Source: Bacteroidales bacterium
Lineage (GTDB): Bacteria; Bacteroidota; Bacteroidia; Bacteroidales; F082
Assembly (NCBI GenBank): GCA_017439405.1
Contig: JAFSJF010000151.1
Span: forward strand, 1-41,334
Reading direction: 5' to 3'
Length of the DNA: 41,334 nucleotides
In this document: positions 1-41,334 of the stretch, piece by piece
How the letters are laid out: every line of letters begins with the position of its first letter
How positions within the stretch are numbered: position 1 is the first letter of the stretch
Notes under the pieces: generated by a model
Told to the model about the DNA's origin: nothing
Databases searched by the model: none
Seen by the model: only the letters and a program-made list of their open reading frames with translations
Program-made: the position numbers and the translations under genes

Positions 1-611
1 CGCATCTATGCCACGCATGGCGGGAAAGATTTCGCCGTGGCCACCGTTGGTGACATTTGTAGAGACGTTGCGCGCAACGTCTCCGTTGGTAGAGACGCAA
101 AATTTTGCGTCTCTACAGAGGTTCCCCTCCATTTCAAGGCCGCCAAAACGGCACCTACACGCTGACCTTCGACACGCAAAACCTCGATTTGGATTACCTG
201 CATTTGATTGACAACATGACAGGCGCGGATGTGGATCTTCTCCCCCTTTTAAGGGGGCAAGGGGGTTTCAACAACCACCCCAACGCCGTCATTGCGGGCG
301 AAGACCCGCAATCTCCTGCGCCCTCGTACACCTTCACCGCCAAAACCACCGACTATGCCTCGCGGTTCCGCCTCGTGTTTTCCGCACCCGCAGACGAGAC
401 GTCTGCGAACCGGCCGTTTGCGTTCATCAGCAACGGTGAGATTATTGTCAACGGCGAGGGCACGTTGCAGGTGATGGACATGACGGGGCGTGTGATTCGT
501 TGTACAGACGTTGCGCGCAACATCTCTACACTGGGAATGCCCACGGGCGTTTACGTCCTGCGCCTCGTCAGCGGCGAGAACGTCCGAACACAGAAAATGG
601 TCATCGATTGA
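1..611 (+). CDS. 3' part of a T9SS-secreted protein (C-terminal sorting domain), with a frameshift
   Basis: The 5' end lies outside the window. Frame 1 reads RIYATHGGKDFAVATVGD and continues to about base 144. The rest (EVPLHFKAA, then QNGTYTLTFDTQN, LHLIDNMTGADVDLL, FRLVFSAPADE) is read in frame 3 from about base 144 to the stop at 609-611. One base therefore appears to be missing in the run around 142-147, either a real frameshift or a sequence error. The last ~60 residues (GEGTLQVMDMTGRVI, GVYVLRLVSGENVRTQKMV) are a typical type A T9SS C-terminal sorting domain, which directs export across the outer membrane and surface attachment. Several loops are encoded by palindromic repeats (57-117, 242-316, 389-409, 502-529). 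The catalytic or binding part of the protein is not in view. Confidence 0.7.
59..116. repeat. Two adjacent GTAGAGACG-type palindromes inside the coding sequence
   Basis: Bases 62-83 are a perfect 22-bp palindrome with half-site GAGACGTTGCG. Bases 89-116 are a perfect 28-bp palindrome with half-site GTAGAGACGCAAAA. Both share the outer GTAGAGACG motif. They lie between the codons for VATVGD and EVPLHF and add about 19 residues in frame, so they look like insertions in a surface loop. Confidence 0.8.
242..316. repeat. Two further hairpin repeats inside the T9SS gene
   Basis: CCCCCTTTTAAGGGGG at 242-257 is followed by a second G-run. At 291-298 and 305-312 the arms ATTGCGGG and CCCGCAAT form an 8-bp stem with a 6-base loop. 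Together they encode about 25 residues between DVDLL and PSYTFTAK, two blocks normally close together in T9SS C-terminal regions of this type. Confidence 0.6.
389..409 (-). repeat. CRGACGTCYCGTCYG-type hairpin repeat, copy 1
   Basis: Arms CGCAGACG (389-396) and CGTCTGCG (400-407) form an 8-bp stem with a 3-base loop. Read on the minus strand, this 21-base unit matches 19704-19724 (plus strand) at all but four positions. Here it encodes part of the linker APADETSAN. Confidence 0.65.
502..529. repeat. GTAGAGACG-type palindrome, third copy
   Basis: This 28-base imperfect palindrome has central core ACGTTGCGCGCAAC and two arm mismatches. It is the same type as 59-86. It is in frame and encodes CTDVARNIST within the T9SS sorting domain. 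Confidence 0.65.
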
Positions 612-615
612 TTGG

Positions 616-644
616 GTAGAGACGTCATATTATGGCGTCTCTAC
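616..644. repeat. GTAGAGACG-type palindrome, fourth copy
   Basis: Arms GTAGAGACG and CGTCTCTAC are perfect, with a short AT-rich centre. It begins 4 bases after the T9SS gene's stop codon, so it could also act as a transcript-end hairpin. No clear T-tract follows. Confidence 0.75.
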
Positions 645-651
645 AAACACC

Positions 652-698
652 CCGCCCGCGAGGGCGGAACTGCCTTGACCGTAAGTCGCGACCTACGG
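652..698. repeat. Two more small hairpins downstream of the T9SS gene
   Basis: CCGCCC (652-657), loop GCGA, GGGCGG (662-667) forms a perfect 6-bp stem. At 679-698 the sequence CCGTAAGTCGCGACCTACGG is palindromic with one mismatched pair. Neither belongs to the GTAGAGACG type, so at least five sequence types occur within 700 bases. Confidence 0.6.
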
Positions 699-717
699 CA
701 GCAGCGAAATGGAAAAA

Positions 718-772
718 TTACGCAAAATCCGTTACGCAAAATCCGTAATATTTGGAAAAATGCTTATTTTTG
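718..772 (+). promoter_or_regulatory. Promoter region with a tandem 14-bp repeat before the ATPase gene
   Basis: TTACGCAAAATCCG occurs twice in direct tandem, at 718-731 and 732-745. A perfect Bacteroidota -7 element TATTTTTG lies at 765-772. The second repeat covers the expected -33 region, so the repeats could be a regulator's binding sites. No regulator is identified. Confidence 0.5.
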
Positions 773-789
773 CGGCGTAAAATGAATGA

Positions 790-1911
790 ATGATGAAAAA
801 TCCATTTGTCACGTCGGGCTATGAAGGGCCTGAATATTTCTGCGATAGGGAAGAGGAAACCGCGAAACTGATTCGGCTGCTGACCAATGGCAACAATGTC
901 GTCCTTATGTCGCCGCGACGTATGGGAAAGACGGGACTTCTCTATCACGCCTTCCGACAGGCTGGGATTGTGGATGAATATCACACTTTTATCATCGACA
1001 TCTATTCCACCAAGAACCTGAATGAATTGGTGGCGGAGATGGGGAAGGTAATCTTGAATACGCTCCAGTCGAGAAGTAAGAAGGCTTTTGACAAGTTTGT
1101 CAAGGTGGCCACTTCGCTGCGCCCGGGCGTGAGCTTCGACCCGTTTGGCAACCCGAATTGGAATGTCGAGGTGGGTACGATTCAATCCCCATCCGTTACG
1201 CTCGACCAGATTTTCGATTACATCAACCAGTCGGAAATTCCTTGCCTTGTCGCCATCGATGAATTCCAACAGATTGCCCATTATCCCGAAAAAAATGTGG
1301 AGGCTATTTTGAGGACCTATATCCAGCATTGTAGCAACGCCAATTTCGTGTTTTCCGGTTCGGAGCGGCATCTGCTTGCGGAAATGTTCTCCTCGCCGGC
1401 GCGTCCTTTTTATGCCTCCACATCGACGCTCAATTTGGAAAGTATCAACCTGTTAAAGTATGACGAGTTTGCAAAGGCGCATTTCGAGAAGGCTGAAAAA
1501 CAGCTCGAAACAGGCGTGGTAGAGACGATTTATGCTCGTTTTGAGGGTGTTACATGGTATATCCAAAAGGTGCTGAACTATCTTTTTGCCGATACCGCTG
1601 CGGGAGGATGTTGCAAAATGGAAATGATAGAAGTTGCCGTGGATGAAATTGTGAAAGACAACGGAACGATTTACGCCGACTTGCTTTATCAGCTGACAAT
1701 CAAGCAGAAAGAATTGCTTGTGGCCATTAATAAGGAAGGGAAAGTTAAGACAATAACCGGTTCGAAATTCATCAAGAAACACCATTTGACGGCTGCAAGT
1801 TCGGTTCAAACCACGGTCAAGTCGTTGATGGATAAGCAGTTGGTGACGAGTCATCTCGGCATTTATGAAGTTTATGACAAGTTTTTTGGAATTTGGCTAT
1901 CAAGACTATGA
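790..1911 (+). CDS. AAA-type ATPase of the ATPase_2/archaeal-ATPase kind
   Basis: 373 residues. The N-terminus NPFVTSGYEGPEYFCDREEE is typical of this widespread, poorly characterised Bacteroidota ATPase group. The Walker A-type loop SPRRMGKTG is at about residues 41-49, the Walker B strand CLVAIDEFQ at 152-160 and a sensor-like FSGSERHLL at 188-196. The last ~80 residues look like a winged helix ending in YEVYDKFFGIWLSRL, the usual C-terminal end of this family. ATP binding is well supported; the cellular role is unknown. ATG codons at 790 and 793 are both possible starts. The stop overlaps the Nudix gene's start as ATGA, so the two are probably translationally coupled. Confidence 0.85.
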   Translation: MMKNPFVTSGYEGPEYFCDREEETAKLIRLLTNGNNVVLMSPRRMGKTGLLYHAFRQAGIVDEYHTFIIDIYSTKNLNELVAEMGKVILNTLQSRSKKAFDKFVKVATSLRPGVSFDPFGNPNWNVEVGTIQSPSVTLDQIFDYINQSEIPCLVAIDEFQQIAHYPEKNVEAILRTYIQHCSNANFVFSGSERHLLAEMFSSPARPFYASTSTLNLESINLLKYDEFAKAHFEKAEKQLETGVVETIYARFEGVTWYIQKVLNYLFADTAAGGCCKMEMIEVAVDEIVKDNGTIYADLLYQLTIKQKELLVAINKEGKVKTITGSKFIKKHHLTAASSVQTTVKSLMDKQLVTSHLGIYEVYDKFFGIWLSRL

Positions 1912-2378
1912 AACAGACAACACTTTGCTATTTGGAGCGCGGTAGCCAATACCTCATGCTGCACCGCACCAAGAAAGAAAACGACCTCAACCACGACAAA
2001 TGGCTCGGCGTGGGCGGCAAGTTCGAGGACGGCGAAAGCCCCGAGGACTGCATGTTGCGCGAAGTGAGGGAAGAGACGGGTTTCACCGTGACGCAGTGGC
2101 GCTACTGCGGCATCGTCACCTTCGTGCACAATGTCTATGAAGACGAGCACATGCACCTCTTCGTCTGCACCGACTGGACGGGCACCCAAATCGAGTGCAA
2201 CGAAGGCGACCTCGAATGGATCGACAAGAGCCACCTGCTCGAACTGCCCGCCTGGGAAGGCGACAAGATCTTCCTCAAGCTGATTGCAGAGCCAAAACCG
2301 TTCTTCTCGCTCAAGCTGACCTACGAATACGACACGCTGAAAAGTGCCGTTTTGGACGGCAAGAAGCTGGATTTCTGA
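1908..2378 (+). CDS. Nudix hydrolase (MutT / 8-oxo-dGTP diphosphatase-like)
   Basis: 156 residues. The complete Nudix box (Gx5Ex7REUxEExGU) spans residues 37-59 and ends in REVREETGF, so the metal-binding glutamates are present. The family cleaves nucleoside diphosphates linked to another group. The N-terminal TTLCYLERGSQYLMLHRTKK resembles MutT-like 8-oxo-dGTP hydrolases of Firmicutes and Bacteroidota, so nucleotide-pool sanitation is the likeliest role. The ATG at 1908 is chosen over an in-frame TTG at 1893 because it overlaps the ATPase stop by 4 bases. The gene ends 4 bases from the convergent amidohydrolase stop. Confidence 0.88.
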   Translation: MKQTTLCYLERGSQYLMLHRTKKENDLNHDKWLGVGGKFEDGESPEDCMLREVREETGFTVTQWRYCGIVTFVHNVYEDEHMHLFVCTDWTGTQIECNEGDLEWIDKSHLLELPAWEGDKIFLKLIAEPKPFFSLKLTYEYDTLKSAVLDGKKLDF

Positions 2379-2382
2379 ATGC

Positions 2383-4023
2383 TCAATGGATGTGGCAGAG
2401 CTTCACCTTGGCTGCTGGGATTTCGTTCTCTGCAACCGTCATGAGGTCTCGGTCAAGTATCACGAAATCAGCGTCTTTCCCGACTTCGATGCTGCCTTTT
2501 TTGGCTTCTATGAAGCAGCCTTTGGCCACCCAAATGGTGATGGAACGCAGGGCTTGCTCGCGACTTAGGGCGTTCTCCATTTGGAAGCCTTCGGCGGGCG
2601 TGCCGTCCAAATGCTTGCGGGCGACGGCGGCATAGAAGGTGCGGATCGGGCTGATGTCCTCGATGGGGAAGTCGGTGCCGTTGACAAGCCAGCCGTTTTG
2701 TTGCAGCAGTTGTTGGTAGGCGTATGCATTCTTGATGCGCTCGCCAAGCCGCTCGTCGGCCCAGTCCATGTCGGAAGTGCAGTGTGTGCTTTGGATGGAA
2801 GGGATGACGGAAAGCTCGCCATAACGTTGGAAATCAGCATTGTCAACCACCTGCGAGTGCTCGATGCGCCAACGGAAGTCGTTTTGGCCTTTGAGATATT
2901 CGGAATAAATGTCCAAAATGTGACGCACGCCGCCGTCGCCGATGGCATGGCAACAAACTTGATAGCCAGCATCGTAGGCCTTTTTGCAGACATGGCGATA
3001 GAACTCGTCGCTCTCCAAGATTAGGCCGGTGTTCTGCGGGTCGTCGGCGTAAGGTTCAAGCAGCTTCGCGCCGCGAGAGCCTAAGGCACCGTCGGCATAG
3101 ATCTTCACACTGCGGACGGTAAGCCTTTCCTTGTCGATGACGCCTTGACGCATGAAATGATCCATCGTCTCATCATCGGGATTGACCATTGCGTTGACGT
3201 GCATTTTGAGTTGTCTGGTTTGTTGCAGGCTGTCAATCAGCGCGATAGTGGCGATGTCCAAGCCTGCATCGGTGACGCTGGTCAGCCCGACCGCCATGCA
3301 ATCCTCTTGTGCCTTGAGTAAGGCTTTGATTTTCAGTTCGGTTTCCATTTTGGGCACCAAAGCCTTGGCAGCGTCGGCCAAATTGTCGAGCAAAACGCCC
3401 GTGCAGCGGCCTTCATTCACGATGGCCATGCCGCCGTCCATCTTCGTATTCTCGTCAATGCCAGCCAGTTCCAGCACTTCTTTCGAGACCAACACCGCGT
3501 GACCGTCCACGCGGGTCAGTAGGACTTTCTTGTTGGGAAATGCCTCGGCAAGTCTTTGGTTGTCAGGAAACTCGGTCACTTCCCAAAGGTTTTGGTCCCA
3601 GCCGCGACCCAACAGCCACTCGGTAGGGTAGAGGCTGTCGTGCTTTCTAAGCCGCTCGATGACTTCGTCGAAAGAAAGGCAGCCTTTCAGGTCGGCCCAA
3701 CGGATGCCGCTCTCGCCGTAACCGTTGAAGTGGCAGTGACCATCCATGAAGCTCGGATATACTGCATCGCCTTGAGCGTCAATGGTTTCCTTGGCGGAAT
3801 AGTGCCGCATGATGTTTTCTTCGTCGCCGACCGCGACAAACTTCCCGTCCTTCACGGCGAAGGCTTGGGCTTTGGAGAAATCGTCGTCAACGGTATAGAC
3901 GTTGGCGTTGTGGACGATGAGGTCCACGGGTGTTTTTGGTTCGCAGGAGGTCATAACGATTAGGGTTGAAGCGATTATTAAAGGAATGGTTGTTTTGACT
4001 AATTGTATTGCACGGGCTTTCAT
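2383..4023 (-). CDS. Amidohydrolase lipoprotein (YtcJ-like, Amidohydrolase_3 family)
   Basis: 546 residues. A hydrophobic signal segment is followed by lipobox IVMTSC with the acylated cysteine at residue 27, so the protein is probably membrane-anchored. DLIVHNANVYTVDD and GDAVYPSFMDGHCHFNGYG (metal ligands in the HxH near residues 96-98) are the hallmarks of metal-dependent YtcJ-like amidohydrolases. Further conserved blocks include DGHAVLVS, VKIYADGALGSRGA, CCHAIGDGGV, WRIEHSQVV and NGTDFPIEDISP. The substrate cannot be told from sequence; the family hydrolyses amide or related bonds. The gene lies 15 bases downstream of the Fic gene and is probably co-transcribed with it. Confidence 0.9.
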   Translation of the reverse strand: MKARAIQLVKTTIPLIIASTLIVMTSCEPKTPVDLIVHNANVYTVDDDFSKAQAFAVKDGKFVAVGDEENIMRHYSAKETIDAQGDAVYPSFMDGHCHFNGYGESGIRWADLKGCLSFDEVIERLRKHDSLYPTEWLLGRGWDQNLWEVTEFPDNQRLAEAFPNKKVLLTRVDGHAVLVSKEVLELAGIDENTKMDGGMAIVNEGRCTGVLLDNLADAAKALVPKMETELKIKALLKAQEDCMAVGLTSVTDAGLDIATIALIDSLQQTRQLKMHVNAMVNPDDETMDHFMRQGVIDKERLTVRSVKIYADGALGSRGAKLLEPYADDPQNTGLILESDEFYRHVCKKAYDAGYQVCCHAIGDGGVRHILDIYSEYLKGQNDFRWRIEHSQVVDNADFQRYGELSVIPSIQSTHCTSDMDWADERLGERIKNAYAYQQLLQQNGWLVNGTDFPIEDISPIRTFYAAVARKHLDGTPAEGFQMENALSREQALRSITIWVAKGCFIEAKKGSIEVGKDADFVILDRDLMTVAENEIPAAKVKLCHIH

Positions 4024-4038
4024 GGTAATTGATTTGTG

Positions 4039-4920
4039 TTAGTATTTGATTTTGAAGTAATTAAGAAAATCTTTGAAATTGTCTTGTGCGGTGAGGCAAG
4101 TGTCGCGCAGATAGCCGTTGGTTTTGCCCCAATTCTGGATGCCACGATAATAGAACAGGCGCAAGCCCTCGGTGATAACAAACGGAACGACAGCGTTTTG
4201 CAGGCATTGCCAGAGCATCAATAGCCTGCCGATGCGCCCGTTGCCGTCTTGGAAGGGGTGGATGCGCTCAAATCGCACGTGGAAATCCAGAATGTCGTCT
4301 ATCGTAAGCTGTTTCTTTGCGTTATATTCCGCAAGCAACGCTTTCATTTTCAGGTGGACTTCTTCAGGTTTGGTGGTTCCTTCCTCGCCGACGGCGTTGG
4401 CAAGCCGCTTGTAGTCGCCGATGGCAAACCACGACTTTTGGCTGTCTGAAGTGTTGGTTTGCAGCAGGAAATGAAGTTGCTTGACGTGGGTTTCCGTGAG
4501 TTTGTCGGTGGCGTGGTCGATGACATAGTCGATGCAACGGAAGTGGTTGACGGTCTCCAGGATGTCGTCGATGCGCGTGTTTTCCGTTGTGATGCCCAAT
4601 GTATTGGTCTCAAAAATGAAGCGTGTCTGTTCCTTGGTCAGGCGGCTGCCTTCGATGTGGTTGGAGTTATAGGTCATGTCGATTTGGACATGGTGGTATA
4701 TGCCGCCTTTCAACTTGCTTTCCTTTTGCTCGCGCAAGGCAATGAGCAGTGGCGAAACCTTTATTTTGCTGCGTTTGGGCAAAGCGGCCTCGGCGGGGAT
4801 GTTCCATGTCTTCCCCACGAGAAATGTACCCTCGATTTTGCCTGTTGAGCAGTAATTGCGGGCAGTGCGTTCGCTGATGCCATACTTTTCGGCAAACTGT
4901 TTGACGGAAATGTATTCCAT
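4039..4920 (-). CDS. Fic-domain protein with N-terminal helix-turn-helix
   Basis: 293 residues. Residues 1-50 (ISVKQFAEKYGISERTARN, then GKTWNIPAEA) form a MerR/excisionase-like DNA-binding helix-turn-helix. The Fic core motif HPFQDGNGRIGR is intact at 221-232, including the catalytic histidine. SNHIEG at 86-91 matches the (S/T)xxxE(G/N) inhibitory helix motif, here N-terminal to the core (class II). Fic enzymes usually transfer AMP from ATP to a target protein, and the inhibitory glutamate suggests tightly controlled activity. The target is unknown. The DNA-binding domain suggests autoregulation; matching inverted sites flank its promoter. Confidence 0.9.
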   Translation of the reverse strand: MEYISVKQFAEKYGISERTARNYCSTGKIEGTFLVGKTWNIPAEAALPKRSKIKVSPLLIALREQKESKLKGGIYHHVQIDMTYNSNHIEGSRLTKEQTRFIFETNTLGITTENTRIDDILETVNHFRCIDYVIDHATDKLTETHVKQLHFLLQTNTSDSQKSWFAIGDYKRLANAVGEEGTTKPEEVHLKMKALLAEYNAKKQLTIDDILDFHVRFERIHPFQDGNGRIGRLLMLWQCLQNAVVPFVITEGLRLFYYRGIQNWGKTNGYLRDTCLTAQDNFKDFLNYFKIKY

Positions 4921-4983
4921 TTATCGGCAAGTTTTATTCCAAAAACCGCTGCAAAGATAGCGATTTTTGCCGATAACGGCAAG
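4921..4983 (-). promoter_or_regulatory. Fic promoter flanked by inverted TTATCGGCAA sites
   Basis: On the minus strand a perfect -7 element TATCTTTG lies at 4959-4952. TTATCGGCAA occurs at 4921-4930 directly beside the Fic start codon. Its exact inverted copy TTGCCGATAA is at 4967-4976, and a further half-site makes TGCCGATAACGGCA (4968-4981) a small palindrome over the -33 region. The arrangement fits an operator for the Fic protein's own helix-turn-helix, which is inference. Confidence 0.5.
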
Positions 4984-5006
4984 ATTTCTGATGAAAAGCA
5001 CATTTA

Positions 5007-5039
5007 TTTGCCAAACTCCTTCTAAATCCATTATCTTTG
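5007..5039 (+). promoter_or_regulatory. Promoter of the threonine aldolase gene
   Basis: TTTG at 5007-5010, a 21-base spacer and TATCTTTG at 5032-5039 match the Bacteroidota primary sigma consensus (-33 TTTG, -7 TAnnTTTG). The ATG follows 17 bases later. Confidence 0.7.
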
Positions 5040-5056
5040 CACCAAAATTCACGACC

Positions 5057-6115
5057 ATGAAAAGAGGATTCGGAAGCGACAACCATTCGGGCGTGAGCCC
5101 GGAGGTCTTGGAAGCCATTGCCCGCGTGAACAAGGACCACGCCGTGGCATACGGCGATGACGAGTATTGCGCTGCCACGGAAGCGAAGTTCCGCGAGCAG
5201 TTCGGCGAGCAGGCGCGCGTGTTTTTCGCCTTCAACGGCACGGGCTGCAATACCTTGTGCATCGATGCGATGGTCCATTCGCACGAGGCCGTGGTGTGCG
5301 CCGAAACCGCCCATATCAACGTCGACGAATGTGGCGCGCCGCAACGCATCGTGGGCTGCTGCCTGCTGACGGTGGCCACGCCCGACGGCAAACTGACACC
5401 CGAATTGGTGAAGACAAGGCTTCACGGCTTCGGCTTTGAGCACCACAGCCAGCCCAAGGTCATCAGCATCACGCAGCCGACGGAACTCGGCACGCTTTAC
5501 ACCTTGGACGAAATCAAGGCGTTGGTGGCTTTGGCACGCGAATACGACATGTACGTCCACATCGACGGGGCACGCTTGGGCAACGCGGCCGTGGCCTTGG
5601 GTTGCTCGTTCAAGGCGATGACCACCGACCTCGGCGTGGATGCAGTCTCGTTTGGCGGCACCAAAAACGGCCTGATGATGGGCGAAGCGGTCGTGCTGCT
5701 CAATCCCGACCTTTGTCCCGAATTCAAGTACCGTCGCAAGCAGGCCATGCAGCTTTGCTCGAAGATGCGTTTCATTGCGGCGCAGTTCGACGCTTATTTC
5801 GAGAACGACCTGTGGCGGCGCAACGCCGAGCACAGCAACCGCATGGCGCAGTTGCTCTACAAGGCAGTGAAGGACATTCCGGGTGTGAAGGTCGTCTATC
5901 CCGTGCAGGCCAACGGCGTGTTCGCGCAGTTGCCCCGCAAGGTGTGGAAGGAACTGCAAAACCACTATTTCTTCTACGACTGGGACGAGGACGCCGACGT
6001 GGTGCGTTGGATGTGCGCGTTTGATACGACGGAAGAAGATATTGGGATTTTTGCCGAGAAACTGAAGGAATTGATGGAGATGGAGAATGGCTCCTGTCGT
6101 TTTGGGGAAAAGTGA
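5057..6115 (+). CDS. ltaE: Low-specificity L-threonine aldolase
   Basis: 352 residues, a PLP-dependent enzyme of fold type I that cleaves L-threonine and L-allo-threonine to glycine and acetaldehyde. The N-terminus FGSDNHSGVSPEVLEAI is typical. HIDGARLGNAAVA at 168-180 holds the aspartate that contacts the PLP ring nitrogen, and VDAVSFGGTKNG holds the Schiff-base lysine at 203. The length fits the family. The ATG at 5057 is chosen because it starts the conserved N-terminus and lies just behind a good promoter; longer in-frame readings to 4967 run through that promoter. The gene is convergent with the next one, 16 bases away, and stands alone. Confidence 0.9.
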   Translation: MKRGFGSDNHSGVSPEVLEAIARVNKDHAVAYGDDEYCAATEAKFREQFGEQARVFFAFNGTGCNTLCIDAMVHSHEAVVCAETAHINVDECGAPQRIVGCCLLTVATPDGKLTPELVKTRLHGFGFEHHSQPKVISITQPTELGTLYTLDEIKALVALAREYDMYVHIDGARLGNAAVALGCSFKAMTTDLGVDAVSFGGTKNGLMMGEAVVLLNPDLCPEFKYRRKQAMQLCSKMRFIAAQFDAYFENDLWRRNAEHSNRMAQLLYKAVKDIPGVKVVYPVQANGVFAQLPRKVWKELQNHYFFYDWDEDADVVRWMCAFDTTEEDIGIFAEKLKELMEMENGSCRFGEK

Positions 6116-6131
6116 ATACGAAGCAAGGAAG

Positions 6132-6524
6132 TCAAGACTGTATCACTTTCACAAAGTCCTCAGGAAGAATCACATTATCCAAATCTATCGCTTCGACAAA
6201 CAATGGCGCAATCTCAAAACTGCTAAAGCCAGCGATACCACAACCGATTCTTGTGACAAGAAACTTGTACTCGGGATGCAATGAGGCGAATTTGACAAAC
6301 TCATCCACATAAGGTTGGATGGTTTCCACACCGCCTTGCATGGTGGGGATGGCGTAGCTTTGGCCTTGCAAGCCAACACCTTGTCCCCAAATTGCGCCAA
6401 AGCGATGGTAAGCAATATAGGCAGCTCCGCCGCCATGAGCTCCAGCCAGGTTGCTGCCAAAAACGAAAATCTCGTTAGGCTTTAGTTCCGAGATTCTCTC
6501 GGGGGTATATTCTTTGTTGTACAT
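6132..6524 (-). CDS. Small macro-like protein (A1S_2505-type)
   Basis: 130 residues. The pattern IFVFGSNLAGAHGGGAAYIA at the N-terminus, then GQGVGLQGQSYAIPT and FLVTRIGCGIAGF, resembles the A1S_2505-type family seen in phages and bacterial chromosomes. The glycine-rich loop and alternating strands recall macro (ADP-ribose-binding) domains, but that similarity is judged by eye. Substrate and role are unknown. It has no close co-directional partner: the gene upstream on the plus strand converges with it, and 122 bases separate its start from the PG0541-type gene. Confidence 0.7.
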   Translation of the reverse strand: MYNKEYTPERISELKPNEIFVFGSNLAGAHGGGAAYIAYHRFGAIWGQGVGLQGQSYAIPTMQGGVETIQPYVDEFVKFASLHPEYKFLVTRIGCGIAGFSSFEIAPLFVEAIDLDNVILPEDFVKVIQS

Positions 6525-6646
6525 AATATGTTATAGGTGTTTATGCCACATGCTTAAATGAAGACTTCGTCATGACTTTTTTTTTTGCGTGTAGAACGAA
6601 GGGAGACCTTTGCGGTTAAGCTGATGGAAAGAGGGCTTTTTGGTGC

Positions 6647-6940
6647 TCAAATCATCTTTTCAACGTTCCAACTAAATGCCCGCAATCCCAAATCCGGGGT
6701 CTTGAGGTCTTTTTGGTGCAATTGGTCGAGGATGGCATCCACTTTGTCGTCATCGACGATGCTGACGATGGCGTTGTTCAAGGTCGGCCAGGCGTGGGTG
6801 CCGTAGTGTGGCTCGCCCGTCTCGCTGCCGTGGCCTTTGATTTCGTTCCATTCGGTGAAGCCCTTCACGCCGTTGTCGTTCAACACTTTGGCGATTTCGT
6901 CGTAGTAGGCTTGGTTATAGGTGATTAGGATGGCTTTCAT
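6647..6940 (-). CDS. PG0541-family transporter-associated protein (PII-like fold)
   Basis: 97 residues. Blocks MKAILITYNQAYYDEIAKVL, GFTEWNEIKGHGSETGEPHY, HAWPTLNNAIVSIVDDDKVD and LRAFSWNVEKMI match the small PII-like proteins that follow RND efflux genes in Bacteroidota, typified by Porphyromonas PG0541. Two beta-alpha-beta units of the ferredoxin-like type can be imagined, with a T-loop-like region around residues 25-50. Such proteins may sense a metal or nucleotide and modulate the transporter; this is inferred from context. Normally it would directly follow the permease gene, but here a four-helix-bundle gene lies between them. Confidence 0.85.
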   Translation of the reverse strand: MKAILITYNQAYYDEIAKVLNDNGVKGFTEWNEIKGHGSETGEPHYGTHAWPTLNNAIVSIVDDDKVDAILDQLHQKDLKTPDLGLRAFSWNVEKMI

Positions 6941-6960
6941 GTTTTTTGTTGCTTTAAGCT

Positions 6961-7007
6961 ATAAGCCATAAGCTGTTAGCTTGGTGACTCGGTAGCTTAT
7001 GGCTTAT
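6961..7007. repeat. Left flanking repeat of the four-helix-bundle gene (14-bp inverted arms)
   Basis: ATAAGCCATAAGCT at 6961-6974 and its exact reverse complement at 6994-7007 form 14-bp arms around a 19-base loop. The unit contains GCTGTTAGC (6972-6980) followed by AGCTTATGGCTTAT, both echoed at 7402-7426 on the other side of the gene. Confidence 0.75.
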
Positions 7008-7015
7008 TCGTTTAT

Positions 7016-7369
7016 TCATAAATGTAATGTTTCTATAAACTTACCTAACATGGCTTTGATTTCTTTTACTTCTTTTTCAAGTTGGGCAGTAACTGTTTCA
7101 TCCATAAATCCTAAATCACATGACAGGCGCAACTCTTCTTCTACTTCAGATGCTGAACCCGCTGCAACGTTGAGAAAGTAAGCAAATTCGGCATCACTTC
7201 TTCTGCCGCATCCTTCTGCAATGTTGATAGGAATCGATGTGCTTGCTCTGCGAAGTTGGGAAGTCATTCCAAACAACTCTTCCTTTGGAAAACACTTTGT
7301 TTGTTTGTAAACGTCAAGCGCGAATAGATGCCCTCTTTGCCATACTTGGTATTTATGGAAATCTCTCAT
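7016..7369 (-). CDS. Four-helix-bundle protein (23S rRNA intervening-sequence / S23 type)
   Basis: 117 residues. YQVWQRGHLFALDVYKQTK, SQLRRASTSIPINIAEGCG, FAYFLNVAAGSASEVEEEL and LEKEVKEIKAMLGKFIETL match the TIGR02436-like four-helix-bundle family. Members were first seen as proteins encoded by 23S rRNA intervening sequences; the Avd protein of diversity-generating retroelements is related. The protein is helical and basic-patched, so nucleic-acid binding is plausible; its function as a free-standing gene is unknown. It interrupts the usual permease-PG0541 pair and is bracketed by related AGCTTATRGCTTAT repeats, which suggests the gene arrived as a unit. No reverse transcriptase or rRNA is nearby. 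Confidence 0.85.
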   Translation of the reverse strand: MRDFHKYQVWQRGHLFALDVYKQTKCFPKEELFGMTSQLRRASTSIPINIAEGCGRRSDAEFAYFLNVAAGSASEVEEELRLSCDLGFMDETVTAQLEKEVKEIKAMLGKFIETLHL

Positions 7370-7401
7370 TTTGTGCTTTTTATTGTTTAACTTCTAAATA
7401 T

Positions 7402-7448
7402 GCTGTCAGCCAAGCTTATAGCTTATAGCTTACTGCTTATTGCTTATC
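7402..7448. repeat. Right flanking repeat of the four-helix-bundle gene
   Basis: GCTGTCAGC (7402-7410) is followed by AGCTTATAGCTTAT (7413-7426) and further degenerate GCTTAT units to 7448. It repeats the left-side GCTGTYAGC and AGCTTATRGCTTAT motifs in the same orientation. It runs over the stop codon of the RND permease (7444-7446). Confidence 0.65.
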
Positions 7449-10400
7449 GAATATTCTCAGTAGCAGTCAATGCTTTTTCAGCCTTACGTTTTTTACGACG
7501 GACAGCCCTTGTTTCAAGCGAGCAATACAGCGCAGGGATTAATAATAAGGTAATCAAGGTGGAAACGGTCAAACCCCAAGCGACAGTCACACCCAACGAG
7601 TTCCACATTTCGGCACCTTCGCCGCGACCGATGGCCAACGGAATCATACCCAAGACGGTCGTCAGCGTGGTCATCAAAATGGGACGCAGACGCGAGCGGG
7701 CGGCTTGCACGGTGGCTTCCCTGACCTCGACGCCACGTTCCTCCAACAAAGTGGTGTAGTCGATGAGCACGATGCCGTTCTTCACGACGATGCCCATCAA
7801 GATCAGGATGCCGACGAAGGCCATCGCGCCCAAGGCGGTGTTGGTGACCCAAAGGCCGAGCAACACGCCTGTGAAGGTGAACGGCACGGAGAACATGATG
7901 ACGAAAGGCTTCATCAGGTTCTCGAACTGCGAGGCCATCACGATGTAAACCAAGATGATGATGAGGATGAGCAGGGTGAGCAGGTCGCCGAACATCTCTT
8001 GCTGGGTTTCGTAATCGCCGGCGATTTTGGTCATAATTTCGGCTGGGATTTCTGTGTCGTCGATGACCTCCTCGCACATCTTCACCACGTCACTCAGCAC
8101 TTGTCCTTTGCCGACGACGGCGGTGACGCTGACCATACGCTCGCGGTCCTTGCGCTGGATCTGGGGCGGGGTCAGGGTTTCGACCACTTCGCCGAGGTCG
8201 CCAACGCGGACGGGCTGTCCGTAGGTATTGTAAATCTTGATGTCCTCGATGTCTTCGATGCTCTTGCGGAACTCTGGGGCGTAGCGCACACGGATGTCGT
8301 ATTCCTCGCCGTCCTCGCGGTAGTAGGACCCCACCGAGCCGTTGATGCGGTTTTTGACGTAGGTGGCCGCCGTGGTGCTGTTCAGGCCGTTCAAGGCCAA
8401 CTTTTCGCGGTCGAAATCAACTTGATACTCAGGCGTGTATTCGTCGCGGCCCACGATGACTTGCAGGATGCCACGGTCGCGGAGTTTCTGTGCGATGTCG
8501 TTGGCCACGCGGTCGGTGGTGCCGAAGTCGTAGCCATAGACCTCGACCTGCACCGTGCTCATGCCGCCCATGCCGCCACCGCCCTCGTTGACGTTGGCCT
8601 TCTTGATTTCGGGGATGGCGTTGAGCTTCATGCGGATTTCGTCGGCCACCTCGCTGGTCTTGCGCAGTCCAGCCTTGCGTCGCTCGGTCTTGGTGCCGAG
8701 GCGCAGGTTGAACGACATGATGTGTGTGCCGTTGCTTCGCATCGACGCAAAGGCGTTGTCGGAGTCGGCCTGACCGAAGCTGTAGTTACAGATTTTAACT
8801 TCCGGAATGGCCATGAAATCCTCGGCGAGGCTCTTGGCCAAGGCACCGGTCACGTCTTGTCCCGTGCCCGTCGGCAACTCGATGTTGATGCTCAAGCGGC
8901 CTTCGTCCATCTTGGGCATCATCTCGGTCTTCAAGGTCGGGGCGAGGAAGACGATAGACAGGACGAATAGTCCCAACATGCCGAAAATCACCACTTTGCG
9001 ATGGTTGACACTCCAGTTGATGAGGCGGGCATAACCGTTGCTGATGGCATCCAAACCCTTGTTGATGGGCCGGAAAATGGCCTTGTGGAACTTGCTTTCG
9101 TGCGGGTTCATCACGAGCATTCGGGAGCACATCATCGGCACCAAGGTCAAGGCACCGATGGTGGAAACGACCATGATGATGGAAACAATCCAACCTAACT
9201 GCTTGAACATCACGCCTGTGGTGCCTTTGATCATCGTTAGCGGAAGGAACACGGCCAGCATGGTCAAGGTGGAGGCGATAACCGAAAGTTGCACTTCTTG
9301 CGTGGCGTGGACGGCGGCTTCCTTGGGCTTCGAGCCGCGCTCGATGTGGGTTGTGATGTTCTCTAACACCACAATGGCATCGTCCACCACCATACCGATG
9401 GCGATGGAAAGTGCCGACATGGAGATGATGTTCAGTGTGTTGCCCGTGGCGAACAGGTAAATCAACGAGGCCAAGAGCGAAATCGGGATGGCGAGCACGA
9501 TGATGAAGGTGGCGCGCCAGCGACCGAGGAACACGAACACGACCAACATCACCAAAATGAAGGTGATTAGGATGGTGTCGCGCAGGTTGTTGATGGTGTT
9601 TTGGATGGAGGTGGAACCGTCCACGATGATGTTCAGCTTGACGTCGGAGGGCAGGGTAGGCTCGATGACTTTCAGCTGTTTCTTGATGCCCTTGATGACG
9701 TTGACGGCGTTGGCATCGGTCTGCTTTTGGATGACGATGGTGGCGCCTTGGCGACCGTTGCTGTACGACTCTTGGATGCGTTCCTCCGAGCCGTCGACGA
9801 CCGAGGCCACGTCGCGCAGATAGATGGGCGCGCCGTTGCGAGAGCCGACGATGACCTCTTCCATTTCTTTGGCGGAGGTGAACTCCTTCTGGATGCGCAG
9901 GCTGTAGCTGTTAGAGCCGATGTCGATGTAGCCCGCCGGCACGTTACGGTTTTCGGTGGCCAAGGTGTTGGAGATGCTTTCAAGGGTCAAGTTGTAGGCT
10001 TCCAGCTTGTTAGGATCAACATAGACTTGGATTTCGCGCTTCGGCGCACCGTTGGCCGACACCGTGCCCACGCCGCTCACACGCGCCAAAGGCGTGGTGA
10101 CGCGGTCCTCGATGATCTTGTCCAAGGCGGCAAGGCTCTCGTCCGCCGTCACGCTGAGGAGCATGATGGGCATGTCCTCGGCGTTGAACTTGAACAGGAC
10201 GGGGTTGGTTGCGCCGTCAGGAAGATAGTTGCGTACCACGTCAATCTTGTCGCGCACGTTGTTGGTGGCCGTCTCGATGTCGATGCCGCTCTCAAACTCA
10301 AGCGACAGCACCGAAGTGTTCTCACGCGAGGTGGAGGAAAGGTGCTTCAGGTCGGGGACGGCGTTCAGCGTGTTCTCCAAGGTCTTGGAGATGTTGGTTT

Positions 10401-10578
10401 CGATATCGGCGGCACTGGCTCCCGGATAGGAGGTCATCACCATGATGAAGTTGGTCTCCATATTGGGCAATTGGTTGATGGAGAGGTTCATCAGGGAGAA
10501 GATGCCGAAAATGGCGATGGCGACGAAAATCAGGGCCGTCGTCACCGGATTATTGACTGCTGTTCGTTGTAAACTCAT
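7444..10578 (-). CDS. RND efflux permease (AcrB / HAE1 family)
   Basis: 1044 residues, full length for this family of inner-membrane proton-driven drug exporters. It starts MSLQRTAVNNPVTTALIFVA (first membrane helix). The usual periplasmic porter segment follows, then helices from about 335 on with the proton-relay aspartates in GMVVDDAIVVLENI (residues 399-400). The second half repeats the pattern, with ASQFENLMKPFVIMFSVPFT, MGIVVKNGIVLIDYT and a last helix. The soluble loop contains the glycine stretch NEGGGGMGGMS. It works with the membrane-fusion and outer-membrane genes upstream. The spectrum cannot be read from sequence, but HAE1-type proteins generally export hydrophobic drugs. Confidence 0.95.
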   Translation of the reverse strand: MSLQRTAVNNPVTTALIFVAIAIFGIFSLMNLSINQLPNMETNFIMVMTSYPGASAADIETNISKTLENTLNAVPDLKHLSSTSRENTSVLSLEFESGIDIETATNNVRDKIDVVRNYLPDGATNPVLFKFNAEDMPIMLLSVTADESLAALDKIIEDRVTTPLARVSGVGTVSANGAPKREIQVYVDPNKLEAYNLTLESISNTLATENRNVPAGYIDIGSNSYSLRIQKEFTSAKEMEEVIVGSRNGAPIYLRDVASVVDGSEERIQESYSNGRQGATIVIQKQTDANAVNVIKGIKKQLKVIEPTLPSDVKLNIIVDGSTSIQNTINNLRDTILITFILVMLVVFVFLGRWRATFIIVLAIPISLLASLIYLFATGNTLNIISMSALSIAIGMVVDDAIVVLENITTHIERGSKPKEAAVHATQEVQLSVIASTLTMLAVFLPLTMIKGTTGVMFKQLGWIVSIIMVVSTIGALTLVPMMCSRMLVMNPHESKFHKAIFRPINKGLDAISNGYARLINWSVNHRKVVIFGMLGLFVLSIVFLAPTLKTEMMPKMDEGRLSINIELPTGTGQDVTGALAKSLAEDFMAIPEVKICNYSFGQADSDNAFASMRSNGTHIMSFNLRLGTKTERRKAGLRKTSEVADEIRMKLNAIPEIKKANVNEGGGGMGGMSTVQVEVYGYDFGTTDRVANDIAQKLRDRGILQVIVGRDEYTPEYQVDFDREKLALNGLNSTTAATYVKNRINGSVGSYYREDGEEYDIRVRYAPEFRKSIEDIEDIKIYNTYGQPVRVGDLGEVVETLTPPQIQRKDRERMVSVTAVVGKGQVLSDVVKMCEEVIDDTEIPAEIMTKIAGDYETQQEMFGDLLTLLILIIILVYIVMASQFENLMKPFVIMFSVPFTFTGVLLGLWVTNTALGAMAFVGILILMGIVVKNGIVLIDYTTLLEERGVEVREATVQAARSRLRPILMTTLTTVLGMIPLAIGRGEGAEMWNSLGVTVAWGLTVSTLITLLLIPALYCSLETRAVRRKKRKAEKALTATENIR

Positions 10579-10608
10579 CTTTCTTCTAATTATGAATGTT
10601 GAATGTTG

Positions 10609-10671
10609 AATGCAGAATTTCGCGATGCGTCGCTGGGCTTTGCCCTTATTCCGTATTCTTAATTCTGCATT
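10609..10671. repeat. Inverted repeat between the permease and fusion-protein genes
   Basis: AATGCAGAATT (10609-10619) and AATTCTGCATT (10661-10671) form perfect 11-bp arms with a GC-rich centre. The outer flank holds short GAATGTT repeats. The right arm reaches the first base of the fusion protein's stop codon. Confidence 0.65.
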
Positions 10672-11702
10672 TATTTCACGGTTACACTCACTCCATTCTT
10701 CAATCTCACCTGTCCTTCGGTCACGATACGGTCGCCTTCGTTGATACCGGAAACGATTTCGTAGCGGTTGCCGAGGCGACGACCGAGTTCCACCTTCGTG
10801 TAGGTCACGGTGTTGTCGGCATTGAGTACATAGATGAAATGCTCGCCCGAACCTTGCTGCTTGACGACGGCAACGTCGGGCACCACGACGCGGTGGTTGG
10901 TGCCGAAGGTGGCGGTCACGCGGGCGAACATGCCAGGACGCAAACGTTGGTCTTTGTTCTCACAAATGACCTCAACGGGGAAGGTGTGCGTGGCCGAATT
11001 GACAGTGGGGTAGAGCAGGTTCACCGTGCCTTTGAAAGCCTCGTTGGGATAGGCATCGACAGTAATGTCGAACTCCATGCCCTTGTGGACTTGGGTGAAC
11101 AGGCTCTCCGACACGTTGATGAGCATCTTGACGGGCTGGATCTGCTCGACGACGAAGATGGGCTGGGCCATGCTGTACATGTCGCCCTTGTCGTAGTTGC
11201 GCGCCGTCACCACGCCGTTGATGGGGCTGCGGAGATAGGTGTTCTCGGCCAAGTTCTCGTAGGTCTTTTTCGTCACGTTCAAGGCAAGTTTGGCCATGTC
11301 GTAGTCGGCTTGCGAGAGGGCACCTATTTTGTAAAGTTCCGTCAGTCGGGCTAATTCGGTCGAGTCGTTGACGTACTGCATACGGGTCTTGGCCAGGTTC
11401 ACGTCGTCCATCGTGGCCAAGACCTGTCCTTTGCGCACTTTGTCGCCCACCTCGGCACGGATGCTGACGATACGGCCTGCCGTTTGCGAGACGATGTTGT
11501 TCGTGGCGAAAGGCTCGATGTTGGAGGTGAAGGTGTTGGTGATGTCCACGTCTTCGGCTTGTGCCGTGATGACGTTGACCACAGGCGCGGCTTTTTGCGC
11601 TTCTTGTCCAGTCTGCGCCGTGGTGTTGGCTTGGTCTTTTTGTCCGCAAGCCGTCATCAGCGCGGCAGCGGCGATAATAAGTGATAGTTTGAGGTATTTC
11701 AT
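10671..11702 (-). CDS. Periplasmic membrane-fusion lipoprotein of an RND efflux pump (HlyD/AcrA family)
   Basis: 343 residues. The signal segment ends in lipobox LMTAC with cysteine at about residue 19, so it is anchored in a membrane by lipid. The lipoyl-like half-motifs (AGRIVSIRAEVGDKVRKGQVLAT and LRSPINGVVTARNYDKGDMY), a short helical hairpin with LYKIGALSQADYDMA, a beta-barrel block and the C-terminal VTEGQVRLKNGVSVTVK are in the usual order. It joins the permease to the outer-membrane factor. The adjacent gaps hold inverted repeats rather than genes. Confidence 0.93.
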   Translation of the reverse strand: MKYLKLSLIIAAAALMTACGQKDQANTTAQTGQEAQKAAPVVNVITAQAEDVDITNTFTSNIEPFATNNIVSQTAGRIVSIRAEVGDKVRKGQVLATMDDVNLAKTRMQYVNDSTELARLTELYKIGALSQADYDMAKLALNVTKKTYENLAENTYLRSPINGVVTARNYDKGDMYSMAQPIFVVEQIQPVKMLINVSESLFTQVHKGMEFDITVDAYPNEAFKGTVNLLYPTVNSATHTFPVEVICENKDQRLRPGMFARVTATFGTNHRVVVPDVAVVKQQGSGEHFIYVLNADNTVTYTKVELGRRLGNRYEIVSGINEGDRIVTEGQVRLKNGVSVTVK

Positions 11703-11733
11703 TGATGTTGATTTGTTATTTCTTTTATCATTT

Positions 11734-11891
11734 AACTACGAATTACACAAATTTAGCGGATTTTGGGTCTTGAATTATGCAACTTTGTTGCGAATGATTA
11801 CGAATAAAGACTATCAGAAATTCGTGTCATTCGCAGCCTTGGCTGCATAATTCTTATTGAAGGATTCGTTTAATTCGTCCAATTCGTAGTT
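11734..11891. repeat. 158-base nested palindromic element between the TolC-type and fusion-protein genes
   Basis: Outer arms AACTACGAATT (11734-11744) and AATTCGTAGTT (11881-11891) are perfect. Inside, GAATTATGCA (11772-11781) pairs with TGCATAATTC (11844-11853), and GCGAATGA (11790-11797) with TCATTCGC (11827-11834). Side hairpins GCAAC/GTTGC and GCAGCC/GGCTGC are also visible. The element fills most of the 199-base gap. Confidence 0.75.
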
Positions 11892-11901
11892 TTTTCATTG
11901 T

Positions 11902-13230
11902 CTATTCTTCCTTTCCGATTAATTCATCCAACGAGGCCTTGGCGACCATGAAGTTGTAAACCGCCTGGGCTTGAGTGAGTTGTGCCTGTTGCAAAGCCAA
12001 TTGTGCATCGTTCAGTTCCACCAAGGTAGCCTTACCCACTTCGTACATCTTCTCCGAAATGTCGTAGCTCTTTTGGGCTATTTCCACTGTGGCGTTGGCG
12101 GCCTGGTAGTTCTTGATGCAGAGCGCCATCTGGTCGTTGTAGTTGCGGATGCCGATGCGCAGGTTGCGTTCGGCATCTTCGCGTTGCAGGGCGAGCATGT
12201 TGCGGTTCACCTTGCTCTGCTTGATGGCGTTATGTTTTTGGAATCCGTCGAAGACGGGGATGGTGAGGCTGAGAGCAGCAGTGGATGAGGGGAACCAACG
12301 AAGTTCGTCGTCGCCCATGGCGCTGTAGTTGTAGTTGATGCTCGCGGCCAACGTGGGCAAATATTGATTCTTCTGCATCTTGATGGTGGATTCGAGCATG
12401 CGGTCTTGGATGTCAAGTTGCAGCAGCGAGCTGTTGTTGCTGATGTCGTCTTCCGAGACGTAGGGCGTGAGCATTGTCTCGGTGTAGTCGTTCAGGTCGC
12501 CGACCACCTGCACTTCGGTGTCCAAGTTGATGCCCATCACGGCCTTCAGCTGCCAGGTGGCAAGCAGCACTGAGTTTTCCGCGCTCGATACGTTGGGTTC
12601 GGCGTTCATCATCGTCACTTGGGCACGCAGGCGTTCCACTTCGGAGGCCTTGCCCACGTTGAAGCGTTGCTCGGTCTTCTCGTAGTTTTTTTGCGCGTTC
12701 TCATAGACCGAGGTGACCACGTCGAGCGACTTCTGTGCCAACAGAACAGCATAGAAGGCTTGCTTCACCTGCTTCACCATGGCGATTTTCGACGAGCGAG
12801 CTTGCTCGACAGCCAATTCCACGTCCATGCCGCTGAGTTTCAGGCTCTCCCAAAGTTGGGCGTTCACTAAGGGCATGCTGGCTGTGGCCGAGGTGCTGAT
12901 GTTGTTGTCGCGCCCCACCTTGATTTCCATCGCCTGGCCGCCCATGTCCATCACCATCACCTGTTTCTGCAAGGTGCGCTGGTACGACCCGTTGATGCTG
13001 ACGTTGGGATAGAGCGCTGCGTAGCTGCCTTTCCTTGCGTAGCCCGTCTTCTCAACCGTCATGTCGGCAATCTTTATCGTGTTGCTTTCCGAGAGGGCGA
13101 TTTCCAAGGCTTGATCAAGGGTGAGCGATATGGCAACTGGTTCTGTCGGAGGGATGACTTGTGCAAGTGAAAACAACGGTGTGATAGCAAAAGTAGTTAT
13201 TGATAAAATGTTGAAAATCAATTTTTTCAT
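11902..13230 (-). CDS. Outer-membrane factor of an efflux pump (TolC family)
   Basis: 442 residues from the ATG at 13230 (MKKLIFNILSITTFAITPLF, a signal peptide ending near SLAQ). The TTG five codons upstream is a weaker start. Two OEP repeats are present: the first with LDQALEIALSESNTIKIAD and QVKQAFYAVLLAQKSLDVV, the second with LRIGIRNYNDQMALCIKNY, YEVGKATLVELNDAQLALQQ and VYNFMVAKASLDELIGKEE. The alpha-helical barrel forms the exit duct. It is the first gene of the operon in transcription order and lies behind a promoter with a palindrome. Confidence 0.93.
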   Translation of the reverse strand: MKKLIFNILSITTFAITPLFSLAQVIPPTEPVAISLTLDQALEIALSESNTIKIADMTVEKTGYARKGSYAALYPNVSINGSYQRTLQKQVMVMDMGGQAMEIKVGRDNNISTSATASMPLVNAQLWESLKLSGMDVELAVEQARSSKIAMVKQVKQAFYAVLLAQKSLDVVTSVYENAQKNYEKTEQRFNVGKASEVERLRAQVTMMNAEPNVSSAENSVLLATWQLKAVMGINLDTEVQVVGDLNDYTETMLTPYVSEDDISNNSSLLQLDIQDRMLESTIKMQKNQYLPTLAASINYNYSAMGDDELRWFPSSTAALSLTIPVFDGFQKHNAIKQSKVNRNMLALQREDAERNLRIGIRNYNDQMALCIKNYQAANATVEIAQKSYDISEKMYEVGKATLVELNDAQLALQQAQLTQAQAVYNFMVAKASLDELIGKEE

Positions 13231-13270
13231 GTAATCTGTATTCAAAAATGTGATGCCTAAACCAAAAGAG

Positions 13271-13294
13271 GTGCAAAAGTAGGGAGTTTTGCAC
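13271..13294 (-). promoter_or_regulatory. Efflux operon promoter overlapped by a palindrome (candidate operator)
   Basis: GTGCAAAA (13271-13278), an 8-base spacer and TTTTGCAC (13287-13294) form perfect inverted arms. On the minus strand the -7 element TACTTTTG covers 13281-13274, inside one arm. A protein bound here would block RNA polymerase. No obvious regulator gene is next to the operon. Confidence 0.5.
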
Positions 13295-13409
13295 TAAAAC
13301 AGACGCTTTTTTTGATGAATTATTTTGTCTGTTCTAAAAATATAGTCCAACGCCGCAATCACATCACCAAAACTGCCGATTTTGTCGATAAAACGAAATA
13401 GGGCATGGT

Positions 13410-14225
13410 TTACTTCAAATCAATGAAAGGAACTGTGTTGCCGAGCATGTACTGTGGCAGCTTGCCGTCCCATTTCTGCACGGCCTCGTAGTTCACCAGT
13501 TTTGGGTTGCTTTCCAATGCCGCCGCCTTGATGCTCATGGCTTCGGCTTCGGCTTGGGCCTTGATTTTGGTCTGTTTGGCCTGTTCCTCCACTTGGATGG
13601 TGACATTCTTGGCCTTCAAGGCGTTTTGTTCGGCCACCTGCTTCTCCTTGATGGCGGTCTCAAAGTCGTCATCGAAGTCGATGTTGACGAGCTGGAACTG
13701 GACGTTCATGAAATAGGTTGCATCCAACGTCTCACGCAGTTGCTGCTCGATTTGACGGCGCACGGCATCGCGGTTCTCGACGATTTCGGTGGCGGCGAAG
13801 TTGCCGAATGACTCTTTCATTGCCGAGCGGATGAAGGGCACCACGATACGGTTGTGGTAGTCGTCGCCGACGTTCTTCATCAGTTTGCTCACGTTCTCGC
13901 GCACGAGGTCATAATTGATGGTGTATTCCACCTCTGAGGTCTGCACGTCGCGCGTGTAGCTGTCCTCCTTGCCGTCGTGCTTCTTCTGTTGCACGTTGAC
14001 GCGCTTGATGGTTTGAATGAAAGGAATCTTCATGTGGAGGCCGTCCTCAATCACGTCGTCGCTCATCTTGCCGAAGGTGGAGAGCACGCCGCGTTCCGTC
14101 GAGCGGATGGTGTAGAACGAGGAAAAGAATACCAAGATGGCCAAAAATGCCAAAACGCCCCAAAGGATATAGCGTCCGATTTTCTTGTTGTTGGGGTTGA
14201 TGTTGATGTTGTAAGGCTGGTTCAT
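13410..14225 (-). CDS. Prohibitin / SPFH-domain membrane protein
   Basis: 271 residues from the ATG at 14225 (MNQPYNININPNNKKIGRY); 12 more in-frame codons upstream look like leader. One membrane helix spans about residues 20-40 (ILWGVLAFLAILVFFSSFY). The SPFH/band-7 core follows (RSTERGVLSTFGKMSDDVIE, DGLHMKIPFIQTIKRVNVQQ), then a charged helical region (EKQVAEQNALKAKNVTIQVE, EAEAMSIKAAALESNPKLVN) and VPFIDLK at the C-terminus. Prohibitin-like SPFH proteins form large ring assemblies in the membrane and are linked to protease control or lipid domains. No partner protease gene is adjacent. A -7 element (TATCTTTG, minus strand, 14258-14251) lies about 25 bases before the start. Confidence 0.9.
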   Translation of the reverse strand: MNQPYNININPNNKKIGRYILWGVLAFLAILVFFSSFYTIRSTERGVLSTFGKMSDDVIEDGLHMKIPFIQTIKRVNVQQKKHDGKEDSYTRDVQTSEVEYTINYDLVRENVSKLMKNVGDDYHNRIVVPFIRSAMKESFGNFAATEIVENRDAVRRQIEQQLRETLDATYFMNVQFQLVNIDFDDDFETAIKEKQVAEQNALKAKNVTIQVEEQAKQTKIKAQAEAEAMSIKAAALESNPKLVNYEAVQKWDGKLPQYMLGNTVPFIDLK

Positions 14226-14350
14226 TTTGCTGATGTATTTAATGTTTGCGCAAAGATACATACTTTTTTTTTTCAGATGCTTTTTTTCGGATGAAATCTC
14301 AAATTATTTCCAAAAAATCACTAATATTGCAAATTTAAACTGCGAAAAAT

Positions 14351-17300
14351 ATGGCAAGAATATACGACAATATAGACACCAAGTTTTCCGAGGGGTTACA
14401 AGGCATCATTATGAATGTTGGGGTGAAAAGGGTGGACTTCTGTGTGGGTTACTTCAACCTCCGTGGATGGAACCTCGTGGTTGATCAAATCGATTCACTT
14501 GAAGGAGATTATGTCTATGAAAATGATGAACGGCATTTCCGTAAGTGTCGCTTGTTGATAGGTATGCATCGCCCTGCCGAAGAATTGATCCGGGAATTGT
14601 ATTCCGGCAAGACATTGCCTGATGCCAACTATGTCGCCCAATGCAAGTTGGAGATTGCTCGCGACTTCAAGAGGCAACTGCAATTGGGCTTGCCGACCAA
14701 ACAGGATGAGTTTACCCTGCGTCGCCTTTCTGCCCAAATGAAAGACGAAAAGGTGTGCGTGAAGTTGTATCTTCGTGAGCCGCTCCACGCAAAACTCTAT
14801 CTTGCCCATCGGCCCGACGACAACTTCAACAAGATTCAAGCCATTATGGGTAGCAGCAATTTGACCTATTCGGGCTTGACCAAGCAGGGCGAACTCAATG
14901 CCGAGTTTGGCGACAGCGACAGCGCGGAGAAACTTTCCCGTTGGTTTGACGACCGTTGGGAAGACAAGTTCTGCTTGGATATTACCAAGGAACTCATAGA
15001 AATCATCGATAACAGTTGGGCTGGTGAAAAGATAATCCCACCTTATTATATCTATCTGAAGACAGCGTACCACCTTAGCGAAGAGGCTCGGTTGGGCATC
15101 AAAGAGTTCACCATTCCTGCAGAGTTTCGCAGTTCGTTGTTCGATTTCCAGCAAACCGCTGTCAAAATTGCCGCACGGCATCTTAACAACGACAAGCGTG
15201 GCGGTGCTATGATTGGCGATGTAGTCGGATTGGGAAAAACCATTACTGCCTGCGCCATTGCCAAGATGTATGAGAATAGCTTTGGGAGCAACACTTTGAT
15301 TATTTGTCCAGCCAATTTGCAGGAAATGTGGGCAAAGTATCGGAAAGAATACGACTTGAAGGCAGACATCAGGTCGATGGCCAAGCCGATTGACGTGGAC
15401 AACGCCCGTTATTACCGCCTGATTATCGTTGACGAAAGCCACAACCTGCGCAACAATCAAGGTGTCCGCTACAAGAACATCAAAGACCTCATACAAAAGC
15501 AAGATTGCAAAGTCTTGTTGTTGACCGCCACACCCTACAACAAACATTATCAAGACTTGAGCAACCAACTCCGCTTATTCATTGACGATGATGCCGACTT
15601 GGGCATTCGTCCCGAAGCCTATATCAGGCAATTGGGCGGCGAGAGGAAATTCAACGAAAAGCACGAGGATTTCATTCGGAGCATCAAGGCTTTCGAGCGA
15701 AGCGAATGTCAGGAGGACTGGCAGGAACTTATGAAGTTGTTTCTGGTGCGCCGTACCCGTACCTTCATCAAGGAGAATTATGCCAAAACCGACCCAAATA
15801 ATGGCCGAAAATATCTGGAGTTCAAGGACGGGCATAAATCCTATTTTCCAGATCGTGTTCCCAAGGCCATCAAATTCAAGACGGAGGAAGGCGACCAATA
15901 CAGCCGTTTGTATTCCGAAAGCATGATTGCCATGATGGAAAGTCTGGAGTTACCCCGATATGGCTTGATACAATACTTAGACAAGAAAAAAGCTGAGGAG
16001 GCGTCAAAGTTCGAGCAGAACATCATCGAAAACCTATCCCGTGCCGGAGCGCGAATGATGGGCTTTTGCAAAAGCACGTTCTTCAAACGTATCGACAGCA
16101 GTGGCTTCTCTTTCCTGCTAACAATATTCCGCCATATCTTGCGCAACGCTGTATTCATCTATGCCATCGAGAACAAGCTCAAGTTACCCATAGGTGACGA
16201 AAACACCTTGCCAGAGGATTATTTGGACGATGCCGACATCAACGACATCTTTGAGCACGACAATGAAGAGGAGGAAAAACAATCAGGCGACGAGTTTATC
16301 CAGATTCCCGACGAAATGAAAGTGTATATGAAAAAAGCAGAAGAGTATTACAACAGTCTGATTGGAAAAAACAATGTGCAATGGATTGATTCGAAGTATT
16401 TCAAACGTACTCTCAAACAAAAACTTAACAAGGACTGCGAGACCTTGATTAAGATGATTAAGCTGTGTGGCGATTGGAACCCAAAGACCGACCAGAAGCT
16501 GGACGAATTGGAAGACTTGATTAACAAGACGCACAAAGGCGAGAAAGTAATTGTTTTCACCCAATATTCCGACACGGCCAACTACGTCTATCATCAGTTG
16601 AAAAAGCGTGGCTTGACCCAAATCGACAAGGCTACAGGCAATTCGCAGAATCCCACTGCCATCGTGGACCGCTTTTCACCTATCAGCAACAAGGCCGAAG
16701 TGTCGAAGGAAAACGAATTGATGGTGCTTATTGCAACCGATGTGCTCAGTGAAGGACAGAACCTTCAGGACGCACACGTCATCGTCAACTATGATTTGCC
16801 TTGGGCCATCATCCGATTGATTCAACGCGCGGGCCGTGTGGATCGTATCGACCAAAGCTCCGAACAGATTTTCTGCTATTCGTTCTTCCCAGCCGACAAA
16901 GTGGAAGAGATTATCCGCTTGCGCCGCAGGTTGAACGACCGCATCAACGAGAATGCCAACATCGTTGGAAGTGATGAGGTCTTCTTTGAAGGTAATGAGC
17001 AAAACTTGCGTGATATGTACAACGAAAAGAGCGGTAGCCTTGATGAGGACGATGACGACACCGATGTTGACCTTGGTTCACAGGCTTGGCAAATCTGGAA
17101 AAACGCCACTGATGCCAATCCCAAATTAAAGCAAATCATCCCCGAATTGAGCAACATCATCTATTCCACCAAAGCCGCACCAAACGGATTGGAGGACGGC
17201 GTGATTACCTACGCCCGCACATTCAACGACTTTGATGTGCTTTCGTGGTACAACTCCAAGGGCGAGATGGTAAGCCAATCGCAGAAACGCATCTTGCAGG

Positions 17301-17728
17301 CCATGGCTTGCCCCATCGACGAGCCTCGGTTGGAAGCCCAAGACAATCATTTGGAGTTGGTTGGAAAGGCTGTGCAGAACATCAGAACAGAGAACACCAA
17401 CGTGGGCGGCATCCTCGGCAGCCGTTTCAGCACCAAACGCCGCATCTATGAATTGCTGAATCATTATTATGAGCAACCCGATGACATCTTCAATCAAGAC
17501 AAAAAAGAATTCTTGAAGTTTGCCATCGACCAAATCTACAACTATCCTTTGCTCGAGAATTCCAAGTTCATCCTTGGCCGTATGATGCGCACAGGCAGCT
17601 CACAAGACGACATTGTGGACACGGTCATCGAAATGTATAAGAACGGAAACCTTTGTCGAGTTGATGAGGACAAAACCAAGCACAAAGACCCCGTCATCAT
17701 CTGTTCGATGGGACTGAAAAATGAATAA
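14351..17728 (+). CDS. PLD-nuclease / SNF2-type helicase fusion (defence)
   Basis: 1125 residues. An N-terminal phospholipase D-like domain (about 1-220) shows LHAKLYLAHR at 145-154 (HxK) and GSSNLTYSG at 167-175. The helicase follows: Walker A-like GDVVGLGKT at 289-297, DESH at 361-364, LTATP at 391-395, then a C-terminal half with VIVFTQYSDTANYVY, LIATDVLSEGQNL and QRAGRVDRI (about 825). The family would move along DNA and cut it; the target is inferred, not seen. It is the first gene of a tight four-gene operon with a methylase, the pattern of a restriction system. Only a weak -7 (TAATATTG, 14322-14329) was seen upstream. Confidence 0.88.
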   Translation: MARIYDNIDTKFSEGLQGIIMNVGVKRVDFCVGYFNLRGWNLVVDQIDSLEGDYVYENDERHFRKCRLLIGMHRPAEELIRELYSGKTLPDANYVAQCKLEIARDFKRQLQLGLPTKQDEFTLRRLSAQMKDEKVCVKLYLREPLHAKLYLAHRPDDNFNKIQAIMGSSNLTYSGLTKQGELNAEFGDSDSAEKLSRWFDDRWEDKFCLDITKELIEIIDNSWAGEKIIPPYYIYLKTAYHLSEEARLGIKEFTIPAEFRSSLFDFQQTAVKIAARHLNNDKRGGAMIGDVVGLGKTITACAIAKMYENSFGSNTLIICPANLQEMWAKYRKEYDLKADIRSMAKPIDVDNARYYRLIIVDESHNLRNNQGVRYKNIKDLIQKQDCKVLLLTATPYNKHYQDLSNQLRLFIDDDADLGIRPEAYIRQLGGERKFNEKHEDFIRSIKAFERSECQEDWQELMKLFLVRRTRTFIKENYAKTDPNNGRKYLEFKDGHKSYFPDRVPKAIKFKTEEGDQYSRLYSESMIAMMESLELPRYGLIQYLDKKKAEEASKFEQNIIENLSRAGARMMGFCKSTFFKRIDSSGFSFLLTIFRHILRNAVFIYAIENKLKLPIGDENTLPEDYLDDADINDIFEHDNEEEEKQSGDEFIQIPDEMKVYMKKAEEYYNSLIGKNNVQWIDSKYFKRTLKQKLNKDCETLIKMIKLCGDWNPKTDQKLDELEDLINKTHKGEKVIVFTQYSDTANYVYHQLKKRGLTQIDKATGNSQNPTAIVDRFSPISNKAEVSKENELMVLIATDVLSEGQNLQDAHVIVNYDLPWAIIRLIQRAGRVDRIDQSSEQIFCYSFFPADKVEEIIRLRRRLNDRINENANIVGSDEVFFEGNEQNLRDMYNEKSGSLDEDDDDTDVDLGSQAWQIWKNATDANPKLKQIIPELSNIIYSTKAAPNGLEDGVITYARTFNDFDVLSWYNSKGEMVSQSQKRILQAMACPIDEPRLEAQDNHLELVGKAVQNIRTENTNVGGILGSRFSTKRRIYELLNHYYEQPDDIFNQDKKEFLKFAIDQIYNYPLLENSKFILGRMMRTGSSQDDIVDTVIEMYKNGNLCRVDEDKTKHKDPVIICSMGLKNE

Positions 17729-17741
17729 AAACATTTGAAAT

Positions 17742-18611
17742 ATGACTAAGCGAGAAGCTTTACAACTGTTTGAACAAAGAAAGGTCCGTACCATTTGGGA
17801 CGACCAAGAAGAGAAATGGTATTTCTCCATTGTGGATGTGTGTGCTGTACTTACGGATAGTCCTAATCCTCGGAACTACTGGAAAGTCTTGAAACACAGA
17901 CTTGTAAAAGAAGGAAATGAAACGGTTACAAATTGTAACCAGTTGAAATTACTTGCAGAAGATGGGAAAAAGCGTTTAACCGATGTCGCTGATACAGAGC
18001 AACTTTTCCGCCTCATCCAATCCATCCCTTCGCCCAAGGCCGAGCCTTTCAAGCAATGGATGGCCCAAGTGGCCAGCCAGCGCATCGACCAAATGCAAGA
18101 CCCGGAAAGGAGTATTGACCAGGCCATCATCGACTATAAGCGATTGGGCTACAGTGATGCTTGGATCAACCAACGCATCAAGTCAATCGAGGTGAGGAAA
18201 GAACTCACCGACGAATGGAAGCGCACTGGCGTAAAGGAAGGATTGGAATATGCCTCACTCACCGACATCATCACTCGCGAATGGAGCGGCTTCACAACCA
18301 AACAGTACAAACAATTCAAAGGCTTGAAAAAAGAGAACTTGCGCGACAATATGACCAACCTCGAAATTGCCTTCAACATTTTGGCAGAGGCATCGGCCAC
18401 GGAACTTTCCAAACAACGCGATCCACAAGGTTTCCAACAGCAGGCCAAGGTCGCAAAGGATGGCGGCAGTGTGGCCAAAGTTGCACGCAAGCAATTGGAA
18501 AGCCAACTGGGGCATAGCGTTATCTCGCCTGCAAAGGCCAGCGACTACTTGCTCCAGGAACAAACTGATTCGACAAACAACGACACCGACTATGAACAGA
18601 CGGACCTTTAA
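17742..18611 (+). CDS. BRO-N / phage antirepressor-like protein
   Basis: 289 residues. The first ~115 residues (IWDDQEEKWYFSIVDVCAVL, NYWKVLKHRLVKEGNE, DTEQLFRLIQSIPSPKAEPF) match the BRO N-terminal DNA-binding domain of baculovirus and phage antirepressors. The rest (YKRLGYSDAWINQRIKSIEV, LKKENLRDNMTNLEIAFNIL, TELSKQRDPQGFQQQ) is the helical extension seen in chromosomal Bacteroidota members. It sits 13 bases after the helicase and overlaps the methylase by 20 bases. BRO, RhuM, Fic and DinD-like genes are often embedded in restriction operons. A role in controlling the operon or sensing phage proteins is inference. Confidence 0.85.
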   Translation: MTKREALQLFEQRKVRTIWDDQEEKWYFSIVDVCAVLTDSPNPRNYWKVLKHRLVKEGNETVTNCNQLKLLAEDGKKRLTDVADTEQLFRLIQSIPSPKAEPFKQWMAQVASQRIDQMQDPERSIDQAIIDYKRLGYSDAWINQRIKSIEVRKELTDEWKRTGVKEGLEYASLTDIITREWSGFTTKQYKQFKGLKKENLRDNMTNLEIAFNILAEASATELSKQRDPQGFQQQAKVAKDGGSVAKVARKQLESQLGHSVISPAKASDYLLQEQTDSTNNDTDYEQTDL

Positions 18612-21600
18612 CCAATACGTCTCAGAAAGCAATTTCCGCGAACTGTTTATAAGCGAAATGGGATGGAACAATCCCCAAGGGCAAGCACTATTCGACATCA
18701 CTGTTGACGAAACGCCTTTCGAGTTCCATCTGATTGCCGAGCGCAACGGCTTCCAAGTGCTCACTTGCGCTGTGGATTCCATTCCTACTTCCTCTCTGTG
18801 CAAGAAATTAGACTCACGCTTGCGTCGCTCAGCCAACGACTACATCTGCATCTTTATCCAAAAAGGCACGAGCCATCACCTGTGGGCGGTGCCGGTGAAA
18901 AAGGTGGAGAAACGCGACATCGTTTTGGTCGAATATCTTAACGCGGAAGCCGCAGGTTTCCTGTTCGAGAAAATCGAGGGCTTGTCATTCGAATTGGACG
19001 AGAGAAGCACTATTACCGATGTGGTGGAACGGGTGCAGGCTGCCTTCATCGTCAATTCCGAAAAGGTCACCAAGGACTTCTATACAGGCTTCAAAAAAGA
19101 GCACACCAACTTCGCCAAGTTCATTTCGGGCATCGACGACCAGATTGCCGACAAGGACAACCGCAACAAGCAATGGTACACCTCGGTAATGCTCAACCGC
19201 TTGATGTTCTGCTACTTCATCCAAAAGAAAGGCTTCCTCGACGGGGATGTGGATTATCTGCGCCACAAGTTGGAATGGACGCAACAAGAGCGAGGCGAAA
19301 ACCGCTTCTTCAGCAGTTTCTATAAAGGTTTTCTGACCACCCTCTTCCACGGCGGACTGAACGCGCCGAAACACGACCGCGATTTCGAAAATGTGTATGG
19401 CCGTATTCCTTATCTCAACGGTGGTATGTTCGATGTGCATCAGATTGAACAGGATTATGCCGAACTCGACATTGCCGACGATGCCTTCATCAGTTTGTTC
19501 GATTTCTTCGACAAGTGGCATTGGCACCTCGACGACCGCCTCACCGCCACGGGCAAGGACATCAACCCCGATGTGCTGGGCTATATCTTTGAGCAATACA
19601 TCAACGACCGCGCCCAAATGGGAGCCTACTACACCAAGGAGGACATCACTGAATACATCGGGCGCAATACCATCGTTCCCTATTTGATGGATGCCACACT
19701 GGGTTCGCGGACGTCCCGTCCGCAAACGGAAAAGAAAATCTGGCAATTCCTCCAACAGAACGGCGACCGCTACATCTTCGACGCCGTGAAGAAAGGCGCT
19801 GGCTTGGCAATTCCCGATGAGATTGCCATTGGCCTCGATACCACACAGCCCAATCTCTTGGAGCGGCGCAAGCATTGGAACGACCGCACCCCAGAGGCCT
19901 TTGCCTTGCCCACTGAGATTTGGCGCGAGACTATTGAGCGACTGCAACGCTACAACAGCATCAAGGCGAAGATTGAAAACGGCGAGATTACGAGCACCAA
20001 CGATTTCATCACCTACAACCTTGACATTCGCCAGTTTGTTTACGACCTGTTGAACCACACCAACGACCATCTTTTGGTGAAGCATTTCTATGCCGAATTG
20101 CAGAAGGTGACCATTCTTGACCCCACTTGCGGTTCGGGTGCGTTCCTCTTTGCCGCGCTCAACATCTTGGAACCGTTGTACGAGGTCTGCATCAGCCGTA
20201 TGCAGGAATTCCACGCGCAGAACCCCAACCTCTTCAAGGACGAGTTGCAGGAGATTGAGCACAAATACCGCAGCAACATCCAGTATTTCATCTACAAGAG
20301 CATCATATTGCGCAACCTTTATGGCGTTGACATTATGGTGGAGGCCACCGAGATTGCCAAGTTGCGCCTGTTCCTGAAGATGGTGGCCGTGGTGGAGGTG
20401 AACAAGCGCGAGCCCAACCTCGGCCTCGACCCCTTGCCCGACATCGACTTCAACATCCGTTGCGGCAACACCCTTGTGGGCTATGCCACCAAAGCCGAGT
20501 TGGACCGCGACCTGGGTTTTGCCAAGGACATCTTGGAGGAATTGGCCAACCAAGAGCTTAAGCAACAGCTGGAGGACGAGATGGACAAGGTGGCTCACGC
20601 CTACGATATGTTCAAGCACATCCAACTCACGCAGGGCGACGATATGGAGACTTTCAAGGAATCAAAGAAGGGGTTGAAAGCCCGCTTGGTTGCTTTGAAC
20701 GACTTGCTCAACCGCCGGCTGTTTGCAGCCACCGTGGGCACGGATGCCGACTACGAAGCCTGGCTTGCCTCGCACCAACCTTTCCATTGGCTCGCCGAGT
20801 TCTACGAAATCATCAACGACAACGGCGGCTTTGATGTAATTATTGGAAATCCGCCGTATTTAGAAGTCCGACAAATTGATTATAAAATAAGCGGATATAA
20901 AACGATTGATAGTGGGGCCGTTCATGCTTTTTGTATGGAAAGAAGCTTGAATCTGATTCATACAAAAGGAAATATGAGCATGATTGTACCGATAGCTTTG
21001 GTATGTACTCAAAGAATGACAACCATTCAACAACTACTTGAAAACAATAGAAGTTCATGGTATAGTAACTTTGCTTGGCGTCCAGCAAAGTTGTTTGATG
21101 CTGTAAACAGAGCATTATCGATTTTTGTAGTAAATGCAAGTGATACGATTCATCATTATACTACTCCTTATCAAAAGTGGATTTCTGAAAACAGGAAGAA
21201 TCTATTTAAAGAAATATCATACACACAATATGATGTTCGAAGAGATTCTTTTTGGATGCCAAAATTAAGTTCTGATGTTGAGAATCGGATATTGGAGTGC
21301 ATATTAAGGCAACCGAAAACAATTGGAAATTACATTACTAATCGTTCACAGAGCAAAGTTTATTATAGAACAACAGGAGGTTTGTATTGGAAGGTGTTTA
21401 CAAATTTTGCCCCCAGGTTTTTATGCAATGGAGTTGAAGGACACTCAAGTCGAGAAACATGTTTAATTATTCCGAATGACAATCAATCATCATCAATTGT
21501 GGCTTTTTTGAGTAGTAATTTGTTTTGGTGGTGGTATACTGTCACATCCAACCTTCGAGATTTAAATCCATCAGATATTTATGGAATTAGATTTCCAGAA

Positions 21601-21864
21601 AATTTAATCGAGAACCCAACATTACAAAAACTTGGAATAAAGTATTTAGATGATTTGAAAGCTAATAGTACAATGTTAACAAGGGAACAAAAGAATGTCG
21701 GAACTACTCAAACCCAATCCTTCAAAATCAATAAATCCAAGCCCATCATCGACGAGATAGACAAAGTGTTGGCGAAGCACTATGGATTCACGGAGGAGGA
21801 ATTGGACTTCATCATCAATTACGACATCAAGTATCGGATGGGGGATGAGTTGAATGAGGAATAA
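18592..21864 (+). CDS. Eco57I-class adenine DNA methylase, probable restriction-modification protein
   Basis: 1090 residues from the ATG at 18592, which overlaps the previous gene. The N-terminal ~200 residues (NFRELFISEMGWNNPQGQAL and a beta-rich stretch) are common in large Eco57I-type proteins. The AdoMet motif DPTCGSGAFLF is near residue 510 and the catalytic NPPY at 753-756. These enzymes methylate adenine N6. AYYTKEDITEYIGRNTIVPY and the C-terminal VLAKHYGFTEEELDFIINYD are typical. Bases 20838-21715, the recognition part, are visibly AT-rich against GC-richer flanks, which suggests domain exchange. A hairpin repeat at 19704-19724 adds about 7 residues (GSRTSRP). No separate nuclease motif was found here. 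Confidence 0.9.
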   Translation: MNRRTFNQYVSESNFRELFISEMGWNNPQGQALFDITVDETPFEFHLIAERNGFQVLTCAVDSIPTSSLCKKLDSRLRRSANDYICIFIQKGTSHHLWAVPVKKVEKRDIVLVEYLNAEAAGFLFEKIEGLSFELDERSTITDVVERVQAAFIVNSEKVTKDFYTGFKKEHTNFAKFISGIDDQIADKDNRNKQWYTSVMLNRLMFCYFIQKKGFLDGDVDYLRHKLEWTQQERGENRFFSSFYKGFLTTLFHGGLNAPKHDRDFENVYGRIPYLNGGMFDVHQIEQDYAELDIADDAFISLFDFFDKWHWHLDDRLTATGKDINPDVLGYIFEQYINDRAQMGAYYTKEDITEYIGRNTIVPYLMDATLGSRTSRPQTEKKIWQFLQQNGDRYIFDAVKKGAGLAIPDEIAIGLDTTQPNLLERRKHWNDRTPEAFALPTEIWRETIERLQRYNSIKAKIENGEITSTNDFITYNLDIRQFVYDLLNHTNDHLLVKHFYAELQKVTILDPTCGSGAFLFAALNILEPLYEVCISRMQEFHAQNPNLFKDELQEIEHKYRSNIQYFIYKSIILRNLYGVDIMVEATEIAKLRLFLKMVAVVEVNKREPNLGLDPLPDIDFNIRCGNTLVGYATKAELDRDLGFAKDILEELANQELKQQLEDEMDKVAHAYDMFKHIQLTQGDDMETFKESKKGLKARLVALNDLLNRRLFAATVGTDADYEAWLASHQPFHWLAEFYEIINDNGGFDVIIGNPPYLEVRQIDYKISGYKTIDSGAVHAFCMERSLNLIHTKGNMSMIVPIALVCTQRMTTIQQLLENNRSSWYSNFAWRPAKLFDAVNRALSIFVVNASDTIHHYTTPYQKWISENRKNLFKEISYTQYDVRRDSFWMPKLSSDVENRILECILRQPKTIGNYITNRSQSKVYYRTTGGLYWKVFTNFAPRFLCNGVEGHSSRETCLIIPNDNQSSSIVAFLSSNLFWWWYTVTSNLRDLNPSDIYGIRFPENLIENPTLQKLGIKYLDDLKANSTMLTREQKNVGTTQTQSFKINKSKPIIDEIDKVLAKHYGFTEEELDFIINYDIKYRMGDELNEE
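19704..19724 (+). repeat. CRGACGTCYCGTCYG-type hairpin repeat, copy 2
   Basis: A 7-bp stem, GCGGACG (19707-19713) and CGTCCGC (19717-19723), lies in frame within the methylase and encodes SRTSRP. It matches the minus-strand reading of 389-409. One A:T pair there is a G:C pair here, so pairing is kept while the sequence changes. Confidence 0.65.
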
Positions 21865-22378
21865 ACTGGAATATCTTGGCAACAGAGACCTATTGAAGTT
21901 ACCCAAGACAGCATTCTTGGCTTCGAACACGATTTCATCGGAAACCGTGTTGCGCTGTTATGACTGGGCTACAGAAATGCGCCGTCAAGGGAGGTGCGTG
22001 GTCAGCGGTTTCAGCTCAAAGCTGGAGAAAGATGTGCTGCATTTTCTGCTGAAAGGGGAGCAACCTGTCATTATTGTGTTGGGAAGGCAGATGTATAAAG
22101 TTGTGCCTGCGGATTTGAAAGAGGCGTTGGAACAGAACCGTTTGCTCATCATTTCCACCTCCAATGCGGCAAGGCAATCAAGGGCAACCGCACTGGCTCG
22201 AAACAGGTATGTTTGCGAGATGGCGGAGCAAGTTGTATTGGTTGGCACTGATGCAAGCCTCGGCCTCCGCTCCTTGGCTGAAGCATTTAGGGCAAAGACT
22301 TGTGAACTGGTCAGAAGTCACGAAAAGTCTGAAAATGAGGTTCTTGTGAATATGCCAACTCCCACATCTGTTCTATGA
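21854..22378 (+). CDS. DprA/SMF-like Rossmann-fold protein of the defence operon
   Basis: 174 residues. VVSGFSSKLEKDVLHFLLKG (49-68) and ALARNRYVCEMAEQVVLVGT (113-132), followed by SLGLRSLAEA, follow the order of DprA/SMF proteins: a glycine-rich loop after a strand, then RNR-x(5-8)-LVV. DprA binds single-stranded DNA and loads RecA; here the protein is short and lacks flanking domains, so it is a stand-alone Rossmann domain. It could also belong to the lysine-decarboxylase/LOG-like superfamily. The start overlaps the methylase end by 11 bases, so it is part of the operon. It converges with the MATE gene, overlapping by 6 bases. Confidence 0.7.
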   Translation: MRNKLEYLGNRDLLKLPKTAFLASNTISSETVLRCYDWATEMRRQGRCVVSGFSSKLEKDVLHFLLKGEQPVIIVLGRQMYKVVPADLKEALEQNRLLIISTSNAARQSRATALARNRYVCEMAEQVVLVGTDASLGLRSLAEAFRAKTCELVRSHEKSENEVLVNMPTPTSVL

Positions 22379-23677
22379 AAACATTCTTTTCAGCCTCCTC
22401 ATCGACCACCACATCAACGGCAGGCTGACAAACAATGTCAGCACTTCGGCGATGGGCATACTGAGCCAGATGCCCAACTGCCCGATGATGGGGGTGAGGA
22501 CGAACAAGGGAATCAGGACGAAGACGATGCTGCGGCACACGGCGATGACGACCGACTCGATGGGCCGCTCGATGGCGGTGTGGAAGCTGCTCCCGATGAT
22601 GTTGACGAAAGAAACAAGGTAATGCAGGGTGACGTAAGTGGTGGCCACCATCGCCAACTCGTGCAGTTCGGGGTCGCCTTCGGAGAAGGCTCCCACGATG
22701 CCGTTTTTGAAGACGAGGACGACCAAATAAACGCCCACGCCAATGCAACCGCCAAAGAGTATTGAATTGAGCAACAACGATTTGATTTGCTGGTAATCCT
22801 TTGCGCCAAGGTTGTAAGACATGAGTGGATAAAGTGCTTGCGACAGCCCGAAAATCGACATGTTGACGATGAAGTTGAAATAGCAAACGATGGTGAGCGC
22901 GGCCACGCCCTTCGGCCCGATGTCGCGCATAAGCACAATATTGAATATGTAGGTGGTGATGGCCGCCGACACCGAGGTGAGCATTTCGGATGAGCCGTTG
23001 AAGAAAACCTTCCCGACCTCGCGCTTGCCGCCCATCAGCTTGCCAAAGCGCACGTTGTGGAGCAGCACCAAGGCCGCAGTGGTGTTGGCCAAGCATGTGG
23101 CGATGGCCGCGCCCGCCACGCCCCAACCGAAACGCAAGACGAAGAAATAGTCGAGCACCACATTGACCACGCAGCAAATCACGCCGCTGGTGAAGACCCA
23201 GTTGGGCTTGCCGCGCAGTCGGGTGAAAGCCTCGGTGAAGTTGGGGATGCAATAGAAGACGAACCCGCAACCGATGATGCCAAGGTATTGGCGCACAAGT
23301 GGATAAACCTCGTCGTTGCAGCCTAAAAGATAACACAACCGTTTGAGGTTGAACGCAACCAAGGCCGAGAGCAAAAGGATGGTGGTCAGTAGGACGACGA
23401 AAGTAAGCGTGGTGTAGCCCCGCACGCGCTCATCGTCGCCATTGCCTTGGGCGATGCCCGCGATGACGACGCCGCCCGAAATGATCATGATGGCCACGCT
23501 GAGCATCACGCTGATGAGCGGCATGCTCAGGTTGACGGCGGCCAAGCCCAAGGCACCCACGCCACGGCTCACAAACAGCCCGTCGATGATGGTCTGAAGC
23601 CCCACGATGAGCATCCCGACGATGCTCGGAAGAGCATAGCGCAACAATTGTTTCCGCGTGGAATCGGTCAGGTTCAT
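22373..23677 (-). CDS. MATE-family multidrug/cation exporter
   Basis: 434 residues from the ATG at 23677 (MNLTDSTRKQLLRYALPSIV), the usual MATE N-terminus. The open frame extends 140 codons further upstream but crosses a promoter and has no protein-like composition. About twelve membrane helices are visible, with TIIDGLFVSRGVGALGLAAV in the first repeat and CYFNFIVNMSIFGLSQALYP in the second. MATE proteins export drugs or toxins using Na+ or H+. It may be unrelated to the convergent defence operon. A -7 element TATTTTTG is present on the minus strand at 23711-23704. Confidence 0.9.
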   Translation of the reverse strand: MNLTDSTRKQLLRYALPSIVGMLIVGLQTIIDGLFVSRGVGALGLAAVNLSMPLISVMLSVAIMIISGGVVIAGIAQGNGDDERVRGYTTLTFVVLLTTILLLSALVAFNLKRLCYLLGCNDEVYPLVRQYLGIIGCGFVFYCIPNFTEAFTRLRGKPNWVFTSGVICCVVNVVLDYFFVLRFGWGVAGAAIATCLANTTAALVLLHNVRFGKLMGGKREVGKVFFNGSSEMLTSVSAAITTYIFNIVLMRDIGPKGVAALTIVCYFNFIVNMSIFGLSQALYPLMSYNLGAKDYQQIKSLLLNSILFGGCIGVGVYLVVLVFKNGIVGAFSEGDPELHELAMVATTYVTLHYLVSFVNIIGSSFHTAIERPIESVVIAVCRSIVFVLIPLFVLTPIIGQLGIWLSMPIAEVLTLFVSLPLMWWSMRRLKRMFS

Positions 23678-23923
23678 TTTTTCTCGAATCGTTTTCGGGG
23701 CGGCAAAAATACGAAAGTTTTCGAACACGATTGTCCACGCATCGTCAATGAAGAAAAACTCTTGGAAATTCGTGATCCGTTCATGGAAAACTGTGTTGAG
23801 AAACACGATTTGTATTCTGTAAAATGTTGTAATTAAAACGATCAAATCGTTGTAAATCAATTTGTTGTTTCTCAAAAAGTTTGTAATGACCCCAAGGCTT
23901 GCTTTTTGCAGCGAAAAATGCCA

Positions 23924-23931
23924 TATTTTTG
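23924..23931 (+). promoter_or_regulatory. -7 element of the lipoprotein pair
   Basis: TATTTTTG matches the Bacteroidota -7 consensus 26 bases before the ATG at 23958. A -33 element at the usual distance was not clear. Confidence 0.5.
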
Positions 23932-23957
23932 CAGCCGAAACTTTTAAATCAAACCAA

Positions 23958-24623
23958 ATGAAAACGAACAAACGATTTTTCAGGAAAATGACGGCTCCGT
24001 TGGCGCTTGTGGCCTTAGCCGTCGTGTTCACGGCTTGTCCGCGAAAAGAGGTGCAGTACGTTGACTTGGGCAAAATCCCTGAGCAGTATTTGGCCACAGT
24101 GCCTTACAAGAACGGCGACGTGTTCCGTATGCAGCACGAGAGCGACCGCCTTGTCGTCGACTTCACGGTGTCGCGCCATCGGCAAAAGGAAATGGAGGAA
24201 GGCTATGGCCCCGTTCCCACACGCTTCCAGCCCGCCCCCGACTGGTATTATGACTACGAAGCGGACATCACGAAATGCACTCCCAACTATCCGATTTTTG
24301 ACATCAGCATTGAGTTTTCGAACCAATACATGGTGTATGAGGGAGAAGAAGGTTATGACGCTTACCCCAAAACTGCCCAGATTTTTGGGGTGGGCAATGC
24401 GCGAATTCCACTCTTTGGCGAAGATTGCTCTGATTACGATGTGGTTGATTCCCTTGAGATTAACAATCGCTATTACCACGATGTCTTCAAGCTGAAGACC
24501 GATGCAAGTTACTATGAAAGCATAGACCTTATCCACGCCGACACCTATTATTATAATTACGAGAAAGGCTTGCTCGGAGTTGTCATGTCTAACGGTGAAA
24601 AATACTGGCTCTATGAAGAATAA
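23958..24623 (+). CDS. Lipoprotein of unknown function (first of an overlapping pair)
   Basis: 221 residues. The signal segment FRKMTAPLALVALAVVFTAC ends in a lipobox (VFTAC), so this is a lipid-anchored exported protein. The mature part is rich in Tyr, Asp and Glu (YYDYEADITKCTPNYPIFDI, YYYNYEKGLLGVVMSNGEKY). No enzyme motif was recognised. The C-terminal pattern YYYNYEKGLLG...LYEE resembles the end of the next gene's product ([11 protein letters not shown]...LTLYRLPD), so the two may be distant relatives. The ATG at 23958 is chosen because it begins the signal peptide. Confidence 0.75.
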   Translation: MKTNKRFFRKMTAPLALVALAVVFTACPRKEVQYVDLGKIPEQYLATVPYKNGDVFRMQHESDRLVVDFTVSRHRQKEMEEGYGPVPTRFQPAPDWYYDYEADITKCTPNYPIFDISIEFSNQYMVYEGEEGYDAYPKTAQIFGVGNARIPLFGEDCSDYDVVDSLEINNRYYHDVFKLKTDASYYESIDLIHADTYYYNYEKGLLGVVMSNGEKYWLYEE

Positions 24624-25251
24624 ACTGTTGATTTTGATGGCGTTGGTTGTGGTGATGGCCTCATGCACGAAGCCGACCACATCTTACTATGTGCAAGATT
24701 CCAACCGCGCGTGGTTCGCCGACACCGCCAACCTTACGTTCACCATGCGCGATGACAACGGCGTTTCGCAGTCGTTTTCATTTTCGGGCATTGACCAATA
24801 CATGTCGGAACAGGAAAGCTATTTCATGTGTGTTTATGCGGGAGACATTGAGTTTGAGCATGTTTACCAAAGCGGCATCTCCTCTTTCTCCACGTTGAAT
24901 ATGAGCGTTAGCTTGACCGCAGACCATCTTGAGGACGAGCCGGAAGGCACTGACGATTTCAGGATGGATTTTGGCCCGGCGCATTACACCATGCGCATCG
25001 ATGGCAACAAGTTTTATCCGAGGTATTGCTACGACTACGGCAATGACAGCGAGATGGAATTTATGGCTGAATATTTCGATGCTTATTGTGTGCAAGATAT
25101 TGAATATCAATGTGTCATGCATCTCAAATTGTTGGATCCTGCCTACGCGCAAAGCCGTTTCTTCCCGACGGAAGTCTATTACGCCAAGCATTACGGCCTG
25201 ATTCAATGCACGCTTGACGACAAACTGACATTGTATCGCTTGCCGGATTGA
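24613..25251 (+). CDS. Lipoprotein of unknown function (second of an overlapping pair)
   Basis: 212 residues. [18 protein letters not shown] is a short lipoprotein signal with lipobox VMASC. The start lies inside the previous gene (11-base overlap), so the two are translated together. The mature region is acidic ([40 protein letters not shown]). The C-terminus has [11 protein letters not shown] then TLYRLPD, like many small Bacteroidota lipoproteins. No function is assigned. The next gene on this strand starts 194 bases later behind its own terminator and promoter. Confidence 0.75.
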
Positions 25252-25280
25252 TTGTAAAACATGAATTGTCAGGAATTTGT

Positions 25281-25341
25281 CACGAATGTTTTCACAAATT
25301 GTTATTTTTGGTAATTTGTGTTCAATTAATGGAAATTCGTG
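25281..25341. repeat. Nested AT-rich inverted repeat
   Basis: CACGAAT (25281-25287) pairs with ATTCGTG (25335-25341) and CACAAATT (25293-25300) with AATTTGTG (25313-25320). The ATTCGTG wording resembles the element at 11734-11891, which points to the same degenerate family. Confidence 0.5.
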
Positions 25342-25352
25342 TTGAATCTATA

Positions 25353-25377
25353 AAGCGGAGAATTTCTCCGCTTTTTT
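25353..25377 (+). terminator. Rho-independent terminator before ahcY
   Basis: AAGCGGAG, a 5-base loop and CTCCGCTT form a perfect 8-bp stem followed by a run of T. It probably ends the transcript of the lipoprotein pair. Confidence 0.75.
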
Positions 25378-25407
25378 GTTGGGATACGGGGAATTTGCGT
25401 ATTTTTG
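25375..25407 (+). promoter_or_regulatory. ahcY promoter
   Basis: TTTG at 25375-25378, a 21-base spacer and TATTTTTG at 25400-25407 give a full Bacteroidota promoter. The -33 element reuses the T-tract of the terminator just upstream. Confidence 0.7.
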
Positions 25408-25445
25408 CCTTTTCATATCAAAACGAAAACGAAATACATAAATCA

Positions 25446-26876
25446 ATGGATAACAGACTGTTAGACAACAAATTGCCCTATTTGGTGGCCGACATGGGCT
25501 TGGCCGCTTGGGGTCGCAAGGAGATTGAAGTATCGGAACACGAAATGCCCGGCCTGATGTCGCTGCGCAAGAAATACGGCAACACGAAGCCGCTGAAAGG
25601 CGCGAAGATCATGGGCTCGCTGCACATGACCATCCAAACGGCTTGCCTCATCGAGACTTTGGTCGAATTGGGCGCGACGGTGCGCTGGTGCTCGTGCAAC
25701 ATCTACTCTACGCAAGACCACGCTGCGGCGGCCATCGCCGAAACGGGCACTGCCGTCTTCGCTTGGAAAGGCGAAACTTTAGAGGATTACTGGTGGTGTA
25801 CCAAACGCGCTATCACCTTCCCCGACGGCACGGGTCCCGACCTCATCGTGGACGACGGCGGCGATGCCACCTTATTAATACATAAGGGCTACGCCTGCGA
25901 AAACGACCCCAAGCTCCTTGATGCACCCACGGGCAGCGAAGAGGAATGCGCACTGATGAGTGTCATAAAGGCCACCTATAAAGAGAATCCGACGTTCTGG
26001 CACACGGTGGTGGCCAACTGGAAAGGCGTTTCGGAAGAGACCACCACGGGCGTGCATCGTCTGTACCAGATGCACGAGTGTGGCGAACTGCTCGTTCCCG
26101 CCATCAACGTGAACGACTCTGTGACCAAGTCGAAGTTCGACAACCTCTATGGCTGCCGCGAGTCGTTGGCCGACGGCATCAAGCGTTCCACCGACGTGAT
26201 GATTGCCGGCAAGGTCGTGGTCGTTTGCGGCTACGGCGAGGTGGGGAAGGGCTGCTCACACTCGATGAAGAGCTATGGCGCCCGCGTCCTCGTGACCGAA
26301 ATCGACCCCATCTGCGCCCTGCAAGCCGCCATGGAAGGCTTCGAGGTGACCACGATGGAGGAGGCTGTCAAGGAAGGCAACATTTTCGTGACCACCACAG
26401 GCAACTGCGACGTGATTACGCTCGAACATATCCTCCAGATGAAAGACCAAGCCATCGTGTGCAACATAGGCCATTTCGACAACGAAATCCAAGTCGATCG
26501 CCTCGAAAAGACCGAGCACCTGAAGGAGAAGATCAACATCAAGCCGCAAGTCGATAAGTACGTCTTCGACGACGGCCATTGCATCTTCCTGTTGGCTTCG
26601 GGCCGACTGGTCAACCTCGGCTGCGCCACGGGTCATGCCAGCTTCGTGATGAGCAACTCGTTCACCAACCAGACCTTGGCCCAGATGGACCTCTGGGAGA
26701 AGCGCGGACAATATAAAGTAGGTGTCTACTGCCTGCCCAAATATCTGGACGAGGAAGTCGCTCGCCTGCACTTGGAGAAGATTGGCGTGAAGCTGACCAA
26801 GCTTACGCAGAAGCAGGCCGACTACATCGGCGTGCCCGTTGAAGGACCTTATAAATCAGATATTTATCGTTATTGA
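25446..26876 (+). CDS. ahcY: Adenosylhomocysteinase
   Basis: 476 residues, full length for the enzyme that hydrolyses S-adenosylhomocysteine to adenosine and homocysteine, removing the inhibitory product of methyl transfers. The N-terminal [40 protein letters not shown] and [19 protein letters not shown] are characteristic. The NAD-binding loop [21 protein letters not shown] and the C-terminal [10 protein letters not shown] are intact. The ATG at 25446 is chosen over the longer frame from 25248 because the latter crosses the terminator and promoter. It heads a seven-gene run with gaps of 13 bases or less. Confidence 0.96.
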
Positions 26877-26885
26877 TTTGCCGCC

Positions 26886-28010
26886 ATGAAAATAGCGGTA
26901 AACACACGTTTGTTGCTGAAAGACAAGCTTGAAGGCATCGGTTGGGTGGCTTATGAAACCTTGCGTCGCATGGTGAAAAGCCATCCCGAGGTGGAGTTTT
27001 ATTTCCTCTTCGACCGCCAGCCCGACCCGATGTTCCTCTTCGCCGACAACGTGAAGCCCGTCGTGCTGTTTCCGCAGGCGCGACACCCATTTTTGTATAT
27101 CTGGTGGTTCGAGTTCTCGGTGAAGAAAGCGCTGAAACGAATCCGGCCAGACCTCTTTTTCTCGCCCGACGGCTACCTGAGTCTCCGCTCCGATGTGAAG
27201 CAAGTGGCTCAGTTCCATGACCTTAACTTCGAGCATTTCCCCAATGACGTGCCAAAAATCCATCGTTGGCATTACAAGAAATACTTCCCGAAATTCGCCA
27301 AAAAAGCACAACGCATTGTGACGGTGTCGCAGTTCTCGAAACAGGACATAGTCGATTGCTACGGCATTGATCCTGAGAAGATTGATGTGGCTTATAACGG
27401 TGTGAATGAGAGGTTTGCTCCGATTTCGGAGGAGGAAAAGGAGGCGGTCAGGGCAAAATACTCGGAAGGCAATCCTTATTTCATGTTCGTCGGTTCGCTG
27501 CATCCACGCAAGAACTTGGCGCGGCTGTTCACGGCCTTTGATTTGTTCAAATCGCAAACGCCGTCCAACGTCAAGTTGCTGATAGTAGGGGAGAAGCGTT
27601 GGTGGTCGGAGCCGATTGAGCTGGCTTACAGCTCGATGCGGTTCAAGGAAGAGGTCGTCTTTGTTGGCCGATTGTGTGCCGACGACCTGCACAAGGTGAC
27701 GGCAGCAGCTTTGGCTTCAGTGTATGTATCTTATTTTGAGGGTTTTGGCATCCCGATCTTGGAGGCTTTCCGCTGCGAAACACCAGTCATCACCTCCAAT
27801 GTGACCGCCATGCCCGAGGTGGCCGCCGACGCGGCCTTGCTCGTCGATCCGTTCAGCGAGGCCTCCATTGCAGAAGGCATGACGGAGATGCTCGACGAAA
27901 ACGTCCGCGAAAACCTGATCGAGAAAGGCCGCGAGCGCGTCAAGGATTTCTCGTGGGACAAGGCGGCTGACGATATTTGGAACTGTTTGATGAAAGCAAT
28001 AAAAGAATGA
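26886..28010 (+). CDS. Glycosyltransferase family 4 protein
   Basis: 374 residues. GT-B fold signs are present: NTRLLLKDKLEGIGWVAYE at the start, VAQFHDLNFEHFPNDVP, YFMFVGSLHPRKNLARLFTA in the middle, and the donor-binding SYFEGFGIPILEAFRCETPV and TSNVTAMPEVA near the C-terminus, typical of GT4 retaining enzymes. It transfers a sugar from a nucleotide sugar, probably to a cell-envelope glycan; donor and acceptor are not determined. It begins 9 bases after ahcY and ends 4 bases before purD. Confidence 0.9.
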   Translation: MKIAVNTRLLLKDKLEGIGWVAYETLRRMVKSHPEVEFYFLFDRQPDPMFLFADNVKPVVLFPQARHPFLYIWWFEFSVKKALKRIRPDLFFSPDGYLSLRSDVKQVAQFHDLNFEHFPNDVPKIHRWHYKKYFPKFAKKAQRIVTVSQFSKQDIVDCYGIDPEKIDVAYNGVNERFAPISEEEKEAVRAKYSEGNPYFMFVGSLHPRKNLARLFTAFDLFKSQTPSNVKLLIVGEKRWWSEPIELAYSSMRFKEEVVFVGRLCADDLHKVTAAALASVYVSYFEGFGIPILEAFRCETPVITSNVTAMPEVAADAALLVDPFSEASIAEGMTEMLDENVRENLIEKGRERVKDFSWDKAADDIWNCLMKAIKE

Positions 28011-28014
28011 CAAT

Positions 28015-29385
28015 ATGGAAAAAATAATAATGTATCCTGGTGAGACCAGAAGAGAAACCTTGGATTGGAAAGCTGTACAAGGACAGCACATAACGGCTGT
28101 TGAACGTAGAATCTTGGTGCTCGGTTCTGGAGGCCGCGAACATGCCTTGGCATGGAAACTGGCCCAAAGCGAAGGGGCAAAGGTTTTCATCGCTCCCGGA
28201 AACGCCGGCACGGCGCAAGTGGGCGTGAATGTCGATATGAAACTTTCTGATTTTGAATCGATAAAGCGGTTTTGCTTGAAGGAAAACATTAGCCTCGTTG
28301 TGGTGGGACCTGAACAGCCTTTGGTGGACGGTATCGTCGATTTTTTCAGGAACGATGAAGCGTTGAAAGCCGTGAGAATCATCGGCCCCGACAAGCGAGG
28401 CGCCCAACTCGAAGGCTCAAAGGCCTTCGCCAAGGATTTCATGGAGAAATACGGCGTTCCGACGGCGAAATGCTTCAAGGTGACGAAAGATAACCTCGCT
28501 GATGGATTGAAGTTCCTCGAAACCGTGAATGCCCCTTACGTCTTGAAAGCCGATGGCCTCGCCGCTGGAAAAGGCGTACTGATTCTCAACGACTTGCAAG
28601 AAGCGAAAGACGAATTGGCCAAGATGCTCGAGGGTAAGTTTGGCGCGGCTTCGGCCACCGTGGTCATCGAGGAGTTCCTGAAAGGCATCGAGGTTTCGGT
28701 CTTTGTTTTGACCGACGGCGAACACTATATTTTGCTGCCCGAAGCCAAGGACTACAAGCGCATCGGCGATGGCGACACGGGCCTCAACACTGGCGGCATG
28801 GGCGCGGTTTCGCCCGTTCCGTTCTGCACGTCCGACTTCCTGAGCAGAGTGGAGGAACGCATCGTGAAGCCCACTTTGAAAGGATTGAAGACCGAGGGCG
28901 TCGACTATAAGGGCTTCATTTTCTTAGGATTGATGAACGATGGCGGCAACCCTTACGTCATCGAGTATAACGTCCGCATGGGTGACCCTGAGACCGAAGC
29001 TGTGATGACCCGCATCGAGGGTGACTTCGCCGACCTGCTTTCCGCCTGCGCCGACGGTCGCTTGGACGAGGTGCATTACGCCAAGAGCGACAAGACCGCC
29101 GTCACGGTGATGATGGTCTCGGGCGGCTATCCCGAAGCCTACGAAAAAGGCAAGAAAATGAGTGGATTGGACGGCTTGAAAGACGTTGTCGTTTTCCATG
29201 CAGGTACGGCGTTCAACGCTGAAAGCGAAGTGGTTACGTCTGGTGGTCGCGTCATAGCCGTTACTGCGCACGGAGATTCCATCGAGGAAGCGAGAGCCGT
29301 TGCCTACCGCGAAGTGGAGAAGATCCGTTTCGAGGGTATGAATTACCGTCACGACATCGGACTTGACTTAATGAAAATGCAATGA
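28015..29385 (+). CDS. purD: Phosphoribosylamine-glycine ligase with an N-terminal extension
   Basis: 456 residues. It catalyses ATP-dependent joining of glycine to phosphoribosylamine, the second step of de novo purine synthesis. RILVLGSGGREHALAWKLA, VVVGPEQPLVDGI, YVLKADGLAAGKGV, LNTGGMGAVSPVPF and EYNVRMGDPETEAV are all conserved. Normally the protein starts at the ILVLGSGG strand. Here about 30 extra residues precede it (MEKIIMYPGETRRETLDWKA onward), and no start codon is available closer, so the extension is real unless the sequence is wrong. The stop overlaps the next start as ATGA. Confidence 0.93.
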   Translation: MEKIIMYPGETRRETLDWKAVQGQHITAVERRILVLGSGGREHALAWKLAQSEGAKVFIAPGNAGTAQVGVNVDMKLSDFESIKRFCLKENISLVVVGPEQPLVDGIVDFFRNDEALKAVRIIGPDKRGAQLEGSKAFAKDFMEKYGVPTAKCFKVTKDNLADGLKFLETVNAPYVLKADGLAAGKGVLILNDLQEAKDELAKMLEGKFGAASATVVIEEFLKGIEVSVFVLTDGEHYILLPEAKDYKRIGDGDTGLNTGGMGAVSPVPFCTSDFLSRVEERIVKPTLKGLKTEGVDYKGFIFLGLMNDGGNPYVIEYNVRMGDPETEAVMTRIEGDFADLLSACADGRLDEVHYAKSDKTAVTVMMVSGGYPEAYEKGKKMSGLDGLKDVVVFHAGTAFNAESEVVTSGGRVIAVTAHGDSIEEARAVAYREVEKIRFEGMNYRHDIGLDLMKMQ

Positions 29386-30359
29386 TCAAGTTTTTCAGAC
29401 AGAGCTATGCCGTTCAGTATGTGGTGATTGCGTTGTTGGCCATCGCACTATGGATTCCTGCGTTTGCCTCTGCAAAGGAGATTATGGGTGTTGGCGAACC
29501 TGTGACGCCACTGTTCAACCTGTTGGACCGCTTGCTGGGCTTTTCGCCTGTCGCAAAACTTGTCTTCGCTTTCCTTTTATTGGTGCTTGAAACCTTGCTT
29601 TTCAACGCGATTCTGGTCAATAACCAGATTATTGGCAAAGTGAGCACAATGGGCGCGTTTGTCTTCGTCCTTGTGATGAGTCTCACACCGACGCAGACCC
29701 ATTTCTATCCGTTTGCTCTTTCTTCTGTTTTTATATTATTGACAATCAATACTTTATTTAATATTTATCTTGCCCAAAAACCCGAACTTGACTTGTTACG
29801 AGCAGGCATTTTTGTGGCTTTGGCTTCCATGTGCTATTTCCCTGCTATCGTGTTGATTCTGTGGGTAATGGCCTCGCTTCCCATAGCCAAGAAAAGTTCG
29901 TTTCGCTTGGAAATCATCCCGTTGGTCGGGTTTTTGTTCGTGTATTTCTTCTATTTCGTCGGGACGTACCTTTTCGGCGATTTTTTGTCGATAATTCACG
30001 GCTACAGGGATTGGTTTGTGGGCTTGCGTCTTTCCGTCGATGGATTTAACCTCACGAGTATCATACTCTTGTCCTTCCTTGTCATCGTCGCAATAGGCAT
30101 GATGTTGGGCAATTCCAATTTGGAAAAAAGCGTTGCAGTCAGGGTGAAGATAACCATGACCATGCTGATTTTACTGTTTGCTTTGTTGCTGCTTTTTGTG
30201 GGTGGGAATGCCTTGTTAAACGGATTGGTTTTCATTGTATTAGCTATGGTTTACGCATATGCATTCACCTATTTGAACAACACGGGCTGGGCCAATTTGG
30301 TGCTGACCTTGTTTCTGTTGCTTGTCTTCGCCAACCATTACTACTTCAAATTGCTATAA
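29382..30359 (+). CDS. Polytopic membrane protein (DUF6427-like)
   Basis: 325 residues with about nine or ten hydrophobic helices (VVIALLAIALWIPAFASA, LLLVLETLLFNAILV, IPLVGFLFVYFFYFVGTYLF and others) and no soluble domain. The start MIKFFRQSYAVQYVVIALLA fits the DUF6427-like family that lies next to purD in many Bacteroidota. The function is unknown; transport or envelope assembly are guesses. It overlaps purD by 4 bases and precedes rnhB by 3. Confidence 0.8.
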   Translation: MIKFFRQSYAVQYVVIALLAIALWIPAFASAKEIMGVGEPVTPLFNLLDRLLGFSPVAKLVFAFLLLVLETLLFNAILVNNQIIGKVSTMGAFVFVLVMSLTPTQTHFYPFALSSVFILLTINTLFNIYLAQKPELDLLRAGIFVALASMCYFPAIVLILWVMASLPIAKKSSFRLEIIPLVGFLFVYFFYFVGTYLFGDFLSIIHGYRDWFVGLRLSVDGFNLTSIILLSFLVIVAIGMMLGNSNLEKSVAVRVKITMTMLILLFALLLLFVGGNALLNGLVFIVLAMVYAYAFTYLNNTGWANLVLTLFLLLVFANHYYFKLL

Positions 30360-30362
30360 GTC

Positions 30363-30968
30363 ATGGCCTTGCTTTCACATTATTCGGAGTTGATTGAGGC
30401 GGGTTGCGACGAGGCAGGCCGTGGCTGTTTGGCTGGTCCAGTGGTGGCTGCAGCCGTGATTCTCAAACAAGGAGCTAATTATGCTGAACTAAATGATTCA
30501 AAGCAACTTACAGAGAAAAAGCGGATGCAATTACGTGAGTTGGTGATGAACGAGGCCGTGGCTTACGGCATAGGCATTGTTACGGCAGCGGAAATCGACA
30601 AGATTAATATCCTGAACGCCTCGTTTTTGGCGATGCACAGGGCCATCGACCAACTGAAAATCCGACCCGAAGTGTTGTTGATAGATGGCAACCGCTTTAA
30701 TGCGTATCCCGATGTCAAGCATGTTTGCATCGTTGGTGGAGACGCTAAGTATCAGGCGATTGCGGCGGCTTCCATCTTGGCCAAGACCACAAGGGATTTG
30801 ATGATGGAAAAATATGACGCCCAATATCCCGTTTACAAGTGGAAAAAAAACAAAGGCTACCCGACACCAGAACACAAGCAAGCCATTGCAACGTTTGGTA
30901 CGACGCCACTGCATCGCATGACCTTCAACATGGCCATCCAGACAAAGATTGATTTCGAAACCATTTGA
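30363..30968 (+). CDS. rnhB: Ribonuclease HII
   Basis: 201 residues, full length. The catalytic acidic motif [18 protein letters not shown] is at residues 15-32, [12 protein letters not shown] follows, LLIDGNRF supplies a further carboxylate, and [15 protein letters not shown] and [10 protein letters not shown] complete the family signature. It removes ribonucleotides misincorporated in DNA by nicking RNA-DNA hybrids 5' of the ribonucleotide. The next gene starts 2 bases after its stop. Confidence 0.95.
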
Positions 30969-30970
30969 TT

Positions 30971-31795
30971 ATGAAGAAGTTGGTTTATATCATCCTTTTT
31001 GTTATGCTCTCTGTGGCGACAGTTCGCGCACAGGTGGCAAACGATTACTGGGATGATGTGGACTTTAATGACACAACCAAGGCTTCATATAATATGCTGA
31101 GAGACAAAGTTATAGGATTCCTTTTTGAAACCGCTTGCATTGACGAGGCGCATTTCGATAGCCTTTCCATGGCGAGTCTGAACATTGTCTTCGAAAAGGC
31201 CAAAGCCAATATGCAGACCTATGAGTATGTGCTGGAGCTGACGTTGAACGGCTACACGAACATGGGGCGAGACGCAGTGACGGAATACCTCCTAAATTAT
31301 CCGCAACTCGCTGAGGGTGAGATAACTATGGCGGAAGGTCTGCGCTTGGATTCCGTTACTGAGCCTTACCAAAAGGTCAGAGTAGGCGCGAAAGCTCCTG
31401 ATTTCGCTGGTCTTACGATTGACGGTAAATCCTACCGTTTGTATGATTCAGATGCAACGAGTCTAATCGTGGTCTTTTGGTCCACAGACTGCGAATATTG
31501 CCATGACTTCCTGACCCAAATCAGAAAGAAACTCGACTTAAAGTCTGATTTTGAGTTGGTTACGTTTGCCTTGGCTGATGATCTTGAAGATGTTCGTATG
31601 AATGTGAAAAAAATGCGCTTGCCAGGATACCATTTCTTTGATGAATTGCGTTGGGATGGTAAGGCCTTTCTGGACTATCACGTCACTTCCACGCCAACGG
31701 TGTTCGTTTTGGATGAAAACAGGACGATTGTCTGCAAGCCATACGACTGGCCTGAGTTAAAGGATTGGTTGAAAAAGAATGGTTTAACGAATTGA
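30971..31795 (+). CDS. Exported thioredoxin-fold protein (TlpA/AhpC-like)
   Basis: 274 residues from the ATG at 30971; the TTG two codons upstream is not used here. A signal peptide (KKLVYIILFVMLSVATVRA) leads a helical N-terminal domain of about 130 residues. The C-terminal thioredoxin fold runs VRVGAKAPDFAGLTIDGKSY, LIVVFWSTDCEYCHDF (the CxxC is CEYC), and STPTVFVLDENRTIV with the cis-proline. It probably shuffles or reduces disulfides in the periplasm. The architecture, a helical domain plus thioredoxin, is common in Bacteroidota. It lies between rnhB and the GH3 gene in the same run. Confidence 0.87.
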   Translation: MKKLVYIILFVMLSVATVRAQVANDYWDDVDFNDTTKASYNMLRDKVIGFLFETACIDEAHFDSLSMASLNIVFEKAKANMQTYEYVLELTLNGYTNMGRDAVTEYLLNYPQLAEGEITMAEGLRLDSVTEPYQKVRVGAKAPDFAGLTIDGKSYRLYDSDATSLIVVFWSTDCEYCHDFLTQIRKKLDLKSDFELVTFALADDLEDVRMNVKKMRLPGYHFFDELRWDGKAFLDYHVTSTPTVFVLDENRTIVCKPYDWPELKDWLKKNGLTN

Positions 31796-31808
31796 AAAAT
31801 TTATTATT

Positions 31809-34800
31809 ATGAATATGAGAAAATTTATAGCTTTAAGTTTGGCAGGACTTGCAATGTCCGTTGGACAATGTCTTGCCCAAGATGTAATAACAGATTGTTT
31901 TGGTCCGACAGCGATTGACCGTTGGGTGGATTCGGTGTATAACAGCCTCACTTTGGAACAACGTGTGGCTCAGTTGATTTGTATGCGAGCCAACCAACCC
32001 GACAAACCTTATGATCCGAATGTGGCAAAATATATCAAGCAATATAACATCGGCGGCGTGTGCTTTTTCCGCAACGATTTGACGGCGCAGGTGGAGCAAA
32101 CCAATGCTTGGCAAGAGATGGCACAGACACCGCTGATGGTCAGCATCGATGCGGAGTGGGGATTGGCCATGCGGCTGAAGAACACCATCGCTTATCCGTA
32201 TCAGATGACCCTCGGAGCAATAACTGATAACGACTTGATTTACAGCATGGGACAGCAAATTGCCGAGCAATGCCATCGTATGGGCATCCACGTCAATTTC
32301 GCGCCCGTGGTCGATGTCAATTCCAACCCAGCCAATCCCATCATTGGTATGCGAAGCTTTGGCGAGGAACCCCAAAAAGTGGGAGAGAAGGGTGCGGCAT
32401 ACGCCCTCGGAATGCAAAGCAAAGGCTTGATAACCACGATGAAACATTTTCCAGGACATGGCAATACCGCCACAGACTCGCATCTGACTTTGCCTACTGT
32501 GACGCGCACGCTGGACGAGGTGCAAGACATTGAGTTGGCTCCTTTCCGCTATTTGGTCAACAAAGCGAATGGCATTATGGTCGGTCACCTCTATTTCCCT
32601 GCCATTGAGAAGGTTAAGAACACGTCGTCGTCGCTTTCCTATGGCGTGGTCACGGAGCTTCTAAAAGAACAAATGGGCTACAAAGGCTTGATTTTCACCG
32701 ACGGACTCGACATGAAAGGCGTTTCCGAAAAAATCAGGCAAGACAGTGTGCCATACGCGGCTTTCATGGCGGGCAATGACGTGCTGATTTTGCCCACCAA
32801 CGTTCCTTCCGCCATCAGGACCATCAAGGAGGCTGCGGAACGCGACCTGCAAGCGGCTGCTCGATTGGAGGAGAGTTGCAAGAAGATACTGCGTTATAAG
32901 TTCATTGCCGGCCTTTATCGCTACAAGCCGGTTTCCACGGAAAACTTGACGTCGGACCTGAAGAAAAAAGAGTACGTCGATTTACGCCAACAGCTTTATG
33001 ATGCGTCTGTTACGATGCTTCGCAACGACGGCCAGGTGATTCCTTTGGCCAACAACAAGAAAATCGCGGTGGTGACCATTGGCAATACGAAAAACGATGT
33101 GTACAACGGTCTTTCTGATAAAGGGTTGAATGTCAGGTCGTTTGTTGTGGAAAAAGACAATATCGCCTCCAAATCGAAGGAATGGTTGACGGCTTTGGAA
33201 AGCTATGATTTGGTGGTGGTCAGCATCGAGAAGACGAATATGTTTGCCAACAAGAATTACGGCATCAACAGTGCGACGGTGGATTTCTTCAACCGCCTTG
33301 TGGCCCAGAACGACGTGATTCTCAACTTGTTCGCCTGTCCATACGCCCTCGACTTGTTCCGCATCAACAACAGCGTGAAGGGTTTGGTGGTGGCTTATCA
33401 AGATGAGGTGCCTGCTGTGAACGCCGTGGTGAAGCTGCTTTCGGGCGAGATGGAAGCTATGGGAACATTGCCCGTTTCGACGAACAAATTCAAGTGCGGC
33501 GACGGCATCGTGACGACTGCACCAGTCAAGAAAGAACAAATCATCCCATGGAAGGAGGAATCGAAGTCCGGTCCTGTCATGCAAACTAACACAGAGCCCA
33601 AATCCGACACAAAATCCAGCCATGATGTGTCAGTTTTTCCCTTGCCAACGGGAAATATGCCGAACAAATATGCCGCAAGATTGGATTCCACAGCTATCTC
33701 TGGCATAGGGCAAGGGGCTTATCCTGGCTGCCAAATCATAGCCTTGAAGGACGGCAAGGTGGTCTACGACAAATGCTTCGGCAACTTCACCTATGGCGGT
33801 GGCCACAAGGTGCAGCCCGACGACCTCTACGACATCGCCTCATGCACCAAAATCTTTGCTTCCACGCTGGCTGTCATGAAGTTATACGACCAAGGCAAAC
33901 TCGACCTCAATAAGACGTTGGCTGACTTTTTCCCCTATCTGAAAGGGAAGGCGCATGGCAACTTGAAGCTCCTCGACATCATGACTCATCAAGCCGGATT
34001 GAAGGCTTGGGTGCCGTTCTACAAGGTCACCGTGGATGCAAACGGCCCGAAACCAGAGTTTTACACGGACGAGATTGACGAACAGCATAATGTCCGTGTG
34101 GCTGAGAACCTGTACCTTATTAATGATTACGCCGACCGCATTTTCGACTCCGTCAGCAAAACACCGCTCGGCAAGACGAAGTATCTATATAGCGACATGG
34201 GCTTCTATTACATTCCCAAGATTGTGAAACTGCTTACCAATCAGAACATTGAGGAGTTTTTGGAGCAGGAGTATTACTATCCGATGGGGCTGAATCACAT
34301 CGGATACAAGCCGTTGGAGCATTTCACCCGCGACCAGATTGCCCCGACCGAGAACGACACCCTTTTCCGTCGGCAACTGGTTTGGGGCGACGTCCACGAC
34401 CAAGCGGCTGCCATGATGGGTGGCGTGGCGGGTCATGCGGGGCTGTTTTCCAACGCCCGCGACCTTGCCGTCATCATGCAGATGCTCCTTGATGAGGGTG
34501 TGTACAACGGCAGACGCTACTTGAAAGCAGAGACGGTGCGTTACTTCACCAAGGCGCCTTATGCCGCAAGCAACGACAACCGTCGCGGCATCGGGTTCGA
34601 CAAGCTGCCCATCGGGAAGAAAGGCTCGTGCACGGCCTCCAAGTCGGGCTCGATGCAAGGCTATGGGCACACGGGCTTCACGGGCACCTTCGCTTGGGCC
34701 GACCCCGCCAACAAGACGGTGATCATTTTCCTTTCGAACCGCGTCTATCCCAACGCCGAGCCGAACAGGCTTGTGAAATCAGGCATCCGCTCCATCTTGC

Positions 34801-34835
34801 ACGACATCCTTTATGAGGCTTATCCGGTGGAGTAA
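31809..34835 (+). CDS. Glycoside hydrolase family 3 / serine beta-lactamase-like fusion
   Basis: 1008 residues. After a signal peptide ending at CLAQ (about 24), a GH3 N-terminal domain spans about 45-370. It carries KHFPGHGNTATDSH at 212-225 (the His-Asp pair typical of NagZ-like enzymes) and TDGLDM at 297-302, the catalytic aspartate being in that block. A GH3 C-terminal-like domain follows to about 580. The last ~400 residues form a class C beta-lactamase-like domain with S678CTK681, Y794SD and a HTG box near 954. The first half should remove N-acetylglucosamine from muropeptides; the second could be a peptidase or esterase. Such fusions occur across Bacteroidota and suggest cell-wall turnover. 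Confidence 0.93.
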   Translation: MNMRKFIALSLAGLAMSVGQCLAQDVITDCFGPTAIDRWVDSVYNSLTLEQRVAQLICMRANQPDKPYDPNVAKYIKQYNIGGVCFFRNDLTAQVEQTNAWQEMAQTPLMVSIDAEWGLAMRLKNTIAYPYQMTLGAITDNDLIYSMGQQIAEQCHRMGIHVNFAPVVDVNSNPANPIIGMRSFGEEPQKVGEKGAAYALGMQSKGLITTMKHFPGHGNTATDSHLTLPTVTRTLDEVQDIELAPFRYLVNKANGIMVGHLYFPAIEKVKNTSSSLSYGVVTELLKEQMGYKGLIFTDGLDMKGVSEKIRQDSVPYAAFMAGNDVLILPTNVPSAIRTIKEAAERDLQAAARLEESCKKILRYKFIAGLYRYKPVSTENLTSDLKKKEYVDLRQQLYDASVTMLRNDGQVIPLANNKKIAVVTIGNTKNDVYNGLSDKGLNVRSFVVEKDNIASKSKEWLTALESYDLVVVSIEKTNMFANKNYGINSATVDFFNRLVAQNDVILNLFACPYALDLFRINNSVKGLVVAYQDEVPAVNAVVKLLSGEMEAMGTLPVSTNKFKCGDGIVTTAPVKKEQIIPWKEESKSGPVMQTNTEPKSDTKSSHDVSVFPLPTGNMPNKYAARLDSTAISGIGQGAYPGCQIIALKDGKVVYDKCFGNFTYGGGHKVQPDDLYDIASCTKIFASTLAVMKLYDQGKLDLNKTLADFFPYLKGKAHGNLKLLDIMTHQAGLKAWVPFYKVTVDANGPKPEFYTDEIDEQHNVRVAENLYLINDYADRIFDSVSKTPLGKTKYLYSDMGFYYIPKIVKLLTNQNIEEFLEQEYYYPMGLNHIGYKPLEHFTRDQIAPTENDTLFRRQLVWGDVHDQAAAMMGGVAGHAGLFSNARDLAVIMQMLLDEGVYNGRRYLKAETVRYFTKAPYAASNDNRRGIGFDKLPIGKKGSCTASKSGSMQGYGHTGFTGTFAWADPANKTVIIFLSNRVYPNAEPNRLVKSGIRSILHDILYEAYPVE

Positions 34836-34882
34836 GTCTCCAGTTTTCACCATATAAAAGACTCTTGGCGGGTGAAATGAAC

Positions 34883-37800
34883 TTATCGTTTCATCACCTT
34901 GACTACCTCAATGCCATCTTCGTATTGGATTTGCAGGAGATAGAGACCTGAAGGAAGGGCTTCCATTTCGATCACGCAAATCTCGCCCTTGACGTTGCCC
35001 TCGAGTATTTTGATTCCAGCAATAGACATCAGGCTGAAGTGACGAAGGGATTTCCCTTGTACGGTCAGTTGGTCTTTAACGGGATTGGGATAAATACCAA
35101 TATTTTGGTTTTCAACAGTTTTTTCAAACATTCCAGCTGTAGGACCGAGGAAGACTGGGGTGGAAAAATCGGTTTCCTTTTCATTCCATAGAGCGGTGAC
35201 GCAATACCTTTGGTCATCAATAGTGTTGTGGACGGCTTGCGTCGCAGTGAGGGCTTCTTGTCCTAAGACCATCTCGTCTTCCTCACCTTCTTCAGGACCC
35301 CAATAAAGGTTGTATGTGAAGTCGTGGTCGTCGATGGGACTGGTATATGCACGTAGCATCCAAGAACGATACATGCCGAATTGTGTCGCAGGTCTCCACA
35401 TGGACCCTGACTTAATCAGGCAGCTGTTGTCGTCACCAACGTAGTCGCAACAAGGTATGGGATTCTGTGCACCAGTGGTGGCCACGCAAATCCATAGCGG
35501 GAGTGCTGGATCGTAATCGACAGCTTCGTCCAAATCGAACCTTATCCAGGTATAAGTGCCCTCCATGTCGCGTTGTTGGACATAAACCTGGCTGTTGTTG
35601 TTGGCTATTTCCCCATTGTAGATGGTGAAGGTGTATTGTCCAGCGGAACAGTCGAACAGTTCTATTTGGGTGAGCGGACGACCGGCAAACAAGGCGAGAT
35701 GTTTCGGCTCGATGCGGATGCCCCACTTGTGGCTGTTGCTCCCGATTTGTTCCAGAAAAGTGTTGTCATCGTAGGCCATCATGCCGTGTCCGACAAACGC
35801 GGGCGCATCCCAGTTGATTTCCACATGACCGTCGTCAAAATAGCTGCCATGGAGGTTCTGTGGAGGCTCGCAATAGTAGTTCATCGCGGTTGCATAGACC
35901 ACGTTGTCAGGATTCCAAGAGGAAATGTCGCCACAGGTGCTTTCCACATGGTAGTTGTGGGTGCCTGAGCGCATGATTTTGTCGTCGAGATAGCTGTAGC
36001 CTTCTTGTGTGGCTGTTTTTTTGCCGTCGCGGTAGATGTCAAAGTTCTTGTTTTCGGTGGGCACGGTCCATTGTAGTTGAATCTCAGGCCCATTGGAAAC
36101 GGCTCTCACGTTTTGCGGAGGGATTGCGCCCAGGCCTTCGTCTTGGGCTGTATAGTAGGCGATCTGACCCCATGCGGGTTGGTCGATGTCGAAAAGGATG
36201 CCTTGGCTCGTCTCATTGAGGCGGCTGGCCTTGACGTGGATGCCTTCGCTGTCAGGGTCGAAGCCTGGGTTCCAGCGGAAAGTGGCTACGGTGTTGGCGG
36301 ACAAATAGATTTCGGTTTCATTATGGGTGCCTTCGTAAATGGTGAGCCATTGCGTCGGCATGTTTGGATGGTCGTATGTTATCTCCATCTCCCCGCCTTT
36401 GGTTCCGTATGGCGAGTCGGAATCGAGGGAGATACGGATGGTCTCGTAGTTGCCGATGATGGCCCATGTTTCGGACGGGGCGGAATGGTACATCATTAAG
36501 CCGCCGCTGACAGACATCAGGGCGAATGCACGATAGCCAAGGTCGGCCTCGGAATAGGGAAGGGTGTAGGTGGTGTCGGTGATGTCTCTTGCGATTTCGA
36601 TCAATCCACCCGAAGGAGTGACGCTGAAAAACTTATAGGTGTCAACACCATCTTTGGAGCTCCACGAAAACTCAAACTGATGGTCGATGCTGTTCACATG
36701 GACGTTGAAGTTCTCCGGACCGGGCATTGAATACTCATAGTTCCAATTTCGGGCATAGACGAAGCTCATCTTGTCGCCCCTCGTGCTGATGTTGCGGATT
36801 TGGTCCCATTCCGTATATAGGTCGCTGTTGGTGAGGAAGATGTGCGGGTCGGATGACATGCCGTTGAACTCGGTGCGACCACGCTCGGCGCAGAAATTGG
36901 AATGGTCAAGGTTGCCGGCCTCGTTGACGCTGCCGCCAGGACGGAAGAGATATACCTCGTCGAATTGGTCGTAGCCGTTCCAATTCGCGTTGCCGTCAAA
37001 GCGCGTGTCGATGCGGTAGATGAGCAGTCCGCCGTCAGGCACGTTGCTGTCGAAAAGGTCGTTTCCGTTGCGGTATTCGAGAACGATGTATTGGCTCGGG
37101 TCGCTGGTCCTGATCCGGTAGGCGTTGCGGTGGTTGCCTTCCCATGAGTCGGCCTCGATTTCGTAGTAGCCGTAGTTTCCAGTGATGTCGGGAATGTCGT
37201 CCACCCAGTGTCCATATTTGTATTTCATGTACATGCTAATCTGTTGCGGAGGCTCGGTGGTGCCACACATAAGATCCCATGCGCCTACGGGGTCGATGCC
37301 GCCGCTGTAGTGGTACAGGTCGGGGGCTCCTAACGAGTGGTTCATCTCGTGGCAGAGCGTGCTGACGTTGAAGTAGCCACCTTGTTCCAGCTGTAGGTTG
37401 AAGTCATAGACACGCAATCCTTTGAGCATCACATTGCGGTCGTAGATGCACCACCGGTGAGGCCAGAGCAGCGAGGCCCATTCGCCCGGCGTCCCCTTGA
37501 TGACGAAGACCACGTTGTCCACCAAACCGTCCTCGTTGTAGTCGAGGTCGAGCGTGTCTGACACTTGGTCGGCCACATAATAGATGGCGCGTTCCAACAA
37601 AGAGAACTCGCGGTCGGCGGTCTCGCCGTCGTGGTAGCCCATGGGGTTGGTCACAGGGTCGAAGGGCATGTAGTATTCCTTCGGGTAGATGTCCTCGTAG
37701 GAGAGTATGGTTTCGCCGTCGGGAATGGGATAGCAATAGGATCTTAGGTCGAGTTGGTTGTAGGAAGCGTGGTGGAAGTAGTTGTGCAGCGAGATGGACT

Positions 37801-38293
37801 CGTAGTTGGAGGCGTTGAACATGGAATCCACAGCCGAGAAGGGCGTGGCGTGGTAGGTGTCGCCCGCAAAGCGGATGAAGACGACCAGGTTGTTGTAGAT
37901 GCCGTGGTTCAGCTCGCGGTTGGCGGGCTTTTGAGGCCGTTTGATGTGTTGTTCGCGGGCCTGACGGCGTTGTTGGTATTCCTCTGGAGAGATTTTCACG
38001 TAAGGACTCAGCCCGACCGATGCCGGATCCACACTATTAATAAGGTATGGTGAGGGCACCACTTTGCCTTGGCTGTCGTGCATGGCGTAAAAGTAGTATC
38101 CGCCTTCGCCTTTGACGATGGTGAAGCCGTTGGCGTCGTGCAGGTAGTTGTAGAACTCGTCGCCCGAAGCGAAGCAGTTAAAGACCTGTCCATCAGGCTG
38201 GGTGAGGCGCACTTCGACGTTTTTCAGGGGAGCCGCAATAACACACAGCATGGCTCCAAAAAATGCAATAAGGAGGAAAAATGTCTTTTTCAT
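34883..38293 (-). CDS. M6-type metalloprotease with T9SS sorting domain
   Basis: 1136 residues. The signal peptide MKKTFFLLIAFFGAMLCVIA is followed by a propeptide-like region, then an M6 (immune inhibitor A-like) peptidase domain with zinc motif HEMNH at 315-319 in TLCHEMNHSLGAPDLYHYSG. GTPGEWASLLWPHRW is a family block. Then come fibronectin-like and carbohydrate-binding-like beta domains, including PPQNLHGSYFDDGHVEINWD. The last ~75 residues (NIGIYPNPVKDQLTVQG, LPSGLYLLQIQYEDGIEVVK) are a type A T9SS sorting domain, so the protease is secreted and surface-bound. The start has a -7 element TATTTTTG on the minus strand (38324-38317). It is convergent with the GH3 gene. Confidence 0.93.
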   Translation of the reverse strand: MKKTFFLLIAFFGAMLCVIAAPLKNVEVRLTQPDGQVFNCFASGDEFYNYLHDANGFTIVKGEGGYYFYAMHDSQGKVVPSPYLINSVDPASVGLSPYVKISPEEYQQRRQAREQHIKRPQKPANRELNHGIYNNLVVFIRFAGDTYHATPFSAVDSMFNASNYESISLHNYFHHASYNQLDLRSYCYPIPDGETILSYEDIYPKEYYMPFDPVTNPMGYHDGETADREFSLLERAIYYVADQVSDTLDLDYNEDGLVDNVVFVIKGTPGEWASLLWPHRWCIYDRNVMLKGLRVYDFNLQLEQGGYFNVSTLCHEMNHSLGAPDLYHYSGGIDPVGAWDLMCGTTEPPQQISMYMKYKYGHWVDDIPDITGNYGYYEIEADSWEGNHRNAYRIRTSDPSQYIVLEYRNGNDLFDSNVPDGGLLIYRIDTRFDGNANWNGYDQFDEVYLFRPGGSVNEAGNLDHSNFCAERGRTEFNGMSSDPHIFLTNSDLYTEWDQIRNISTRGDKMSFVYARNWNYEYSMPGPENFNVHVNSIDHQFEFSWSSKDGVDTYKFFSVTPSGGLIEIARDITDTTYTLPYSEADLGYRAFALMSVSGGLMMYHSAPSETWAIIGNYETIRISLDSDSPYGTKGGEMEITYDHPNMPTQWLTIYEGTHNETEIYLSANTVATFRWNPGFDPDSEGIHVKASRLNETSQGILFDIDQPAWGQIAYYTAQDEGLGAIPPQNVRAVSNGPEIQLQWTVPTENKNFDIYRDGKKTATQEGYSYLDDKIMRSGTHNYHVESTCGDISSWNPDNVVYATAMNYYCEPPQNLHGSYFDDGHVEINWDAPAFVGHGMMAYDDNTFLEQIGSNSHKWGIRIEPKHLALFAGRPLTQIELFDCSAGQYTFTIYNGEIANNNSQVYVQQRDMEGTYTWIRFDLDEAVDYDPALPLWICVATTGAQNPIPCCDYVGDDNSCLIKSGSMWRPATQFGMYRSWMLRAYTSPIDDHDFTYNLYWGPEEGEEDEMVLGQEALTATQAVHNTIDDQRYCVTALWNEKETDFSTPVFLGPTAGMFEKTVENQNIGIYPNPVKDQLTVQGKSLRHFSLMSIAGIKILEGNVKGEICVIEMEALPSGLYLLQIQYEDGIEVVKVMKR

Positions 38294-38316
38294 GAGATTA
38301 AAGTATTAATTTGCCG

Positions 38317-38324
38317 CAAAAATA
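38317..38324 (-). promoter_or_regulatory. -7 element of the M6 protease gene
   Basis: CAAAAATA on the plus strand reads TATTTTTG on the minus strand, 23 bases before the ATG. No clear -33 box was seen. Confidence 0.5.
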
Positions 38325-38550
38325 GCAATAAGTTGGAATGAGGGGATAGGTTGGACAATATTTTGTTTTTGCAAAGAATTTGGCAGGCCAAGGGTTGGGT
38401 TTCAGTCGTGGTTTGTATTTTCCTGTTTGTCTGGATTTGATGGGGCAAAGGTAAAGTTTTTGAAAGAATTGGAAACCATGAACGCCAAACAGATTGCATA
38501 GGGAGAAACAAAAATCCTTTCAGGGTAGTGGTGAAGAATGAAAAAAGTTG

Positions 38551-38558
38551 TAATTTTG
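38551..38558 (+). promoter_or_regulatory. -7 element of the toxin-antitoxin pair
   Basis: TAATTTTG fits TAnnTTTG perfectly. It is 22 bases before the ATG of the antitoxin, so the leader would be very short. Confidence 0.5.
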
Positions 38559-38580
38559 CGAATCAATTAATGTGAAAACG

Positions 38581-38781
38581 ATGACTACTTTTATTGACAC
38601 ATTGGAAGAAACCGATGTCACTACACTTCAGGATGACTTGACTCCAGAAGAGCGTGCGCGTTGGGAAGCCATGATTGAGCGCGATTTGCAGGAAAGAGCA
38701 GAAGGCAAGCCAAAAAAGTACCTCACGCTTGACGAGTTTGAGAAGAAATTGATTGACGCGGCACATAAACTCTATGCGTAA
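38581..38781 (+). CDS. Small antitoxin-like protein
   Basis: 66 residues from the ATG at 38581; an in-frame GTG at 38572 is possible. The protein is acidic and helical (TLEETDVTTLQDDLTPEERA) with a C-terminal YLTLDEFEKKLIDAAH. No classical ribbon-helix-helix is evident. It is called an antitoxin because it directly precedes, and overlaps by 8 bases, a RelE/ParE-like gene, the standard order for such pairs. The acidic tail could neutralise the basic toxin. Confidence 0.65.
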   Translation: MTTFIDTLEETDVTTLQDDLTPEERARWEAMIERDLQERAEGKPKKYLTLDEFEKKLIDAAHKLYA

Positions 38782-39082
38782 ATACACCGTCATAGTAATG
38801 GACGATGTCGAAGATTACTTCGTTGATTTGATGCGTTTTGTGGCATCGAAATACACATTGGAGACAGCCATTCGATATGCAAAGCGGATTCGTGAAGAAG
38901 TTGAAACCCTTTCTTATCTTGCTCCAATATTGCCTGAAAGCAAATACAAACAGCCGAAACGGTATTATCCAGAAGCTAAGACCTATGCCATTACCAAAAA
39001 GAAACTGACGGTGATTTTTCACATCGAAGAAGATTATGTGATTGTGGATAAGATTCTGCCTTCGGTGTTGATAACTAGATGA
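38774..39082 (+). CDS. RelE/ParE-family toxin-like protein
   Basis: 102 residues from the ATG at 38774. YTVIVMDDVEDYFVDLMRFV, ETAIRYAKRIREEVETLSYL and KKLTVIFHIEEDYVIVDKIL follow the RelE/ParE fold order: strand, two helices, then a beta sheet ending in a strand pair. RelE toxins cut mRNA on the ribosome and ParE toxins poison gyrase; the family member cannot be told here. The start is nested in the antitoxin's last codons, so expression is coupled. Confidence 0.78.
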   Translation: MRKYTVIVMDDVEDYFVDLMRFVASKYTLETAIRYAKRIREEVETLSYLAPILPESKYKQPKRYYPEAKTYAITKKKLTVIFHIEEDYVIVDKILPSVLITR

Positions 39083-39211
39083 ATTATTATTGGAAAGGGA
39101 ATGAATCTGACGCAAATTGCCGCGAGTTGAAAACGAACAAATGAAATAACAAATAGTTTCGATAGAAGAAACTAAATTATTACGATAACTTGTTAAAATA
39201 CAGGATACTAA

Positions 39212-40126
39212 ATGGCATACATAACAAAGTATAATTTCGATAAGTTATTTAACAACAGGTATCGTTATGATGCTACAAAAAAACTTAAAGGCACAATAGA
39301 GTTGATGGAGCGTATCGTATGCTATTATAGTGACGATGAAATGCAAAGATTTTTGGCGTATCGAGAATTAGCTAAAGACCCTGCCAGCTTTTTGGGTTTG
39401 TATAAAATACCATTTAAAGACACTTATACTTATGTGTGGGAAGCACCTCCTGCATATCATAATAGTTCTAGTTGTGAGTTGCTTCTAAGCGATTATTCAG
39501 GGAAGGGAGCTATAATACCTGATGAGATTAGACGACTAGGTTATGATATGATTGTTAAATATCGGGAGTTTTATAAAAACAATAAAACTATTCATGACAA
39601 GGATCCACAAATGTTCTTTAATTTAGTCAATAAAACCTTTCATACAAATATCTCTGGAGAAAATATAGATTCCGACTATGCGGCTAATTCTGGGGTAAAA
39701 CAAATTCCAAACATACCGTTAGAAAGATTGATTGAGGTATTTAATCGTAATGTTGAGGTGTTGTTGAAGTATTGGAATGCCCATATTATTGTTTGTAGTA
39801 ATTTTGCGAAACGTTCATATTACATTACTGATTACGTTAGAAAAAATGGCCCTAATGTGTTTTATACAAATACATCTGATATGTCCAATACCAAAGGAAA
39901 AGTTTTTAACGGAACTGGAATTAGTAATGCTTTGGTGATTGATAGGGTTAGAGAGATACAACATTTAAAATCGTTCATGAGCGGTCAAATAAAAGATATA
40001 ATTCTGAAAAAATATAATCCTCTTGTTTCGATGGATTCTACATTATTAGATGCATTAGGTTTTAAGAGATGCAGCAAATGTGGTTATAATGTCGTTAGAA
40101 CAATGGGGACAAACTTAATAAAATAA
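39212..40126 (+). CDS. Unrecognised protein in an AT-rich patch
   Basis: 304 residues, not recognised. It is soluble and has no signal peptide. A single Cys pair, CSKCGYNV, lies near the C-terminus (about residue 288) and could bind a metal if paired with other ligands. Blocks of note are DKLFNNRYRYDATKKLKGTI at the start and LLKYWNAHIIVCSNFAKRSY in the middle. Codon choice is much more AT-rich than in the genes before 38300, which suggests transfer. It is followed 4 bases later by a retropepsin-like gene and may be in the same transcript. Confidence 0.65.
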   Translation: MAYITKYNFDKLFNNRYRYDATKKLKGTIELMERIVCYYSDDEMQRFLAYRELAKDPASFLGLYKIPFKDTYTYVWEAPPAYHNSSSCELLLSDYSGKGAIIPDEIRRLGYDMIVKYREFYKNNKTIHDKDPQMFFNLVNKTFHTNISGENIDSDYAANSGVKQIPNIPLERLIEVFNRNVEVLLKYWNAHIIVCSNFAKRSYYITDYVRKNGPNVFYTNTSDMSNTKGKVFNGTGISNALVIDRVREIQHLKSFMSGQIKDIILKKYNPLVSMDSTLLDALGFKRCSKCGYNVVRTMGTNLIK

Positions 40127-40130
40127 CAAT

Positions 40131-40538
40131 ATGAAACACTCGTTAAAGGATACTCTTGAAAAAGTCAAGATGACTTTGATTAATGTCAGAGTTCAGGATT
40201 TTACCTTTACTTTTGACATAGATACAGGCTCAACGGAAAACATTGTATTTGATTATGTTTCTAACCAATTGCCGAATGTATTCAAGCCTGTTGTTGGATG
40301 CAATAAGGTGTTTGGCATCGACGGGAAATATCAAGAAAACCAGCTTGTTGAGGCGGAATTGTCAATAGGTGACAATAGTTTTATGACCCAATTAAATGTT
40401 GTAAATGCAGACCAAACCGTTATTAATCTTCAAAATGATTTTGGTTTTCAATTGCATGGCATACTCGGTATCCCTTTTTTAGAAGAGAATGATTGTGTTA
40501 TTGATTTTAAGAACAAATTATTTATAATAGGAGAGTGA
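40131..40538 (+). CDS. Retropepsin-like aspartic protease
   Basis: 135 residues without signal peptide. FTFDIDTGSTENIVFD holds the DTGS active-site motif (about residues 31-34), VFGIDGKYQENQ fits the flap, and HGILGIPFLEENDCVIDF matches the second conserved hydrophobic block of clan AA single-domain proteases. These act as homodimers, each chain supplying one aspartate. The substrate is unknown. It is placed between two unrecognised genes with gaps of 4 and 3 bases, so the three probably work together. Confidence 0.75.
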   Translation: MKHSLKDTLEKVKMTLINVRVQDFTFTFDIDTGSTENIVFDYVSNQLPNVFKPVVGCNKVFGIDGKYQENQLVEAELSIGDNSFMTQLNVVNADQTVINLQNDFGFQLHGILGIPFLEENDCVIDFKNKLFIIGE

Positions 40539-40541
40539 TTT

Positions 40542-40949
40542 ATGTCAAACATTGAAGAATTACAGAAAGACCTGTCACCAAGTGACTTGCAAATGACGCA
40601 AACAATAGACGTTCTGCTTGAACGTGGACTTTGGCAAAGAGCTTTTCTCCTAGCAAGTAAGAATTTGGACGATAGCCTAAAGGAAATGCATGGTTTTCTA
40701 ATAAAGCATTACGATATCTATGAGTATTATCGAGATGAAGACCCTAATATTGATGATACAGCGGGACTTTGGTACGATGCTTTTGTCAACAGTAGTACAG
40801 GCAAGTTTCTTCCGTCTATCAATAACCTTTTGAAAGTATTCGGCAAGGCAATCAACGAAATAGATTCCGTAAACCCAGTCGTCAATTATGATGTTGAACT
40901 TGAAGAATTACGGGATACTATTGATACCATACTTCAAGAAGAATCCTAA
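40542..40949 (+). CDS. Unrecognised small helical protein
   Basis: 135 residues, predicted all-helical by eye (IDVLLERGLWQRAFLLASKN, NNLLKVFGKAINEIDSV). It is acidic, with no signal peptide, membrane helix or motif. It follows the retropepsin-like gene after 3 bases and is convergent with the prolyl-tRNA editing gene 5 bases away. It could be a partner or substrate of the protease, which is only a suggestion. Confidence 0.6.
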   Translation: MSNIEELQKDLSPSDLQMTQTIDVLLERGLWQRAFLLASKNLDDSLKEMHGFLIKHYDIYEYYRDEDPNIDDTAGLWYDAFVNSSTGKFLPSINNLLKVFGKAINEIDSVNPVVNYDVELEELRDTIDTILQEES

Positions 40950-40954
40950 ACTCT

Positions 40955-41334
40955 TCAATCATACAACTCCACAAACTCATAAGTATTCCCCATCGCCTCC
41001 AAGAACTTGATAAAGTCCTCCTGGCTAATGATAATCGTCCCCGTGTTGTCATTGGGATGGAAGCTCAGGCGAGGGGCGTTGAGGAGGTTCTTGTCAATGA
41101 AAAGATGCACCTCGTGGTTCTCGTCGTTGATGAGGCCGAAGGGGGAGACGCTGCCGGGTTTCAGACCGAGGTATTTCTCCATGCGAGCCTCCGAGGCGAA
41201 AGTGAGCTTGCCTTGGTGCAAGCGCTGCTCTAAGTCGTGGATGTCCATCTGGTGCATGCACTCGAAGATGACAAGGTAGTGCTTGTTGCCCTTGTGGTTC
41301 CTGAAAAACAGGTTCTTGCAGTGCGTGGCCTCGA
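40955..41334 (-). CDS. YbaK/ProX-type prolyl-tRNA editing protein (5' end cut by window edge)
   Basis: At least 126 residues in view; the start lies beyond 41334. The reading runs EATHCKNLFFRNHKGNKHY and LVIFECMHQMDIHD, so the internal Met at 41257 is not the true start. KPGSVSPFGLINDENHEVHL and FIDKNLLNAPRLSFHPNDNT are signature blocks of the YbaK/ProXp family, which deacylates mischarged tRNA(Pro) in trans. PrdX-like members are single-domain proteins of about 160-170 residues, so about 35-45 residues are missing. Confidence 0.88.
   Translation of the reverse strand, partial: EATHCKNLFFRNHKGNKHYLVIFECMHQMDIHDLEQRLHQGKLTFASEARMEKYLGLKPGSVSPFGLINDENHEVHLFIDKNLLNAPRLSFHPNDNTGTIIISQEDFIKFLEAMGNTYEFVELYD

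Follow-up and report, generated by a model that had tools for sequence, protein, structure and literature searches.

The window (the whole 41,334-nucleotide stretch of DNA analysed here, from a gut bacterium of the Bacteroidales) probably carries a mobile restriction-modification platform, in which a nuclease-helicase (P1) and an adenine methylase (P3) form the backbone, slots hold extra immune genes, and a DprA-like gene (P4) stands last. The backbone consists of these two genes, P1 and P3; the BRO-N protein encoded between them (P2) is accessory cargo. Given this two-gene backbone and a variable slot that is filled in relatives and empty here, the window would hold a bare copy of the platform. 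Its features are as follows.

14269 to 22387, no strand assigned: insert of about 8.1 kb with the whole unit, absent from the relatives L226 and L227
14351 to 17728, + strand: P1, PLD (HKD-type) nuclease fused to an SNF2 helicase, 1125 aa, backbone (Pfam; order in relatives)
14786 to 14893, + strand: active-site stretch of the P1 PLD domain, with H146, K148, N170 and E181 each identical in 25/25 aligned P1 sequences
15227 to 15442, + strand: P1 helicase sequence motifs GLGKT (residues 293-297) and DESH (361-364)
17742 to 18611, + strand: P2, BRO-N protein, PADLOC candidate PDC-S13, accessory, filling slot A between P1 and P3 (Pfam; PADLOC)
18592 to 21864, + strand: P3, Eco57I/type IIG-like N6-adenine methylase, 1090 aa, backbone (Pfam; PADLOC)
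20119 to 20145, + strand: P3 SAM motif DPTCGSGAF (510-518), with D510, P511, G514 and G516 in 23/23 sequences
20848 to 20859, + strand: P3 catalytic motif NPPY (753-756), with NPP in 23/23 and Y in 20/23
20860 to 21731, + strand: exchangeable target-recognition region of P3 (gap in the DNA match; drop in protein identity)
21854 to 21864, + strand: slot B between P3 and P4, defined from relatives' loci; empty here, with an 11-base overlap between P3 and P4
21854 to 22378, + strand: P4, a short DprA-like protein of 174 aa encoded by the unit's last gene (Pfam; co-occurrence; fold match)

An earlier note had described four tightly spaced genes, and the coordinates of the open reading frames, all on the + strand (1125, 289, 1090 with the ATG at 18592, and 174 aa), confirm its 13-base gap between P1 and P2 and its overlaps of 20 bases (P2/P3) and 11 bases (P3/P4). 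Its reading of a restriction-type operon combining a nuclease-helicase with an adenine methylase is likewise borne out by intact motifs and by domains, each above its Pfam cut-off: PLDc_2 with SNF2/Helicase_C in P1, Bro-N in P2, Eco57I methylase in P3 and DNA_processg_A in P4. All four genes lie inside the single insert at 14269-22387. At the empty site in L226 and L227, flanks matching those of the window are 32 and 33 bases apart, and no target-site duplication was seen by eye at the insert borders. DNA similarity to the close relatives L005 and L006 begins within 1 base of the P1 ATG and continues unbroken to 20859-20864, within P3; dN/dS against these relatives is 0.026-0.096 for P1, P2 and residues 1-750 of P3 (the latter against L006 only). 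Because similarity starts at the P1 ATG, dN/dS is low and all four genes share one insert, the unit is more than a chance grouping. A scan returned 20 promoter-like sites against 11.5 expected and 7 terminator-like sites against 10.7 expected, and these counts carry no weight in the present reading. Carriage of the window copy by a phage or plasmid was considered and rejected; the operon DNA had no plasmid match, P4 matched nothing in phages or plasmids, and a short-pattern scan of viral contigs found neither P3 nor P4.

The backbone genes recur in other genomes, as the earlier note's reading of the set required. P1 lies upstream of P3 in 28/28 fetched loci where a single contig holds both genes (two loci being degenerate) and in 6/6 plasmid loci read outside the Bacteroidota; in one genome of the genus (G099), a shortened P1 precedes secA, with P2-P3 located on a different contig. 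H146, K148, N170 and E181 are the PLD active-site residues of P1, and K296, D361 and E362 are conserved in 25/25 aligned sequences, such that nuclease active site and linked ATPase motor are both intact at the motif level. Against solved structures, a sequence search with P1 gave helicase matches only, one with P3 found no relative at 0.01, and the structure model of P3 (mean pLDDT 31.8) was unusable. The target-recognition region of P3 is swapped between near-identical relatives: the DNA match to L005, L006 and L092 ends at 20859-20891 and returns at 21724-21757. At the protein level, most blocks up to residue 750 share 82-100% identity with three close relatives, and a few share 60-72%; identity then falls to 10-42% as far as about residue 1050, and the last 40 residues are again 95% identical in two relatives.

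Of 15 loci in which a single contig carries P1, P3 and P4, 14 have slot B filled, by 1-6 open reading frames each, all of which (32/32) lie on the operon strand; the earlier note had missed this variable slot. Its contents are mostly different from locus to locus, and include Gabija (L154), DarTG (L140), a DUF1016 nuclease, RhuM, Doc, NYN, DUF3644 and DUF3800 proteins, among others. A direct scan gave PADLOC models above 100 bits in 9/14 filled slots and a blastp cluster added a tenth, L160; slot proteins of L144 and L150 had weak PADLOC matches only, and those scanned in L132 and L155 had none. Some of 29 flanking genes also matched PADLOC models. Genes matching PDC-S13, S02, S05, S19, S31, M04, M59 and HEC-09 occur in the unit and its related loci, and in L153 the P1-P3 pair stands ahead of genes resembling HEC-01A (148 bits) and HEC-01B (30 bits), with no P4 within 19.5 kb and none found in that genome. 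As known or candidate anti-phage modules occupy 9-10 of the 14 filled slots, the unannotated slot genes are good candidates. Slot genes lacking annotation comprise a ParA-like pair (L132/L155) and genes for proteins of 428 aa (L155), 269 aa (L130) and 209 aa (L139).

P4 goes with the P1/P3 backbone and is co-inherited with it. It is present in 20/27 genomes with P1 and, in a draw of 395 genomes, in 10/14 with P1 versus 6/381 others across the phylum (Fisher P 3e-13), at least one of these six resembling a lone chromosomal gene; P1 and P4 distances correlate over 14 loci (r = 0.62, Mantel P 0.0001). In the family, P4 was found without P1 in 3/167 genomes, one of the contigs (L134) beginning in a P3 tail. 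No P4 was matched in 7/27 P1 genomes or in the plasmid loci outside the Bacteroidota (0/6 read), and hence the backbone does without it elsewhere. Among genomes of the genus, P4 has diverged much further than P1 (57-74% vs 96-98%), and its dS is saturated. As to its nature, P4 scores 49 bits against PsyrA, 19 bits against ShosA and 30.9 bits against the curated NCBIfam DprA (cut-off 191), which sets it apart from canonical competence DprA; the host genome has a separate PF02481 gene (254 bits). Sequence comparison with solved structures gave a weak DprA match, and a predicted model matches DprA and ShosA (structure 8zva), a result that is supportive only, since the model has a mean pLDDT of 60 and derives from three sequences. 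A DprA-like partner gene is common to the unit and to ShosTA and PsyrTA (RqlHI), and no phosphoribosyltransferase (PRTase) domain beside P4 appears among the unit's Pfam matches, which places the unit outside PsyrTA/ShosTA. DprA homologues have been described as antitoxins (excerpts of PMC4670107 and PMC9122126), and the role of DprA-like proteins outside competence was called elusive before the DprA-PRTase defence pair (excerpt of PMC9122126).

A single obligate new system made up of all four genes, with the BRO-N and DprA-like proteins as required subunits, is very unlikely. The tight spacing and single insert would suit it, as would the fact that three genomes of the genus (the window, L005/L131 and L006/L130) have BRO-N between P1 and P3 and a fourth (G099, L092) has it ahead of P3, with P2 dN/dS of 0.034-0.038. 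However, 18 fetched loci outside the genus have nothing between P1 and P3, others have KilA-N, DUF1016, DUF3800, VapBC or other genes in slot A, and none of the relatives fetched from outside the genus was found to have BRO-N there. Of the 80 nearest relatives of P2, 2 adjoin P1/P3 and 78 do not, one of the latter (L058) having a P1-P3 pair about 4.6 kb away. The four genes taken as one fixed set in the earlier note thus come apart, and BRO-N is rejected as a core subunit. P2 matches the PDC-S13 model near full-length (residues 1-279 on model positions 1-279 of 286, 447 bits), with no credible match by sequence among solved structures. Least probable is a type IIG reading, whereby P3 alone would cut and methylate beside an unrelated P1. 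The best PADLOC model for P3 is indeed PDLC03628 (REase_MTase_IIG; 866 bits over the full length), but residues 1-220 of the window P3 contain no [DE]xK motif (several relatives have scattered ones) and no catalytic triad conserved at 95%, and P1 constantly precedes P3. The type IIG label was rejected on these motifs, by which P3 does not resemble a type IIG enzyme that cuts by itself.

A more serious rival, if still improbable, holds P4 to be a passenger marking the edge of a recombination hot-spot, and the slot modules to be self-standing defences lodged in an operon that is expressed. The cargo is diverse and often complete alone (Gabija, DarTG), P4 diverges together with the 3' half within the genus, and in L135 and L136 it lies downstream of other genes without P1/P3. 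Against this, P4 is retained with an empty slot in the window and in L183 (where P3 is short and P1 was not found), and the correlated distances and 20/27 co-occurrence noted above also weigh against it. It is doubtful, too, that the unit is a stripped relative of the Type-2 BREX-related systems, which have an HKD nuclease N-terminal to a Swi2/Snf2 helicase, an N6-adenine methylase and embedded backup effectors (excerpt of PMC12839542). The unit has the same helicase-nuclease architecture, methylase class and embedded effectors, but the DUF499 and DUF3780 of those systems, which it would have lost, are not among the Pfam matches of P1-P4. DUF499 had 0 matches in the host genome (the control matched in 1/14), and DUF3780 had 0, though also 0 in the control genomes. 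The words 'DprA' and 'SMF' are absent from the main text of PMC12839542. Because HKD-Snf2 plus N6-methylase sets are already known, as in these systems, the earlier note's suggestion of an undescribed subtype does not hold for the backbone and is possible for the P4-bracketed arrangement only; searches of open-access PMC found no description of a P1-P3-P4 platform with a cargo slot.

As that note had observed, the usual BREX, DISARM and type I subunits are absent, with no match among ten other window proteins scanned. P1 reaches 137.8 bits against a DrmD cut-off of 610 and none of those ten matched a Drm protein, unlike DISARM (DrmD/DrmA/DrmB/DrmC/DrmM); P3 reaches 54 bits against a cut-off of 500 for PglX, and none matched a BREX protein, unlike BREX (PglX with PglZ and BrxC). 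Type ISP and type I enzymes (LlaGI, LlaBIII, HsdRMS) combine a methylase having a C-terminal recognition region with an ATP-driven translocase-nuclease, whereas here these functions are split over two proteins and the nuclease is PLD, not PD-(D/E)xK. A Synechocystis pSYSX relative gives no evidence on the unit because slr6095 has been described as belonging to type I. SauUSI is also a PLD nuclease-helicase fusion; cutting near modified sites and a C-terminal SRA domain are features of SauUSI (excerpt of PMC12707154). Defence modules embedded in restriction loci are already known. In the RRDM island, hsdS and hsdR of a type I restriction locus flank DarTG2, with a different gene pair in that position in four genomes (excerpt of PMC12255303). 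The unit resembles it in carrying an additional defence module within a restriction operon, but the platform has many different modules, ahead of the DprA-like gene. Guilt-by-embedding likewise underlies the Hma-embedded candidates (HEC) and PADLOC PDC candidates (Payne et al., 2024, preprint, cited in PMC12988326, excerpt); the backbone here is not Hma.

For the platform, we infer from intact and missing motifs a division of labour between P1 (cutting) and P3 (marking). P3 would methylate adenines at a site that its exchangeable recognition region determines, marking host DNA, and P1 would be guided to unmarked sites, probably via P3, travel on DNA by its SNF2 motor and cut with its PLD nuclease. 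Slots A and B would accept extra immune genes, and the identity of the cargo suggests that embedded modules may serve as backup upon failure of the restriction layer. The most likely role of P4 is to sense or bind single-stranded DNA and to hold back or set off P1 or an embedded effector, by analogy with DprA-like proteins in RqlHI and as proposed in ShosTA. A bolder version, offered tentatively and itself unlikely, makes P4 a common switch, a stripped-down DprA-like sensor of single-stranded DNA through which the backbone would restrain, then release, any effector in the slot, however unrelated.

Two labels are corrected by this analysis: P3 does not look like a type IIG enzyme able to cut on its own, and BRO-N belongs to the cargo and not to the core. 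Slot B is a place where immune genes naturally collect, and the platform provides a testable setting for DprA-like proteins outside competence. If P4 does act as a common switch, the platform would amount to a modular immune chassis of two layers, with an exchangeable recognition region and backup slot weapon but a constant sensor, motor and methylase.

The four genes lie on one strand, the first two 13 bases apart and the next two pairs overlapping by 20 and 11 bases, as the earlier note had read them, and its domain labels (PLD-helicase, BRO-N, Eco57I, DprA-like) were likewise borne out by Pfam, every match exceeding its curated cut-off:

14351-17728, + strand: P1, PLD nuclease/SNF2 helicase (PLDc_2 and SNF2/Helicase_C)
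17742-18611, + strand: P2, BRO-N protein (Bro-N)
18592-21864, + strand: P3, Eco57I-type adenine methylase (Eco57I methylase)
21854-22378, + strand: P4, short DprA-like protein (DNA_processg_A)

The best PADLOC models were 'C3a139 HKD+Snf2' for P1 (173 bits), PDC-S13 for P2 (447 bits, near full length), REase_MTase_IIG PDLC03628 for P3 (866 bits, full length), and PsyrA for P4 (49 bits); none of the NCBIfam matches listed for the four proteins (25 of 29 for P1) reached the curated cut-offs.

The backbone of the system is P1-P3. Searches with P1 (E up to 1e-60) found matches in 6 of 173 family genomes, 14 of 395 drawn from the phylum, and 11 of 393 drawn from the order, 27 different genomes altogether. 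P3 was matched in the same 6/173 family genomes and followed P1 in 28/28 fetched loci with both on one contig (two degenerate). P1 was also matched in 113 plasmid records; the six read (three from Cyanobacteriota, two from Actinomycetota, and one from Desulfuromonadales) each held matches to P1 and the P3 profile, the latter weak or cut short in two. The helicase residues of P1 together with H146, K148, N170, and E181, which we take to be the PLD nuclease residues, were kept in 25/25 aligned copies, and D510, P511, G514, G516, and N753-P755 of P3 in 23/23. A [DE]xK motif was absent from residues 1-220 of the window P3, and relatives had scattered ones with no triad conserved at 95%. Given these retained nuclease, helicase, and methylase motifs and the lack of a conserved triad in P3, cutting is best assigned, from sequence, to P1 and marking to P3. 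Among unusual copies, a 2.2-Mb single-contig genome (G215) has two broken P1-P3 copies near both sequence ends (L141, L142), and in L137 (G099) the P1 match to the window ends at residue 1056 and a secA-like ORF (identified by eye) comes next, the copy being either truncated or joined in assembly.

Compared with three close relatives in 50-residue blocks, P3 is mostly 82-100% identical to residue 750 (60-72% in a few blocks) and 10-42% identical from there to about residue 1050, and its last 40 residues are 95% identical in two of the three; L131 was compared only from residue ~266 because its frame is broken. The DNA match ends at 20859-20891 and returns at 21724-21757. This is the pattern expected of an exchanged target-recognition region, as judged from the alignments. 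In L006, judged by its length to be the same contig as L130 (G093, same genus), a stretch downstream of the stop (14087) of the swapped P3, at 14098-14205, is 93.5% identical to the end of the window P3 (21757-21864) and is probably a scar of such an exchange.

BRO-N is accessory. The earlier note had made it a fixed member of the four-gene set, a view not borne out: among the best 80 of at least 567 confirmed BRO-N relatives, only L005 (by its length the same contig as L131, G127) and L006 adjoin P1/P3, several of the 80 contigs stopping close to the BRO-N gene. A distant P1-P3 pair (25-28%) lies about 4.6 kb from BRO-N in L058, and in L056 the distance to a partial P3-like match is about 3.5 kb; the neighbours of the remaining relatives differ in size, strand, and distance. 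P2 is one of four BRO-N matches in the host genome. Three genomes of the genus (window, L130, L131) have BRO-N separating P1 from P3; in a fourth, G099, it precedes P3, and P1 is on another contig, cut short before the secA gene. The dN/dS of BRO-N (0.034-0.038) indicates purifying selection. Outside the genus the P1-P3 junction is empty in 18 fetched loci (including L157, with P1 in two pieces) and otherwise varied, so that it constitutes a first, mostly empty slot (slot A).

Contents of slot A outside the genus
L144: KilA-N
L152: relative of a DUF1016 gene
L148: relative of a DUF3800 gene
L159, L161: other genes
L177, L179, L181 (cyanobacterial plasmids): small gene, then VapC-type toxin

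P4 is tied to the backbone more than BRO-N is. Of the 173 family genomes, 9 contain it, and each of the 6 P1 carriers is one of these (Fisher P 2e-9). In the phylum draw of 395 the count is 16, with P4 present in 10/14 P1 genomes (Fisher P 3e-13), and 5/8 additional P1 genomes from the order draw also have it; a second search of the four phylum-draw P1 genomes that had given no P4 match again found none. Overall, 20/27 P1 genomes have P4, and three of the seven without it are 70-84% complete; the G435 match spans 59 residues, and P4 and P1 are on different contigs in G435, G227, G332, G863, and G099. Distances of P1 and P4 were correlated over 14 loci (r = 0.62, Mantel P 0.0001) and over the 10 remaining without L130, L131, L139, and L150 (r = 0.65, P 0.0045). 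Within the genus, P4 identity is 57-74% versus 96-98% for P1, and the 3' half is thus exchanged or fast-changing. The P4 profile had no match in the six plasmid loci read, and the host has a normal dprA at a separate location.

P4 without a P1 match occurs where the contig starts in the P3 tail (L134), after other genes (L135, L136), beside a shortened P3 (L183), at contig ends (L186, L187), and in L188. In L184 and L185 (G338 and G559, one genus), a P4 relative in similar surroundings, placed by position in L184, is apparently a lone chromosomal gene. L135 shares an RND/TolC flank with the window and has a DUF4062 protein (PDC-S60), Schlafen/AlbA, and P4, without P1/P3.

Between P3 and P4 lies a second slot (slot B), empty in the window and filled in 14 of the 15 loci with P1, P3, and P4 on one contig. 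The filled slots hold 1-6 ORFs each (at least 70 aa, called simply as longest ORFs), all 32 on the operon strand, with spacing from overlaps of 23 bases to gaps of 433.

Contents of slot B (PDC, PADLOC candidates; HEC, Hma-embedded candidates)
L130: DUF3644 (PDC-S19), 269-aa protein
L131: DUF1016/YhcG nuclease (PDC-S02)
L132: ParA-like ATPase (7344-8342), 127-aa protein (6974-7354), SLFN_AlbA protein
L133: RhuM (PDC-S05)
L139: DUF2971 protein (PDC-S31, 101 bits), two small genes
L140: DarT, DarG
L144: deaminase-HATPase protein (weak PADLOC match, 63 bits)
L145: PDC-M59A, Fic/Doc protein
L146: DUF3800 pair (PDC-M04AB), Hsp70-like, UvrD-like genes, others
L150: MTaX1-HNH nuclease (weak PADLOC match, 42 bits)
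L154: GajA (565 bits), GajB (425 bits)
L155: relatives of the L132 ParA-like pair, 428-aa protein (6228-7511)
L157: NYN (HEC-09)
L160: relative of the L157 NYN

A direct scan, covering the larger cargo ORFs and, in L146, some of the genes, matched PADLOC models above 100 bits in 9/14 filled slots, and L160 adds one through a blastp cluster. As a control, 29 flanking genes at 1e-10 matched 69 models, each of the 25 listed in one member only. Three L132 proteins and the one L155 protein scanned had no match at 1e-10; the L155 428-aa protein and the L132 ParA-like ATPase with its 127-aa partner are candidate new defence modules. Further likely slot B cases are L143, with KwaB (288 bits) 0.6 kb after P3 and P4 on a different contig, and L191, a short contig of G332 with DarG, PDC-M59A, and a 145-aa gene ahead of P4. 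In L153, HEC-01-like genes follow P3, without P4.

The whole unit is a single insertion. The upstream Band_7 gene was found in 31 of 99 genus genomes, and stretches from seven were compared with the window. In L226 and L227, sequences matching the window's two flanks are separated by 32 and 33 bases, which places the insert at 14269-22387; in the other five, the MATE-gene stretch is not adjacent to Band_7. None of the seven stretches matched 14269-22387, and one of these genomes (G127) has the system elsewhere, on a different contig. No integrase or transposase was seen within the insert, nor, by eye, a target-site duplication. DNA similarity to L005, L006, L137, and L139 starts no more than 1 base from the P1 start codon. 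Elsewhere in the window are a Fic protein (4039-4920, - strand; sub-threshold N-terminal HTH match; PDC-S04 candidate, 341 bits) lying roughly 9 kb away from the four genes, an ATPase_2-family (archaeal-type) ATPase (790-1911, + strand) without a PADLOC match at 1e-8, and three neighbouring ORFs (39212-40126, 40131-40538, and 40542-40949, + strand) without a Pfam match at 0.001.

From the motifs, P3 would probably mark DNA, and P1 would search for and cut unmarked DNA. The predicted structure of P4 (mean pLDDT 60) resembles DprA and ShosA (8zva; TM 0.50-0.59 on query). The DprA-like RqlI holds RqlH, the helicase-PRTase with which it is paired, in check, and homologues of DprA are described as antitoxins or as possible sensors of phage DNA (PMC4670107, PMC9122126). 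By analogy with these, a sensing or restraining role is favoured for P4. Other accounts describe DarTG2 embedded within a type I restriction locus (PMC12255303), PrrC within EcoprrI (PMC12707154), and effectors in BREX and BR systems (PMC12839542); because of these precedents and the identity of the cargo, we infer that the slot modules may act as a second layer of defence.

Embedding of defences and the backbone class are already known. Among the papers listed by searches of open-access PMC (without bioRxiv proper and most subscription journals), none was seen to describe a PLD-SNF2/methylase operon that ends in a DprA-like gene, and the Payne 2024 preprint, credited with the PDC/HEC candidates, may contain such loci; the P4-closed, many-cargo platform appears to be new.
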